Shown here: positions 1 through 64,000 of the stretch, one piece after another
Numbering within the stretch: the stretch's first letter is position 1
How the letters are laid out: every line of letters starts with the position of its first letter
NCBI RefSeq assembly: GCF_024723255.1
Contig: NZ_JANIAC010000002.1
Span: forward strand, 372,001-436,000
Source of the DNA: Aestuariibaculum sp. M13
Lineage (GTDB): Bacteria; Bacteroidota; Bacteroidia; Flavobacteriales; Flavobacteriaceae
DNA: 64,000 nucleotides
Reading direction: 5' to 3'
Program-made: the position numbers and the translations under genes
Notes under the pieces: model-generated
What the model was told of the DNA's origin: nothing
Database searches by the model: none
What the model saw: the letters and a program-made list of their open reading frames with translations, nothing else

Positions 1-1101
1 AATAAAGGAAAATCTTCAAAGCAATATTTTGAATTCATCCCCATTGAAATAGTTAAAAATAAGATTATTTTACCTGTAGACATTCAAGGAAAAACCTATC
101 GCTTTATTCTTGATACCGGAGCTCCAAATGTTATTTCAAACGAGCTGAAAGAAATTTTAAACCCCTCAAAAACTAAAACTATTTCAATAACGGATGCCAA
201 CGGAAAGCAAAACCAATTAGAATTAATATTACTTGATAAACTAAAAATAGGTACTGCAGAATTTACCAAAACACCAACCCTGATTTACGACTTAAATGCC
301 GACCCCGTTTTTAAATGCTTTAAAGTAGATGGATTTATTGGCAGTAATCTTTTAAGACATTCGATTCTTCAGATTAATATGAAAACTAAGAAGATAATTA
401 TTACTGATGATTCTAAAAACTTGGAATTAAACAAAAGTGAAGCTTTAGAAATTCAATTTATAGACAATCAAAGTAGCCCATACATCTGGATTAATCTAGA
501 AGGAAAACAAAAAGCCAGAGAGCGGATTTTAGTAGATACAGGCATGAGCGAATTTTACAATATCGCTTTAGAAAACTTCAAACTGTTAAACACGAAAGAA
601 ATATTTAAAATTAAAGGTAAAAGCATAGGTGCTTCAGGAATAGGTCTTTTTGGAACGCAGCCAATTAATGAACAATATAAAGTTTTAACACCTATATTAA
701 AACTAAACCATGTGGTTTTTGAAAATGTTCCTGCGCAGACATCTAACGACAATAACTCAAAAATAGGAACCAAATTGCTACAAAAAGGGATAACCACTAT
801 AGATTACAAAAACAAAAAATTCTATTTTGAATCTGATACCAATACTATAAAGGTTAACCGCCCAGAATTAGGATTTTCATTTTCTGTAAAAGATGAAAAC
901 GTTATTATTGGATATATCTGGAACGAAAGCTTGAAAAGCAAATTACATTATGGAGATCAACTCTTAGAAATAAATAACACCCCTGTAAATTTATGTGACA
1001 TTGTTACCTCTGAAAAAATCTCTGATGACCTAAACCCAATAAAAATGAAAATACAACCTGTTAAAGGAGATCTCTTTGAAATAACCGTTAACAAAGAATA
1101 G
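1..1101 (+). CDS. Aspartyl protease family protein with C-terminal PDZ-like region (5' end cut by window)
   Basis: The reading frame is open from base 1, so the N-terminus, probably with an export signal, lies outside the window. Two retropepsin-like halves are visible: the first has the motif ILDTGAPN near base 112, the second has ILVDTGMSE near base 529. Each supplies an Asp-Thr-Gly of the type used as catalytic aspartates in the clan AA families Asp_protease_2 and gag-asp protease. The last 80 residues, containing ELGFSFSV and a GDQLLEINNTPV segment, look like a PDZ domain. This protease-duplicate plus PDZ architecture is common in Bacteroidota and is usually predicted to be periplasmic or surface-exposed, with unknown substrates. 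It converges on lon with a shared terminator. Confidence in the family is good; function is inferred from the family only. Confidence 0.85.
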   Translation, partial: NKGKSSKQYFEFIPIEIVKNKIILPVDIQGKTYRFILDTGAPNVISNELKEILNPSKTKTISITDANGKQNQLELILLDKLKIGTAEFTKTPTLIYDLNADPVFKCFKVDGFIGSNLLRHSILQINMKTKKIIITDDSKNLELNKSEALEIQFIDNQSSPYIWINLEGKQKARERILVDTGMSEFYNIALENFKLLNTKEIFKIKGKSIGASGIGLFGTQPINEQYKVLTPILKLNHVVFENVPAQTSNDNNSKIGTKLLQKGITTIDYKNKKFYFESDTNTIKVNRPELGFSFSVKDENVIIGYIWNESLKSKLHYGDQLLEINNTPVNLCDIVTSEKISDDLNPIKMKIQPVKGDLFEITVNKE

Positions 1102-1108
1102 ATATAAA

Positions 1109-1136
1109 AAAAGAGGTTGAACATTCAACCTCTTTT
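1109..1136. terminator. Bidirectional hairpin terminator between aspartyl protease and lon
   Basis: A perfect inverted repeat pairs AAAAGAGGTTGAA with TTCAACCTCTTTT, with A runs on the left and T runs on the right, so it can end transcription from both sides. It sits 8 bases after the protease stop codon and 5 bases from the lon stop codon. Confidence 0.8.
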
Positions 1137-1140
1137 CTAT

Positions 1141-3591
1141 TTATAGCTTTTTAGCATTTGTTACTTTTTGATTCGTGACAGCTATTTTTATAACCTCACT
1201 CATATCTGTGACGTAATGAAACGTTAAGCCTTTTAAATAATCCTGCTTAATCTCTTCGATATCACGTCTGTTTTCTTCACAAAGAATAACATCTTTAATA
1301 TGAGCTCTTTTCGCTGCTAAAATTTTCTCTTTAATACCGCCCACTGGTAGTACCTTGCCACGAAGTGTAATCTCCCCAGTCATCGCCAAATTTTTCTTCA
1401 CTTTTTTCTGAGTGAATAAAGACACCAACGACGTTAACATGGTAATACCTGCACTAGGTCCATCTTTAGGCGTTGCTCCTTCCGGTACGTGAATATGAAC
1501 ATTATACTTATCGAACACTTCACTGTCAATACCGAATTCATCAGCGTTAGCTTTAATATACTCCATGGCAATGGTTGCCGACTCCTTCATAACCTTACCA
1601 AGATTTCCGGTAATATTAAGCATGCCTTTTCCTTTAGAAAGAATAGACTCTATAAATAAGATATCACCACCAACACTTGTCCAGGCTAAACCTGTAACCA
1701 CACCAGCTACATTGTTATTCTCGTACTTATCTCGCTCTAATTTTGGTCGACCAAGTACTTCTATAATATCTTCGTTCGTCACTTTGATATTGTACTCTTC
1801 TTCCATAGCGATATTCTTAGCTGCATGACGTACCATTTTAGCTATCTGTTTCTCTAAGCCACGAACACCTGATTCTCTGGTATAACCTTCTACAATTTTC
1901 TCCAGTTGCGGTTTTCCTATCTTTAAATGCGAATCGTTAAGTCCGTGCTCTTTTAACTGCTTAGGTAATAAGTGACGTTTTGCTATCTCTACCTTTTCCT
2001 CGATAGTATATCCAGTAACGTTAATGATCTCCATACGGTCACGCAAAGCCGGCTGAATACTTCCTAAGCTATTAGATGTTGCTATAAACATGACTTTAGA
2101 AAGATCGTAACCCATTTCAAGGAAGTTATCATAGAATTCACTGTTTTGCTCAGGATCTAAAACTTCAAGCATTGCTGAAGATGGATCGCCGTTATGCGAA
2201 TTGGTTAACTTATCGATTTCATCAAGAACAAATACAGGATTCGATGTTCCTGCCTTTTTCAAACTCTGAATAATACGCCCTGGCATAGCACCAATATAGG
2301 TTTTTCTATGACCTCGAATCTCAGCTTCATCACGCAAGCCACCTAACGAAATACGCACATACTCTCTGCCTAACGCTTCAGCAATAGATTTTCCTAACGA
2401 TGTTTTACCAACACCCGGAGGTCCGTAAAGACATAAAATCGGCGACTTCATATCGTTACGCAATTTTAACACCGCTAAATATTCAATAATACGGCGTTTT
2501 ACATCTTCTAATCCGAAATGCTCACGATCTAAAATCTTTTTAGCACGTTTTAAATCGAATTTATCCTGGCTGTATTCATTCCATGGTAAATCTAAAAACA
2601 GCTCTAAATAGTTGCGCTGAATAGAATACTCTGCTACCTGAGGATTCATGCGTTGCATTTTCGATAACTCTTTATCAAAATGATTCGCTACTTTCTCATC
2701 CCATTCTTTGGTAAGCGCACGCTCACGCATTTCCTCAATCTCTTCCTCATGGTTCACACCACCCAATTCTTCCTGAATGGTTTTCATTTGCTGATGCAGG
2801 AAATATTCACGTTGCTGCTGACTCATGTCCATTTGTACTCTGGACTGAATATCGTTTTTAAGTTCCAGTTTTTGAAACTCAATATTCATGAATTTCAAAG
2901 TCGCCAATGCACGTTTCTTAAGGTCATCAACTTCTAATAACGATTGCTTTTCAGCTACCGTTAAATTCATATTTGATGACACGAAATTGATTAAAAACGA
3001 ATTACTTTCAATGTTTTTAATAGCAAAAGATGCCTCACTTGGAATATTCGGACTCTCCTTAATAATGTTTAAAGCTAATTCCTTAATAGAATCAATAATT
3101 GCTGAAAACTCCTTATTCTTCACTGCTGGCTTTGCTTCCGGTAAATCTCTTACCGTAGCATTCATATAAGGCTCTTCTGTAATAACCTCTGCTACTTTAA
3201 AACGCTTTTTACCTTGAATGATAACCGTTACATTACCATCAGGCATTTTTAAAACACGTAAAATTTTAGCAACGGTACCAACCTCATGAATTTCTTTAGC
3301 TGATGGGTTTTCTACCGACTCGTCTTTTTGAGCGACAACTCCTATAATTTTAGAGCCTTTGTTTGCATCGTTAATTAGTTTAATAGACTTATCACGACCA
3401 GCTGTAATAGGTATAACTACCCCAGGAAACAGAACCGTATTTCTTAATGAAAGAATAGGTAATGTCTCGGGCAACTCTTCGTTGTTTATTTCTTCTTCGT
3501 CTTCAGGTGTCATTAAAGGAATTAATTCTGCATTTTCATCAAAATCCTGTAATGACAAACTGTCAAGGGTTAAAAAATTAGATTTCTTCAT
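1141..3591 (-). CDS. lon: ATP-dependent Lon protease (endopeptidase La)
   Basis: This cytoplasmic AAA+ protease degrades misfolded and regulatory proteins. The 816-residue chain has the normal order of a LonA enzyme: an N-terminal substrate-binding LON domain (about residues 40-240), a coiled-coil linker, the ATPase with Walker A GPPGVGKT at about 390-397 and Walker B FVLDEIDK, and the C-terminal serine-lysine protease domain with the catalytic serine in DGPSAG (about 713) and the lysine in GGIKEK (about 754). All key residues are present. The acidic N-terminal extension before the LON domain is common in Bacteroidota. The gene stands alone, with a leader of more than 100 bases. Upstream, at 3715-3734, lies an element nearly identical to one before dnaK, which suggests shared stress control. 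Confidence 0.98.
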
Positions 3592-3714
3592 ATGTATATT
3601 TAAGCCAATCTGTCAGTGAACAGACTAGTCTTTCAGTTTTAATAATTAACCTATAACATCAATTATTTAACATTCAGTCGTTTAAATAATTAAAATTATA
3701 CATCTTTCCTATAT

Positions 3715-3734
3715 AAAGTCAATTCTTATGCCAT
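3715..3734 (-). promoter_or_regulatory. Conserved 20-bp element upstream of lon, shared with dnaK
   Basis: Read on the minus strand this is ATGGCATAAGAATTGACTTT; the dnaK upstream region at 53718-53737 has ATGGCATAATCATTGACTTT, 18 of 20 identical, same orientation. The spacing between TGGCA and TTGA resembles the -24/-12 layout of sigma-54 promoters (TGGCA-N6-TTGC), but the base after TTG is A instead of C, so that assignment is only a suggestion. It lies 124 bases before the lon start codon. Confidence 0.6.
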
Positions 3735-3781
3735 AAAACATTATAAGACGAGCCAAAACCAAAAAAAGCAAGGCTATCTTA

Positions 3782-3815
3782 TAAAAAAGCCTATTCAAAA
3801 TATTGAACAGGCTTT
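3782..3815 (-). terminator. Terminator of the rhomboid gene
   Basis: On the minus strand, AAAGCCTGTTCAA pairs with TTGAATAGGCTTT (one mismatch) around a short loop and is followed by TTTTTTATAA. It lies just past the rhomboid stop codon at 3825. Confidence 0.75.
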
Positions 3816-3824
3816 AAATATAAT

Positions 3825-4472
3825 TTACATTTTCCCTGATTTCCTAAGAATATAGAGTAGAATAATTGGAATAGCTAGCAACACAATCATTAATAGATTT
3901 TCCTGAAACAACGAGGGTGCTAATATCAATGTAATAATATACCCTCCTACTGCCCCACCAAAATGCGCATCGTGACCAATATTACCTATTCTGTTTTTCA
4001 TACCATAGATAGAATATAACAAATAACCGATACCAAAAATATAAGCTGGAATGGGAATGGGAATCAAAAAAAACATCAAAGTCATATCAGGTCTTAATAA
4101 AATGGCTGAATACAATACGCCTGTTACAGCTCCACTAGCCCCCACGGCACTATAATGATATTCATTCTTATGAAAGTATAACGACAAGACATTACCAAAC
4201 AACAAACTCCCTATATAAATAAATAAAAAGCTAACTACTCCCAAACTCAAAACAGTATTAGCAAAGAAGTACAAGGTTAACATATTAAACAGTAAATGTT
4301 GAGTGTCTACATGTAAAAACGCCGAACTAAACAAACGTACTTTCTCCCCACGTTGCACACTGCCAACCTGAAATTTATACCTATCAAAAAAACCATAATC
4401 ACTAAACCCTTTATAAGATATCAGCACATTTGCAGCAATTATTACAATGGTTATTAAATTTAAATTACCCAT
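3825..4472 (-). CDS. Rhomboid family intramembrane serine protease
   Basis: A 215-residue integral membrane protein with about six hydrophobic segments, the size of a minimal bacterial rhomboid. The catalytic serine is in GASGA (about residue 113) and its histidine partner is in AHFGG (about 170); the HVDTQHLLFNM stretch supplies the conserved His and Asn of the second helix. Rhomboids cut transmembrane substrates within the bilayer; the substrate here is unknown. The gene is divergent from the acyltransferase at 4535 with a 62-base spacer. The family assignment is firm because the Ser-His dyad and oxyanion residues are all present. Confidence 0.93.
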   Translation of the reverse strand: MGNLNLITIVIIAANVLISYKGFSDYGFFDRYKFQVGSVQRGEKVRLFSSAFLHVDTQHLLFNMLTLYFFANTVLSLGVVSFLFIYIGSLLFGNVLSLYFHKNEYHYSAVGASGAVTGVLYSAILLRPDMTLMFFLIPIPIPAYIFGIGYLLYSIYGMKNRIGNIGHDAHFGGAVGGYIITLILAPSLFQENLLMIVLLAIPIILLYILRKSGKM

Positions 4473-4502
4473 AAAGCTTAAAAGTTTATTTTCAAATTAG
4501 CA

Positions 4503-4510
4503 TATATTTG
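4503..4510 (+). promoter_or_regulatory. -7 promoter box for the acyltransferase
   Basis: TATATTTG exactly fits the Bacteroidota -7 consensus TAnnTTTG and ends 24 bases before the start codon at 4535. No convincing -33 TTG is seen. Confidence 0.6.
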
Positions 4511-4534
4511 CCCTTACAAATCTAAAATTTATTC

Positions 4535-5416
4535 ATGCAATTTCTAGCATATATTCTGGTTTATCCACTTTTATGGTTTATATCCATACTACCATTTCCT
4601 TTGCTTTATCTTGTTTCAGATGGCTTATATATACTCATTTACTATATTGTAGGGTACCGAAAAAAAGTCGTAAAGAGCAACATTAAACTTGTTTTTCCTG
4701 AAAAGACGGATGAAGAAGTTTTATTCATTACAAAAAAATTCTACAAGCATTTATGTGATATGTTTTTAGAAATGACTAAAACACTAACTATATCTGAAAA
4801 GGAATTAAACAAACGTTTCAAAATAAAAAACCCGGAGGAGTTTAAACGACTTGAAAGTTTAAACAAAAGTATTATTATAATGTTTGGTCATTATGCCAGC
4901 TGGGAATGGTCATTAGCATTACAAAATTATATAAATTTTAATGGGCTAGCTGTTTATAAAAAATTATCAAATAAATATTTTGACGGTTTGGTAAGACGCA
5001 TGCGCTCTAAGTATAACACCACTCTTATCAGTACAAAAGAAACCATTAGCACCATAAATGAAAACGAGAGCCAGAATATTAAAAGCATTATGGCTTTTCT
5101 GAGTGATCAATCTCCTCGCCTAACGAAGGAAGTTTACTGGGGTCATTTTATGGGAATTGAAGTTCCTTGCTTTACTGGCGCCGAACGTTTAGCTAAAAAA
5201 TTAGACTTAACCACAGCCTTTTTAAAAGTCACAAAGGTAAAACGCGGACATTATGAAGCTGAAATAAAAACATTAGCAGAAAACAGTACTGAATATAAGG
5301 ATTATGAATTAACCGACATGTTTTTACGCGAAGTTGAAAAACAAATTCAGGACGCTCCTGAATATTATTTCTGGACACATAAACGTTGGAAATACAAAGA
5401 CAGAAAACCAGAATAA
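4535..5416 (+). CDS. Lipid A biosynthesis-type lauroyl/myristoyl acyltransferase (LpxL/HtrB family)
   Basis: The 293-residue protein has a hydrophobic N-terminal anchor (about residues 5-38) and the acyltransferase signature HYASWEW, an H-x4-E motif that serves as the catalytic dyad in the LpxL/LpxM/HtrB family. Further family landmarks are LSDQSPR and the C-terminal FWTHKRWKYK. These enzymes add secondary acyl chains to lipid A precursors at the inner face of the cytoplasmic membrane; some Bacteroidota relatives act on other lipids such as amino acid lipids, so the exact acceptor is uncertain. It is transcribed alone from a TATATTTG promoter and is followed by a strong terminator. Confidence 0.9.
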   Translation: MQFLAYILVYPLLWFISILPFPLLYLVSDGLYILIYYIVGYRKKVVKSNIKLVFPEKTDEEVLFITKKFYKHLCDMFLEMTKTLTISEKELNKRFKIKNPEEFKRLESLNKSIIIMFGHYASWEWSLALQNYINFNGLAVYKKLSNKYFDGLVRRMRSKYNTTLISTKETISTINENESQNIKSIMAFLSDQSPRLTKEVYWGHFMGIEVPCFTGAERLAKKLDLTTAFLKVTKVKRGHYEAEIKTLAENSTEYKDYELTDMFLREVEKQIQDAPEYYFWTHKRWKYKDRKPE

Positions 5417-5418
5417 TA

Positions 5419-5450
5419 AAAAAGGCAACATTTTTAATGTTGCCTTTTTT
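5419..5450. terminator. Bidirectional terminator between acyltransferase and DUF3124 gene
   Basis: GGCAACATT pairs with AATGTTGCC around a three-base loop, flanked by an A run on the left and six T on the right, so it serves both convergent genes. Confidence 0.9.
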
Positions 5451-5467
5451 ATTACAAATACTTTTAT

Positions 5468-5983
5468 CTATTTCAGTTCTTTTCCTTGAGTTGTGAAAGA
5501 AATACCTTGTTGTCCTGAAGTTGAAATCATGACACTTTCAAAAAATGGAGAATTTGAAGACCCTTTAATTCGCCAATTGAATAAAAAATTAGCTCCGGTT
5601 CCTCCTTCCTCGTCACGTTCATCAATAACAATCTCTACAGCTTCCATAGGCGCAACATAAATTGTCTTATCGAAATAGGTTCGAATGGCATTTCCATGTG
5701 TATCAAAATAGGTAGCTTTATCAATATAAACCGTGTCCTTTTCATTAATATTTCTAATACTTACAGTAGCCGTTAAACTGTGAATACGATGTTCTGTTTC
5801 ACTATAAATTTGAGAATACACCGATAAATACGTTTTCCCTTTAATTAAAGAATCAGGTAACACCGAATGAACCGTTCTGCTTTTCCAGTTGACTTCATCA
5901 ATAGAACTGTATTCTTTATCTTTATCGCATGACTGCAAAAAAAGTACTGCAATTAAAATAGTAGATAAAATTTTTGTAGCCAT
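5468..5983 (-). CDS. DUF3124 lipoprotein
   Basis: The 171-residue protein begins with a lipoprotein signal ending in LFLQSC, so it should be attached to a membrane by a lipidated cysteine. The body matches the DUF3124 pattern, with YSQIYSETEHRIHSLTAT, NTVY-like DTVYIDKATYFD and VAPMEAVEIVI segments. DUF3124 proteins are small exported beta-rich proteins of unknown function. The ATG at 5983 is preferred over the TTG three codons earlier because it gives a normal signal peptide. It follows glmM by 13 bases on the same strand and is probably co-transcribed with it, although no functional link is evident. Confidence 0.8.
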   Translation of the reverse strand: MATKILSTILIAVLFLQSCDKDKEYSSIDEVNWKSRTVHSVLPDSLIKGKTYLSVYSQIYSETEHRIHSLTATVSIRNINEKDTVYIDKATYFDTHGNAIRTYFDKTIYVAPMEAVEIVIDERDEEGGTGANFLFNWRIKGSSNSPFFESVMISTSGQQGISFTTQGKELK

Positions 5984-5996
5984 GACTTCCAAAGTT

Positions 5997-7391
5997 TTAA
6001 ACGTTAATTCCTGCTATCTCTCCAATCTCTTCAATAAATTTATCTGCCAATTCATCTGCTAATATTTGAGATTTTGCTTCGGTATAAATTCTAACAATTG
6101 GCTCTGTATTGCTTTTTCTTAAATGCACCCAGCTTTCGGCAAAATCAATTTTCACACCATCAATAGTTGACAATTGCTCGTTCTGATAACGTTCCTCAAT
6201 GGATTTCAAAATAGCATCAACATCTAAACCTGGTGTTAATTCTATTTTCTTTTTACTCATATAATAATCTGGATACGTTTTTCTAAGTTCGCTTACTTTC
6301 ATATCCTTTTCAGCTAACAAGCTTAAAAATAAAGCCACACCAACCAAAGCATCACGACCGTAATGTGCATCTGGGTAAATAATTCCTCCGTTACCTTCAC
6401 CTCCAATAACAACTTTATTTTGCTTCATGAGTTTCACCACGTTTACTTCCCCTACCGCACTGGCTTCATAAGTTCCGCCATACTTTTCGGTAACATCGCG
6501 CAATGCACGTGTAGAACTCATATTGCTCACCGTATTACCAGGTGTTTTACTTAACACATAATCGGCGCAGGCCACAAGTGTATATTCTTCCCCAAACATC
6601 TCTCCATTTTCATCCACAAAAGCCAAACGATCGACATCCGGATCTACAACAATACCGAAATCGGCACGTTCTTCAACCACACGTTTTGACAACTCAGACA
6701 AATGCTCTTTTAATGGTTCGGGATTATGCGGAAAATGTCCGTTAGGCTCACAATACAATTTAACAACTTCCACCCCCAAACGTTCAAGCAATAAAGGTAT
6801 TGCCCAGCCACCTGTAGAATTCACTCCGTCTACTACAACTTTAAAACGCGCTTCTTCAATTGGACTTACCGTAACTAAAGGCAAATCTAAAACCTCAATG
6901 ATATGTAAATCGATGTAGGCTTTGTTTTTAGTTATTTTTCCAAGACTGTCAACATTCGCAAAATCTATAGTCCCACTGTCAGCGAAATCTAATATTTTAG
7001 CACCTTCAACCCCATCTAAAAATTCACCTTTTGCATTTAATAATTTTAAAGCATTCCACTGCTTTGGGTTATGGCTTGCTGTTAATATAATTCCGCCATC
7101 GGCGTGTTCCATAGGCACCGCTACTTCAACAGTTGGTGTTGTAGATAATCCTATATCCACTACATGAATACCCATACCCACTAAAGTATTCATCACTAAA
7201 TCCTGAATCATTTTACCCGAAATACGTGCATCTCTCCCAACAACTACCTTATAATCTTTCTTATCGCGCTGCTGCTTAATCCATGTACCATATGCCGCTG
7301 CAAATTTAACCGCATCAATAGGTGTTAAATTCTCTCCTACTTGCCCCCCTATGGTTCCTCTAATTCCCGAAATCGATTTTATTAATGTCAT
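5997..7391 (-). CDS. glmM: Phosphoglucosamine mutase (alpha-D-phosphohexomutase family)
   Basis: It interconverts glucosamine-6-phosphate and glucosamine-1-phosphate on the way to UDP-GlcNAc for peptidoglycan and lipopolysaccharide. The 464-residue protein has four phosphohexomutase domains: the phosphoserine loop TASHNPKQWN near residue 100, the metal-binding loop DPDVDRLAFVD near 240, the sugar loop GEGNGG, and the phosphate loop RKSNTEPIVRIY at the C-terminus. The start at 7391 (MTLIKSISG) is chosen because the upstream 13 codons lie downstream of the promoter box and do not resemble the family. The start LIKSISGIRGTIGG and the length are typical of the Bacteroidota form, which resembles archaeal GlmM. 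Phosphomannomutase/phosphoglucomutase activity cannot be excluded from sequence alone. Confidence 0.9.
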   Translation of the reverse strand: MTLIKSISGIRGTIGGQVGENLTPIDAVKFAAAYGTWIKQQRDKKDYKVVVGRDARISGKMIQDLVMNTLVGMGIHVVDIGLSTTPTVEVAVPMEHADGGIILTASHNPKQWNALKLLNAKGEFLDGVEGAKILDFADSGTIDFANVDSLGKITKNKAYIDLHIIEVLDLPLVTVSPIEEARFKVVVDGVNSTGGWAIPLLLERLGVEVVKLYCEPNGHFPHNPEPLKEHLSELSKRVVEERADFGIVVDPDVDRLAFVDENGEMFGEEYTLVACADYVLSKTPGNTVSNMSSTRALRDVTEKYGGTYEASAVGEVNVVKLMKQNKVVIGGEGNGGIIYPDAHYGRDALVGVALFLSLLAEKDMKVSELRKTYPDYYMSKKKIELTPGLDVDAILKSIEERYQNEQLSTIDGVKIDFAESWVHLRKSNTEPIVRIYTEAKSQILADELADKFIEEIGEIAGINV

Positions 7392-7419
7392 TAATTTTTT
7401 AATTATATTTAGTTTGAAA

Positions 7420-7427
7420 CAAATATA
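7420..7427 (-). promoter_or_regulatory. -7 promoter box for glmM
   Basis: On the minus strand this reads TATATTTG, a perfect TAnnTTTG box, 28 bases before the glmM start codon at 7391. Confidence 0.6.
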
Positions 7428-7474
7428 CAATTACAAAGTTGTAATTCTTAAAACCTAATTCGTAAATTTCACAA

Positions 7475-8086
7475 ATGAATTATTTAGCCCATATTTACCT
7501 TTCCGGAGAAAACGAATTAGTTACTATTGGTAATTTTATTGCCGATGGCATCAAAGGAAAAGCCTACAAAAACTACGATACCGATATTCAAATTGGTATT
7601 CTACTTCACAGAAACATCGACACCTTTACAGATGCACATCAGGTAGTCAGACAAAGCACTAAACGTTTACATGAAAAATACGGTCATTACTCGGGTATTA
7701 TTGTCGATATTCTTTACGATCATTTTTTAGCAAAAAACTGGCAACAATATCACCACAGCTCCCTTAAAGTTTATGCTGAGAATTTTTATGACACTTTAGA
7801 GAATCATTACGACCTGCTTCCACTTCGTATCCAAAACATGATGCCATATATGATGACCGACAACTGGTTGCTAAGCTACGCTTCAATAGATGGTATTTCC
7901 AGGGTTTTAGATGGTATGAACCGACGCACCAAACATCGCTCAAGTATGAATGAGGCCGTTAATGAACTTGAAGAGTTTTATGATGAATTTGAAAATGAGT
8001 TTTTGGAATTTTTCGATGAACTTATGCTGTTCTCTAAACAAAAACTAAAAGAGCACACTTATATTATTAATAAAAATGCTTCGTAA
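7475..8086 (+). CDS. acpH: ACP phosphodiesterase (AcpH-like)
   Basis: The 203-residue protein starts with MNYLAHIYLSG and carries GNFIADGIKG and IQIGILLHRNIDTFTD, the conserved His/Asp segments of the acyl carrier protein phosphodiesterase family (DUF479). These are HD-like metal-dependent enzymes that remove the 4'-phosphopantetheine group from holo-ACP. The later HYSGIIVDILYDHFLAKNW segment is also typical. Length agrees with Escherichia coli AcpH (about 193 residues). The gene diverges from glmM with 83 bases between the starts, and no terminator is obvious downstream. Family assignment is strong; the biochemical role is inferred from homologues. Confidence 0.87.
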   Translation: MNYLAHIYLSGENELVTIGNFIADGIKGKAYKNYDTDIQIGILLHRNIDTFTDAHQVVRQSTKRLHEKYGHYSGIIVDILYDHFLAKNWQQYHHSSLKVYAENFYDTLENHYDLLPLRIQNMMPYMMTDNWLLSYASIDGISRVLDGMNRRTKHRSSMNEAVNELEEFYDEFENEFLEFFDELMLFSKQKLKEHTYIINKNAS

Positions 8087-8227
8087 ACAAATAATAAACA
8101 ACACTTTATCGAAAACTTGTTACACCTATCGTTTTTAATCTAATTTATTTCATCAAGTCATTAGTAATTAATATTTTAGAATGCATTCGACTTTTCATTT
8201 TTATAACATTCATCAGATAATCTGCCT

Positions 8228-8944
8228 ATGAAACTAAAACGCGGTTTAAAAATATTTTTCGGAGTACTGGTATTTTTCACCCTTCCCAGTCTACTGTTTT
8301 TTAGTTTTCTTTATTTTAAATACAACGAAAATCTTCCACATGGCACCCAAGGACAAGAAGCAGATGCCCTGGCAAAAGCCATGCTAACATCTCTAAACTA
8401 CGAAGCCTACGAAAACACAAAACTAATTGAATGGACATTTAAGAAAAGACATCACTACGAATGGAACAAGACCAACAATACCTGTAAAGTTTACTGGAAA
8501 GAATATAGTGTAGATCTTGATTTAAACAACCCAAACAACCATAAAGCTTTTGTTCACAGCTTTGATGTGCATGGCGAATTAGCCATCGAGCTTATCGAAA
8601 AAGCTGTAAAATATTTCAACAACGACTCTTTCTGGTTAGTAGCACCTTATAAAGTTTTCGATACAGGCACCGAGCGCAGAATTGTAGATTTACCCAATAA
8701 TAAAAAAGGGTTATTAATAACCTATACTGCAGGAGGCTCAACACCTGGAGATTCTTATTTATGGCTTTTTGATGAAACAGGAAAACCCTCAAGTTTTAAA
8801 ATGTGGACTTCCATTTTACCTATAGACGGCTTGGAAGCCACATGGAGCGATTGGATAACAACTTCAACAAATGCTCAGCTCCCAACTTTTCATAAGCTTC
8901 TTTTCTTAGGTTTAGAAATTGATGACATTAAAACCAGCTTTTAA
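8228..8944 (+). CDS. Membrane-anchored protein of unknown function
   Basis: I do not recognise this 238-residue protein. It has a single hydrophobic segment at about residues 8-29 after a basic N-terminus, which suggests an inner membrane anchor with a large outer-facing domain. The rest is soluble and rich in aromatic residues, with a GGSTPGDSYLWLFDE segment and several Trp-containing motifs. The length and codon use fit the surrounding genes. Upstream is a 141-base gap without a clear promoter box, and downstream is the large noncoding stretch before uvrA. Confidence 0.65.
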   Translation: MKLKRGLKIFFGVLVFFTLPSLLFFSFLYFKYNENLPHGTQGQEADALAKAMLTSLNYEAYENTKLIEWTFKKRHHYEWNKTNNTCKVYWKEYSVDLDLNNPNNHKAFVHSFDVHGELAIELIEKAVKYFNNDSFWLVAPYKVFDTGTERRIVDLPNNKKGLLITYTAGGSTPGDSYLWLFDETGKPSSFKMWTSILPIDGLEATWSDWITTSTNAQLPTFHKLLFLGLEIDDIKTSF

Positions 8945-9197
8945 TTCATTACATTTCTTAAAAATTTGTTAAATAATTAACATTCGTTAACTTTTTTTAA
9001 ACCCCAAAAAAAACAAGGGTAGCTAATCTTAAACATAAAATAAACATCACACACCCCCGTAAAAACACACTCTTAACATTAAATTAACTTCAACAACACA
9101 CACAGACCCCTCAAAAAAAACAAAAACAACAACTCTCAAACATGGTAATTTTACACTTATAATGAGAAACCCCATTTGCATAATATCTTAAACTCTA

Positions 9198-9364
9198 TTA
9201 CTTTAGAACCACAATTAAACTAATTACCTATCGGTAACTACCTGTAAAATTTAAAAACAGTAGTTATTCAAAATTTTGATCTGATTCATTTCAGACATAA
9301 TAATACTTTACCAACTAATTAAAATACACCACCAAAAGCTGCGTTTAACAACGCGGCTTTTTTT
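9198..9364 (+). ncRNA. Candidate structured small RNA in the 498-base gap before uvrA
   Basis: The 8945-9442 gap has no credible open reading frame; its first 240 bases are A/C-rich and featureless to my eye. From about 9224 there are consecutive small hairpins: TTACC/GGTAA (9224-9237), AACTACCTG with CAGTAGTT (9236-9265, one bulge), and TCTGA/TCAGA (9280-9295), followed by a strong intrinsic terminator at 9337-9364. The sequence TACTTTAG at 9199-9206 is a weak promoter-like match that might start it. A terminator with no gene upstream for nearly 400 bases implies a transcript here, but it could instead be the distant 3' end of the 8228 gene's messenger. Confidence 0.4.
9337..9364 (+). terminator. 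Intrinsic terminator before uvrA
   Basis: AGCTGCGTT pairs with AACGCGGCT (one G-U) around TAAC and runs into seven T. It precedes the uvrA promoter, so it ends whatever is transcribed from the left. Confidence 0.85.
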
Positions 9365-9419
9365 ATTACTTCGACTAAAATCAAAAGTCTTCCTTCTAAT
9401 TATTTAACAACTAAAATTG

Positions 9420-9427
9420 TAACTTTG
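9420..9427 (+). promoter_or_regulatory. -7 promoter box for uvrA
   Basis: TAACTTTG exactly matches TAnnTTTG and ends 15 bases before the ATG at 9443. This also argues that the in-frame TTG at 9425, which falls within the box, is not the start, and that the leader is very short. Confidence 0.65.
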
Positions 9428-9442
9428 CGCTTTTGCGATTAT

Positions 9443-12277
9443 ATGAGTCATTTCGAAGAATTTATAGAAGTAAAAGGAGCCCGAGTACACAATTTGAAAA
9501 ACATTGATGTATCTATTCCTCGTGAAAAACTTGTGGTTATCACAGGGTTATCCGGCAGTGGAAAATCATCATTAGCTTTTGATACCATTTACGCTGAAGG
9601 ACAACGACGATACATAGAAACCTTCTCGGCGTATGCCAGACAATTTCTTGGAGGACTGGAACGTCCTGACGTTGATAAAATCGACGGACTTTCACCCGTA
9701 ATCGCGATAGAACAAAAGACTACCAGCAAATCACCACGATCTACTGTAGGTACCATAACCGAAATCTACGACTTTCTACGTTTGCTTTATGCGCGTGCCA
9801 GCGATGCCTATAGCTACAATACCGGAGACAAAATGGTTAGCTATAGCGATGAGCAGATTAAAGAATTAATTATAAAAGATTTTAAAGGCAAGCGCATTAA
9901 TGTTTTAGCTCCGGTTATTCGTTCGCGTAAAGGTCATTATCGTGAATTATTCGAACAGATTGCAAAACAGGGTTTTGTTAAGGTTAGAACAGACGGTGAA
10001 ATTCAAGACCTTAAAAAAGGCATGAAACTCGATCGTTACAAAACGCACGATATTGAAATTGTAATTGACCGACTGGTAATAGACGAATCTGCCGATAACG
10101 ATAAACGCTTAACTGAAACCATTAACACAGCTATGTATCATGGCGAAGACGTTTTAATGATTCTTGATCAGTATTCACAGGAAGTTCGTTATTTCAGCAG
10201 AAACTTAATGTGTCCGTCTTCGGGTATTTCATATCCAAACCCAGAACCTAATAACTTTTCATTTAACTCGCCAAAAGGCGCTTGTCCGGCTTGTAATGGT
10301 ATAGGCACCATGCGAAAAGTCAACGAAAAGAAAATTATTCCTGACGACACCTTATCTATTAAAAACGGAGCATTAGCCCCACACGGACCAGAAAAAAACA
10401 GCTGGATTTTTAAACAACTAAACACCATTGCTCAGCGATATAATTTTGACTTATCAGACCCCTACAAAGACATTCCTGAAGAAGCCAAACATTTAATTCT
10501 TTACGGTGGAAATGAAAAATTTTCAATAGAAAGCAAAAGCTTAGGTGTTACCAGAGATTACAAAATAGATTTTGAAGGCGTTGCTAATTTTATTGAAAAC
10601 CAATATAAAACTGCCGAAACCACATCGCTTAAACGTTGGGCCAAAGATTATATGGATAAAATTGAATGTCCGGAATGTCATGGCACTCGTTTAAAGAAAG
10701 AATCTTTATACTTTAAAATAAACGAGAAAAACATTGCTGAACTCGCCAATACAGACGTTTCAGAGTTAGCCGCATGGTTTAATGAATTAAACAAACATCT
10801 TTCGGAAAAGCAATTAAAAATCGCGGAAGAAGTTTTAAAAGAAATTAAATCAAGACTTCAGTTTTTATTAGATGTCGGATTAAACTACCTATCACTAAAC
10901 CGCAGCTCTAAATCCCTTTCAGGTGGCGAAGCGCAACGTATTCGTTTAGCAACACAAATAGGCTCACAACTTGTAGGTGTGCTATACATTTTAGATGAAC
11001 CAAGCATTGGTCTGCACCAACGAGATAACGAAAAACTAATTAATTCTTTAGTTTCACTAAGAGATATCGGTAATTCAGTGATAGTGGTTGAACACGACAA
11101 AGACATGATTGAACGTGCCGATTATGTTATCGACATCGGTCCGAAAGCAGGGAAACACGGTGGAAAAATCATTAGTATTGGTACACCTCAGGAACTTTTA
11201 ACTCACGACACGCTTACTGCCGATTATTTAAATGGTACAAAAGAAATTGAAATTCCTGAAAAGCGTCGAGAAGGCAACGGTAAATTCCTTGAACTTAACG
11301 GGTGTACAGGTAACAATCTTAAAAATGTATCGGTTAAATTTCCTTTAGGAAAAATGATTGGGGTTACCGGTGTTTCCGGAAGTGGAAAATCGACATTAAT
11401 TAACGAAACCCTCTACCCGATTCTTAACGCGCATTATTTTAACGGCGTTAAAAAACCTATGCCTTATAAAAGCATTAAAGGTCTGGAGCATATAGATAAG
11501 GTTATAGATATCAACCAATCGCCGATTGGTAGAACACCAAGAAGCAACCCGGCAACTTATACTGGTGTTTTTAGCGAAATCAGAAGTTTATTCGCTAAAA
11601 TTCCCGAAGCAATGATTCGCGGGTACAAACCGGGACGCTTTAGTTTTAACGTTAAAGGCGGACGCTGTGAAACCTGTCAAGGTGGTGGATTAAAAGTAAT
11701 CGAAATGAATTTCCTTCCAGACGTTTATGTGGAATGTGAAACCTGTCAAGGAAAACGCTTCAACCGTGAAACTCTTGAAATTAGGTACAAAGGAAAATCT
11801 ATTAGTGATGTATTAGATATGACCATTAACGAGTCCGTTGAATTCTTCGAGCATATCCCTAAAATTCACAATAAGGTTAAAACCATTAAAGATGTTGGCT
11901 TAGGATATATCACACTCGGACAACAAAGCACTACCCTATCTGGTGGTGAAGCACAACGCATCAAATTAGCAACCGAATTAAGTAAGCGCGACACTGGAAA
12001 CACCTTCTATATTTTAGATGAGCCCACTACGGGATTGCATTTTGAAGATATTCGCGTGTTAATGATTGTGCTTAACAAATTAGCCAACAAAGGAAATACG
12101 GTGCTAATTATAGAACACAATCTGGATGTTATAAAAGCAGTAGATCATATTATCGACATAGGTTACGAAGGCGGTAAAGGCGGCGGTAAAGTAGTTGTTG
12201 AAGGTACCCCCGAAGAAGTTGCCATGCACAAAAAGAGTTATACGGCTAAATTTTTAAAGAAAGAATTAGGTCTTTAA
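9443..12277 (+). CDS. uvrA: Excinuclease ABC subunit A
   Basis: UvrA is the damage-recognition ATPase of nucleotide excision repair; as a dimer it finds distorted DNA and loads UvrB. The 944-residue protein has the expected tandem ABC modules: Walker [10 protein letters not shown] near residue 30 and GVSGSGKST near 640, two LSGGEAQRI signatures, two Walker B sites ([10 protein letters not shown] and [10 protein letters not shown]), and CxxC zinc-binding pairs ([17 protein letters not shown] and CETCQGKR). The start is set at the ATG MSHFEEF, since the upstream TTG lies inside the promoter box. No uvrB or uvrC is nearby, which is usual. Confidence 0.98.
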
Positions 12278-12381
12278 ATAATATGACTGTCGTAGTTTGC
12301 TTTTCATAAAATAGAAAACTAAATTTGAGCAATTCACTAAGCATACTAACCAGTAGGCGTAATGAATAATCAAAAAAAATA

Positions 12382-13077
12382 ATGCAATTTATGAGAAAAG
12401 AACAACACCCTAAAGGGTGGAATGCGATAAAAACGAACGACTCTTGGGCAATATTCAAAATCATGGGCGAATTTGTTAATGGTTTTGAAAAAATGAGCAA
12501 AATAGGTCCTTGTGTATCCATATTTGGTTCAGCCAGAACAAAATCAGATCAAAAATACTATCAACTTGCCGAAAGCATTGCCAGACGTATTGTCGAAGCT
12601 GGCTACGGGGTAATAACCGGTGGTGGTCCAGGTATTATGGAAGCCGGAAACAAAGGTGCTCATATTGGCGGCGGAACATCGGTTGGATTGAATATAGAAC
12701 TACCTTTCGAACAGCACGACAATCCTTATATAGATTCAGATAAAAGTCTGGATTTCGATTATTTTTTTGTTAGAAAGGTTATGTTCGTTAAATATTCACA
12801 AGGCTTCGTAGTTATGCCAGGTGGCTTCGGAACTTTAGATGAATTGTTTGAAGCAATGACTCTGATTCAGACCCATAAAATAGAAAAATTTCCAATTATC
12901 CTTGTCGGAACTGAATTCTGGGAAGGCCTTATAGACTGGATTAAATCGACACTTCTAAGTCACGGTAACATAAGCCCTGATGATTTAAATTTAATTCATT
13001 TAGTGGATTCTGAAGATGAAGTTATAGACATCTTAGATGGTTTCTATAAAGAATCCGGTTTAAGTCCAAATTTTTAA
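12382..13077 (+). CDS. LOG family protein (Rossmann fold nucleotide-binding)
   Basis: The 231-residue cytoplasmic protein has the LOG/TIGR00730 pattern: SIFGSARTK, the GGGPGIMEAGNKGA loop and the diagnostic PGGFGTLDE motif. LOG proteins of this type hydrolyse cytokinin-like or other nucleoside 5'-monophosphates to free base and ribose 5-phosphate; a nucleotide hydrolase role is likely but the substrate is unknown. Translation could start at ATG 12382 or at ATG 12391 (MRKEQ); the second agrees better with the compact start usual for the family. It lies 104 bases after uvrA without a visible terminator between. Confidence 0.9.
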   Translation: MQFMRKEQHPKGWNAIKTNDSWAIFKIMGEFVNGFEKMSKIGPCVSIFGSARTKSDQKYYQLAESIARRIVEAGYGVITGGGPGIMEAGNKGAHIGGGTSVGLNIELPFEQHDNPYIDSDKSLDFDYFFVRKVMFVKYSQGFVVMPGGFGTLDELFEAMTLIQTHKIEKFPIILVGTEFWEGLIDWIKSTLLSHGNISPDDLNLIHLVDSEDEVIDILDGFYKESGLSPNF

Positions 13078-13175
13078 AACATTCGACGAACTATATCTTA
13101 CACAATATTTTAATTAATAATTTTCGTTTACATCTTTGTATAATAGAATTACGAACCCCTAATTTTAAATAAAAA

Positions 13176-16007
13176 TTGAAAATCCGTCACCTTAGTTCTG
13201 CCATAAGCCTATTATTGGGATTCTATTGTTTTGGTCAAAACAAAATTGACGTACACGCGGTATTTAATATTGAGAACAAACAGATTAAAATTTCTCAAAA
13301 CATTCAATATCAAAATACATCTCAAGACACACTTCAATCCATATATTTAAACAACTGGGCAAATTCGTATGCTACAAAAACGACGCCTTTAGCGAAGCGT
13401 ATTGCTGATGAATATCGTAACGATTTTCATTTAGCAAAAAATGAGGAACGCGGCTTTTCTATTTTAACATCGGTAAAAAGTAATGACCAGGACTTAAAAT
13501 ATCACGACCTGAAAGGACAAATAGATATTGTCAAGGTATTATTAGATTCGACACTGCTACCTGGAGAATCATACAACATTCATTTGGATTATATAGTTCA
13601 ACTGCCTAGCGATAAATTCACAGGATACGGCATCACTAAAACAGGTGATTTAAATTTAAAGTACTGGTATATTACTCCTGCCATATATAATGGTGAATGG
13701 CAGCATTATAGCAACAAAGATTTGAATGATTTATTCATTCCTAAAACCGATGTTTCTTTAAAAATAGAATGTCCTAAATCCTACACGATTACTTCAGATT
13801 TAGATTTAATTAAAGAATCACAAAATACTGATTTAAAATTAGTTACGCTAGAAGGAAAAACCCGAACAGTTAACAAATTATTCCTAAGCAAAACATCAAA
13901 ATTCAATACAGTTGAAACCAAAGACTTTTCAATTGTTTCAGATATTGATGATGAAGATTTAGAGATCATAGACAAGGTACTTATCACCGAAAAAATAATA
14001 AAATACATTACAAAAAAATTTGGTGATTACCCTCATGAAAAACTTCTTGTAACACAAACCGATTACGACGACAATCCGGTTTATGGCTTAAATTTTCTAC
14101 CGAGTTTTATAAACACATATCCAAATAATTTCAAATACGAGGTAAAACTTCTAAAAGTTGCTCTTCATAATTATCTAGAAAATACATTGCTAATTAACCC
14201 GAGAAAAGACCAATGGTTAATTGATGGTATTGAGATTTTCTATCTCATGAATTATGTTGAAGAACATTACCCAAACATGAAATTCCTTGGATCTTTAGCT
14301 AATTTTTGGGGCGTACGTTCATTTCATGCGGCCGATATGCGCTATAATGACAAGTACAATTTAGCCTTTATGCTAATGGCAAGAACCAACAGAGATCAAC
14401 CTTTAACGATGGCTAAAGATTCTCTTTTAAAATTCAATGCTAACATTGCTAATAAATACAAAGCAGGCATAGGATTAAACTACCTTGACGATTTTGTAAA
14501 TAGTCATATTGTTGAAAATACAATTGAGTCTTTTGTAGCAGAAAACAAACTAAAACCAATAAATTCTTCCGATTTTGAAACCTATTTAAAATCTAAAACC
14601 AATAAAAATATTGATTGGTTTTTCAACGATTACTTGTCTACAAGAGAAAAACTGGATTTCAAAATCAAGAACGTATCTAAAACCAAAGATTCTGTTACGC
14701 TTACTATTAAGAACAAGCGTCACAACAACATGCCTGTATCTTTATATACACTAAATAATGACAGTGTAATTTCTAAAATATGGATTGAAAACATAAGCAA
14801 TAACAAAACCCTGACGATTCCTAGGGACGAAGCGAATAAACTGGTTTTAAACTACAACAGTATTATTCCTGAAATTAATGAACGAGACAATTGGAAATCG
14901 TTAAAAGGTTTCTTCTTCAATAACAAACCATTACAATTCAGACTATTTAAAGATATTGAAGACCCTTATTATAATCAGGTCTTTTTAATGCCGCTTTTGG
15001 AGTTTAATAATATTTATGATGGCTTTACTCTGGGCATGAAAGCCTACAATAAAACATTGCTAAGAAAACGTTTCAGCTATAAACTATCGCCGCAATACGC
15101 TTTTAAATCCAGATCATTTACTGGCTCTGGTGTAGTTTCAATGACTCACAATCTTGAAAACAGAAACCTTTATGCCATTAACTATGGCTTTTTTGGTGGC
15201 TACCATTCATATGCACCAGATCTATTTGTTCGACAGTTTACGCCATCGTTATCTTTATATTTCAGACAAGATGACGATTTCAGGTCAAACAAAAGACATT
15301 TAGTTTCTTTTAGATATTTGGATATTCACAGAGATAAAGATGCTAATAATATATATACTACTGATGAACCAAGCTATAATGTTTTTAATGCGCGTTACGT
15401 ACATTCCAATGATAATTTAATCAATTACACAAAATGGTACACTGACTTGCAAATAGCAAAAACATTTAGCAAAGTGGTGTTTAATTTTGAATACAGGCAC
15501 CTGTTTCAAAATAACCGGCAACTTAATTTACGTTCGTATACCGGAGTATTTTTAAGTAATAGAAATGATATTAATTCCGATTATTTTAGTTTTGCATTAG
15601 ATCGCCCTACCGATTATTTATTTGAATATCCATACTTAGGAAGATCGGAAAGCTCGGGAATTTTCAGCCAGCAGTACATTGAAGCCGAAGGAGGGTTTAA
15701 ATCTAAACTAGAAACTCCATTTGCCAATCAATGGATTTCTACAGTTAATATGAGCACCACTTTATGGCGTTACATTTTAGCATATGGGGATATTGGTTAT
15801 GTAAAAAACAAATATAGTTCTGCTGAATTTGTATACGATTCAGGAATTAGAATAAATCTGGTTACCGATTATTTTGAGGTCTATTTCCCAATTTATTCTA
15901 ACCTGGGCTGGGAAGTTTCGCAACCAAAATACGAAGAAAGAATACGCTTTAAATTTACTTTAGACCCTCAAGTGTTACTTGGTTTATTTAGAAGGCGTTG
16001 GTTCTAA
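13176..16007 (+). CDS. M1 peptidase-like protein with degenerate active site, joined to a C-terminal outer membrane barrel
   Basis: The 943-residue protein has a signal peptide ending near GFYCFGQ, an N-terminal half resembling M1-family gluzincin aminopeptidases, and from about residue 590 a region of alternating aromatic beta-strands ending in RRRWF, typical of an outer membrane barrel. Where an M1 enzyme has HExxH, this one has HNYLE (about residues 331-335), and the third ligand region reads WLIDGIEIF instead of WLxEGxAxY, so zinc hydrolysis is unlikely. The start is TTG: an in-frame stop lies two codons before it and the signal peptide begins directly after it. It is probably an outer membrane protein with a binding or scaffolding role, which is an inference. 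Confidence 0.8.
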   Translation: MKIRHLSSAISLLLGFYCFGQNKIDVHAVFNIENKQIKISQNIQYQNTSQDTLQSIYLNNWANSYATKTTPLAKRIADEYRNDFHLAKNEERGFSILTSVKSNDQDLKYHDLKGQIDIVKVLLDSTLLPGESYNIHLDYIVQLPSDKFTGYGITKTGDLNLKYWYITPAIYNGEWQHYSNKDLNDLFIPKTDVSLKIECPKSYTITSDLDLIKESQNTDLKLVTLEGKTRTVNKLFLSKTSKFNTVETKDFSIVSDIDDEDLEIIDKVLITEKIIKYITKKFGDYPHEKLLVTQTDYDDNPVYGLNFLPSFINTYPNNFKYEVKLLKVALHNYLENTLLINPRKDQWLIDGIEIFYLMNYVEEHYPNMKFLGSLANFWGVRSFHAADMRYNDKYNLAFMLMARTNRDQPLTMAKDSLLKFNANIANKYKAGIGLNYLDDFVNSHIVENTIESFVAENKLKPINSSDFETYLKSKTNKNIDWFFNDYLSTREKLDFKIKNVSKTKDSVTLTIKNKRHNNMPVSLYTLNNDSVISKIWIENISNNKTLTIPRDEANKLVLNYNSIIPEINERDNWKSLKGFFFNNKPLQFRLFKDIEDPYYNQVFLMPLLEFNNIYDGFTLGMKAYNKTLLRKRFSYKLSPQYAFKSRSFTGSGVVSMTHNLENRNLYAINYGFFGGYHSYAPDLFVRQFTPSLSLYFRQDDDFRSNKRHLVSFRYLDIHRDKDANNIYTTDEPSYNVFNARYVHSNDNLINYTKWYTDLQIAKTFSKVVFNFEYRHLFQNNRQLNLRSYTGVFLSNRNDINSDYFSFALDRPTDYLFEYPYLGRSESSGIFSQQYIEAEGGFKSKLETPFANQWISTVNMSTTLWRYILAYGDIGYVKNKYSSAEFVYDSGIRINLVTDYFEVYFPIYSNLGWEVSQPKYEERIRFKFTLDPQVLLGLFRRRWF

Positions 16008-16117
16008 CCTATTGCGTAATTATTACTAAATCATTAATTCGAGTAAACATTTTTCAATCAAAACATCTTAAAAATCATTTTTTTAGAAATTTGTTAATTT
16101 CTTCAATCGAAATATAA

Positions 16118-16148
16118 TTGCATAAAACCTAAAGATTAACTACTTTTG
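16118..16148 (+). promoter_or_regulatory. Promoter of the E1 dehydrogenase gene
   Basis: TTG at 16118-16120, a 20-base spacer and TACTTTTG at 16141-16148 fit the Bacteroidota vegetative promoter (TTTG-N19-TAnnTTTG). The start codon follows 26 bases later. Confidence 0.7.
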
Positions 16149-16174
16149 CAAAAAGTTTAAAAGAGGCAACTAAC

Positions 16175-18586
16175 ATGCAAACCACTCCAGATTTGAAAAA
16201 CAACATCTCATTCGAAGATTTTAAAACAGAAGTTTTAAACGATTATAAAATAGCAGTGAGAAGTCGGGAATGTAGCTTACTTGGGCGACGTGAAGTGTTA
16301 ACAGGAAAGGCAAAATTCGGGATCTTTGGAGACGGTAAAGAAGTGCCTCAGTTAGCGATGGCTAAAGCCTTTCAAAAAGGTGACTGGCGTTCAGGATATT
16401 ATCGGGACCAAACTTTTATGATGGCGATAGGAGAACTTACTCCTGAACAATTTTTCGCAGGTTTATATGCTAATACAGATATCGAGCAGGAACCTATGTC
16501 GGCTGGTCGTCAAATGGGCGGACACTTTGTTACCCACAGTTTAAATAATGACGGTAGCTGGAAAAACCTAACCAAACAATACAATTCAAGTTCAGACATC
16601 TCTCCTACTGCTGGTCAAATGCCACGTTTACTAGGATTGGCTCAGGCATCAAAAATCTTCAGAAACGTTGAAGGGATTAACGCTTCAAATTTTTCTGTTA
16701 ATGGAAATGAAGTCGCTTGGGGAACTATTGGTAATGCCAGTACAAGTGAAGGTTTATTTTTTGAAACCATCAATGCTGCAGGTGTATTGCAAGTACCAAT
16801 GGTAATTAGCGTTTGGGATGACGAATATGGCATCTCTGTTCACGCCAGACATCAAACAACAAAAGAAAACATCTCAGAAATTCTTAAAGGATTTCAACGT
16901 GATGAAAACAATAAAGGTTACGAAATTTTACGCGTAAAAGGCTGGGATTATGCTAACCTGATTGAGACCTATCAGGAAGCTAGTGCTATTGCTCGCGAAG
17001 AGCATGTTCCTGTTTTAATTCACGTTACCGAATTAACACAACCTCAGGGACACTCAACTTCAGGATCTCATGAACGTTATAAATCACCTGAACGTTTAAA
17101 CTGGGAAGTTCAGCAGGACTGCAACACCAGAATGCGTCAATGGATTATTGACAGCGGTATTGCTACCAATGAAGATTTAACCGAAATTGATCGTGTTATT
17201 AAACGAGAAGTTAAGGAAGCGAAACGCAAAGCATGGACTACATTCTTAAAACCAGTGTCAGACGATCAGCGTGAGTTGGTTGCTGTTTTAAAACAATTAG
17301 CCGAAAGCAGTGTTAATGGTGTTTTCATTAATAAATTAAAAGACAGCTTAGAAGCTATTGACGAACCTACCAGAAAAGACATCTTATCTCATGGTAGACG
17401 CGCTTTAAGATATACCATAGGTGAAGAATCTTCTAAGAAAGACAAATTAGTTCAATGGATTGACAAATGTCTTGAGGAAACACAGCCTAAATTTAGTTCT
17501 CATCTTTATTCTGAAACAGAACATTCTAACATTTTAATCAAGGAAGTTAAACCAACCTACGACGAAAAGGCACAGCAGGTTGATGGAAGAATCATTCTTC
17601 GTGATAACTTCGATGTTATTTTCAACAAATACCCTGAAGCTTTAATTTTCGGAGAAGATACCGGAAATATTGGTGATGTTAATCAGGGACTGGAAGGCTT
17701 ACAGGAAAAATACGGTGAGCTTCGTATTGCTGATGCTGGTATTCGTGAGGCAACCATCGTAGGGCAAGGTATTGGAATGGCTTTAAGAGGTTTAAAACCT
17801 ATTGCCGAAATTCAGTACTTAGATTACTTAATGTACGCTTTACAGATTATCAGTGACGACCTTGCAACTGTACATTACAGAACTAAAGGAAAACAAAAAG
17901 CGCCTTTAATTGTTAGAACACGTGGTCACCGATTAGAAGGTATCTGGCACTCGGGTTCTCAAATGGGTGGTATTTTAAATTTAGTAAAAGGAGTTAATGT
18001 ATTAGTTCCTCGAAACATGACTAAAGCCGCTGGTTTCTATAATACGTTACTGCAAGGTGACGACCCTGCAATTGTTGTTGAATGTCTTAACGGTTATCGT
18101 TTAAAAGAGAAAATGCCTAACAACCTTGGCTACTTAAAAACACCAATTGGTGTTGTTGAAACCGTAAAAGAAGGTTCAGATATCACTTTAGTGTCTTATG
18201 GCTCAACGCTTCGTATAGTTGAACAAGTCGCTACCGAACTTTTAGCTGTTGGTATAGATGCCGAAGTTATCGATGTACAATCGTTAATGCCTTTCGATTT
18301 AAATCATGATATTGTTAAAAGTATTCAAAAAACAAATCGTGTCATGATTATTGACGAAGACGTACCTGGTGGTGCTTCAGCTTACATTTTAAATGAAATT
18401 TTAAACAAGCAAAACGCCTACCAGTATTTAGACAGTCAGCCTAAAACCTTAACAGCTAAAGAGCATAGACCAGCTTACGGAAATGACGGAGATTACTTCT
18501 CTAAACCTTCTGCTGAAGATATTTTTGAAGCTATTTATGGTGTGATGCACGAAACAAATCCAGAAGAATTTCCAAAACTTCGTTAA
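16175..18586 (+). CDS. Fused alpha/beta E1 component of a 2-oxo acid dehydrogenase
   Basis: This 803-residue protein fuses the E1 alpha and beta subunits of a thiamine diphosphate-dependent 2-oxo acid dehydrogenase, most like the branched-chain (2-oxoisovalerate) or pyruvate type. The alpha half (about residues 1-400) carries the ThDP region with GNASTSEGLFFE and the following WDDEYGISVHARH; the beta half (about 470-803) carries FGEDTGNIGDV and the transketolase C-terminal domain with DVQSLMPFD. It makes the acyl-lipoyl intermediate for an E2 partner that is not in this window. Fused E1 proteins of this kind are common in Bacteroidota. DoxX follows after 34 bases and may be co-transcribed. 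The substrate cannot be fixed from sequence. Confidence 0.9.
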   Translation: MQTTPDLKNNISFEDFKTEVLNDYKIAVRSRECSLLGRREVLTGKAKFGIFGDGKEVPQLAMAKAFQKGDWRSGYYRDQTFMMAIGELTPEQFFAGLYANTDIEQEPMSAGRQMGGHFVTHSLNNDGSWKNLTKQYNSSSDISPTAGQMPRLLGLAQASKIFRNVEGINASNFSVNGNEVAWGTIGNASTSEGLFFETINAAGVLQVPMVISVWDDEYGISVHARHQTTKENISEILKGFQRDENNKGYEILRVKGWDYANLIETYQEASAIAREEHVPVLIHVTELTQPQGHSTSGSHERYKSPERLNWEVQQDCNTRMRQWIIDSGIATNEDLTEIDRVIKREVKEAKRKAWTTFLKPVSDDQRELVAVLKQLAESSVNGVFINKLKDSLEAIDEPTRKDILSHGRRALRYTIGEESSKKDKLVQWIDKCLEETQPKFSSHLYSETEHSNILIKEVKPTYDEKAQQVDGRIILRDNFDVIFNKYPEALIFGEDTGNIGDVNQGLEGLQEKYGELRIADAGIREATIVGQGIGMALRGLKPIAEIQYLDYLMYALQIISDDLATVHYRTKGKQKAPLIVRTRGHRLEGIWHSGSQMGGILNLVKGVNVLVPRNMTKAAGFYNTLLQGDDPAIVVECLNGYRLKEKMPNNLGYLKTPIGVVETVKEGSDITLVSYGSTLRIVEQVATELLAVGIDAEVIDVQSLMPFDLNHDIVKSIQKTNRVMIIDEDVPGGASAYILNEILNKQNAYQYLDSQPKTLTAKEHRPAYGNDGDYFSKPSAEDIFEAIYGVMHETNPEEFPKLR

Positions 18587-18620
18587 ATTAGTGTATATTT
18601 AATTCAAATATATACTACAT

Positions 18621-19004
18621 ATGAAAAGGAATTTTCCTGATATCGGTTTACTGGTTTTAAGAGTTGGATTCTGTGTGATGATGCTAACACATGGCATTCC
18701 TAAATTTCAGTCTTTGTTTTTAGGCCCAATTAAATTCGCAGACCCTATTGGTTTAGGTCAGCCTTTATCATTAAGTCTGGCTATTATTGGTGAAGCAGTC
18801 GCTCCCCTATTGGTGTTAATTGGTTTTAAAACCAGATGGGCAACCATTCCAACGATTATTACCATGTTGGTTGCAGGTCTAATTGTTCACGCCAGTGACC
18901 CAATTTCCGTTAAAGAAAAATCTATTTTATTCTTAATTGGGTTCATTGCTATTTTCTTAATGGGACCAGGTAAATTCTCAATCGACGGATTCAAAAAACA
19001 ATAA
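18621..19004 (+). CDS. DoxX family membrane protein
   Basis: A 127-residue protein with four hydrophobic segments and the family's start pattern LLVLRVGFCVMMLTHGIPKF, followed by GEAVAPLLVLIGFKTRWA. DoxX proteins are small inner membrane proteins linked to respiration, thiosulfate oxidation or redox stress in different bacteria; the role here is unknown. It lies 34 bases after the E1 gene and 3 bases before the next gene, so these three probably form one transcript. Confidence 0.9.
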   Translation: MKRNFPDIGLLVLRVGFCVMMLTHGIPKFQSLFLGPIKFADPIGLGQPLSLSLAIIGEAVAPLLVLIGFKTRWATIPTIITMLVAGLIVHASDPISVKEKSILFLIGFIAIFLMGPGKFSIDGFKKQ

Positions 19005-19007
19005 GTA

Positions 19008-19478
19008 TTGCAAGCGACTTCTATAGTTAACATAAAAAAGGAGTTAAAACATAAATCTCCGGAAGAACTTATAGAATTCTGCCTGCGGTTATCGAAATTC
19101 AAAAAAGAAAACAAAGAACTTATTACCTACCTGCTTTTTGAGTCTGACGATGAAAGCGGGTATATAGAAAGTATAAAACAACATATCGATTCACAATTTG
19201 AAACGATAAATACTAAAAGCTATTTTTTCATTCGAAAAAGTGTGCGTAAAATTTTAACGCAGACCAAAAAGTACATTCGCTACTCACAAAACAAAGAAAC
19301 CGAAGTAGAACTTCTACTCCACTTTCTACAAACCCTACAAGATTTCAAACCTAGTTACAAAAAAAGTGCTCAGCTTCAAAACCTGTATAATCGTCAGCTG
19401 GCACTAATAAAAAAAGTGGTTTCCGGTCTTCACGAAGACCTTCAGTACGACTATAATTTACTTCTTGAAAACCTGTAA
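19008..19478 (+). CDS. Small conserved-looking cytoplasmic protein, TTG start
   Basis: I cannot assign a function to this 156-residue protein. It is strongly helical and charged (many Lys, Glu and Gln), with no signal peptide or membrane segment. Translation must begin at or after the TTG at 19008, because the doxX stop codon is in the same frame one codon upstream and no ATG occurs in the following part; the predicted start gives MQATSIVNIKKEL. The 3-base distance from doxX indicates translational coupling. Codon use and length support a real gene. Confidence 0.7.
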   Translation: MQATSIVNIKKELKHKSPEELIEFCLRLSKFKKENKELITYLLFESDDESGYIESIKQHIDSQFETINTKSYFFIRKSVRKILTQTKKYIRYSQNKETEVELLLHFLQTLQDFKPSYKKSAQLQNLYNRQLALIKKVVSGLHEDLQYDYNLLLENL

Positions 19479-19564
19479 TTTCACACTTAAAATTCTGTTG
19501 TTTAATATCCTTCTAAAAACGAGATAAATTAAGGGTTTATGTTTGAATGCTAACCGCAATATTT

Positions 19565-19572
19565 TATCTTTA
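19565..19572 (+). promoter_or_regulatory. Probable -7 box for pheT
   Basis: TATCTTTA differs from TAnnTTTG only in the last base and ends 24 bases before the pheT start codon. Confidence 0.45.
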
Positions 19573-19596
19573 CAGCCTTAAAACAGAACTTGGTTT

Positions 19597-22026
19597 ATGA
19601 AGATTTCTTATAATTGGTTAAAACAATTTATAAAAACAGATTGGACACCAGAACAAACTGGTGAGTTACTTACAGATTTAGGTTTAGAAGTTGAAGGTAT
19701 TGACACTTACCAATCTGTAAAAGGAGGCTTGGAAGGCGTTGTAGTTGGAGAAGTATTAACTTGTGTACAACACCCAAATGCCGATAAATTAAGCGTTACT
19801 ACTGTAAATATTGGAGGTGATACCCCTGTACAAATTGTATGTGGTGCACCAAATGTTGCCGCTGGGCAAAAAGTACCTGTAGCGACTATTGGAACAACTT
19901 TATACACTGAAGAAGGTGAAGCCTGGACCATTAAAAAAGGGAAAATTCGTGGTGAAGAAAGTCACGGAATGATTTGTGCTGAAGACGAACTTGGTTTAGG
20001 TAAATCGCACGATGGCATTATGGTTCTTGATAGTGAACTTACTGTTGGAACTCCTTGTGCTGAAATATTTGAGGTTGAAAGCGATCACGTATTTGAAATA
20101 GGCTTAACGCCAAACCGTTCCGATGCGATGAGTCATTGGGGAACTGCCCGCGACTTAAAAGCTGGCTTAGTTCAAAAAGAAATTAATTTAGAATTAATTA
20201 CACCATCCGTTAGTGCTTTTCATGTGGATAGCAGAACACTAAAAATTGATGTTGAAGTTAAAAATAAAGATTTAGCACCAAGATACTGTGGCGTTACCAT
20301 TTCTGGTTTAAAAGTAAAAGAATCTCCGGCCTGGTTAAAGCACCGTTTAAAAGCTATTGGCTTAGCTCCAATAAACAACGTGGTAGATGCTACAAATTAT
20401 GTTTTACACGAATTAGGGCAACCACTTCACGCGTTTGATGCGGCAAAAATTGCAGGAAATAAAGTTGAAGTTAAAACACTGCCTTCTGGAACCAAATTTA
20501 AAACCTTAGATGGTGTTGAGCGCGAATTACATGAAGATGATTTAATGATTTGTGATGCTGAAAAACCGATGTGTATTGCTGGTGTTTTTGGTGGTGAATA
20601 TTCCGGAGTTTCAGAAACGACAACAAGTATCTTTTTAGAAAGTGCGTATTTCAATCCGGTAAGTGTTCGTAAAACAGCGAAGCGTCATGCTTTAAATACA
20701 GATGCTTCTTTCAGATTTGAACGTGGTATTGATCCAAATATTACAGAATATGCATTAAAACGAGCTGCTTTATTAATTCAGGATATTGCGGGTGGTGAAG
20801 TAACTTCAGATGTTATGGACTTCTACCCGAACAAAATTGAAGATTTCCAGGTGCGTTTAAGTTTCGATAACGCCAAGAAATTAATTGGAGAAGAAATTCC
20901 GAAGGAAACGATCAAACGTATTTTATCGTCTTTAGAAATTAAGGTTAATAACGTTACCGAAGCTGGTTTAGGTTTAACCGTACCTGCTTACAGAAACGAC
21001 GTGCAACGTGAAGCAGATATTATTGAAGAAATATTACGTGTTTACGGATATAACAATATTAAAACTACTGAAAAGTTAAATGCTTCTATTTCTAATTCAA
21101 CGCGTTTTGAAGATCATAAAATTCAAAACATAATTGGAGATCAGTTAGCGGCTTTAGGATTCTTTGAAACTTTATCAAATTCGTTAACAACACCCGCTTA
21201 TGCTGCTTTAAGTGACCAGTTAAAAGAAGAGCATAACATAAGCATGTTGAATCCGTTAAGTAACGATTTATCTGTTTTAAGACAGTCGTTATTGTTCTCT
21301 GGTTTAGAAGCTATTTCTTTTAATATTAATAGAAGACGTGGTGATTTAAAACTCTTTGAATTTGGAAAAACCTACCACGGTTTAGGTGAAGACAAACGTG
21401 AAGAATTTAAACATTTGGCTTTATTTGTAACAGGAAATAAATCTTTAGAAAGTTGGAATTCTCCTAGTTCAAAAAGTGATTTCTTCTATTTAAAAGGTTA
21501 TGTGATTAATATTTTAGAACGTTTAGGTATTTCTAAATTCAATGAAAGTCCTGTAAACTCTGATTTATTTGCTGAAGGCGTAAGTTTCAGTTTAGGTAAA
21601 ATGAAATTGGTTGATTTCGGACTGGTGAAAAAACCAATCTTAAAACATTTCGATATTGCTCAGGAAGTGTTATTTGCCGATTTTGACTGGGATACCATTT
21701 TAACGATTGTTAAGCGTAATAAAGTTGTTTTTGAACCAATTCCTAAATACCCCGAAGTGCGTCGTGATTTCGCTTTATTATTGGACGATCAGGTAACATT
21801 TGAATCTATTTACAAAATTGCCAGACAAACCGAAAAGCAATTACTTAAAAGTGTAAACCTGTTTGATGTATACCAAGGTAAAAACTTACCAGCTGGCAAA
21901 AAGAGTTATGCAGTAAGTTTCACGCTTCAGGATGAAAACAAAACGCTTAATGATAAGCAAATTGATAAGATTATGAGTAAATTACAATCTAATTTTGAAA
22001 GCCAGTTAGGAGCGGAATTAAGATAA
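19597..22026 (+). CDS. pheT: Phenylalanine--tRNA ligase beta subunit
   Basis: PheT is the large subunit of the alpha2-beta2 enzyme that charges tRNA-Phe. The 809-residue chain has the N-terminal tRNA-binding OB fold (about residues 40-150, with HPNADKLSV), the B3/B4 editing domain (about 210-390, with APRYCGVTI and DATNYVLHELGQPLHAFD), the B5 domain with RNDVQREADIIEEILRVYGY, the catalytic-like core and the C-terminal ferredoxin-like anticodon-binding domain (PKYPEVRRDFALL). pheS is not adjacent, which is common in Bacteroidota. The gene has its own promoter and ends in a terminator shared with the convergent permease gene. Confidence 0.97.
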   Translation: MKISYNWLKQFIKTDWTPEQTGELLTDLGLEVEGIDTYQSVKGGLEGVVVGEVLTCVQHPNADKLSVTTVNIGGDTPVQIVCGAPNVAAGQKVPVATIGTTLYTEEGEAWTIKKGKIRGEESHGMICAEDELGLGKSHDGIMVLDSELTVGTPCAEIFEVESDHVFEIGLTPNRSDAMSHWGTARDLKAGLVQKEINLELITPSVSAFHVDSRTLKIDVEVKNKDLAPRYCGVTISGLKVKESPAWLKHRLKAIGLAPINNVVDATNYVLHELGQPLHAFDAAKIAGNKVEVKTLPSGTKFKTLDGVERELHEDDLMICDAEKPMCIAGVFGGEYSGVSETTTSIFLESAYFNPVSVRKTAKRHALNTDASFRFERGIDPNITEYALKRAALLIQDIAGGEVTSDVMDFYPNKIEDFQVRLSFDNAKKLIGEEIPKETIKRILSSLEIKVNNVTEAGLGLTVPAYRNDVQREADIIEEILRVYGYNNIKTTEKLNASISNSTRFEDHKIQNIIGDQLAALGFFETLSNSLTTPAYAALSDQLKEEHNISMLNPLSNDLSVLRQSLLFSGLEAISFNINRRRGDLKLFEFGKTYHGLGEDKREEFKHLALFVTGNKSLESWNSPSSKSDFFYLKGYVINILERLGISKFNESPVNSDLFAEGVSFSLGKMKLVDFGLVKKPILKHFDIAQEVLFADFDWDTILTIVKRNKVVFEPIPKYPEVRRDFALLLDDQVTFESIYKIARQTEKQLLKSVNLFDVYQGKNLPAGKKSYAVSFTLQDENKTLNDKQIDKIMSKLQSNFESQLGAELR

Positions 22027-22045
22027 TTTACAAACTATAAATCTA

Positions 22046-22083
22046 AAAGAGCGCATTCGATTTTCTAATCAAATGCGCTTTTT
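22046..22083. terminator. Bidirectional terminator between pheT and the TauE/SafE gene
   Basis: GCGCATTCGATT pairs with AATCAAATGCGC (one mismatch) around TTCT, with A on the left and TTTTT on the right. The last codons and stop of the minus-strand permease gene (stop at 22065) lie inside the hairpin. Confidence 0.85.
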
Positions 22084-22796
22084 ATTATGGTTACTATCCC
22101 TATAATCAATATCAATCCCAGAGATATTTTTTTAAAGTTTTCCTGTGAAATTTTATACAAAAGCAATTTTCCTATATAAGTTCCAAGAATACCAATCCCT
22201 ACTAAAAACGGAATGTATATTAAAATGTCTTCTTTAATATACCCGTTAAAGAAATAGACAATTGTTCTGCTTAAATCTACACCAAAATCTATAATGGCCG
22301 AAGTTGCTATAAATACATTTTTTTCAAGATTAAAAGCCGCCATAGTTAATCCGCGAATAGCCCCTCCTGTGCCCACTACTCCGGCTACAAACCCAGAAAG
22401 CGTTCCACCAACAATGGCTTCTTTTTTGTGAGGTTTTATGATTAAATCTTTTTTAATGAGAAATAATAAACTTAGAGATACAAGAAAGAAACCTAAAAAC
22501 AACTCTAAAAAAGTGACTTTTAAAAACTTGCTCACAATTCCGCCAATAATAACAAATAAAACTGCTGGTACACCAATATAAAGGATTAAGGTTTTATCAA
22601 TTCCTTTTTTAAACAAAGCAATTTTACTAAGATTACTCACTACATGAAACACAGCTGTGATGCCTAAAACGGTTTGAAAATCGAAATAAAAATTAGCAAT
22701 AGGCACAAAAAACACAGACGATCCAAAACCACCAACAGTCCCTATAACTTCTGCGATAAGAGCTAATAATAAGAATACAAATTGAATGTCTTTCAC
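22065..22796 (-). CDS. TauE/SafE family sulfite/anion exporter
   Basis: A 243-residue inner membrane protein with about seven to eight hydrophobic segments. The two half-repeats typical of the TauE/SafE (formerly DUF81) family are visible: an N-terminal GTVGGFGSSVFFVPI and an internal FVAGVVGTGGAIRGLTMAAF. Members move sulfite, sulfoacetate or related organosulfur anions, but most are uncharacterised and the substrate here is unknown. It is divergent from the DUF2007 pair and convergent with pheT; its coding end lies in the terminator hairpin. Confidence 0.88.
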   Translation of the reverse strand: MKDIQFVFLLLALIAEVIGTVGGFGSSVFFVPIANFYFDFQTVLGITAVFHVVSNLSKIALFKKGIDKTLILYIGVPAVLFVIIGGIVSKFLKVTFLELFLGFFLVSLSLLFLIKKDLIIKPHKKEAIVGGTLSGFVAGVVGTGGAIRGLTMAAFNLEKNVFIATSAIIDFGVDLSRTIVYFFNGYIKEDILIYIPFLVGIGILGTYIGKLLLYKISQENFKKISLGLILIIGIVTIIKSAFD

Positions 22797-22877
22797 AACG
22801 GAGATTTATATACTAAAGATACTCAATAAAGTAGACTTTAGCTACACATATCGTGATACAAATTCACAAAAAAATTG

Positions 22878-22885
22878 TATCTTTA
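22878..22885 (+). promoter_or_regulatory. Probable -7 box for the DUF2007 pair
   Basis: TATCTTTA is one base from TAnnTTTG and lies 26 bases before the ATG at 22912, supporting that start over ones further upstream. Confidence 0.4.
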
Positions 22886-22911
22886 GAAGACAACGATTAA
22901 AACTTAATATC

Positions 22912-23148
22912 ATGAAAGACTCAAATTATATTAAAATATATACTGGCAGTTTGGTTACAACCCAACGCATTATAAGTGAATTAGATAAAGTTGGCATTAG
23001 TGCCGTCGTTAAAGAACAATCTGAAACTGGTTTAATAGCCGATGTTTTTGGAGGATCAAGAGATTTCCAGGAAGTTTTTGTGCATAAAGATGAACTTGAA
23101 GCCGCTACTAAAGCAATAAAAGATTTAACCTCTGAACTGGAAGCTTAA
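22912..23148 (+). CDS. DUF2007 domain protein, first of two tandem copies
   Basis: A 78-residue protein beginning MKDSNYIKIYTGS and ending in TSELEA. The fold pattern, an initial beta-strand, a helix (ISELDKVGI) and FQEVFVHKDELEAA, is that of DUF2007 'putative signal transducing protein' domains, which are small ferredoxin-like units of unknown role. The start at 22912 is chosen because the upstream in-frame extension has no family resemblance and contains the promoter box. The next gene, 18 bases downstream, encodes a close paralogue. Confidence 0.85.
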   Translation: MKDSNYIKIYTGSLVTTQRIISELDKVGISAVVKEQSETGLIADVFGGSRDFQEVFVHKDELEAATKAIKDLTSELEA

Positions 23149-23166
23149 TTACAAAAACTAAAATTT

Positions 23167-23406
23167 ATGAAAAACTCTGAATACACAAAAATTTACACCG
23201 GCGATGCCATTATGGTCAGGCGTTTTATTTTAGAACTTGAAGATGCCGGGATAAACCCTATTGTAAAAGATCAGACAGAATCGGCGCGATTAGCAGGTTT
23301 TGGAGGTGGTATATTACCTGGATTTCAGGAAATATTCGTTCATCAGGATGAATTAGAGAAAGCAACACAAATAATAAATGATGTTAATTCAGAATTAGAA
23401 GCTTAA
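23167..23406 (+). CDS. DUF2007 domain protein, second of two tandem copies
   Basis: A 79-residue paralogue of the preceding protein: both share an N-terminal YxKIYTG, the central (E/D)Q(S/T)E pattern and the FQEVFVH/FQEIFVH-DELE-A end. It differs by a Gly-rich stretch (AGFGGGILPG) before the last strand. The two genes are 18 bases apart and surely co-transcribed; they probably arose by local duplication and may form a heterodimer, which is inference. Confidence 0.85.
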   Translation: MKNSEYTKIYTGDAIMVRRFILELEDAGINPIVKDQTESARLAGFGGGILPGFQEIFVHQDELEKATQIINDVNSELEA

Positions 23407-23422
23407 ACTAAAAATATTCTAC

Positions 23423-23459
23423 AAAAAAAGCGACTCCAGCATATGAAGTCGCTTTTTTT
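23423..23459. terminator. Bidirectional terminator between DUF2007 pair and ABC-F gene
   Basis: AAAAAAAGCGACT pairs with AGTCGCTTTTTTT around an 11-base loop; A and T runs on the two sides serve both convergent units. Confidence 0.85.
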
Positions 23460-23475
23460 ATCTATAAAGTTTTGA

Positions 23476-25158
<1,683 letters not shown>

Positions 25159-25163
25159 TTATA

Positions 25164-25206
25164 TATAGCAAACATTTCTAAAACTCTTTTGTAGAGCGTT
25201 GCTATA
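25164..25206 (-). repeat. Inverted repeat in the leader of the ABC-F gene
   Basis: TATAGCAA (25164-25171) and TTGCTATA (25199-25206) are perfect complements 27 bases apart. The hairpin would sit at the very 5' end of the predicted 100-base leader of the ABC-F messenger. Confidence 0.45.
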
Positions 25207-25214
25207 AATTTGTG

Positions 25215-25222
25215 CAAAAGTA
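25215..25222 (-). promoter_or_regulatory. -7 promoter box for the ABC-F gene
   Basis: On the minus strand this reads TACTTTTG, a perfect TAnnTTTG box, 113 bases before the start codon. Confidence 0.6.
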
Positions 25223-25392
25223 GAAAATTCAAACCGTAAGTGGAAACTTAGTTCCTGAATTTTAACCCGAATAACTCAATGATTTTGTTATATTAGCTGT
25301 TTTTTCGAAGTTTCAACTTTAACAACGCCTTAACAGCACTATATTAATACAACCCATATTTTTGTATAGTAATAAAGTCGACCAAACATTCT

Positions 25393-26817
25393 ATGAGATT
25401 ACACTATTTATGCATATTTTTAGGTTTAACACTGGTTAACTGTGTAGATGACAAAAAAGCCGAAAATGAGAATTATGCATATTTTGGAGGGGAAATTATT
25501 AACCCTGGTAATGACTTTGTTGTTCTCTCGAAAGCCGATAAAATTATTGATACGGTTAAGTTAGATAATCGTAACCGTTTTCTTTACAAATTTGAAAATA
25601 TTGAAACTGGTGGTTTATACACCTTTCATCATGGTGGTGAAATTCAGGTTGTTTTTTTAGAACCAAAAGACAGTTTACTTTTTAGGCTTAATACCCTTGA
25701 ATTTGATGAATCTCTGGTTTACACCGGACGCGGTGACAAAAAGAACAACTATTTGGTTAATGAATTTTTAATAAACGAAATTCAGGAAAAGAATATTTTT
25801 AAATACTGCCAATTAAATCCTGAATTATATCTTAAACGTATTGATTCTTTAAAATTCATCAAACTTAAAAACCTTAAGTTGTTTAAAGATCGTTATGAAA
25901 CTTCTGAGCTATTTGACAAAATAGCCATGGCTGATATTAATTATAACTATTATTCTAGCAAAGAGGTTTATCCTATGGTGCATTACGGAAGAGATAAAAG
26001 TACTATTTTAGAATCTCTTCCTAAGGATTTCTACGATTACAGAAAAGATGTTGATTACAACGATGCTTTTTTTAAAGACAATCATTATTACGATAAGTTT
26101 TTAAGACATAGTTTTAACAATATGGCGCTTCATGAGCATTACAACCATAATGACAAACAACACTTTAATAGAAGCTCGCTGTGTTACACTTTAGATAAGC
26201 TGGAACTCATTGATAGTTTAGTAAGTAATCCTGTTATTAAAGAAGAGCTACTTTATTATTATACTATAAACTATTTAGCAAGAAGTACAGATTCTATAAG
26301 CAATAATAAACTTCTAAATTCTTATTTAAATAAAAGTACTGACGAAGAAAGTAAAGAAAATTTCAAACGCTTTGTTTCGATGCTGGACGTAACTAAAAAT
26401 GGGGCAACCTTCCCATCGGTTAAAGCTTTCGATACTAAAAACAACGAATTAGATTTAAAGGAAATTATTGATAGACCTACTGTTATTACATTCTGGTCTC
26501 ATTTATATTACGATCACTTTAAGGATAGTCATTATAAATTAAGAGAACTAAGAATGAAATATCCTGAAGTTAACTTTATTTCAGTTAATATCGATAATTA
26601 CGATAGTGATAGAATTAAGAAATCACTAATAGATAAAAGATTCCCTTTACAGTACGAGTACATCTTAAAAAACCCAAAAGTATCTAAAGAGTTTTTAGCT
26701 GTACAGCCTATGACTAAAACTTATTTAGTAGATAAGCACAAAATTATAGTTAACAGTAATGCCAATATTTTCTCAAGTAATTTTGAGGAGGAAGTATTAG
26801 GTATGATTAACCGATAA
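25393..26817 (+). CDS. Thioredoxin-fold (TlpA-like) lipoprotein lacking the CxxC motif
   Basis: The 474-residue protein has a lipoprotein signal ending in LTLVNC. Its middle is a helical region typical of Bacteroidota TlpA/DUF4369-type proteins, and residues about 340-474 form a thioredoxin/AhpC-TSA fold (GATFPSVKAFDTKNNELDL, then TVITFWSHLYYDHF). The position where active members have WCxxC reads WSHLYYDHF near residue 367, so disulfide chemistry is not expected. Cytochrome maturation or surface redox roles of relatives should not be assumed. The gene stands alone between the ABC-F gene (divergent) and an SDR gene (convergent). Confidence 0.8.
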   Translation: MRLHYLCIFLGLTLVNCVDDKKAENENYAYFGGEIINPGNDFVVLSKADKIIDTVKLDNRNRFLYKFENIETGGLYTFHHGGEIQVVFLEPKDSLLFRLNTLEFDESLVYTGRGDKKNNYLVNEFLINEIQEKNIFKYCQLNPELYLKRIDSLKFIKLKNLKLFKDRYETSELFDKIAMADINYNYYSSKEVYPMVHYGRDKSTILESLPKDFYDYRKDVDYNDAFFKDNHYYDKFLRHSFNNMALHEHYNHNDKQHFNRSSLCYTLDKLELIDSLVSNPVIKEELLYYYTINYLARSTDSISNNKLLNSYLNKSTDEESKENFKRFVSMLDVTKNGATFPSVKAFDTKNNELDLKEIIDRPTVITFWSHLYYDHFKDSHYKLRELRMKYPEVNFISVNIDNYDSDRIKKSLIDKRFPLQYEYILKNPKVSKEFLAVQPMTKTYLVDKHKIIVNSNANIFSSNFEEEVLGMINR

Positions 26818-26818
26818 T

Positions 26819-26852
26819 AATCACTACAAACTTATTAAAGCTTATAGTGATT
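26819..26852. terminator. Weak hairpin between the TlpA-like and SDR genes
   Basis: AATCACTA pairs with TAGTGATT around an 18-base loop. There is no good T run on either side, so it is a weak candidate, but it is the only hairpin between two convergent genes and includes the end of the SDR reading frame. Confidence 0.35.
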
Positions 26853-27638
26853 CATTAGTAATTTTTCGTATACCTTATCTGGTAAAATACGTTTTAAAGC
26901 CACAGAGAATTTCTGCATAAACTCCCCTACTTTGTAATGCACCTTGGGTGATTTTGTATTGATTACATTATAGACTGCTTTAGCCATCATTAAAGGGTCA
27001 CTGCCACTGTCTACGTGAGTATTCATTAACTCTAAGGTATTTCCGTAAGGTTCTTTATATGGTGAGTCATCCAGTAACGGCGCATGATAACGTCCTGCAG
27101 CTATATTGGTAGCAAAATCTCCGGGAGCAATATTAGTCATATTAATATTAAACCCTTTCAATTCCATTCTAAAAGCCTCAGTAATCAATTCCAAAGCGCC
27201 TTTACTTGCACTGTAAACACCGCGATAAGGTAAGCCCATATAACCGGCAATAGACGTAATATTGATGATTAAACCCGATTGTTGTTTACGCATCTGCGGT
27301 AATACGGCTTTAATCACATTTATAGGTCCGAAAAAATTAGTTTCAAAGTTCGCTTTAATTTCTTCCTCTGGAATTTCTTCAATAGCTCCGGTAATTCCGG
27401 CTCCGGCATTATTAATAGCAATATCCAATCTGCCTTCCTTTTCTATAATGGTAAAAACCGTTTGCTTAATCGTATCTGTATTTTTTACATCTAAAGCTAA
27501 AATGGGAAATTTACTATCCGGATATTTCTCAGGATTTCTACTTGTTCCGTAAACAATAAAACCTTTATCTGTTAAAAATTCTCCAATAGATTTTCCTATA
27601 CCAGAAGATCCTCCTGTAATTAAAATAACTTTAGACAT
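26835..27638 (-). CDS. Short-chain dehydrogenase/reductase (SDR)
   Basis: A 267-residue NAD(P)-dependent oxidoreductase of the classical SDR family. It has the cofactor loop TGGSSGIGKSIG, the NNAGAG motif, the catalytic serine in NITSIAGYMG and YSASK with catalytic Tyr and Lys. The start at 27638 (MSKVILITGG) is preferred since the upstream 26 codons run into the region just below the SRP RNA gene. A TACCTTTA box lies on the minus strand at 27661-27668. The substrate is unknown; the overall pattern resembles 'SDR family oxidoreductase' proteins acting on lipids or sugars. Confidence 0.93.
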   Translation of the reverse strand: MSKVILITGGSSGIGKSIGEFLTDKGFIVYGTSRNPEKYPDSKFPILALDVKNTDTIKQTVFTIIEKEGRLDIAINNAGAGITGAIEEIPEEEIKANFETNFFGPINVIKAVLPQMRKQQSGLIINITSIAGYMGLPYRGVYSASKGALELITEAFRMELKGFNINMTNIAPGDFATNIAAGRYHAPLLDDSPYKEPYGNTLELMNTHVDSGSDPLMMAKAVYNVINTKSPKVHYKVGEFMQKFSVALKRILPDKVYEKLLMNHYKL

Positions 27639-27660
27639 ATTTAGATGTTTTTTGAAGACG

Positions 27661-27668
27661 TAAAGGTA
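27661..27668 (-). promoter_or_regulatory. Possible -7 box for the SDR gene
   Basis: TACCTTTA on the minus strand, one base from TAnnTTTG, 22 bases before the SDR start codon. Confidence 0.4.
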
Positions 27669-27704
27669 GTATTTTGAATGGCTTTTTAGGAAACAAAAAG
27701 GCAT

Positions 27705-27805
27705 AAAAAAAGGCAAGCTACCTACATCACACCGCTACGACCATTTACCTTTGCTGCGTTCCCGCCCTGGAGGATTCAACAGGAGCTGGTTGTGTAGGAC
27801 TTGCC
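27705..27805 (-). ncRNA. ffs: Signal recognition particle RNA, small bacterial type
   Basis: Read on the minus strand, GGCAAGTCCTAC at the 5' end pairs with GTAGGTAGCTTGCC at the 3' end to give one long hairpin of about 95 bases. The conserved apical domain contains CAGGGCGGGAACGCAGCAAAGG, the Ffh-binding internal loops and GGAA-like tetraloop region of 4.5S RNA. The terminal stem followed by seven T on the minus strand also acts as terminator. The RNA joins Ffh to target membrane proteins to the translocon. Coordinates at the 5' end are set by the promoter at 27810-27839 and may be off by a few bases. Confidence 0.95.
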
Positions 27806-27809
27806 GCTG

Positions 27810-27839
27810 CAAATATACAATCTTTTAAAAGTTTCACAA
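27810..27839 (-). promoter_or_regulatory. Promoter of the SRP RNA gene
   Basis: On the minus strand: TTG (27839-27837), exactly 19 bases, then TATATTTG (27817-27810), an ideal TTG-N19-TAnnTTTG promoter; the RNA begins about 5 bases later. Confidence 0.8.
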
Positions 27840-27893
27840 TGATTTTTTACTCTGATTTTAAATAAATATCTTGCTTTAAATTAAACATCTCAA

Positions 27894-28928
27894 ATGAAAA
27901 CATACAAGTACTTAGTAATCATATTTTTAAGCACAACCCTTATAAACTGTGGTTCTAACACAGGATCGAAAAAAAATGGATTTTCTATTAAAACGAATGC
28001 CGAAAAAGGCAATATTTCCAGTAATGAGACCCTAAAATTAGATCTTGAAAATCTAAAATCGTATACTATCGACTCCGTTTCTTATACTTTCGACGGAAAG
28101 TCTATTGAAAATAATCTTACACTTTCAAATTACAAATTAGGAAAACACACTGTTGAAGCCACTGTTTACTTTAATGGCGAAAAACAAACCATCAATACTG
28201 TGGTCACTATTTTAGCCAGCGAATTACCTAAAGTGTATACCTATAACATCGTTAATGAATATCCACATGATATTACTTCTTATACCCAAGGATTAGAATT
28301 TCACAACGGACAACTTTACGAAAGTGTTGGTCAATATAAAGAATCTAAACTTCGCTTAGTTGATTACAAAACCGGAGATGTTTTAAAGAATATAAATATA
28401 GCTGATCAGTTTTTCGCGGAAGGTTTAACCATTTTAAATGATAAAATCTATCAGCTTACCTGGAGAGAAAACACAGGTTTTGTTTACGATGTAAATTCAT
28501 TTGAAAAAATAAGCAGTTTTAAATACGGGAAAAGTAAAGAAGGCTGGGGACTTTGTAACGATGGCAAATCGATTTACAAAAGTGACGGTAGTGAAAATAT
28601 CTGGTTGTTAAATCCGGAAACATTAACTGAAGACGACCATATTGAAGTTTACACTAACAAAGGCAAAATTGTTGGTGTAAATGAACTGGAATGGGTTAAT
28701 GGCGATATTTATGCTAACCGTTATCAAAAGGATGGTGTAGCTATTATAAATCCTAAAAACGGAGCTGTTATTGGTGTTGTAGACTTCTCTCCTCTTAAAA
28801 AGAAAGTTACACAACACGAAGGTTTAGACGTATTAAATGGTATAGCCTACAATCCAGATACCAATACCTTGTTTATTACCGGAAAACGTTGGGATAAATT
28901 ATTTGAAGTAGAAATTGTAGAGAAATAA
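27894..28928 (+). CDS. Glutamine cyclotransferase-like lipoprotein
   Basis: The 344-residue protein has a lipoprotein signal ending in TLINC, an Ig-like N-terminal part and, from about residue 115, a five-bladed propeller of the glutamine cyclotransferase (Glu_cyclase_2, plant-type QC) family: SYTQGLEFHNGQLYESVGQY, FFAEGLTILNDKIYQLTW and VNELEWVNGDIYANRY. These enzymes convert N-terminal glutamine to pyroglutamate, which protects exported proteins; in Bacteroidota many proteins exported beyond the inner membrane start with Gln after signal cleavage. Expected location is the periplasm or outer membrane. It ends in a strong shared terminator. Confidence 0.9.
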   Translation: MKTYKYLVIIFLSTTLINCGSNTGSKKNGFSIKTNAEKGNISSNETLKLDLENLKSYTIDSVSYTFDGKSIENNLTLSNYKLGKHTVEATVYFNGEKQTINTVVTILASELPKVYTYNIVNEYPHDITSYTQGLEFHNGQLYESVGQYKESKLRLVDYKTGDVLKNINIADQFFAEGLTILNDKIYQLTWRENTGFVYDVNSFEKISSFKYGKSKEGWGLCNDGKSIYKSDGSENIWLLNPETLTEDDHIEVYTNKGKIVGVNELEWVNGDIYANRYQKDGVAIINPKNGAVIGVVDFSPLKKKVTQHEGLDVLNGIAYNPDTNTLFITGKRWDKLFEVEIVEK

Positions 28929-28957
28929 TTTTAGTAAAACATATTACTAAATAATCA

Positions 28958-29018
28958 AGCCACAAATTCATAGATAATTTTAATCTAAGTTATGTATGAA
29001 TTAGTGGCTATTTTTTTT
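28958..29018. terminator. Long hairpin terminator between glutamine cyclotransferase and MFS genes
   Basis: GCCACAAATTCATA pairs with TATGAATTAGTGGC (one mismatch) around a 22-base A/T-rich loop, followed by eight T on the plus strand. It ends the cyclotransferase gene and possibly the MFS gene from the other side. Confidence 0.8.
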
Positions 29019-29032
29019 AAAACAATAAAAAC

Positions 29033-30175
29033 TTATTGTTGTTTAGATTGGTAATTCATCATTTTAAACGCCACTGGAATAAATAAGATTCCAATTAATA
29101 CAAACAGGAAAAACGCATTTTCAAGATTAAAGGCATGCGCAAGATAGCCTATCAATGGTGGTCCTATAAGCATGCCTAGTATTGCATATGTAGTTATAAT
29201 TGAAATTGCCATTCCCGGTGAATATTTTTTCGAAGTTCCAGCCAATGACATGGTTACCGGAAAAATCGCAGCCGTGCCAAAACCTACCAGGAAAAAACCT
29301 GCCAAAGCCATCCAAAATGTTTTAAAAACAATAGCCATAAGTATTCCTGTAGCAATTAACAATCCGCTTAAAATATAAGTTTTTAAAATCCCTATAACAT
29401 TAACTAATTTATCTGAGAAGAAACGTGACAGAGCCATGGTAGTCATAAAAATTAAATAGCCATAGGTAAAGACTTCTTCATGTAAAACTTCTTTAAAAAA
29501 GACACCACTCCAGTCGAACATACCACCTTCACATACTGCTCCAAAAAATATAAGTATTCCCAAACTCATAATATAAGGATCAGGCTTACTAATGATTAAT
29601 TTATTTCCTGAAGGCGATTTATCATTTTTAACTGTAAATCTAAATGTTAACAACGCCACAGCTAAGCTAAAAACAGCAATGCTTAACATGTGAATTTGAA
29701 TAGGCACATCAAATTTCACCATAAGTGTTGAAATACCAACACCTAAAACACCTCCCGAACTCCAAAGCCCGTGAAAAGCCCCTACTACCCTTTTTTCATA
29801 TTTCTTTTGAAGCGTAATAGATTGGGTATTAATTGAAATATTTAAAATTCTTAAACAAAATGCAAATCCTGAAATAGAACACACTAAGGCAAAAGTTGTT
29901 GTGGCAAAACCAATGGATGCCATACTAATAGAAAATAATGTAAAAGCGAAAATTAACGGAATACGACTATCAAATTTTGACACCAGCCACCCTGAAATTG
30001 GCAAACCTATTAACGAACTTATAGGCATGGCTATTAAAATGGTTCCTAATTGCGCATCATTTAAATCGAAAAATGTTTTAATGGTTGGTATGCGCGATGC
30101 CCAAGTGGCAAAACAAATACCAGATAAAAAGAAATAAATACTTAAAGCAATACGTTGTTTGGCTCTTAATTCCAT
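29033..30175 (-). CDS. MFS transporter
   Basis: A 380-residue inner membrane protein with about twelve hydrophobic segments. It begins MELRAKQRIALSIYFFLSG and has an early FATWASRIPTIK and the family loop around SGWLVSKFDSRIP; overall it resembles the fucose permease/YbjJ-like branch of the major facilitator superfamily. The substrate is unknown. The ATG at 30175 is preferred to a TTG seven codons upstream. It lies downstream of the sprF terminator and is probably a separate transcript. Confidence 0.9.
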   Translation of the reverse strand: MELRAKQRIALSIYFFLSGICFATWASRIPTIKTFFDLNDAQLGTILIAMPISSLIGLPISGWLVSKFDSRIPLIFAFTLFSISMASIGFATTTFALVCSISGFAFCLRILNISINTQSITLQKKYEKRVVGAFHGLWSSGGVLGVGISTLMVKFDVPIQIHMLSIAVFSLAVALLTFRFTVKNDKSPSGNKLIISKPDPYIMSLGILIFFGAVCEGGMFDWSGVFFKEVLHEEVFTYGYLIFMTTMALSRFFSDKLVNVIGILKTYILSGLLIATGILMAIVFKTFWMALAGFFLVGFGTAAIFPVTMSLAGTSKKYSPGMAISIITTYAILGMLIGPPLIGYLAHAFNLENAFFLFVLIGILFIPVAFKMMNYQSKQQ

Positions 30176-30254
30176 TGTTAGCTTATTAATTTTCAACTTA
30201 TAATGAAGTTCATTTTTTGAATCTTCAGTCTAATACAAATTGAATTATAAAAGT

Positions 30255-30280
30255 AAACCTCAGCTTAAAAACTGAGGTTT
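30255..30280 (-). terminator. Terminator of the sprCDBF operon
   Basis: AAACCTCAG pairs with CTGAGGTTT around eight bases; on the minus strand it is followed by ACTTTTATAA. It lies about 70 bases after the sprF stop codon. Confidence 0.7.
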
Positions 30281-30348
30281 ATAAATTATTAATATTTTAA
30301 GCTGCAAAAATACTACAACGTATTGATTTTAAATCATAATTGTCATTT

Positions 30349-31326
30349 TTAATTATGAACAGGACTTTGCGTACACGGACAGTTACTAATACCTTGTAAA
30401 AATTCTAATCCAATAGTTACGACATGCGTTCCGGAGTTATAGCCAGAAAGTCCGTTTGTAGTAACCTGATACGCATAACCAAAGTAGAAGATTGATTTTT
30501 TGAATCCTACCATTGGCCCAATATTTAAAGGTTTTAAGAATTGATCGTTTAAGAAACGATAAGAGATTCCTCCCCAGAAATAATCTTCGTAACGGTTGTA
30601 TTTTCTAAACTTAAAGTTTAAATCGGTACTTGAACGTTTATCACTACTAAACATTTGATAGAATACAGAAGGTTCAAACTCTAAACCACTTTTTTTAGGT
30701 CCTCTAATGGTATACCCTGAATAAATCTGATAGTTTAAAAGTAAACGTGGCTCCAGTTTTCTAATATCTCCATTAAAGTTTTTCGGCAATAAGTTATTCG
30801 CATTAAAACTTAAATAAAATCCATGATTTCTGTAAAGTGCACCAACATCAAAGTTGTTGTTCGAAGTTCTTCTATCATCTGTAATAAAGGGATCTACTAC
30901 AGGGTTTTCATAACCTGTGTTGAAATTATTAATGTCTATTCGGAAATTATTAATGTTATACGAAATACCAAACGATAAATACTGCTTAGAATAATAATCT
31001 AAAATAATGTGGTGAGCGAATGAAAACTTAGCACCGGTTTGAAGCGTGTTACCATTTTTATCATTGTAAAACGACACCCCAACTCCAGAACGATCAGCAA
31101 TTCTAAAATCGGCATACACCGACTGGTTATCGGGTGCACCTTTAATTCCAACCCATTGTGTTAATCCGTTGGCTCTGATCTTTAAATTATCACCAATACC
31201 AGCAAATGTTGGAGACACCACAAAATTATTATCTGCCAGATATTGAGTAAATACCGGCAAGTTTAACTCTTGACTATAACTGGTTGTTATAGTCAAGAAT
31301 AAGATATATATGATTAGTTTTCGCAT
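30349..31326 (-). CDS. sprF: PorP/SprF family outer membrane protein
   Basis: The 325-residue protein has a signal peptide (MRKLIIYILFLTITTSYSQ) and the PorP/SprF pattern: LPVFTQYLADNNFVVSPTFAGIGDNLKIR, GVSFYNDKNG and a final beta-strand-rich barrel. In Flavobacterium johnsoniae SprF is needed for type IX secretion of SprB and is thought to hold it at the outer membrane. It follows sprB by 38 bases, in the same order as the known sprCDBF operon. The start at 31326 is chosen because it gives a normal signal peptide. The Cys-containing tail SNCPCTQS is a minor oddity. Confidence 0.9.
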   Translation of the reverse strand: MRKLIIYILFLTITTSYSQELNLPVFTQYLADNNFVVSPTFAGIGDNLKIRANGLTQWVGIKGAPDNQSVYADFRIADRSGVGVSFYNDKNGNTLQTGAKFSFAHHIILDYYSKQYLSFGISYNINNFRIDINNFNTGYENPVVDPFITDDRRTSNNNFDVGALYRNHGFYLSFNANNLLPKNFNGDIRKLEPRLLLNYQIYSGYTIRGPKKSGLEFEPSVFYQMFSSDKRSSTDLNFKFRKYNRYEDYFWGGISYRFLNDQFLKPLNIGPMVGFKKSIFYFGYAYQVTTNGLSGYNSGTHVVTIGLEFLQGISNCPCTQSPVHN

Positions 31327-31364
31327 CGTCGTAAATTTAATATTAACAGTCATAAAACCACTAA

Positions 31365-34300
31365 TTACCTGTAAAGCGTAAAGTGTCCAACAAAATCTCT
31401 ATCGTCTTTAGGGTCGTTAAGTTTCACAACAAACCAGTAATCACCCGTTGGTAATTCTTCGCCGTTATACTTGCCATCCCATTTTTGTCCGGCTTTCAAT
31501 CTCGCTACTACACGTCCGTAACGGTCATAGATATCGAACGTCAAATCTTTATACTGCTCTGTACATCCAGGGCCCCATTCATCTAAGGTACCATCACCAT
31601 TTGGTGTAAAGTAATTAGGAATACAAACATCAATATACTCGAAATATCCTGAAGCTTCTAAAGTACATCCGTTACTATCAACTACTGTTACTGTATAGTT
31701 ACCAGTTTCATAATAAATGAATGTGCTTTCGCTACCATAAGATTCTCCATTTAAGAAAAACTCATATTCACCAGTACCTCCGGTTGCCATAGCTTCAATT
31801 GTATTGATAGTTTCACCTTCCTGAATCGCTAACTGTAACGGTTCGTAAGCTTCAATATCAAATAATTCGGTTTGCTTCGTACATCCGTTAGTATGCCTAA
31901 CATCTATATAATGACCAATGCCTGCAGGAACATTTACAAATATATTACTTGCCTGATATGGCCCGCCATCTAATGAATATTCTAACTGTGTCGGGTCTGT
32001 CATGGTTTCATCCACATAAACCGTTACCATATTTGTAGAAATATTGTTTTCACAACCATACTCCAATACGGCTACAGGATCAATCTTAACAGGATCTGGG
32101 AATTCAATATTCCATTCAGACTGACAACCTTCACTATCGGTTACGTAAACCACATGATCTTCTCCATTTAAATTAGAGAATGTGAACAACGTTTGACCAT
32201 CAGCTCCTTGAACATAATTTCCGTTGATATCATCAAGAGCAACACTATAAGGTTGAGTACCTCCCGTAATTTCAATACTGAATTCTCCGTTCATATCGCC
32301 ATCACATAACACAGGGATTAACGAATTCGGAACAATAGTTACGAACTGAGGATCTGGTTGTGCTATTGTGAAATCGAATAACACATAACAACCTAATTGA
32401 TCCTGAACTAAACCTTGATAATAACCTGGCTCAAGGTTATCGAAAATAGGCTCATCAAAGAACTGATTCATTTGTGGTGAAATCGCATACTTGATGATAC
32501 CACTTCCTCCTGTTGCTGTGATTTCTAAAATACCATCGTTACTTCCGTTACAGGTTACATCGGTAACATCCCATTGCACTTCTAATGGTAAATTAGGTTC
32601 TGTAATAGTTACTAGAACAGATGTCACTAAACAATCACCACTTTCTACATGTACCTGATACGTTCCGATTGGTAATTCGGTAAATACACCAGGGCTATCC
32701 TGAACTGCTGTTGTGATGTCGTTACCTGAAGCGTCTTGTAAAGTATAAACATAGTTTCCTAAACCTCCTTCAGCTTCTGCAACAATAACTCCTGTTGTAT
32801 CTCCGGCACAATTAATAGTTGCATTAGTTGTATCTAAAATTACTGTCAACTCCGGAAGTTCTTCCACAACAATATCGTTAGATACCACAGACGTACATCC
32901 GTTAGCATCTCTAACATAATATCTGTACGTACCTGGCGCCACAGAGAACGTGGTTTCTGTTGTAAACGAACCTAAAACTGTTGCAAATAATTCATCTGCA
33001 CTATACTCATAAGTTCCTGTGCCACCCGTTGCGCTTAAAGTCAATGTCGCATCAACTGTACAGGTTTGAGTTGAAGCTTTCACTAAACTTGCCACCATTT
33101 GCTCAGGTTCCGCAATAACGATATCTGCAAAAGTCGTTTCACAAGTAAAGCCATCTGAAACAGTCACGTTATATGTTCCTGCTCCCAAACCTGTAAACAC
33201 GTTAGATGTTTGCGGCCCAGATGAACTTACTACCGGTGATAATGTGTTTAAAGTATAGGTATAATTTCCACCTTGTCCACCTAATACATTCGTTACAGTA
33301 ATGCTTGCCGTTCTGTCACCAAAACATGACAACATAGTTGTGCTTGGAGTAACTATTGCGTCAATTGGTAGCGGATCTATTAATTCCACTGTTTCTGAAG
33401 CAATACAGCCTTGGCTATCTCTTACGCTTACCGTATAAATACCCGCAGATAAACCTTCGAAATAATAAGTACTGCTGAACGCTGAAATGACAGTTGCTCC
33501 TAATTCTAACTGATACTCATAAGCTCCTGGCCATCCACCTGAACCACTTGCTGAAATGGTTCCGTCTGCACCAATACAAGTAATATCGGTATGAGATGTT
33601 TGAATTTCTAATGGTGCTGTTGGTGCTGTAATGGTTACATTCGTTGTTACCGAACAGAATGGCGCATTCGTTAACGTCGCATTAATAGTGTAGGTTCCTG
33701 ATGCTAATCCAGTAATCGTTAACGGACCAGCATTAGTCGAAGCTCCCGATTGTACTGAAACTCCTGAAGCATCTAATACATCATAAGTAAACGGGCCAGC
33801 TTCGTCGGTTGGTGTTGGTACACGATCTACTAACGTTAAAGTAACATTTCCGTCGTTATCGCTAAAACACGTTACATCTGTAATACTTTCAACTTCTAAT
33901 TCAAAGGTATTTGGATTGGTTACATAGTGCACCGTTTGTAAACTACAACCTGTATCTATGTTTTCTACTGTAATAATGTAATTACCTACTGTTAAACCTG
34001 TAAAGATTCCTGTTGCATTGGTTTGGTTGTATGACACATTAACCCCTTCAACAGTATATTGCAGATTTGCTGCTCCAGAAGTTGTTGCAGAAACCGTAAT
34101 ATCTTCATCGTTAACACAAGTAATCGCATTATCAATTGCGATATTGATGTTCTCTAACTCTACATAAGGAGCAATAACTGCAGTTGTTGTTCCAGAGCAT
34201 CCATTTTCATCGTATACGTTAATGGTATAACTTCCGCCAAGGAAATCAGCTTCATTATAAACATTATTTAAACCAGATTGTGCTAAAACACCATCTCTGT

Positions 34301-37300
34301 AGAATTCGTATATCACATAGTTATTAGAGCCACCTGTAACACCCGAAACTGTGATTGAAGCAAAGTTTGCTGCATTTGTATCCGGAGTACAAGTATACTC
34401 TACAACTGTTGGATTTGGCACTACAATAGCATCCGGCTCTCCAACTGTTTCCTCTTGTGTTAATGTACAGTTTCTTCCTGAAGTCACCGTGACATCATAC
34501 ACCCCTGGTGCTAATCCTGTAAATACATTCGATGTTTGTGTGGTTACACCTCCGTCTAAGCTATAAGTATAAATAGGGTTATCGTTAGTCGCTGGTAAAT
34601 TCACAGTAATCGTTCCATCAGCACTTCCGTTACACGTTACATCGGTTGGCGTAGTAGTAAATGTTACCGGTGTTGGAGCATCTAAAATAATAGGTGCTGT
34701 ATTGTTACATCCTGTATCCACATCAGTGATTATAACTGTATAAGAACCTGAAGGAATGCCAGAAATTTCATTACCTGTAATGGTGGCTCCTGCAAAATCA
34801 ATCGCGTAGCTATAATTTCCTGAACCTCCCGTTCCGTTAACTGTAATAACACCATCGGCAGTATCACAACTTGGTAAGGTGGTCACTGAAACATTTAAAT
34901 CTAATGTCGGATAAATTTCAATTGGCGTTGTTTCTGTATACGTACATCCGTTTCCATCTTTAACTGTAACATAATACGTACCCGGTGTAGACACTGTGAA
35001 CGTTGGACTTGTTTGGAATCCGGCACCAATAGAAAAACTATACGGTTCTACTCCATTTTCTGCAGAAACTGTAAATGTAAATGCATCGCCATTTAAGTTA
35101 CACTGGTTATCTGAACCAGTTGGTACCGTTACTGTTGGTAGTGGGTCAGTTGTAATGGTTACATCAATCATATCTATACACCCATTCGCATCTCTTACCC
35201 ATACATCCCAATCTGTACTTGTTGTAGGATCTAAAACTGCAGACGCACTATTGCTATAGTCTGCATCAACCGGAGCAGAACCATTAATAATAAATGCATA
35301 CTCGTAAGGCAATGTACCTCCTGTTGCTTCAACCGTTACATGCGCACCAAAATTACAGTTGGCGTTAATATTGCCAACTTGTACTAAACTTACTGGTGTT
35401 GGATCGGTAACCACAACCGTAGCTTCATCTTTACAACCCGTAGCTGTATCGGTAACTTCAAGGGAATAACTTCCTGCGGAAAGATTAGTTAAAGTAACGG
35501 TATTACCCGACTTGGTAACTGTTTCTGTTCCTGTGCCTCCTGATAAAGACACGGAATAATCTGCAGAATAGTTAGCCACCGTAAACTCAGCGGCGCCGTT
35601 AGCATCACCTGTACACAATACATTATTAGTTAATAAACCTGAAACAGTTATATTAGTTACTGGGTCTATGGTATAAGCTTCTGTGTAAAAACATCCATTT
35701 GCGTCGGTAACTGTAAATACATAAGTTCCTGGCAATAATCCTGTAAATTCACCTGAATCTTCACCCGATATATTTGTTGTTTCGGATGCTGGTGAAATAA
35801 TACTGTATTTCAATGGTGCTACACCATTAGTTGCCGTTAAATTAACTGAAGCCGTCGTTGTTATACAGGTTATATCTGTTGGAACAAAATCTAAATCCGT
35901 AGGAACACTTAATGGTTCAATATCTGTAGTTGCAGAACTTGCGGCAGTACATCCATTGGTATCTTTTACCCAAACCGTTACAGTACCAGGATTATATGTT
36001 CTATATGTATTTGTTGTTGTGTAATTAACACCTCCATCGAAACTGAATAAATAAGATCCTGAACCACCTGTTGCTGTTGCTGTAACTTCAGCTGGCTCAG
36101 TAGCATTTCCTACTCCACAGCTTAAGGTTGTAGTTACTTGTGCAAATGCTTCAACCAAATCTGGTTCACCAACTGGTATATCAACTTGAGGAGATTCACA
36201 ATTTTTACTATCTCTTACTTGTATAGTATAAGTACCTTCTGTTAAACCATCAAATACATTTGAAGTTTGCCAAGCATCCCAAGAAGAACCAGCATCATCA
36301 CTTTTTCTATACTCATAAGGTGCTATGCCATTGGCAGCCGTTACAATAATACTTCCATCTGTACCACCATTACAAGTTACATCAAACACTTGAGTTGTAT
36401 GCGTAGGAGTTGTAATAGGAGTTACTGTAATATCATTAGATATAGCTTGACAACCTTGATCGTCTGTAACTCTAAATGTATAAACACCCGGTGTATTAAC
36501 TGTATATTCTCCAGCTACTGGCGTTATTGTTGTATAACTTCCGCCATCTAGGCTTACTTCATATAAACTATAAATATTAGATCCTCCTGAAGCCGATAAA
36601 TTAATAATGGCATCGTCATCACAAGTTAAATCTAAACTTAAAATCGCATCTAATAAAACAGGTGGATGAACTGTATAAACTGTTGTTGCAATACAACCAT
36701 TGTCATCTTTTATGTATAAATCATAATCTCCCGCGGCGCTAATAGTAAAAATAGCACTTGTTTGATAAACTCCTCCACCTATACTGTATGTTTCATTTCC
36801 ATTATAGGTTGTTCCTGTTATAGTAATTGGAAATGGTGTACCATCAAAACAATACGGACTTGGATCATTAATTGTCGGTGGTGCATCAGTTGAAATATCT
36901 TCATTAAGTCTAACAGTACAATTGTTAGCATCTGTAACAACGATATCCCAATTCGTTCTGATACTTGGATCTAAAACCACAACATTACTAGATACAAAAT
37001 CACCTACACCAGGGGTGAATCCAGGAGCTCCAACGGCGTATTGATACGGTCCAGTACCTCCAGTAGTTGTAATAGTTAATTGAGCTCCAGTGTTACAATT
37101 TGCATTCACCGTATTTGATACAGCCGATAATAAAGGTTGAATTGGTTGATTAATTCTAAATGATTCTGAAACAGTACACAATGTTCCATCTGCCTCTCTT
37201 ACAAATAATTTATAATTTCCTGCCGCTAATCCTGTAACAGAACCATTTGCAGGAGCACCAGTTAATCCTGTGAAAGTACCATTTTGAGCTGGTATTATGG

Positions 37301-40300
37301 GTGAATTAGTCAAATCATCCTGAATTTCATAATATAACGAAGTAACTGAAGAATCATAATTAGATATTGTAAAACTTATACTTCCATCATCACTTCCGTG
37401 GCAATTTACATCAGTTGTGGTTAATGGATTTATTTCTATTCCGGATAAAACTGGAGTTGTAACCTCTATTATTGAATAACACCCTCCTGAGTCAACCACC
37501 TGAAATAAATAAGTTACTCCATGATTTAAACCCGTAAATATATGTGATGTTGATGCTGTTGGACCAACTTCTGTTGCTGTTTGTCCATAAATAGAATATG
37601 TAAATGGACCTGCCCCCGTAATTACAGAAATTTCAACTGTTGCTCCTGTAGCACAAGACCCTGTTGATACATTACTATCTAATTGAATATTTGGAGGAGT
37701 TTCAATTCTTTGTTTATCACTAATATATTCACATCCTTTTGCATCAACTATAGTCACATAATAATCACCAAATGATAAACCGGAAAATGTATTTGTCACT
37801 AATGAAGTTGTTACACTTGAACCTACCTGAGTAAAAGTGTTATCATACAATGAATATGTAAATGGAGCTATTCCTCCTGAATTTATAGTAATGTCTATAC
37901 TTCCTGGAACATTTGAATTACATTGTATAGCATTTCTAACAATAGTTACATCTATAGGATCTGGCTCTCCTAACGTAACCGTTCCATCGACAAAACAGCC
38001 TTTGCTATCCATCACAACATAATCATAAGCTACATTTGCAATTAAACCACCAAATACATTAGATGACACAAAAGTGGTTCCTCCATCTAAACTATAAGTA
38101 AAAGGCGCCTCTCCTGTTAAACCTGTTAACTGAATTGAACCATCTGAAAACCCGTTACATGTTGGATCTATAGAAACAGCATTAGCTGTAACTAAAACGG
38201 GATCAGTTGTTGTAAATACTTCGGTCTCAAAAGTACAACCATTAGCATCACTTATTTCAAACTTATACGTTCCTTCAACCGTTGTTAATAAACTAAAATC
38301 ATTTCCACTAACTGTTGGTGTACCTGTTCCTTGAATTAAAACTACAGTATAAGGCGCATTTCCACCGGAAATAGTTCCTTCAATTGTGGCTTCAGCTGGT
38401 GCCGAACAGGTTAAGTCTTTAGTTAATAAAGCATTTACTGTAATAGGTTCAAAAACATCTGTAGCTGTATCGGCTGTTGCTATACATCCATTAGCATCTC
38501 TAACCATTACAGTATAACTTCCAGCTGCATTAACAGTGAAAATCGGACTTGATTGATATGAAGCACCTCCATTAATACTATACGATAATGGTGCAATTCC
38601 AGTCGCACTAACTTCAAAAGTAAATCCTGAACTTGCTGTACACTGATTATCTACTGTTGGCGCTGATACCGTTGGTAACTCATCCTGGTCAATAGTAACT
38701 TGTGTAGGTGTTGGCTCTGTACATCCGTTAGCATCTTTCACATAAACATCCCAAACTAAAATTGTTCCATTACTGGTATCAACTGTAATTACATTACTTG
38801 TTCCATAATCAAAATCACCTGGAACAGGATCTCCTGAAGGTACAGCTGCATACCAATAATTAGGTGTTCCACCTGTAGCTGAAACTGTAATTTGAGATTC
38901 TGAAATATTACAAGTAATATTAGATGCTGAAGCAGTCACCCCTATAGCAGCTGTAGGTTCATTAATAGTTACACTTTCGGTAGCTGTACATCCCGTGTCG
39001 GTATCTGTCACTGTAACAGTATACGTTCCTGCTGTTAAATCTGCCAAATTAATTACAGATCCTGTAACGGTATCTGTTCCACCAGTTACTGTATACGTGA
39101 AATTCGTCGCATTAAATACTTCAAATTGTGCTGATCCGTCATTTGCTCCAAAACATAACACATCACTTAATTTCAGAGCGGTCATTGCTATCGGCGTTAC
39201 CGGGTCGATAACAAACGATTCTGTATAATAACATCCGTTTTCATCGGTTACTCTAAATACATAAGTATCTGGCGCTAATCCTGAGAAAACATTTGATGTT
39301 TGAGGCGCAACCACTACCGGAGAAATAATTTCATAGGTTAATGTACCTACACCATCTGTTGCTGTCACAGTTACTGTAGATGTGGTATTATCACAAGTTA
39401 CAACAGTTGCCGAAAAATCTAAATCGGTTGGTGGATTTAACGCTGAAATAGTTAACGAACCATCAGCGGTACATCCATTAGCATCCTGAACAGAATATGT
39501 TATGGTTTGGTCTGAACCATTATCATTGACTTCTAATGTATTTGAAGCACTATATCCTGAACCGTTAAAACTATACTTATACGGTGCGGTTCCTGTTGTT
39601 GGAACAGCAATAGTCACTGTTGAAGATTGTGCTGTATTATCGGCAGCACAGCTGAAAGGCGTTGCCGCAGCACTAGCCACTAAAGTTGTAGGTTCTGTAA
39701 TCGTTACAGTTCCATCAAAAGTACATTCATTAGCATCCTGAACCTGATAATTATAAGTTCCAGCCGCTAATCCTGTATATAAGGACGTTGATGAAAAACC
39801 ACTTCCGTTAAAACTAAATAAATAAGGCCCTACACCTCCTGATGGCACAATTTGAACCGAACCATCTGCACTTCCATTACACAAAGCATCAACTACTGTC
39901 GTTGTCGCTGTTGGGTTTTCAATAGGGTTTACTGTAATCACATTCGATACAGCTGTACATCCATTGGCATCGGTTACCTCGAATTGATAAGCCCCTTCCG
40001 CTCCTGTGGTTAAAGTAAAGGTGTTCCCTGTTAGGTTAACCGTACCAGATCCTTGAATCAAACTTACTGAATATGGTGCATAACCATCGGTAATAGTTCC
40101 CGAGATAACTGCATCTGGTGATACTGTACAATCTAATTCTTTTGTTAATGTTGCAGAAATATTAACTTGAGAAGCAATGGTTTCAGCATCTAAAGTAACT
40201 TCACAACCATAAGCATCTCTTACTGTAAATATATAATCTCCAGGAGTTAAATCGCTGAAAACAGGACTTGACTGAAAAGCTCCTCCGTTAACACTATACT

Positions 40301-43300
40301 CGTAAGGTGTTTGCCCGCCTGAAGCAGAAACTTCTAAAGTTGCCCCATTAGCCGCATCGTAACAATAATCAGCATTAACAATTGATGCTGTTGGTGCAGT
40401 TGGAGCTATTAAACTTATTGTTGTCGTTGCCGTACATCCGTTAGCATCGGTTGCTCTAATGGTATAATCGCCTGCAGCTACATTGGTTAAAATACCATTC
40501 GCCGGGAATGTATTTACAACTGTTAATGTAGCATCTAATAATTCGTATGTATACGCCGGTGTTCCACCTGTTGCTGTTGCAGTTACTGTAGAACCATCCA
40601 AACAAGTTACCGGAGTAGTTGTAGCCGATACGCTTAATGGTGATGGCGCTGTTATTACAGCTTGTAATGTTGCATCACAAAGTCCATCTGAAGCCGCATC
40701 GTAGCGCACCACAATATCATAAGTTCCTTCACCTAAGTTTGAAATAGTTAAAGGAGAGGTTGTGGTGGTGTTCCAGGTTGTTCCTCCATCAATTGAATAC
40801 TGGTAGCCATTCGTAGCATCAAAATTTTGTGCCGCAATAGTAATACTTCCGTCTCCTGCACTTGCACAGGTTACATCGCTTGTTGAAACAATATCCGCAG
40901 AAAACGCTTGTCCTGATTCAATAATGAATGGGAAATCCTCCTGAGTAATACAAGTTACAGGTAACTGATACACTTCAATATCGTCTACGGCAAAATCAAT
41001 ACCGTTTACCTGAGCAATTTCTAATCGTAATACAAAATCTAAAGACGTATTATTTCCAGGATCTACGGTTTCATTAAACTCTACCCAACCATTAGTTTTA
41101 GGAATACCACCAATAGACTGAGATGATAAAGCCATACCATTACTATCCTGTAATTCTACAGTAAGTGATGCATCTGGTTGTGTATTTCCAACTTTTAATA
41201 AGTTAGTCGCAAAGAAACGCACCTGAATTGGTTGATTCGGAATGATATCTGTAATCGGTTTTCTGTAAACCACCGCATTGTCTGGAATAGCAAAACCAGC
41301 ATCTACTGCTAAGAATCTACCCGGAATACTTCCTGTAGTATGATCTCTCGGACTCCACCATCCGCTATACGGATTGTTTCTTAATTCGTTTGTAACCGTA
41401 TATTCTCCATTACCAAATAATCTATCACCATTACATTTTGTTGCTTCAACCTGTCTTTCAAAACAGAAATTCGGATTAATACCTGGTGATGTTACATCGC
41501 CACCTGAACCGAAACTTTCAAATAATAGGTTACTATAGGTTGGTACAGTTTCTAATTTATAAGTTACACTAATGGTATGACTACCTTCAGATACATTTAA
41601 GAAGGTTTGTGGATCTGCTAAATTCGGATTTTCAACGCCATCTAATAAATAGCCGTAAGAATACGAATCTGATCCTGTATTATTTACCACAACCGTTGTG
41701 TTACCTGTACCATCACAATTGTAATCTACATCTGAAATACTAATTGACGGTGGCACTGGTTCCGGATCGATAATGATTCCAGGCATTGCATAAATACAGC
41801 CATTGGCATCTCTCATGTAAATAGTATAGGTTCCCGGAGCTACCCAAGCTTCATTATCTGAAGTCCAGCTTACCTGATTATCAAAACTATATTCATATGG
41901 CGGTGTTCCTCCCGTTGGGTTTGTAACACGCACTCTTCCTTCACCATTTGGTCCACAACCTGCCAATTGCGATACCCCAGCCGAAGCACTTAACGGATAA
42001 TCGGTTTCTGTTATAACAATATCTTCAGCAACACTAAAACACTCCTCGCCATCTAAAGTATATTCAATAAGTGTTTGGTATGTTCCTGCAGTAAGATTAT
42101 AAAAATTAGGATTCGATGAGAATGTATTTCCATTATCTATACTATAGCTAACACTGTAACCATTCGCATTGGTCACGCTAAAAGTTATACTTCCAGAGTT
42201 CTCTCCGTTACATAAAATATTGGTTTGCTCCACTGTAAATTCCGGAGGTAAAATACCTTCGATAGTTTGGGTTGTTGAAGCCGAACATCCATTAAAATCA
42301 AATACTGTAATATCGTATGTTCCTGGTGTTGGAGCTGCAATCACTGGAGAATCCTGTGAAATAGTATTCCCGTTAACATAATACTGATAAGGAGGTGTTC
42401 CTCCTACCGGATATACTGTAATCTCACCATCGGTACAGGTTAAAGGTTTAGTAATAGCCGATGTTACCGTTAATACCGGTGGCTCAATAATTTCAATATC
42501 ACCGGTAAATGTACAGCCATCATCTGTGGTGATGGTATATGAATAAGTTCCCGGATTAAGATTATCGAATGTATAATCGCTATCCATAATCGGACCTACG
42601 CTATTTATTAGCGTTCCTCCCATAGATAAACTATAGTAATACTGTGGAAGTGCATCGTTAACCGCTAATTTTATCGTCCCTTTATCTCCGTTACAGGTAG
42701 GCTGCGTTACAAATTCGGTAACATCAGCTTCTCTTTCACGCACATAAATACTAGGTGTTTGGAAAATACAAGGATTCATATCCACTTCAACCTGACGAAT
42801 ATAAACGGTGTAATAATCTGGCGTAGTAATTTCAAAAACGTTAGACGATTGCCATGGTCCGTTTGGATCTAAACTGTACTCATATCCAGAAGGCACACCA
42901 CCAACGGTTACTTCACCTGGAGTGGTACAAATAATATCTTTAGCCGTAATAGTTGGATCTAATAGGTTCTGATAAACATTGAAATAGAAAATACTAAAAC
43001 ATCCACCAGGATAATTTATTACTATTCTAAACTGCCCTGCATCGTCAACTAGGAAATCTGGTCCTGAACCTACTTCGTTCCAGGTACAAGATTCATTTTC
43101 GTTAGCACAATCATCAACTAACATTTCATCACAACTAGATTCATCTAATTGTTGCCAGCTAATAGAAACCGCATCACTAATACCTGTTTGAATATTACGA
43201 ACATCATTCGCACCACATAAGAAAATATAAGGTAATACCTTACCGTCGTTAGGACAGATTGGTAATAAATCGGCATATGGAATAATTGGATTCGTGATTG

Positions 43301-45110
43301 TATTTCCGTAAGGAATAACATGTATTGTTTCCTGAATAGAAATACAGGTTGATGATGTCGTATTATTTACGTAATAAGTTCCTGTACCTGTTGCTGTATA
43401 TGTTTGTCCTGTTCCTACAACCGGTGACCCAGTCGGACTGGTAGACCATGAATAACTATCGTAACCAGCAGCAGCCGTTAGTACAACTGTAGAACCACAT
43501 AGTATTTCTGTTTTTTCGAACGTACAGTTAGAAATATCCACTAAAAAGTTTGTAGATCCTGGCACACCAAGACATTCTTCGGTAGCAAAACTGCCTTCAT
43601 CTACAACAACTGTCTGACTGATTACCCCTGTATATGTACCAAAAGCCTGATTCTTAATTTCATTAGAACAGGCCTGACTTAAATCGTAACAGTTAGGAAC
43701 AATTCGTACCGGAATACGTATCGTGAATTTCGGATCGTTAACTTCTACCGAACCATCGGGTATCTCAAAAATAATTGTTCTTGTTGCGGGATCGTAAGAC
43801 TGAATGGTCGCTCCTCCGGCGTTGCTTAAGTCTACATCTGCAGGATCAAAAATAATATTATCGGGTAATACGTCTTTAATGGTAAAATTAGTAACGTTAT
43901 CGTTACCAACACTTTGATAAGTAATCTCATAAAATAATTGCTGACCTAAGTACACATCATCACCATCAATATCATCGCCGCTGGTATCTACAACCGTTTT
44001 AATTAGGTCAATATCTGGTGAAAAAATATCTACAGCAAACGCACTAAAAAATGCATAAATAGGATCGGCTTGTCCATTGGCTACCTGCAATCTAAAATCG
44101 GCTGAAGTCACATTATTATTGATGTATTCAGGATTGGCATGCAATATTTCCAAGAAACCCGTATCATAACCTAAGGTATTATTTCCTTCAGGGTTTCTCG
44201 GGTGTGAAACACCATTGGTATTTTCAATTACAGAATTAAAAAAGTTATTCGCAGGTCCTCGTAATGGTGTACTAACCTCTTTACCGTTAATTTCTAATTT
44301 ATTGGCTTTTTGCGTTTTATCACCATCTAAAGCACCATAAGCAAATTGTAAATCAATATCACCTGTTGATGGTGTTCTAAAACCAGTTACAGGAATAGTT
44401 TCTTGATGCCCTTTATATAAATGACTAAATCCATCAAAAAGGGTGAATGATTTTGTATGTAACGCTGGATCTTCATAAATCACAATTAAAGACCAACCCG
44501 CACTTAACCCTGTAGATTCGTTCGTTCCTTCACTAGATACCACATTAGCCATAGTATATGTTCCTTCTACATCACCTAAACTAGACATAATATCGGTTAC
44601 ATCGGCAAAACACGCATATGGTGTATTAGCAGTTTCGTTATTAAATGCTGAAATTGGATTAACAATAGCATCATAAATTATTTCACCCGAAATATCGGTG
44701 TAAGCAGAACTATTAGGAACCTTAAGCTTTACATTAGTAATATTCGATCTGTTTTCACCTTGCTTAAGCATCGCACTCCAATACAATCCAGCGAAGACTA
44801 CGCGATAACAATCTGTCGAGGTTCCATCTGGGTGGTCTGATAGTACAAGGTCTGCACTACTGGAACTAAAAGTTGAAGCATCACCATCAATATCAATATA
44901 TTGCATACTGAAATCCTGGTTATTAGCTCGATTATCGTTAAAATCCTGATTGCTTTGTCCTAAAATATTATTACCTATTACAAGCATACTTCCTCGAACA
45001 TCGACCTTTTCCCTAACAGAAAATTCCTTGTAGGTTTGAGCCATACCGCAATAGGATAGCAGCAGGAATAACAAAACCAAAGTAGGTTTAATAAAAGTAG
45101 TTTTTTTCAT
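31365..45110 (-). CDS. sprB: Giant SprB-like gliding adhesin with T9SS type B sorting domain
   Basis: The 4581-residue surface protein is exported through the T9SS and, in gliding Flavobacterium, moves along the cell to drive motility and adhesion. Parts in order: signal peptide (1-25), an unfamiliar N-terminal domain (about 26-368), a DUF11-like domain (about 369-475), a short Cys-containing section, then about 45 SprB-type modules of roughly 80 residues with recurring CNG-xxDG, PYxYS and VxDxxGC patterns, and a C-terminal gliding-motility sorting domain from about 4495 (PNYFTPNGDG to GHFTLYR). An unrelated beta-sandwich-like domain is inserted at about 1189-1387. The start at 45110 gives a normal signal peptide; earlier codons do not. 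Shorter than F. johnsoniae SprB (about 6500 residues). Confidence 0.93.
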   Translation of the reverse strand: MKKTTFIKPTLVLLFLLLSYCGMAQTYKEFSVREKVDVRGSMLVIGNNILGQSNQDFNDNRANNQDFSMQYIDIDGDASTFSSSSADLVLSDHPDGTSTDCYRVVFAGLYWSAMLKQGENRSNITNVKLKVPNSSAYTDISGEIIYDAIVNPISAFNNETANTPYACFADVTDIMSSLGDVEGTYTMANVVSSEGTNESTGLSAGWSLIVIYEDPALHTKSFTLFDGFSHLYKGHQETIPVTGFRTPSTGDIDLQFAYGALDGDKTQKANKLEINGKEVSTPLRGPANNFFNSVIENTNGVSHPRNPEGNNTLGYDTGFLEILHANPEYINNNVTSADFRLQVANGQADPIYAFFSAFAVDIFSPDIDLIKTVVDTSGDDIDGDDVYLGQQLFYEITYQSVGNDNVTNFTIKDVLPDNIIFDPADVDLSNAGGATIQSYDPATRTIIFEIPDGSVEVNDPKFTIRIPVRIVPNCYDLSQACSNEIKNQAFGTYTGVISQTVVVDEGSFATEECLGVPGSTNFLVDISNCTFEKTEILCGSTVVLTAAAGYDSYSWSTSPTGSPVVGTGQTYTATGTGTYYVNNTTSSTCISIQETIHVIPYGNTITNPIIPYADLLPICPNDGKVLPYIFLCGANDVRNIQTGISDAVSISWQQLDESSCDEMLVDDCANENESCTWNEVGSGPDFLVDDAGQFRIVINYPGGCFSIFYFNVYQNLLDPTITAKDIICTTPGEVTVGGVPSGYEYSLDPNGPWQSSNVFEITTPDYYTVYIRQVEVDMNPCIFQTPSIYVREREADVTEFVTQPTCNGDKGTIKLAVNDALPQYYYSLSMGGTLINSVGPIMDSDYTFDNLNPGTYSYTITTDDGCTFTGDIEIIEPPVLTVTSAITKPLTCTDGEITVYPVGGTPPYQYYVNGNTISQDSPVIAAPTPGTYDITVFDFNGCSASTTQTIEGILPPEFTVEQTNILCNGENSGSITFSVTNANGYSVSYSIDNGNTFSSNPNFYNLTAGTYQTLIEYTLDGEECFSVAEDIVITETDYPLSASAGVSQLAGCGPNGEGRVRVTNPTGGTPPYEYSFDNQVSWTSDNEAWVAPGTYTIYMRDANGCIYAMPGIIIDPEPVPPSISISDVDYNCDGTGNTTVVVNNTGSDSYSYGYLLDGVENPNLADPQTFLNVSEGSHTISVTYKLETVPTYSNLLFESFGSGGDVTSPGINPNFCFERQVEATKCNGDRLFGNGEYTVTNELRNNPYSGWWSPRDHTTGSIPGRFLAVDAGFAIPDNAVVYRKPITDIIPNQPIQVRFFATNLLKVGNTQPDASLTVELQDSNGMALSSQSIGGIPKTNGWVEFNETVDPGNNTSLDFVLRLEIAQVNGIDFAVDDIEVYQLPVTCITQEDFPFIIESGQAFSADIVSTSDVTCASAGDGSITIAAQNFDATNGYQYSIDGGTTWNTTTTSPLTISNLGEGTYDIVVRYDAASDGLCDATLQAVITAPSPLSVSATTTPVTCLDGSTVTATATGGTPAYTYELLDATLTVVNTFPANGILTNVAAGDYTIRATDANGCTATTTISLIAPTAPTASIVNADYCYDAANGATLEVSASGGQTPYEYSVNGGAFQSSPVFSDLTPGDYIFTVRDAYGCEVTLDAETIASQVNISATLTKELDCTVSPDAVISGTITDGYAPYSVSLIQGSGTVNLTGNTFTLTTGAEGAYQFEVTDANGCTAVSNVITVNPIENPTATTTVVDALCNGSADGSVQIVPSGGVGPYLFSFNGSGFSSTSLYTGLAAGTYNYQVQDANECTFDGTVTITEPTTLVASAAATPFSCAADNTAQSSTVTIAVPTTGTAPYKYSFNGSGYSASNTLEVNDNGSDQTITYSVQDANGCTADGSLTISALNPPTDLDFSATVVTCDNTTSTVTVTATDGVGTLTYEIISPVVVAPQTSNVFSGLAPDTYVFRVTDENGCYYTESFVIDPVTPIAMTALKLSDVLCFGANDGSAQFEVFNATNFTYTVTGGTDTVTGSVINLADLTAGTYTVTVTDTDTGCTATESVTINEPTAAIGVTASASNITCNISESQITVSATGGTPNYWYAAVPSGDPVPGDFDYGTSNVITVDTSNGTILVWDVYVKDANGCTEPTPTQVTIDQDELPTVSAPTVDNQCTASSGFTFEVSATGIAPLSYSINGGASYQSSPIFTVNAAGSYTVMVRDANGCIATADTATDVFEPITVNALLTKDLTCSAPAEATIEGTISGGNAPYTVVLIQGTGTPTVSGNDFSLLTTVEGTYKFEISDANGCTFETEVFTTTDPVLVTANAVSIDPTCNGFSDGSIQLTGLTGEAPFTYSLDGGTTFVSSNVFGGLIANVAYDYVVMDSKGCFVDGTVTLGEPDPIDVTIVRNAIQCNSNVPGSIDITINSGGIAPFTYSLYDNTFTQVGSSVTTSLVTNTFSGLSFGDYYVTIVDAKGCEYISDKQRIETPPNIQLDSNVSTGSCATGATVEISVITGAGPFTYSIYGQTATEVGPTASTSHIFTGLNHGVTYLFQVVDSGGCYSIIEVTTPVLSGIEINPLTTTDVNCHGSDDGSISFTISNYDSSVTSLYYEIQDDLTNSPIIPAQNGTFTGLTGAPANGSVTGLAAGNYKLFVREADGTLCTVSESFRINQPIQPLLSAVSNTVNANCNTGAQLTITTTGGTGPYQYAVGAPGFTPGVGDFVSSNVVVLDPSIRTNWDIVVTDANNCTVRLNEDISTDAPPTINDPSPYCFDGTPFPITITGTTYNGNETYSIGGGVYQTSAIFTISAAGDYDLYIKDDNGCIATTVYTVHPPVLLDAILSLDLTCDDDAIINLSASGGSNIYSLYEVSLDGGSYTTITPVAGEYTVNTPGVYTFRVTDDQGCQAISNDITVTPITTPTHTTQVFDVTCNGGTDGSIIVTAANGIAPYEYRKSDDAGSSWDAWQTSNVFDGLTEGTYTIQVRDSKNCESPQVDIPVGEPDLVEAFAQVTTTLSCGVGNATEPAEVTATATGGSGSYLFSFDGGVNYTTTNTYRTYNPGTVTVWVKDTNGCTAASSATTDIEPLSVPTDLDFVPTDITCITTTASVNLTATNGVAPLKYSIISPASETTNISGEDSGEFTGLLPGTYVFTVTDANGCFYTEAYTIDPVTNITVSGLLTNNVLCTGDANGAAEFTVANYSADYSVSLSGGTGTETVTKSGNTVTLTNLSAGSYSLEVTDTATGCKDEATVVVTDPTPVSLVQVGNINANCNFGAHVTVEATGGTLPYEYAFIINGSAPVDADYSNSASAVLDPTTSTDWDVWVRDANGCIDMIDVTITTDPLPTVTVPTGSDNQCNLNGDAFTFTVSAENGVEPYSFSIGAGFQTSPTFTVSTPGTYYVTVKDGNGCTYTETTPIEIYPTLDLNVSVTTLPSCDTADGVITVNGTGGSGNYSYAIDFAGATITGNEISGIPSGSYTVIITDVDTGCNNTAPIILDAPTPVTFTTTPTDVTCNGSADGTITVNLPATNDNPIYTYSLDGGVTTQTSNVFTGLAPGVYDVTVTSGRNCTLTQEETVGEPDAIVVPNPTVVEYTCTPDTNAANFASITVSGVTGGSNNYVIYEFYRDGVLAQSGLNNVYNEADFLGGSYTINVYDENGCSGTTTAVIAPYVELENINIAIDNAITCVNDEDITVSATTSGAANLQYTVEGVNVSYNQTNATGIFTGLTVGNYIITVENIDTGCSLQTVHYVTNPNTFELEVESITDVTCFSDNDGNVTLTLVDRVPTPTDEAGPFTYDVLDASGVSVQSGASTNAGPLTITGLASGTYTINATLTNAPFCSVTTNVTITAPTAPLEIQTSHTDITCIGADGTISASGSGGWPGAYEYQLELGATVISAFSSTYYFEGLSAGIYTVSVRDSQGCIASETVELIDPLPIDAIVTPSTTMLSCFGDRTASITVTNVLGGQGGNYTYTLNTLSPVVSSSGPQTSNVFTGLGAGTYNVTVSDGFTCETTFADIVIAEPEQMVASLVKASTQTCTVDATLTLSATGGTGTYEYSADELFATVLGSFTTETTFSVAPGTYRYYVRDANGCTSVVSNDIVVEELPELTVILDTTNATINCAGDTTGVIVAEAEGGLGNYVYTLQDASGNDITTAVQDSPGVFTELPIGTYQVHVESGDCLVTSVLVTITEPNLPLEVQWDVTDVTCNGSNDGILEITATGGSGIIKYAISPQMNQFFDEPIFDNLEPGYYQGLVQDQLGCYVLFDFTIAQPDPQFVTIVPNSLIPVLCDGDMNGEFSIEITGGTQPYSVALDDINGNYVQGADGQTLFTFSNLNGEDHVVYVTDSEGCQSEWNIEFPDPVKIDPVAVLEYGCENNISTNMVTVYVDETMTDPTQLEYSLDGGPYQASNIFVNVPAGIGHYIDVRHTNGCTKQTELFDIEAYEPLQLAIQEGETINTIEAMATGGTGEYEFFLNGESYGSESTFIYYETGNYTVTVVDSNGCTLEASGYFEYIDVCIPNYFTPNGDGTLDEWGPGCTEQYKDLTFDIYDRYGRVVARLKAGQKWDGKYNGEELPTGDYWFVVKLNDPKDDRDFVGHFTLYR
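31690..42730 (-). repeat. SprB module array with higher-order repeat inside the adhesin gene
   Basis: The tract encodes about 45 SprB-type modules. At least fifteen carry a C-x-G-x-x-x-G signature near their start. A distinctive module with NANCN or ITCN, a GGT(G/L/P)PY segment and a WD(I/V/Y)(V/W) segment recurs with its first Cys codon at 38910, 37095 and 35355, spacings of 1815 and 1740 bases; a PTDLDF segment recurs near 39430 and 35895. This points to amplification of blocks of about seven modules. Confidence 0.7.
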
Positions 45111-45130
45111 GGCGGTTAGTTTTTTATCAC

Positions 45131-45162
45131 TTATAATACCTAATTGGGGCACAGTATTATAA
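45131..45162 (-). repeat. Perfect 9-bp inverted repeat just upstream of sprB
   Basis: TTATAATAC (45131-45139) and GTATTATAA (45154-45162) are perfect complements around a 14-base loop. The hairpin ends 20 bases before the sprB start codon, within the 73-base gap after sprD. No T run follows on the minus strand, so it is not a plain terminator. Confidence 0.6.
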
Positions 45163-45183
45163 ATGCTGGGCTTCTTTATTTTT

Positions 45184-47775
45184 CTAGTTATTTTCAATTT
45201 TTACCATAGACATTTTACTGTTATATGGTTGAGGTCCTTTATTATCTAATGCTCTTTTAGCAGTTTCAATGCTATCATACTTATCATTATATATATAATA
45301 TTTACTTGTATTTACATCGAAGAAGAAATCGATATTCTTTTGTCCTGCTTCTATAGCACGTTGTACAAACTGATCTCTTTTCGCTACATCACTATGAACA
45401 GCTAATACTAAATAATAACCACTCTCTACATGCTTAACATCTTTAACAATTCGAATGTTACCTGTTAATTCTTCTCCGTAATCAAAATCTTTATCAGATA
45501 ATGGTAACTGACTTGGCTTAGTATATTGTTTAATAGAATTTAATGCCGCACGGTCTTTATTGTATCTGTCCTCCTCATTATCATAAAGTGCACGTTTAAT
45601 TCTACGCTTACGCTCTATCTCTGTGGCTACTCTTACACTTTCAAACTTATCAAGCACGTTTTCTCTAGTTCGAATCATTTGAAATTGATTTTCTTTTAAA
45701 GCATTAATTGTTCTTGAATAGAACATATTTGTTTCATCACGTTTATCTTTTACTTTTTTAAGTCTTAAACTGTAAAGTGTCTCTAATTCAGCAATTTTTT
45801 CATTTTGAGAATTAATCTCATTATCCAATTGCAATTTGATAGATTCCAGTTTCGCATTTTCGGCACTTACACTCTTGAATGCTTTTGGTGCACTCACAAT
45901 ACCTTGCTCGCTTAAATCGTTTTCTTCTTTTAAATCTTTTAAATCTTTTTCTTTTATAATTAACACTTCATTTAACTGAATCATTAATTGCTTTTGAATA
46001 TTTTGATTTTCTAAAGCCAATCTGGTTACAGCACTTAAAGCATCTGTATTCTCGTCCGTTGGTTCCGGAATAACAATACCACTCTCTTTAACTTCTGACA
46101 CTATTTCTGCAGCAACTCTCGCCTGTTCTTCCTGCTCTGCTTTCAATCTAGTGGCTTCTGCCAATCTTGCTTGTTCTTCCTGTTCTGCCTTTAATCTAGC
46201 AGCTTCTGCCAATCTCGCCTGTTCTTCCTGCTCTGCTTTCAATCTAGTGGCTTCTGCCAATCTTGCTTGTTCTTCCTGTTCTGCTTTTAATCTAGCGGCT
46301 TCTGCCAATCTTGCTTGTTCTTCTTGTGCTGCTTTTAATCTAGCAGCTTCTGCTAATCTCGCTTGCTCTTCTTGTTGTGCTTTCAGTCTTGCAGCTTCGG
46401 CTAATCTCGCTTGCTCTTGCTGTTGTGCTCTTAATCTAGCAGCTTCAGCCAATCTCGCTTGTTCTTCTTGTGCTGCTTTTAATCTAGCAGCCTCAGCTAA
46501 TCTGGCTTGCTCTTCTTGTTCTGCTTTCAGTCTTGCGGCTTCTTCCGCATCTTTATCATCTTTGTTAGCTACTATTTCTGTAGGGATAACAACTTTAGCT
46601 ATATTAGTATTGTTGGCTTGTTTTTTCTCCTCAATACGTTCAGCAGCAGCAGCTTTTTGTTTTGCTCGTAACTCTACCTTTGCTTGCGCAATAGAATCCA
46701 ATCTAATTTGCATTAATGCTCTCTCTTCTTCACGTTTGGCCGCTAAAGCCTCGCGATCTACCTTGGCTGTAGCTGCATTAGCTTTACGTCTTGCTGCAAT
46801 TTGTCTGGTGCGCTTATCTTGAATTAAAAGAGCCTCTTCCTGCTCCTCATCACTGTAATTATATCTGTATTGCTTTTTAAATTTATAGGCCAAAGTAAAT
46901 TCATGAGAATTTCCAAAAGATGATAAATCTCCAACCGCCTTTTCATAATTATATTCAATGGCGATTTGGTTGCTTATATTAATACCTAATCCTGCCGACA
47001 TCCCATACATAGTATTATATCCTGCTTGAGCCCAAATTCCTTTTGGAACAGCAATCATGGCAAGTCCGGAAATAATGGTCTTGTCCTTTTTAAATTCTGT
47101 TCTTAATAGAGCGCTGAATTTGCTTTCATCGAAAAATCCGCGACTGTCCATAAAACCAGTATACATCACATGAGCCTGTAAACCTTGCTCTGGATTTTCT
47201 TCCAGTAGATTAGACGATTTTAAGTTATAGGCAACAATATTATTTAATGCTAATCCGAAATCTAAAAATGTTGTCCCATAATTAATTCCAGGATTTAAAG
47301 TTAAAATAGAGTTGTTTGGGATATTTTGTAATGCCGGATCGGAATAATTTGAAACAACAAGACCTTCATTAATACCACTTTGGTAAAATCCTAAGTTGGC
47401 ACCAAAAGTTAGATTACTATCACGGTCTAAAACTACATTGTAGGCATAGTTTACAATGCCTCCAAAAGTGGTAAGGACACCATAATCCTGCTGAAATAAA
47501 CCGATACCCATACCTCTATTTTCTGCAAACCTTCCGGAGTAGCTGAATAAATAGGTCTGCGGGGCATCATCAAACTGTACCCATTCTCTTTTATTCGTGA
47601 ATGTGATGAATTTATTCTGCTCACGAACAAAACTAAAGGTCGGATTTATAGCATATTTATTAAACTTTAAAGACGTTCTTACTGGTAATACAAAAGCAAC
47701 AACACCATTTTCCTGAGCAAAGAAAAACTGCGTCGTCGCTAAAAATAAAATGATATGTAATAAATATTTAGTCAT
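45184..47775 (-). CDS. sprD: PorP/SprF-like protein with long coiled coil and SPOR-like end
   Basis: The 863-residue protein has a signal peptide (MTKYLLHIILFLATTQFFFAQ), an N-terminal PorP/SprF-like barrel domain (about residues 25-310), a charged helical region that includes nine tandem 16-residue repeats (413-556, AARLKAEQEEQARLAE type), further coiled coil to about 740, and a C-terminal domain (from about 787, YYLVLAVHSDVAKRDQF) resembling SPOR-like peptidoglycan-binding folds. It corresponds to SprD of F. johnsoniae by position and architecture; sprD loss there affects SprB-dependent gliding. The start is one base after the sprC stop and the end is 73 bases before sprB. The coiled coil could span the periplasm, an inference. 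Confidence 0.88.
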   Translation of the reverse strand: MTKYLLHIILFLATTQFFFAQENGVVAFVLPVRTSLKFNKYAINPTFSFVREQNKFITFTNKREWVQFDDAPQTYLFSYSGRFAENRGMGIGLFQQDYGVLTTFGGIVNYAYNVVLDRDSNLTFGANLGFYQSGINEGLVVSNYSDPALQNIPNNSILTLNPGINYGTTFLDFGLALNNIVAYNLKSSNLLEENPEQGLQAHVMYTGFMDSRGFFDESKFSALLRTEFKKDKTIISGLAMIAVPKGIWAQAGYNTMYGMSAGLGINISNQIAIEYNYEKAVGDLSSFGNSHEFTLAYKFKKQYRYNYSDEEQEEALLIQDKRTRQIAARRKANAATAKVDREALAAKREEERALMQIRLDSIAQAKVELRAKQKAAAAERIEEKKQANNTNIAKVVIPTEIVANKDDKDAEEAARLKAEQEEQARLAEAARLKAAQEEQARLAEAARLRAQQQEQARLAEAARLKAQQEEQARLAEAARLKAAQEEQARLAEAARLKAEQEEQARLAEATRLKAEQEEQARLAEAARLKAEQEEQARLAEATRLKAEQEEQARVAAEIVSEVKESGIVIPEPTDENTDALSAVTRLALENQNIQKQLMIQLNEVLIIKEKDLKDLKEENDLSEQGIVSAPKAFKSVSAENAKLESIKLQLDNEINSQNEKIAELETLYSLRLKKVKDKRDETNMFYSRTINALKENQFQMIRTRENVLDKFESVRVATEIERKRRIKRALYDNEEDRYNKDRAALNSIKQYTKPSQLPLSDKDFDYGEELTGNIRIVKDVKHVESGYYLVLAVHSDVAKRDQFVQRAIEAGQKNIDFFFDVNTSKYYIYNDKYDSIETAKRALDNKGPQPYNSKMSMVKIENN
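46108..46539 (-). repeat. Nine tandem 48-bp repeats in sprD
   Basis: The unit encodes AARLKAEQEEQARLAE with small variations (Ala/Thr at position 2, Lys/Arg at 5, Ala/Gln/Glu at 7); the ninth copy ends in ARVAA. Neighbouring units differ by a few bases, so the array is old enough to diverge but could still change length. Confidence 0.9.
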
Positions 47776-47776
47776 A

Positions 47777-49216
47777 TTATTTTACTACCGTAATGGAACC
47801 TTTTTTGACGGCATTGTTAGCCGTTGTTATTATGTAATAGTACACTGGATTTATTTCGTTAAAATCTATCTGGTTTTCAGGCCAGTTATTTAAATAATTA
47901 TTTGTTTGATGAACCACCTTGCCCTGAGCACTCATAATAATGACTTCGGTATTTGACCCACTGGTATACTCTACAGGTATGGTCCAAGTATCGTTAATGC
48001 CATCGCCGTTGGGACTAATAATATTCGGAATATTAGACACATCTGGAAAAGGTTCTGTCACAAAAAGTGAAAACAAAAATTCTTCGGAAGCCGCACAGCC
48101 ACTGGTTTGTGTTACAACAACTTTATAATCACCAGTTTCTGCAGCTGTATAACTGTTACCCGCTGCGCCAGAAATTAAATTATTATTTAAATACCATTGA
48201 AATGTTGGACTATTGGCGGTAGTAGTTACGGTTGCGGTTAACGCTTCCCCTTCCTGAATGGAATTGGTTTCATCAACATCTATAGAACTTGTAAAACCAG
48301 ACGTTTCTAATGTAATCGACGCCGTGGTAGAACATTGTCCCAAATCAATACTCACAGAATATGTTCCAGACTCATCAGTTACATAAGTCTGACTGGTTGC
48401 TCCGTCAATCTTTTTTCCATCTTTATACCACTGATAAGCATCAGCATTTATAGTACTTAAAGTTGTTGCGCCTTCGGCGGAACAATACGGATTACCTAAA
48501 CTTGAACTGATTTCAGAACTCGTTCCTGATGAAGCTTCAGAAATCGTTACACGGTTAGAATAGGAATCGGAAGTACATGATCCATAATTCGTTTCACAAT
48601 AATATGTTCCTGCGCTTGTTACATTAAAAGTTTCGCCTGTTCCTACTAATGTAGAGGTTGTTGAACTGGTTTCTCTATACCAGTTAAATGTTAAAGAAGG
48701 ATATTTTAAAGGAGAATCGTTATCGCCAGTACCAGGATTATCAATCGTTAATAAATAACTACCACCAGCACAAAAGGCTGCAGTACCAATTAAATTGTTG
48801 ATAGTAAAAGGGCTATCCTGAATTTTATAATAAGCAGGAAACGACACAGAACCAACACTTGTTGCTGATGGAGAACTACTTTTTACTCTAATTTTGTATG
48901 ATTCTCCTGCCGTATCTAATGGTAAAGAAAACTGTACTGTAGCGGGCGAAGTGTTATACTGTCCTGCACTGGTTGTAAGTATAACTTGTCCGTTAGCAAA
49001 ACTACCATTAGCATCAGACAATTCGATAGTGAATTGATTGCTACCGCTCGCCGCGATATCAGCTGAAAAGCTAAACGTGGTATAATAGGTATTAAATGAG
49101 GGACTCGCACAGGCCTGAGTAAAACCCAAACTTGGTGTACTAATCGTTTGAGCGTAAGTAAAGTTAATTACACTTGCAAAAAAAACGATAAAGCCTATAA
49201 AAGTAAAGTTCCTCAT
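47777..49216 (-). CDS. sprC: Ig-like domain protein with T9SS type B sorting domain
   Basis: The 479-residue protein has a signal peptide (ending NFTYAQ), three beta-sandwich Ig-like/SprB-like segments with paired cysteines (for example YSNRVTISEA and TFQWYLNNNLI), and a gliding-type C-terminal sorting domain from about residue 397 (PNIISPNGDGINDTW). It corresponds to SprC, the first gene of the known sprCDBF operon. It should be exported by the T9SS and anchored at the surface. It is followed by sprD after a single base, so the two are translationally coupled. No perfect promoter box is seen upstream; a hairpin at 49281-49325 may terminate the preceding gene. Confidence 0.88.
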   Translation of the reverse strand: MRNFTFIGFIVFFASVINFTYAQTISTPSLGFTQACASPSFNTYYTTFSFSADIAASGSNQFTIELSDANGSFANGQVILTTSAGQYNTSPATVQFSLPLDTAGESYKIRVKSSSPSATSVGSVSFPAYYKIQDSPFTINNLIGTAAFCAGGSYLLTIDNPGTGDNDSPLKYPSLTFNWYRETSSTTSTLVGTGETFNVTSAGTYYCETNYGSCTSDSYSNRVTISEASSGTSSEISSSLGNPYCSAEGATTLSTINADAYQWYKDGKKIDGATSQTYVTDESGTYSVSIDLGQCSTTASITLETSGFTSSIDVDETNSIQEGEALTATVTTTANSPTFQWYLNNNLISGAAGNSYTAAETGDYKVVVTQTSGCAASEEFLFSLFVTEPFPDVSNIPNIISPNGDGINDTWTIPVEYTSGSNTEVIIMSAQGKVVHQTNNYLNNWPENQIDFNEINPVYYYIITTANNAVKKGSITVVK

Positions 49217-49280
49217 TACTATTCGTTTTTAAATAAAACTCCAAGAAATAATATCACCTTAGTTATAAGCTATTACCAAA

Positions 49281-49325
49281 AATTCTTTGCTCCTAGTTTT
49301 TTAAAAACCACAGAGCAAAGGAATT
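49281..49325 (-). terminator. Hairpin between the beta-helix gene and sprC
   Basis: On the minus strand AATTCCTTTGCTC pairs with GAGCAAAGAATT (one bulged base) around about 20 bases and is followed by TTTTGG. It may end the beta-helix gene 90 bases upstream, which would make sprC the true start of the operon, or be part of the sprC leader. Confidence 0.5.
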
Positions 49326-49414
49326 CTTATTTATATTAATAGTAAATTTGGGATTAAAAGATCTGGAGCTATAATTTTCTTATTAAATCTTAATCAAATT
49401 AAACCGAACCGTGG

Positions 49415-50725
49415 TTAGTCCTTTTCGTTTGATGCTATAATTTTATTAATACGTAATCTAAAATCTGGACGTCTTTCATTTTTTAGATCGATAAACGTTT
49501 CAGAATTCTGACTTTTCGAATATACATTAAAGAAAGCACTGTTTCCGTACCAGTTTTCAAGATCCTCATTATTAGAATTGTTCTCTACAAATATATTTCC
49601 ATTACAATTATTGAAATACATATCTGTAAACTTAATTTTTTCTAAGTTTCCTTGGTTGATAGCTATTTTATCTTCGAAGATAACTGCTGGATTAAATCCT
49701 GAAATCACACTCTTATTCATATCTAATGACGCACTTTGTGCTACATAAACCGCTTCCTTCACCAATCCTTTATCGATATCTGCTTTTAAATCATCACTAT
49801 TATTTAACATGGTTAAATTTTTAGCAACAACGCTGGTTTGCTTTTTGGTAAAATCTACATCCTCTATTTTATCAAAAGACGATACGTATAAACATCTTGT
49901 ACCTGCAGTACTTGAAGATATATAAGGAGATCTCACTGCTAATGAATTATTTAATACACCTTGAGCTCCGTAGTTAAATTTGAAATCATTATTTGTTGCA
50001 CGGTAAGAGACCATTTTAGTCATATTTACTTCTCCGCCCCAAATCTCAAATGAATTTCCAGCAGCATAAGACACCATAATATTTTCCAAAACAGTTTCAC
50101 TACCTACACTGGCAAGTAACAAACCGTTTAACTGTGTTCCGTTTTTTTGCTTTTTACCAGCATACTCAATTCTTACATATTTTAAAATACCTGAATTACT
50201 GTTTGGGTTCTCTCCTCCATAATTAATATATGGATAAGATGATGAATTCAGATTATTATAATATGAAATCACAGAACCTTTTCCGAATTTATTTGTAGGA
50301 GCATCACCTAAAATCATAATTCCTCCCCAGTCTCCTGCTCTTTTTAAACTTCTGTTAGAAGTAAAAATAATAGGATCGGTTTCAGTACCTTCAGCAATAA
50401 TTGCAGAACCTTTAGCAATAGTTAAAGTTGCTTTAGAATCATAATCACCTAAAATAACCGTTCCAGGCTCAATAGTAAGTGTAGCATTATTAGTAACAAA
50501 TACATTACCTAATAATAAATACACATCGCGCTTGGTTAACTTAGTATCTTCTGTAATGTTTCCGGCTAATATTTGTGTGGCTTCTCCGAAATCAGATGTA
50601 TTAGACCTAAAATCAGTCCAGCCATACAACCAGTTATCAGAACCAATAATTCCCTTTTCCTGCTGAGCGAACAAGCTCCCAAATGCAAGAAGGAATATCC
50701 ATATTGAGTGAGTAAAGTTTTTCAT
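49415..50725 (-). CDS. Secreted right-handed beta-helix protein of unknown function
   Basis: The 436-residue protein has a signal peptide ending LFAQQ and a long series of short strands with regular Asn/Gly turns, including LTIEPGTVILGDYDSKATLTIAKGSAI and GILKYVRIEYAGKK. This is a parallel beta-helix pattern like that of pectate-lyase-fold proteins. Such proteins occur in many Flavobacteriaceae and are sometimes listed under unrelated names; no catalytic motif is evident. There is no T9SS sorting domain at the C-terminus (ASNEKD). It is on the same strand as the spr operon, 198 bases before sprC. Its position may be meaningful, but a role in gliding is not supported by the sequence alone. Confidence 0.75.
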   Translation of the reverse strand: MKNFTHSIWIFLLAFGSLFAQQEKGIIGSDNWLYGWTDFRSNTSDFGEATQILAGNITEDTKLTKRDVYLLLGNVFVTNNATLTIEPGTVILGDYDSKATLTIAKGSAIIAEGTETDPIIFTSNRSLKRAGDWGGIMILGDAPTNKFGKGSVISYYNNLNSSSYPYINYGGENPNSNSGILKYVRIEYAGKKQKNGTQLNGLLLASVGSETVLENIMVSYAAGNSFEIWGGEVNMTKMVSYRATNNDFKFNYGAQGVLNNSLAVRSPYISSSTAGTRCLYVSSFDKIEDVDFTKKQTSVVAKNLTMLNNSDDLKADIDKGLVKEAVYVAQSASLDMNKSVISGFNPAVIFEDKIAINQGNLEKIKFTDMYFNNCNGNIFVENNSNNEDLENWYGNSAFFNVYSKSQNSETFIDLKNERRPDFRLRINKIIASNEKD

Positions 50726-51043
50726 AGTTACGGTTTTATGATTAAAACTAATAAGATTTTACTTCAAATATATAACCAAAAATATAAAAATATCCCATGA
50801 AATACCTTTTTTTTCGTTAAAATACACTTTTTAACAAAATTTTAAGAGATTAACAGCCGTTAAACTGTAAGATTCTGTAATATATTTTTGATTTATTTAA
50901 TTTTTAATGTCATTGTATACATCAAATTTCAAAGCTCAGCACTTTCAATAGAATTCAACCACATTAAAAACATCAATTGTTTTCAAAAAAAATCTTCAAG
51001 CTTGAAAACAAACCCGAAGACCTTTATATTATTTTATGTTTTA
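50726..51043. other. Intergenic stretch, 318 bases, no recognisable feature
   Basis: The stretch is very A/T-rich and should hold the promoter of the minus-strand beta-helix gene and the end of the next minus-strand gene. I see no perfect TAnnTTTG box, no terminator hairpin and no credible small gene; a 60-codon plus-strand frame at 50888 overlaps the end of the next gene and looks like chance. Confidence 0.6.
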
Positions 51044-51493
51044 TTAATTGTATTCGCTATACTCATGTAAGGATTTCATAATATCCTCATAGAAAATAAT
51101 AGCTGAAATTAATTTATTAGTATCTGAATACGGCAAAAATTTCTTGTGAAATTCTCCTGTATTTTCTAAATATTCATCTGTTGATTTAAATTGATGTTCT
51201 AAGGCATGTTTATTATCCTTGTCATTTGGTATCCCCAAGGTCTCCAAAGTAACACCTGGTTTGGTTGCGAAAGCAATATACGGCAACATTTTAACCAGAC
51301 TCTCTATACGCTCCATATAAAGACCCAATAAATCACCTTTTGGCATTCTGTCCAGCTCATCTTTACTATGATACTTTTTAATAGCCACTTTTGCACTAAT
51401 AATATTTAGCGCCTCATCTTTCTTATGTTGAGCGTATCCTACACCAACTGCTAAGAAAAAACTAAAACTGAATAAAATAATTTTCACTTTCAT
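51044..51493 (-). CDS. Small exported protein of unknown function
   Basis: The 149-residue protein has a signal peptide (KIILFSFSFFLAVGVGYAQ) and a mostly helical mature part with KMLPYIAFATKPGVTLETLGIPND and a tail of charged residues. No lipobox, membrane segment or known domain is recognised. The start at 51493 is preferred over the ATG three codons upstream because the signal peptide begins there. It lies 266 bases before dnaK's terminator region and on the same strand as its neighbours, with no evidence of co-transcription. Confidence 0.7.
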   Translation of the reverse strand: MKVKIILFSFSFFLAVGVGYAQHKKDEALNIISAKVAIKKYHSKDELDRMPKGDLLGLYMERIESLVKMLPYIAFATKPGVTLETLGIPNDKDNKHALEHQFKSTDEYLENTGEFHKKFLPYSDTNKLISAIIFYEDIMKSLHEYSEYN

Positions 51494-51708
51494 GGTTAAC
51501 ATTTAGGGATTGTATTTTACAAAAATATGTAATTAATCGTCAAAAACAAGCTTTTTATCGATATTTTTAAAATTTAACACAAAATATCACAAAAAAACGG
51601 AATCTCCAAAACCTAAGAATCTATTTACATACAGTAAACACAATAGGTTACAAATTTTAATTTAATTAAATACAAATTTAAATTTTACGCCTAACAATAT
51701 TACAAACA

Positions 51709-51739
51709 AAAAAAGGCGGGTTTTAAACCCGCCTTTTTA
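51709..51739 (-). terminator. dnaK terminator
   Basis: GGCGGGTTT pairs with AAACCCGCC around a single base, with a run of seven T on the minus strand, just past the dnaK stop codon. A strong rho-independent terminator. Confidence 0.95.
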
Positions 51740-51759
51740 CAATATAGATTACTAATATC

Positions 51760-53667
51760 TTATTTCACTTCTTCGAAATCAACATCTTCTACATCGCTTG
51801 CTTCTCCTGCTTGTCCGTTTTGACTTGCATCAGGTCCTGCTTGCGCACCACCTTGCTGAGCTTCAGCTTGTGCTTTGTACATCTCTTCACTAGCTGCTTT
51901 CCATGCTTCATTAATTTTTTCTAAAGCTGGATCGATAACCGCAACATCTTTAGTTTCGAAAGCTTTTTTCAATTCATCTAACGCATCTTCAATTGGCTTT
52001 TTCTTATCATCTGATAATTTATCACCAAACTCTTTAAGCTGATTTTCTGTTTGGAAAATCATAGCATCAGCAGCGTTTAATTTTTCAGCTTTTTCTTTTG
52101 CTAATTTATCAGCTTCAGCATTAGCCTCAGCCTCTTGTTTCATCTTTTGGATTTCTTCTTCTGTTAATCCTGAAGATGCCTCGATACGGATATCCTGAGT
52201 TTTATTTGTTGCTTTATCTGTTGCTGTAACATGAATAATACCGTTTGCATCGATATCGAAAGTTACTTCAATTTGAGGTGTTCCTCTTTTTGCTGGTGGA
52301 ATACCATCTAAGTGGAAACGTCCGATTGTTTTGTTATCAGCCGCCATAGCGCGCTCACCTTGTAACACATGGATTTCTACCGATGGCTGGTTATCTGCCG
52401 CTGTAGAGAATACCTGTGATTTTTTAGTAGGGATTGTTGTATTTGCTTCGATAAGCTTAGTCATAACATTACCCATAGTTTCGATACCTAATGATAATGG
52501 GGTTACGTCTAATAATAATACATCTTTAACATCTCCTGTTAATACACCACCCTGGATACCTGCTCCTAAAGACACTACCTCGTCTGGGTTAACTCCTTTA
52601 CTTGGTGCTTTACCAAAGAATTTCTCAACAGCCGCTTGTACTGCAGGAATACGAGTTGAACCTCCTACCAAGATAACTTCATCAATATCACTTTTACTTA
52701 AACCTGCAGCTTTTAATGCAGACTCACATGGCGCGATAGTACGTTTTACTAAATCGTCGATTAATTGCTCGAATTTAGCACGAGTTAACGTACGCACTAA
52801 GTGCTTAGGTCCTGTAGCCGTAGCTGTAATATACGGTAAGTTGATTTCTGTTTGAGCAGAAGATGATAATTCAATCTTAGCTTTTTCAGCAGCTTCTTTT
52901 AAACGTTGTAAAGACATTGCATCTTTACGTAAGTCCATATCTTCTTCAGCTTTAAACTCATCAGCTAACCAGTTAATGATTTTCTCATCTACATCGTCAC
53001 CACCTAAGTGCGTATCTCCATCTGTAGATAATACTTCAAATACACCATCACCTAACTCAAGAATAGAAACGTCATGTGTACCACCACCAAAGTCGAATAC
53101 TACGATTTTCTGGTCTGTACCTTTTTTATCTAAACCATAAGCTAAAGCCGCTGCTGTAGGCTCGTTAATAATACGACGTACTTTTAAACCTGCAATCTCA
53201 CCAGCTTCTTTTGTAGCCTGACGTTGAGAATCGTTAAAGTAAGCTGGCACAGTAATTACTGCTTCACTTACATCCTGACCTAAATAATCCTCAGCCGTTT
53301 TCTTCATTTTTTGAAGAATCATAGCTGATAATTCCTGAGGTGTATATAAACGACCATCGATATCTACACGTGGTGTATCGTTATCTCCTTTTACTACTGT
53401 ATATGGTACGCGTTCTGCTTCTTTTTGTGATTCAGAATATTTATTACCCATAAAACGTTTAATAGAATAAACCGTTTTGTTTGGGTTAGTTACTGCTTGA
53501 CGTTTAGCAGGATCTCCAACTTTAATTTCTCCTCCTTCAACAAAAGCGATAACTGATGGTGTAGTACGCTTACCTTCTGCGTTTGGGATTACAACCGGCT
53601 CGTTACCTTCCATTACAGAAACGCAAGAGTTTGTTGTTCCTAAATCGATTCCAATAATTTTACTCAT
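51760..53667 (-). CDS. dnaK: Molecular chaperone DnaK (Hsp70)
   Basis: DnaK binds exposed hydrophobic segments of proteins in an ATP-driven cycle with DnaJ and GrpE. The 635-residue chain has the ATPase phosphate loop [12 protein letters not shown] at the N-terminus, [24 protein letters not shown], the linker [18 protein letters not shown] and the substrate-binding and lid regions, ending in the acidic [10 protein letters not shown]. Length is normal. dnaJ and grpE are not adjacent. The upstream region has an element shared with lon at 53718-53737 and a palindrome at 53749-53761; no CIRCE repeat (HrcA site) is seen. It diverges from the outer membrane protein gene at 53878. Confidence 0.99.
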
Positions 53668-53717
53668 AATATTTTTTATTAATTGTGTTGAATGTTCATT
53701 TTTAAATTCGTTAGCTA

Positions 53718-53737
53718 AAAGTCAATGATTATGCCAT
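53718..53737 (-). promoter_or_regulatory. Conserved 20-bp element upstream of dnaK, shared with lon
   Basis: On the minus strand this reads ATGGCATAATCATTGACTTT, 18 of 20 identical to the element before lon. It ends 50 bases before the dnaK start codon. Layout resembles a sigma-54 type -24/-12 pair (TGGCA-N6-TTGA), with the last position off consensus. Confidence 0.6.
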
Positions 53738-53748
53738 TTCAAAAAAAC

Positions 53749-53761
53749 TGACATCATGTCA
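53749..53761. promoter_or_regulatory. Perfect palindrome upstream of the dnaK element
   Basis: TGACATCATGTCA has two 6-base complementary arms around a central C and lies 12 bases upstream of the shared 20-bp element. It could be an operator for a dimeric regulator. It is absent from the lon upstream region. Confidence 0.4.
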
Positions 53762-53877
53762 CTTTAGTAATTTATCCGTCTAAAAACAATACTCATAATT
53801 AAGAACTATTCTATGATTGTACTTTTTTAATTACAAAAATGGTAGTATATTAGAAGTAAACTTATTGACTAACCATA

Positions 53878-54957
53878 ATGATTAAAAAACTAAGTCTACT
53901 AGTAACATTGTTCCTGTGTTTTTTTATAGCAAACGCCCAAGAAAGCACGTCACATGACAAAAAGCACAAAGACTCAACCAAAGAAAAAAAGATTGAGTTA
54001 AAAATAATGCCCTATATAAGTTATAACCGAAACTTAAAAGTCATGCTAGGTGTTATTCCTATGGCAAATTACAGATTAAACCCAAATGACAGTATTTCTC
54101 CTAAGTCTATGTCTGGTATTGCCGGCGTTTACACGACAAACGGATCGTACTTTGCAACCGTTTTTAACCGCTGGTTTTTGAATGAGAATAAATGGCGTGT
54201 AGCATTTTTTGCCGTTACCGGAACTCATATTTCCCAGTTTTTCATGGAAGATGTTGATGTTAGTGGGTTTTATGATTACGACACCAAAACCACGATGGCA
54301 AGCATTGCGGTTAAACGTAAAATTACTGAATCGCTATATGGCGGGCTTACCTATACTTATTCCTTTTTTGATACCGTATACGAAGATGATGTACAACCTG
54401 CATCTAAAACAAAAACAAATGCAGTAGAGCTAAATATGCTTTACGACTCTAGGAACTCACAGTATTACCCAACCAAAGGAATCAATACTCAGGTTCGGTT
54501 AATCACTTATCCTGAATGGTTTGGTAATGAAAATAGTGCCAATAAATTTGTCACCAACTACAACACCTACTTTCCTATGCGCCAAAACAATGATGTACTT
54601 GCTGCACGTTTCTCTGGTCAATTCGGTTTAGGAGATGTACCCTTTGAGCAACAGGAAACTATTGGAGGCAAGGATATTCGCGGGTATTCTGAAGGGAAAT
54701 ACCGTGGAGATGGATTAATTTCTCTTCAAGGAGAGTACCGCTACAATTTTAATCAAAAAATGGGAGTAGTTGGCTTTGCTGGAATCGCAACCATTTATGG
54801 TTCAACAAACGAAAATTTCGATTGGGATGCGTACCCTGGTTTCGGCGTTGGTTATCGTTATAATGTTTTTAGTGGAATGAAATTCAATATAGGACTCGAT
54901 GCCGCCGTAGGTAAAGGCGATTGGGGAATCTATTTCAGAATTGGTGAATCGTTTTAA
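53878..54957 (+). CDS. BamA/TamA family outer membrane barrel protein
   Basis: The 359-residue protein has a signal peptide ending FFIANAQ, a short charged linker and a barrel whose strands end in RIGESF with a C-terminal Phe, as in outer membrane barrels. The (V/I)RG(Y/F) loop motif of the surface antigen (bacterial_Ag) family is present as IGGKDIRGYSEGKYRGDG. There are no POTRA domains, so it is a stand-alone barrel, and its function is unknown. It diverges from dnaK with 210 bases between the starts and is followed after 43 bases by a collagen-like lipoprotein, possibly co-transcribed. Confidence 0.85.
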   Translation: MIKKLSLLVTLFLCFFIANAQESTSHDKKHKDSTKEKKIELKIMPYISYNRNLKVMLGVIPMANYRLNPNDSISPKSMSGIAGVYTTNGSYFATVFNRWFLNENKWRVAFFAVTGTHISQFFMEDVDVSGFYDYDTKTTMASIAVKRKITESLYGGLTYTYSFFDTVYEDDVQPASKTKTNAVELNMLYDSRNSQYYPTKGINTQVRLITYPEWFGNENSANKFVTNYNTYFPMRQNNDVLAARFSGQFGLGDVPFEQQETIGGKDIRGYSEGKYRGDGLISLQGEYRYNFNQKMGVVGFAGIATIYGSTNENFDWDAYPGFGVGYRYNVFSGMKFNIGLDAAVGKGDWGIYFRIGESF

Positions 54958-55000
54958 TTAAAAAAGTATTCGTAAATTTATTACAAATAAATACTTAGCT

Positions 55001-55492
55001 ATGAAAAAACTTATTTACCTTTTCGCTTTATCCATAAGCTTTTTAGCTTGTGAAGGTCCTCAAGGACCTCCTGGGCTTCCAGGTTCCGATGGTGGATTAT
55101 TTGTTGCCAGTGCTTTTGAAATTGAAATAAATTTTAATGCCGCCAACAACTACGAATATATTGAAAACTATGGTTTCGATGTCTACCCTTCCGATGTGGT
55201 TATGGTTTACATTTCTTGGGAAACCGATAATGGTCAGGATATTTGGCGTGCATTACCGCAAACAACCTATTTCAACGAAGGGACATTAATTTACAATTTC
55301 GACTTTACTCAGGACGATGTCCGTTTCTTTTTAGATGGCGATATCGACTTTAGTATTTTAGCTAGTGAATGGACACAAAACCAGGTATTCCGTGTCGTGG
55401 TTATTCCTGCAGATAATGTAGATGGATTAGATTTAAATAACTACAATAATGTTATTGAATCTCTAAATATTCAATCTTTCAAAGCGCAATAA
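55001..55492 (+). CDS. Lipoprotein with a short collagen-like stretch
   Basis: The 163-residue protein has a lipoprotein signal ending in FLAC, directly followed by Gly-x-y triplets (GPQGPPGLPGSDGG), a short collagen-like stalk. The remaining 130 residues form a beta-rich domain with no recognised family (AFEIEINFNA, DVVMVYISWET). Short collagen-like stalks after the lipidated cysteine occur in other Bacteroidota lipoproteins of unknown function. It lies 43 bases after the barrel gene and is followed by a terminator. Confidence 0.8.
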   Translation: MKKLIYLFALSISFLACEGPQGPPGLPGSDGGLFVASAFEIEINFNAANNYEYIENYGFDVYPSDVVMVYISWETDNGQDIWRALPQTTYFNEGTLIYNFDFTQDDVRFFLDGDIDFSILASEWTQNQVFRVVVIPADNVDGLDLNNYNNVIESLNIQSFKAQ

Positions 55493-55512
55493 ACAAAAAA
55501 CATAAGTGTCTT

Positions 55513-55540
55513 AAAACCCCTTAATTAAAAGGGGTTTTTA
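55513..55540 (+). terminator. Terminator after the collagen-like lipoprotein gene
   Basis: AAAACCCCTT pairs with AAAGGGGTTTTT around AATTA, ending in a T run on the plus strand, 20 bases past the stop codon. Confidence 0.75.
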
Positions 55541-55586
55541 CGTTTTTTTAAAGTTTTTTTAACTAAAAACCGTACACAAGTTCTTG

Positions 55587-55594
55587 TATATTTG
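55587..55594 (+). promoter_or_regulatory. -7 promoter box for sdaA
   Basis: TATATTTG exactly fits TAnnTTTG. It lies 21 bases before the ATG at 55616 and includes the in-frame TTG at 55592, which argues against that codon as start. Confidence 0.6.
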
Positions 55595-55615
55595 CGAGGA
55601 TTCAAATTTTACAAC

Positions 55616-57037
55616 ATGGAATGTATTTCGGTTTTTGATATGCTAAAAATTGGTGTTGGACCTTCAAGTTCGCACACGCTTGGGCCCTGGCGTGCTGCCG
55701 AGCAATGGATTAACGAATTAAAGCAAAAAAACCGTTTCGATACCGTTGAAAGTATATCTGTAGATCTTTATGGTTCATTAAGTTTAACCGGAAAAGGGCA
55801 TGCTACCGATTATGCCATAATGCTTGGTTTGAGTGGTGCTGACCCCGAAACTGTACCGACAGAAAATATTCAAACGATCATAGATACCATTAAATCTTCT
55901 AAAACTATTCAGTTTAACAATGAAAAGTCTTTAGATTTTGATTCTTCGGTAAATATAAAATTCAACAAAAAATTTCTGCCATTCCATGCCAATGCCCTTG
56001 TATTTACAGCAAGAATTGATGGTAAAAACAAAAAATCGACCTTTTACTCTATAGGTGGCGGTTTTGTTGTAAAAGAAGAACGTAAAAATGCCAAAAGAAA
56101 TAAAGAGTTCCTAAAATCGTTTCCATATCCTATTACTTTAGGAACCGATCTTATCGACTATTCTAAAAAATTAAATTTACCCATCTCAGATATCGTTTTA
56201 GAAAACGAAAAATCAATAAGAACTGAAGCTGAAATTGACTTTGAACTAAAACGTATTTGGGAAACCATGCTAGAATGCATGTATATTGGTTGTCATACCG
56301 AAGGCAATCTTCCCGGAGGTTTAAATGTAAGACGTCGTGCTCATGATGTACACCAGAAACTTAAAGGCGATTTACCATATAACACCCCTCAGGAATGGCT
56401 TGAAACCATTCGTAAAACCGAAGTAAAATTCCGGGCTATTTTAAAATGGGTAAGCTGCTTTGCTCTGAGTGTAAACGAAGTAAATGCCTCTTTAGGGCGT
56501 GTAGTAACAGCGCCTACAAACGGAAGTGCAGGTGTTATTCCTGCCGTTTTAATGTATTACATGGTTATTGAAAATCATCAGGCTGATTTTAACCACATCA
56601 AAAAATTTCTACTTGTGGCCGGAGAAATTGGCAGCATCTTTAAAAAAGGCGCCACTATTTCTGCTGCTATGGGTGGTTGTCAGGCCGAAATCGGTGTATC
56701 GTCTGCCATGGCTGCGGGAGCATTAACCGAACTTTTAGGAGGTACCCCTGAACAGGTTTTAATCGCTGCCGAAATTGCGATGGAGCATCATTTGGGTTTA
56801 ACCTGCGATCCTATCGGTGGTTTGGTTCAAGTGCCATGTATAGAACGAAACTCTATGGGTGCTATTAAAGCTATTAATGCCGCCGAATTAGCTTTAGACA
56901 CCGATCCCGCAAATGCCAAAGTACCTTTAGACAAGGTCGTTTCAACCATGTGGGAAACCGCTAAAGATATGAATTCCAAATACAAAGAAACCTCTGAAGG
57001 CGGCTTAGCTATTGGCGTTAATTTAGTGGACTGTTAG
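55616..57037 (+). CDS. sdaA: L-serine ammonia-lyase, single-chain [4Fe-4S] type
   Basis: It deaminates L-serine to pyruvate and ammonia in the cytoplasm. The 473-residue protein fuses the beta domain (start [25 protein letters not shown]) and the alpha domain (about residues 190-473). The [4Fe-4S] cysteines are visible in [16 protein letters not shown] and [15 protein letters not shown]. Length fits the Escherichia coli SdaA type (about 454 residues). The start at 55616 is preferred to a TTG eight codons upstream, which lies in the promoter. Its stop is one base from the stop of the convergent NTF2-like gene; no terminator hairpin is visible between. Confidence 0.95.
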
Positions 57038-57038
57038 T

Positions 57039-57500
57039 TTAACCTTCATTACAACCTTGTCGGCGACGCGTATCAATTAAATAAATAATTTTCCAGGTGC
57101 CGTTATCATTAAACAACTGAAAATTATTTACACCACAATGACTAAATGTATCATTATACCAAAATTCATAGGGTATCCACACATTAGCCATATTGCCATC
57201 CACCTGTATTTTATAATCTAACAGGCGTTCATTCCATTTTTGATCGCTGGTTCTTTTGGTTATGGCTTCAAAAAGCTTATCAGGTTTATCTGTCATTAAA
57301 ATAGCCTTCCCTTCTTTCGTTGTATATGTGGTTTGCAAAATAACATCATCCATCATAACAGACTTCATTAGGGTAGTATCCCCCTTATGAAAACCTTCAA
57401 AAAACGTATCAACAGCATATTTAGCTTTTAATTCTTCATCTTCTTGTCCGTAAAGCATTGAGGTAATGAGTAAAACGAGATAAAAAATAAAGCGTGCCAT
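57039..57500 (-). CDS. Exported NTF2-like (SnoaL-type) protein
   Basis: The 153-residue protein has a hydrophobic N-terminus (MARFIFYLVLLITSMLYGQ) that should be a cleaved signal peptide, and a mature part with the NTF2-like pattern: an N-terminal AVDTFFEGFHKGDTTLMKSVM, KIQVDGNMANVWIPYEFW and the tail GTWKIIYLIDTRRR. NTF2-like proteins are small cone-shaped folds that bind or act on small molecules; no catalytic residue is obvious. It is convergent with sdaA and a stop codon lies one base from it. Export of such a protein is often seen in Bacteroidota. Confidence 0.8.
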   Translation of the reverse strand: MARFIFYLVLLITSMLYGQEDEELKAKYAVDTFFEGFHKGDTTLMKSVMMDDVILQTTYTTKEGKAILMTDKPDKLFEAITKRTSDQKWNERLLDYKIQVDGNMANVWIPYEFWYNDTFSHCGVNNFQLFNDNGTWKIIYLIDTRRRQGCNEG

Positions 57501-57586
57501 AAAGTTCAGTTTTTACTAAAATTAAATCAAAACAGTCAGGTATTCATTCATTTAAAGAAAAGTTTAACAGAACATTCTATTTTTAT

Positions 57587-57594
57587 TACATTTA
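57587..57594 (+). promoter_or_regulatory. Possible -7 box for the GH28-CE7 pair
   Basis: TACATTTA is one base from TAnnTTTG and ends 64 bases before the GH28 start codon. Confidence 0.35.
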
Positions 57595-57658
57595 CGTTTT
57601 TGCCTAAAATAAGCTTAAAACCCAACTGTAAAACCTTACTAAATATAAAGACTTTAAA

Positions 57659-59014
57659 ATGAAGAAGATTAGTTTTCTAATTATTGCATTGTTACTGCTT
57701 TCATGTAACCAACAAACAAAAACATCACATTCTGAAACCTCTGAAACATCAAATCAAGAAGATGTTTTTCCTGATAGCACGCCAATTTCAGATTGGTTTA
57801 AAGACGATTCCAAAATAAATCCTCCCGATTTAGGTAAATTTTATTCTATTACTGATTACGGTTGTGTAATCGATAGCACTAAATTACAAACTGAAGCTAT
57901 TCAGCATACTATCGATGAAGCATACCGAAATGGCGGTGGTGTTGTAGTGATCCCTAAAGGTGTATTTTTAAGTGGCGCATTATTTTTTAAACCTAATACA
58001 CATTTACATGTGGAAGAAGGTGCTGTTTTAAAAGGTTCAGACGATATCGACGATTACCCATTCATTCCTTCAAGAATTGAAGGACAAAGCATTGAATATT
58101 TTGCAGCCTTAGTCAATGCTAAAGCTGTTGACGGATTTACCATTACCGGAACCGGAACCATAGATGGTAACGGATTAAACTATTGGAAAGCCTTTTGGAA
58201 ACGCCGTGAAGAAAACCCGAAATGTACCAATCTAGAAGTATCAAGACCGCGTTTAGTCTTTATCTGGAAATGCAACAATGTACAGTTACAAGATGTAAAA
58301 CTGCGCAATTCAGGGTTCTGGTCAAGTCACTACTACCAATGTAATAATGTGAAAATTTTAGACCTACGTATTACCTCGCCACACAAACCTATAAAAGCCC
58401 CAAGTACTGATGCTATTGATATTGATGTATGTAACAATGTTTTAGTAAAAGGGTGTTATATGGCGGTTAACGATGATGCCATTGCTTTAAAAGGTGGAAA
58501 AGGCCCATGGGCAGATAAAGATGCAAGTAACGGCGAAAACACAAACATTATTATTGAAGATTGTGAGTTTGGTTTCTGTCATGCGGCATTAACAAACGGA
58601 AGTGAAGCTATACACAACAAAAACATTGTCATGCGTAATTGTAAAGTTACCGATGCCAAACGTTTATTATGGTTAAAAATGCGTCCGGATACGGCTCAAC
58701 ATTACGAGTACATAACTGTTGAAAATATTACCGGACAAGCCCACAGTTTTATTTATATTAAGCCCTGGACTCAGTTTTTCGATTTAAAAGGTCGTGAAGA
58801 TGTACCATTGTCTTTTTCTGATCATATTACCATGAGAAACATTAATTTAAACTGTGACATCTTTTACGACATGAAAATTACCGAATATGACAAACTTTCA
58901 AATTTCACTTTCGAAAACATTAAAGTAACGGCTAAAAATGGCGCATACGACAAGTCAATTATTGAAAATGTTACCTTTAATAACGTTGAAGTTAATGGTG
59001 AATTAATTAAGTAA
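57659..59014 (+). CDS. Glycoside hydrolase family 28 lipoprotein (polygalacturonase-like)
   Basis: The 451-residue protein has a lipoprotein signal ending in LLLSC and a parallel beta-helix with GH28 features: the STDAID segment, the NDDAIALKGG catalytic pair, the GFCHAALTNGSE segment and LWLKMRPD. GH28 enzymes cleave pectin-type chains such as polygalacturonan or rhamnogalacturonan. Lipid attachment suggests a periplasmic or surface location, where released oligosaccharides are cut further. A CE7-type esterase follows after four bases, so the two genes are coupled and probably act on the same acetylated pectin-like substrate. There are no susCD genes in the window. Confidence 0.9.
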   Translation: MKKISFLIIALLLLSCNQQTKTSHSETSETSNQEDVFPDSTPISDWFKDDSKINPPDLGKFYSITDYGCVIDSTKLQTEAIQHTIDEAYRNGGGVVVIPKGVFLSGALFFKPNTHLHVEEGAVLKGSDDIDDYPFIPSRIEGQSIEYFAALVNAKAVDGFTITGTGTIDGNGLNYWKAFWKRREENPKCTNLEVSRPRLVFIWKCNNVQLQDVKLRNSGFWSSHYYQCNNVKILDLRITSPHKPIKAPSTDAIDIDVCNNVLVKGCYMAVNDDAIALKGGKGPWADKDASNGENTNIIIEDCEFGFCHAALTNGSEAIHNKNIVMRNCKVTDAKRLLWLKMRPDTAQHYEYITVENITGQAHSFIYIKPWTQFFDLKGREDVPLSFSDHITMRNINLNCDIFYDMKITEYDKLSNFTFENIKVTAKNGAYDKSIIENVTFNNVEVNGELIK

Positions 59015-59018
59015 AAGC

Positions 59019-60317
59019 ATGAAATATTTAAAATTGCTGTTACTATTTGTTGTCCTCTTTAATAGCTTATTTATAAATGCACAAAATTCTCCTGCACCAA
59101 TTAAGTTGGTGCAGTTTGTTTTAACACCAAATCACTCCGATTGGAATTACAATTTAAAAGAAAATGCCATCGTAAAGATTGCAGTTTTAAAATATGGCAT
59201 TCCAGTAAATAATACAAAAGTAATTTACGAATTTGGTAATGACGAAATGCTTCCTGACAAAACGGGTAAACTCCTGTTAAAAACCGGAACAGCAGAAATC
59301 AATATTGGCACGTTGAAAACCCTAGGTTTTAGACAACTAAAAGTCAAAACCATTATTGATGGGCACACCTACCGAGATCAGGTAAAAGTTGGGTTCTCCC
59401 CTTTCGAAATTCAGGCAACACTAGAAAACCCGAAAGATTTTGATGCCTTCTGGGAACAAGCTATAGAAACAAACAAATCAATTCCCTTAGAGCCTGTAAC
59501 GACTCATAAACCTGAATTCTCTACGCCTGCGGTTGATGTATATTTAGTACGATTACAGAATTACAAAAAAGGAAAATTTATTTACGGTTATTTAAGCAAA
59601 CCTAAGGACAATAAAAAACATCCGGTTTTGTTTAATCCGCCAGGTGCCGGAGTTAAAAAAATAAATGCCATAACGTCCTTTGCAGAAGAAGGCTTTATAA
59701 GTTTTACAACAGAAATTCACGGCATATCCCCTGAATTATCTAAACAAGACTACAAATCGATTAGTAATGCCATAGGCGATTACTGGAGCATTAATCTTGA
59801 TGACAAAGACCAGTATTATTATAAAAGTGTTTATTTAGGCTGTGTACGTGCTATTGATTTTTTAACCAGTTTACCTGAATTTGATAGTAAAAACGTGGTG
59901 GTTACCGGAGGCAGTCAAGGTGGGGCTTTAAGTATGATTACTGCTGCTTTAGACAAACGCGTCACTGCGGTTTCAGCCTTCTATCCTGCTCTATGCGACA
60001 ATTCTGGATATTTAAACCAACGTGCCGGTGGGTGGCCACATATGTTCAGTTCAAAATACCAATTTGCGACTCCTGAAAAACTAAATACTATGCAGTATTA
60101 CGATGTGGTAAACTTCGCTAAACGCATCCGTATTCCTGGTTTTTATTCTACTGGTTATAATGACAACACCTGTCCACCAACATCCGTATTATCAGCGTTT
60201 AATAGTATCAACGCTAAAAAAGAAATCGTCATCACGCCTATTTCAGGACACTGGCGTTTTCCTGAAACCAACGAAAAGTCTATAAAATGGCTTAAACAAA
60301 CCTGTGGTATCGACTAA
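59019..60317 (+). CDS. Acetyl xylan esterase-like (CE7 family) exported hydrolase
   Basis: The 432-residue protein has a signal peptide (ending NSLFINAQ), an N-terminal beta-sandwich and a C-terminal alpha/beta hydrolase fold resembling AXE1/CE7 acetyl esterases. The nucleophile serine is in GGSQGG (about residue 299), the acid in YNDNTCPP (about 382) and the histidine in GHWRFPE (about 411). CE7 enzymes remove acetyl groups from xylan, cephalosporin C or pectic sugars. The coupling to a GH28 gene points to acetylated pectin or rhamnogalacturonan, an inference. It is probably periplasmic. Confidence 0.88.
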   Translation: MKYLKLLLLFVVLFNSLFINAQNSPAPIKLVQFVLTPNHSDWNYNLKENAIVKIAVLKYGIPVNNTKVIYEFGNDEMLPDKTGKLLLKTGTAEINIGTLKTLGFRQLKVKTIIDGHTYRDQVKVGFSPFEIQATLENPKDFDAFWEQAIETNKSIPLEPVTTHKPEFSTPAVDVYLVRLQNYKKGKFIYGYLSKPKDNKKHPVLFNPPGAGVKKINAITSFAEEGFISFTTEIHGISPELSKQDYKSISNAIGDYWSINLDDKDQYYYKSVYLGCVRAIDFLTSLPEFDSKNVVVTGGSQGGALSMITAALDKRVTAVSAFYPALCDNSGYLNQRAGGWPHMFSSKYQFATPEKLNTMQYYDVVNFAKRIRIPGFYSTGYNDNTCPPTSVLSAFNSINAKKEIVITPISGHWRFPETNEKSIKWLKQTCGID

Positions 60318-60325
60318 CATTTTAG

Positions 60326-60333
60326 TACTTTTG
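60326..60333 (+). promoter_or_regulatory. -7 promoter box for panB
   Basis: TACTTTTG exactly fits TAnnTTTG and ends 25 bases before the panB start codon, 8 bases after the preceding stop codon. Confidence 0.6.
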
Positions 60334-60358
60334 CACTCTATCTTAAAAAATTAATACA

Positions 60359-61177
60359 ATGTCTACTGCAAAAAAAGAATATAAACGTATTACAGTCAAA
60401 ACTTTAGTTGACATGAAAGCTAATGGTGAAAAAATTTCGATGCTTACGGCATACGACTATACCATGGCTAAAATTGTTGATGGTGCTGGTGTTGACGTGA
60501 TCCTTGTTGGGGATTCTGCCAGTAACGTTATGGCAGGTCACGAAACCACATTACCTATTACTTTAGATCAGATGATTTATCATGCGTCTTCAGTAATTCG
60601 TGCTGTTGAACGTGCTTTGGTTGTTGTAGATTTACCATTTGGTTCTTACCAGAGTGACCCAAAAGAAGCCCTGCGTTCTGCCATTAGGATCATGAAAGAA
60701 AGCGGGGGACACGCTGTTAAACTTGAGGGTGGAAAAGAAATAAAAGAATCTATTAAACGTATTTTACACGCTGGTATTCCAGTTATGGGACACCTTGGAT
60801 TAACACCACAATCGATTTATAAATTCGGAACGTATACCGTTCGTGCTAAGGAGGAAGAAGAAGCTAAACGCTTAATTGAAGATGCAAAAATGCTTGAAAA
60901 AGTTGGCTGTTTTGCGATTGTTCTTGAAAAAATCCCGGCGAAATTAGCGAAACAAGTTGCCGAAAGTGTAAGCATTCCAATTATTGGTATTGGCGCTGGT
61001 AATGGTGTTGATGGTCAGGTGTTAGTAGTTCACGATATGTTAGGCATGACTCATGAATTCCATCCGCGTTTTTTACGTCGTTACATGAATTTATACGAAG
61101 GCATGACTTCGGCTATTTCTCAATATGTTGACGATGTGAAAACCCTTGATTTTCCTAGTGATCAAGAGCAATATTAA
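60359..61177 (+). CDS. panB: 3-methyl-2-oxobutanoate hydroxymethyltransferase
   Basis: PanB makes ketopantoate from 2-oxoisovalerate and methylenetetrahydrofolate, the first committed step of pantothenate and CoA synthesis. The 272-residue protein has the (beta/alpha)8 PanB signature: [33 protein letters not shown] with metal-binding Asp, [15 protein letters not shown], the VLEKIP segment with catalytic Glu and [18 protein letters not shown]. Length and order are normal. It is followed after 16 bases by an RluA-type gene, so they may be one transcript; the other pan genes are not nearby. Confidence 0.97.
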
Positions 61178-61193
61178 TTTCTAACGCTTAGAG

Positions 61194-61889
61194 ATGTCTA
61201 AAGTTTTATCTAACAAATCCAACCTCCAGGTCTTATTTGAAGACAATCACATTATTGTGGTAAATAAAAGAGCTGGAGATATTGTGCAAGGCGATAAAAC
61301 CGGAGATAAACCACTTAGCGACGTTGTTAAAGCGTATATAAAAGACAAGTATAACAAACCCGGTAATGTGTATTTGGGCGTCGTACACCGCTTAGACAGA
61401 CCTACTACCGGGCTTGTTATCTTTGCTAAAACCAGCAAGGTTTTACCACGCTTGAACGCCCTTTTTGTATCGAAAGACATACATAAAACCTATTGGGCTA
61501 TTGTAAAAAACGAACCTCCGAAACCAAGTGACACCTTAATTAACTGGTTAAAGAAAAACCCAAAGAATAACAAATCCACCGCTTTTCCTAAGGAAGTAAA
61601 AGACAGCAAAAAAGCTGTTTTACACTACAAAACTTTAAATCAACTCGATAATTATTACCTGCTTGAAGTGAATCTGGAAACCGGAAGACATCATCAAATT
61701 CGCTCGCAATTATCGAATATTGGATGCCCGATAAAAGGGGATTTAAAATACGGATTTGACCGTAGTAATAAAGATGGAAGCATCCATTTGCATGCCAGAC
61801 ATATTACATTTGAACACCCCGTAAAAAAAGAACCTGTAAGTATTACGGCGCCACTACCTAACGATCCGATTTGGGACGCCTGTAAGTAG
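61194..61889 (+). CDS. RluA family pseudouridine synthase
   Basis: The 231-residue protein has the RluA core with the catalytic aspartate in HRLDRPTTGLVIFAKT, preceded by VLFEDNHIIVVNKRAGDIVQ and followed by ETGRHHQIRSQLSNIGCPIKGDLKYG. It should isomerise uridine to pseudouridine in rRNA or tRNA; it lacks an S4 RNA-binding domain, as in RluA/TruC types rather than RluD. The exact target site is not predictable. It is downstream of panB and convergent with the kinase gene. Confidence 0.93.
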   Translation: MSKVLSNKSNLQVLFEDNHIIVVNKRAGDIVQGDKTGDKPLSDVVKAYIKDKYNKPGNVYLGVVHRLDRPTTGLVIFAKTSKVLPRLNALFVSKDIHKTYWAIVKNEPPKPSDTLINWLKKNPKNNKSTAFPKEVKDSKKAVLHYKTLNQLDNYYLLEVNLETGRHHQIRSQLSNIGCPIKGDLKYGFDRSNKDGSIHLHARHITFEHPVKKEPVSITAPLPNDPIWDACK

Positions 61890-61915
61890 GAGCTCTTCAA
61901 TTACTCAGACTAAAA

Positions 61916-62734
61916 CTAAAGGGGATAATTTAATATTAACTTTACCCCTTCTCCTTCTTGAGACTGCAGGTTAATGTCAGCGTTTATTAAAGTGGCGCGG
62001 CTGCGCATGTTAATTAATCCGGAGCCTTTTTCGGCTTCATCGACATCGAAACCTTTGCCGTCATCTGTTAAAGTAACGATTAGATTTTCTGGTTGATAGT
62101 TCAATCGGACTTTAATATTATCGGCTTCCGAATATTTTACTGAATTTGATAAAAATTCCTGAATAATTCTGAATATAATGATTTCGTGTTTTCGGTTTTT
62201 AAACTCAGTTTTATTTCCAATAATTTCCAGTTCCGCCGATTTGAATTTCAGTTTCTTCATTCGGTTTAACTCGTTGGTAATCGACTTTTCAAATCCTTGA
62301 TTAAGCACCACTTCATTATTCAAGGTTTTTGAAAGTGCGCGAACTTCGGCTAGACTTTCTTTTAAAGCTTCGGTAGTGTCTTTAAATTTTTCTTTGGTTT
62401 CATTATCTACCTGCATTTTTAAAATACTGAGCTGCATATTGGCAAAAGACAGTAATTGCCCGATATTATCGTGCAACTCCCACCCTACGTTTTTAAGGGT
62501 TTGTTCCTGCGTTTCAGTTTGTGCCTGCACTATTTCTGCTTCAAAAGCCTGTTCCTGCTCGAGTTTTTCCAGCATCAGTTTGTTTTTTCGTTTTAAAAAC
62601 ACGACAAAAAATATAACCACCAAAGCGGTAACGATAAATAATACCGACACGGAATAAATTAATAAATATCGTTCTGAAGCCGTACTGGCTAATCGTTCTG
62701 TGGTTTGTAGCATATTAAAAAACGTTTTAAACAT
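61916..62734 (-). CDS. Histidine kinase with a single membrane helix (HisKA_3-like)
   Basis: The 272-residue protein has one hydrophobic segment (about residues 23-46, YLLIYSVSVLFIVTALVVIF), a short coiled stretch, the phosphoacceptor region ELHDNIGQLLSFANMQL and a C-terminal HATPase domain with LSNSVKYS (N box) and DDGKGFDVDEAEKGSGLINM (G boxes). It belongs to the NarX-like class that normally pairs with a LuxR-type response regulator, not seen here. It has no periplasmic sensor domain. The two genes upstream encode paralogous seven-helix proteins and lie 3 and 10 bases apart, suggesting a common transcript. Translation may begin at ATG 62734 or 62713. Confidence 0.85.
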   Translation of the reverse strand: MFKTFFNMLQTTERLASTASERYLLIYSVSVLFIVTALVVIFFVVFLKRKNKLMLEKLEQEQAFEAEIVQAQTETQEQTLKNVGWELHDNIGQLLSFANMQLSILKMQVDNETKEKFKDTTEALKESLAEVRALSKTLNNEVVLNQGFEKSITNELNRMKKLKFKSAELEIIGNKTEFKNRKHEIIIFRIIQEFLSNSVKYSEADNIKVRLNYQPENLIVTLTDDGKGFDVDEAEKGSGLINMRSRATLINADINLQSQEGEGVKLILNYPL

Positions 62735-62737
62735 AAA

Positions 62738-63451
62738 TTAAACTTCTGTTTCATTCTCCGGTCTACAACAGATTAAAGCAAAAGTAATGGTTAAATACAT
62801 AACCATATTCGCGATTAAATATATTAGGCTTTGTAAATTTCTAAACACTATGTCTCCACCTCCAAAATAAATTCCATAAAACACAAAAGGCGTTGTAATG
62901 ATCCACCAAATAAAAAACGAGAAACTGATGTAAAAATTTAATGACTTATAAAAGTTTAAAATTTTATCACTCAGCAACACTTCAATAAAATAAAACATGA
63001 TACACATGAACACAATAAAAGCACCATTTACACTAATAGCAGGAAAAAACATTTTGAAGAATGCATCCCAATGGGTAAAAATCCATATAAACGACATTAA
63101 TACAAAAATATAAGTCGCATATTTAATTGTGTTTTTAAATACGGTATGAATTAAAATTTTTCGAAAATAAAAAGACACAAAAAGAATAGCTCCAATATGC
63201 CAATACAATGTTCCAAACCAATAATTGTTTATAAAAACTGTGCCTTCCAAAAAGCTAAAAAGCCCTTCGTTTTTAATACAATAGGTATAATTACTGGCAA
63301 AATCACAGATGGATAAATACCATAAAAACCATATAAAATATTTAGCAGCTGTATGTTTATACTTTTTATAAAGTATTAAACCAGTTACAGCTGCTAAACA
63401 TTCAACAACAGTGGTTAATAAGAAATAATTTTTAAGTAAAAAATCTTCCAT
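62738..63451 (-). CDS. Seven-helix membrane protein, paralogue of the next gene
   Basis: A 237-residue integral membrane protein with about seven hydrophobic segments and no known domain that I recognise. Conserved positions shared with its neighbour are GLFSFLEGT, NYWFGTLYWHIGAILFVSFYF and the final LTITFALICCRPEN. The stop codon is three bases before the kinase start codon at 62734, so translation is coupled. It could be a membrane sensor or partner feeding the kinase, an inference from context only. Confidence 0.75.
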   Translation of the reverse strand: MEDFLLKNYFLLTTVVECLAAVTGLILYKKYKHTAAKYFIWFLWYLSICDFASNYTYCIKNEGLFSFLEGTVFINNYWFGTLYWHIGAILFVSFYFRKILIHTVFKNTIKYATYIFVLMSFIWIFTHWDAFFKMFFPAISVNGAFIVFMCIMFYFIEVLLSDKILNFYKSLNFYISFSFFIWWIITTPFVFYGIYFGGGDIVFRNLQSLIYLIANMVMYLTITFALICCRPENETEV

Positions 63452-63461
63452 TTGTTTAGAC

Positions 63462-64000
63462 CTAGCTTAATGAAGGTTTAACATCTCCTTTGGGTCTACA
63501 CCACATTAAAGCGAAAGTAAAAGTTAAATACATAAATACATTAGCTATTAAATACAATAACTTTCTTGTAATTCTAAAATTTTCATCACCATGAGAACCA
63601 TAAATTTCATAAAATACAATTGGAGTCACTATCAACCACCAAATAAAAATGGCTAAACTAATATAAAAATCCAGCGTCCTGTAAAATGTTAAAATTCTAT
63701 CGCTCAGCAAAATCTCAAGAAAATAAAAAATACTACACATAAAAATTACGATAGCTCCTAAGACACTTATTATTGGAAAAAAAACTTTAAAATAAGCTTG
63801 CCAGTGCGTTAAAATATATCCTATTGAAAACAGTAAAAAACTATAGGTACTGCTTTTAATAATTTTTTTGAAAATAGAATTGGTTAAAACTTGGTTGTAA
63901 TAAAAACCAAAAAACAGAATAGCCCCAATTTTCCAGTATAACGTGGTCCACCAATAGTTAGAAACCAAAGCTGTACCTTCTAAAAAGCTAAAGATCCCGT
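63462..64000 (-). CDS. Seven-helix membrane protein, paralogue of the previous gene (5' end cut by window)
   Basis: The frame stays open to the window's right edge. The visible part begins GIFSFLEGTALVSNYWWTTLYWKIGA, which aligns with GLFSFLEGTVFINNYWFGTLYWHIGA of the previous protein; both end in TFALMWCRP or TFALICCRP. Without the edge the protein should be about 240 residues. It lies ten bases upstream of the paralogue on the same strand, so the two were duplicated in place. Function unknown; see the kinase entry for context. Confidence 0.75.
   Translation of the reverse strand, partial: GIFSFLEGTALVSNYWWTTLYWKIGAILFFGFYYNQVLTNSIFKKIIKSSTYSFLLFSIGYILTHWQAYFKVFFPIISVLGAIVIFMCSIFYFLEILLSDRILTFYRTLDFYISLAIFIWWLIVTPIVFYEIYGSHGDENFRITRKLLYLIANVFMYLTFTFALMWCRPKGDVKPSLS

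Follow-up and report, generated by a model that had tools for sequence, protein, structure and literature searches.

The window analysed here is a stretch of 64,000 nt from Aestuariibaculum sp. M13. It carries, both on the minus strand, lon at 1141..3591 (ATP-dependent protease La, 816 aa, above the cut-off of NCBIfam TIGR00763) and dnaK at 51760..53667 (Hsp70 chaperone, 635 aa, above the cut-off of NCBIfam NF001413). A preliminary description of this DNA had reported a pair of similar 20-mers, and both were found where it had placed them, at 3715-3734 and 53718-53737, on the minus strand and pointing into lon and dnaK, respectively. Each contains a sigma-54-type promoter element: TGGCATAAGAATTGA at 3719..3733 (-) before lon, with TGGCA as the -24 box and TTGA as the -12 box, and TGGCATAATCATTGA at 53722..53736 (-) before dnaK. 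From the spacing, transcription of lon would be expected to start at about 3707, and a dnaK start at about 53710 is predicted. A 13-bp site, TGNCA-N3-TGNCA, has two exact copies in the window, where 0.65 are expected. One copy, TGACATGATGTCA at 53749..53761 (-), lies 12 bp before the dnaK -24 box and is a candidate activator binding site; the other, the palindromic TGACAGTTTGTCA at 3553..3565 (-), lies within lon. Since 12 of 100 shuffles also reach two sites, their number in the window means nothing by itself.

A pattern built from the two 20-mers has these two copies as its sole matches in the window at up to three mismatches, and no further place in the 4.16 Mb genome has fewer than two mismatches when the third middle base is left free. 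At up to three mismatches, the whole genome gives 33 matches and the backwards control 48. For the short core TGGCA-N6-TTGM the count is likewise close to background, at 58 matches with 47 in the control. With no excess over its backwards control, the 20-mer is not a repeated element, and we rejected it as a genome-wide motif; its value lies in its position. The preliminary description had named random occurrence in the genome and loss of conservation in relatives as two findings that would count against it. The 20-mer is at background in the genome at three mismatches, and what goes beyond chance is that the element is conserved at orthologous positions in relatives.

This conservation was followed in 31 genomes, this one included, with 30 loci in each gene set. 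The htpG set has 29 loci, one of which, with a box score below 10, was set aside from the site count (n = 28). Beyond lon, dnaK and the genes identified by family search, gene names (miaB, lptE, secG, groEL, clpB, clpC, gyrA, dnaJ) come from recognition of the initial residues of the protein or of a short motif and not from a family scan. Within 300 bp upstream, 22/30 lon loci and 23/30 dnaK loci have a best match to TGGCATAANNATTGA with at most two mismatches, and a looser -24/-12 score reaches 12-13 of 13 at 27/30 and 30/30, respectively. The same score is reached at 79 of 79 named Flavobacteriaceae-type dnaK loci (80 were collected, of which L388 was too short to score). Of the 19 lon loci that belong to the window's family, 15 have a box that starts 141-146 bp before the gene; at dnaK, the box starts 48-93 bp before the gene. 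Other chaperone genes had been suggested as places to look, and the same kind of box precedes groES, grpE, htpG and a clpB-like gene. A TGGCA box lies 45-78 bp before the groES start in 20/30 loci by the strict pattern, the grpE box TGGCAGTACTTTTGC is identical letter for letter in 14/30, TGGYA is found upstream of the htpG start in 26/29, and the clpB-like gene of this genome (868 aa) is preceded by TGGTAAGATTATTGA. A box near an 848-aa Clp-type gene (L280) was dropped, being inside a divergent frame that looks like gyrA. At dnaK and grpE, the six bases between the two boxes are gene specific and conserved, as in TGGCAGTACTTTTGC for grpE.

The GG of the -24 box stands 10 bp from the G at -13, as in sigma-54 promoters, at lon and dnaK of this genome and in most relatives. 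The last -12 base departs from the TTGC of the sigma-54 consensus, as had been pointed out; it is A at both genes in the window, while the same genome's grpE has the C. Among the 79 named dnaK loci, this base is A in 57, T in 22 and C in none. We call the lon and dnaK promoters 'variant' because of this base. The gene for sigma-54 itself, rpoN, scores over its cut-off in 31/31 genomes. In Flavobacterium psychrophilum, 5′-end RNA-seq places a sigma-54 motif, SM4, before groESL, lon, dnaK, grpE-dnaJ and htpG, which form one co-expression cluster, and before clpB, skp and others (PMC9723704). The genes and the -24/-12 motif are those seen here, and the mapped starts include lon and dnaK, so that the proposal of a shared lon/dnaK promoter with the layout TGGCA-N6-TTGA stands. 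Judged by sequence, the lon and dnaK elements are sigma-54 promoters of the -24/-12 type.

Two other explanations of these boxes can be weighed on the same data. The likeness of the 20-mers could be a coincidence without common function, and at three mismatches the 20-mer is not enriched in the genome over its backwards control; however, the boxes keep their position at lon and at dnaK in the majority of the 30 loci each and at all 79 named dnaK loci, which makes chance an extremely improbable account. It could also be that the primary sigma factor reads the boxes, with TTGAC serving as a -35-like or a -33 TTG element and TGGCA being part of something else. The lon gene is in fact preceded by TTGACT-N16-TATAAT, which resembles a sigma-70 promoter of other phyla. 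This TATAAT is kept in just three genus members of the lon set, and we rejected the sigma-70-like candidate on that ground, whereas TGGCA is conserved across families at a fixed spacing from TTG, and in F. psychrophilum the -24/-12 motif is present at the mapped starts of these genes (PMC9723704). Reading by the primary sigma factor is, in our estimate, very unlikely.

The promoters had further been proposed to be stress promoters. That they are shared holds, but a stress role is supported in part: in the consulted part of the F. psychrophilum study, induction is reported on blood agar, at high osmolarity, in plasma and in freshwater, and not by heat (PMC9723704). The same study counts sigma-A, one sigma-54 and seven ECF factors as the sigma factors of that organism. 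Since SM4 starts are published for the same genes (PMC9723704), the lon and dnaK elements as such add a further example to a promoter class already described. In what follows, COG0466 is taken to be Lon. DnaK, GroEL, GroES, GrpE, DnaJ, IbpA and COG0466 have been predicted to be under sigma-54 in Bacteroidota, most strongly in Flavobacteriia (PMC12316311). The part of that prediction drawn on here names neither an activator nor an activator site for them, and the consulted part of the SM4 account (PMC9723704) describes no activator, upstream site, lon-internal site or -12 variant; it counts three PF00158 proteins and assigns none. Among the papers of one open-access library, supplements aside and with few subscription papers included, we found none that names an activator or activator site of this regulon.

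The 13-bp site recurs at a set place upstream of the -24 boxes, the usual gap to the TGG being 12 bp at dnaK, grpE and htpG. An exact site lies within 160 bp upstream at 23/30 dnaK, 24/30 grpE and 23/28 htpG loci, where dinucleotide shuffles give at most 0.04 per set. For groES, the exact site is found within 160 bp at 10/30 loci (shuffles, 0.1) and a site with at most one mismatch at 28/30 (shuffles, 2.5), and groES of this genome has a one-mismatch site at best. In front of the clpB-like gene, AGACATTTTGTCT at gap 12 matches the site with two mismatches. For lon, an upstream site was considered and rejected, the 160 bp before the gene containing an exact site in 1/30 loci (shuffles, 0.1) and one with at most one mismatch in 4/30 (shuffles, 1.4). 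A composite of site, N12, TGGYA, N7 and TG was searched through the 31 whole genomes and gives, at up to one mismatch, 90 matches in 30/31 genomes, as compared with 7 for the backwards pattern. The exact matches number 57, with 22 at grpE, 18 at htpG, 16 at dnaK and one elsewhere (G012:C17:218195-218233), and exactly three of them are in this genome. At the named dnaK loci, an exact site at gap 12-13 is present in 75/79; the remaining four have three one-mismatch sites at 43-44 and one exact site at 56. The named Flavobacteriaceae relatives indicate that the window's class is Bacteroidia; outside this class, just 2/15 genomes have an exact dnaK site.

Sites that are displaced from the usual position keep to one face of the helix. 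The five gene sets contain 82 exact sites, 65 of them at gap 12 or 13. Of the other 17, all except one, at 20, are at 32-34, 42-44 or 63-65, although five groES sites at 32-34 sit in an apparent terminator hairpin and may not be sites. A further 13 genomes of the window's class supplied eight exact dnaK sites, with gaps of 12, 23, 44, 54, 54, 54, 65 and 76, and one-mismatch dnaK sites in the other five. The displaced sites are stepped by about 10.5 bp from the 12-bp position. With the 12/13 class left out and its phase taken as the reference, V is 0.83 for 24 displaced sites, 0.97 for the seven from the new genomes, and 0.86 for the 12 that remain after collapsing, which still include one groES class at 33, possibly the hairpin. 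In 200,000 uniform simulations these values were never reached, a figure that is not a true p-value, as the genomes are related and not independent. Phasing of about 10.5 bp fits a protein that must face the polymerase, and a plain blocking repressor does not explain it.

At lon, the site is inside the gene. It occupies nt 27-39 of the frame, that is codons 9-13, which encode LDSLS. Within the first 150 nt of the lon genes, the site is exact in 17/30 and present within one mismatch in 24/30; one of these 24 genes, that of G030, has it at a different place, where it may be chance. The site is kept where the residues differ (FDKLS, LDMMS, FDTLS and FDNLS). Its Asp codon is GAC in 23/23 cases, as compared with 285 of the 1023 Asp codons in the same genes, and its Ser codon is TCA in 21/24, as compared with 199 of 1162 Ser codons. 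Synonymous recoding would be expected to leave 0.75 of the 24 sites, a value conditional on the 24 of 30 genes that have the site. The distance from the site to the box is mostly 158-180 and weakly periodic. We propose that the intragenic lon site acts as a downstream activator site. A string TGTTACA-N-TTT also occurs upstream of lon in 7/30 loci.

A candidate for the protein that binds these sites is encoded beside groESL, outside the window, where miaB, an activator gene, lptE, a gene for 322 aa, secG, groES and groEL form a row on one strand of this genome (the names are partly by recognition). The activator has 424 aa, with Pfam matches to the AAA+ domain (PF00158) at 13-180, the lid at 185-263 and HTH_8 at 384-422, and no Pfam match for residues 264-383. 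It has a GAFTGA loop at residue 88 and a HTH, and there is no receiver or sensor domain among its strong Pfam matches, as is characteristic of group 4. Its score with the PspF equivalog, TIGR02974, is 277 bits, below the cut-off of 443.55, and no NCBIfam family passes its own cut-off among the 25 matches listed of 27. By its domain make-up the protein would work like PspF, yet it is not PspF. All 31 genomes have one or more PF00158 matches above 200 bits, and in 26/31 the gene for one such protein lies within 4 kb of groES; weak PF00158 matches are Clp-type ATPases and occur in all 14 control genomes. The HTH reads [DE]LGIS[EQ]RTLYRK in 15/15 genomes of the class. Relatives of the activator, paralogues included, match in 61/61 genomes, and they are present outside the class too. 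THC0290_0733 is the likely counterpart in F. psychrophilum, as its gene is followed by that for LptE and is four numbers from groES, and it is listed under motif SM5 (PMC9723704).

The row that begins with miaB and the activator itself carries the exact 13-bp site upstream in 27/30 loci. This set is without G018, and the three misses are G022, where the locus starts within miaB, G026, in which no miaB was found, and G029, which has no exact site. A sigma-A-type TAnnTTTG follows the site, 17-20 bp on in 22 loci and 7-11 bp in five. The site thus covers or adjoins the -33 region of the presumed sigma-A promoter, which is the placing expected for self-limitation. A further activator gene, L240:859-2022 (-) in G000:C1, lies about 5 kb from grpE-dnaJ in this genome; it encodes 387 aa with a receiver and an AAA+ domain but without a HTH, and is similarly placed in many relatives.

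Promoter conservation, the 13-bp site with its spacing and phasing, the copies in lon and at the operon, and the protein domains are read from the DNA; that the activator binds the 13-bp site, we infer. We consider it probable that lon, dnaK, grpE-dnaJ, groESL, htpG and probably clpB form one small protein-quality-control regulon, most likely under one groESL-linked, PspF-like activator that binds TGNCA-N3-TGNCA. Points that weigh against this account are the imperfect sites at groES and clpB, the five groES sites in a likely hairpin, the weak periodicity at lon, the scarcity of exact dnaK sites outside the class although relatives of the activator occur there, and the SM5 listing of THC0290_0733. 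In this mechanism, sigma-54 polymerase would wait at lon, dnaK, grpE, groESL, htpG and probably clpB. The activator would bind its site upstream of the -24 box, at a distance of 12 bp with or without additional full turns of the helix, or at lon the site inside the gene, and its AAA+ domain would open the waiting polymerase. It would limit its own synthesis from the site over its presumed sigma-A promoter, presumably by autorepression. The signal may be misfolded protein. Sensor-less activators such as PspF are classed as group 4, in which control comes from proteins acting in trans (PMC7175178, Table 1); since the activator here has no sensor domain, release from a chaperone is perhaps the route of the signal. 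A broader statement, which we put forward tentatively and hold to be somewhat doubtful, is that flavobacteria and their class run heat shock by one sensor-less AAA+ activator of sigma-54, and by neither sigma-32 nor HrcA. A chaperone that it induces would hold this activator inactive and misfolded protein would free it, and it would act from a promoter-adjacent site in helical register and, at lon, from an enhancer within the coding sequence.

The promoters might instead be sigma-54 dependent while the 13-bp site belongs to another protein, be it another enhancer-binding protein, activator or repressor, and the groESL-linked protein has other targets. This genome does encode three other strong PF00158 proteins, two with a HTH (441 aa, with a receiver, and 627 aa, with cNMP and PAS domains), the third being the grpE-linked protein, which has a receiver but no HTH. 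Against this, 27 of 30 loci have the site at the operon of the activator itself. Furthermore, G025, G028 and G029 have no PF00158 match above 100 bits other than the groESL-type protein, which in G029 is encoded away from groES, and these genomes keep the chaperone sites, exact in G029 and mostly with one mismatch in G025 and G028. The helical phasing also speaks against a plain blocking repressor. We regard ownership of the site by another protein as rather unlikely, and prefer the groESL-linked activator.

The groESL-linked activator shares with PspF and group 4 an AAA+ domain with GAFTGA, a C-terminal HTH and the lack of an N-terminal regulatory domain (PMC7175178). It differs in having about 120 aa without a Pfam match between the lid and the HTH, and in its targets, which would be cytosolic chaperones and Lon. 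PspF is autoregulated, and an own operon that carries the site is common to both. The sites of group 4 and PspF activators are usually far upstream of the -24 box, whereas the site here abuts it. In the heat-shock control by sigma-32 and by HrcA/CIRCE, dnaK, grpE, groESL, lon, htpG and clpB are co-regulated. By contrast, positive control through sigma-54 and an AAA+ activator is proposed here. The preliminary description had seen no CIRCE site, and the search bore this out: CIRCE, TTAGCACTC-N9-GAGTGCTAA, has no match at up to three mismatches in the window or the groES locus (L242), and HrcA/CIRCE control was set aside for these loci. Sigma-54 with an enhancer-binding protein is already known; what appears to be new, as far as we have seen, is its use for a core quality-control regulon, the helically locked, promoter-adjacent site and the site within lon. 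Bacteroidota are a major phylum of the gut and the sea, and at issue is how they switch on chaperones without the classical regulators. To the published sigma-54 half, this analysis adds one testable activator, a DNA site and a gene set. The phasing and the lon site lend themselves to clean tests, by mutation, of the way in which sigma-54 activators operate over short distances and from within a gene.

Other genes of the window were also noted. At 13176-16007 (+) there is an open frame of 943 aa with no Pfam match at E 0.001. A rhomboid protease gene (PF01694) at 3825-4472 (-) is directly upstream of lon on the same strand; its preceding gap, 4472-4540, has no strict sigma-54 box, and the F. 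psychrophilum sigma-54 list includes a rhomboid protease (PMC9723704). The frame at 31365-45197 (-) encodes a SprB-repeat protein of 4610 aa that includes a type IX secretion signal domain, and adjoins a PorP/SprF-family gene at 45184-47775 (-). Two gaps upstream of the minus-strand genes ahead of the SprB frame contain, by the strict pattern, neither box nor site; in F. psychrophilum, the equivalent gliding operon is preceded by a sigma-54 promoter (PMC9723704). A groES-like sigma-54 box, TGGTAGTATATTAGA at 53840-53854 (+), stands 23 bp before a divergent Omp85-family gene (53878-54957); its TGG is kept in three of four genus members and is TGA in the fourth. The dnaK site is 78 bp upstream of this box and might serve both directions.
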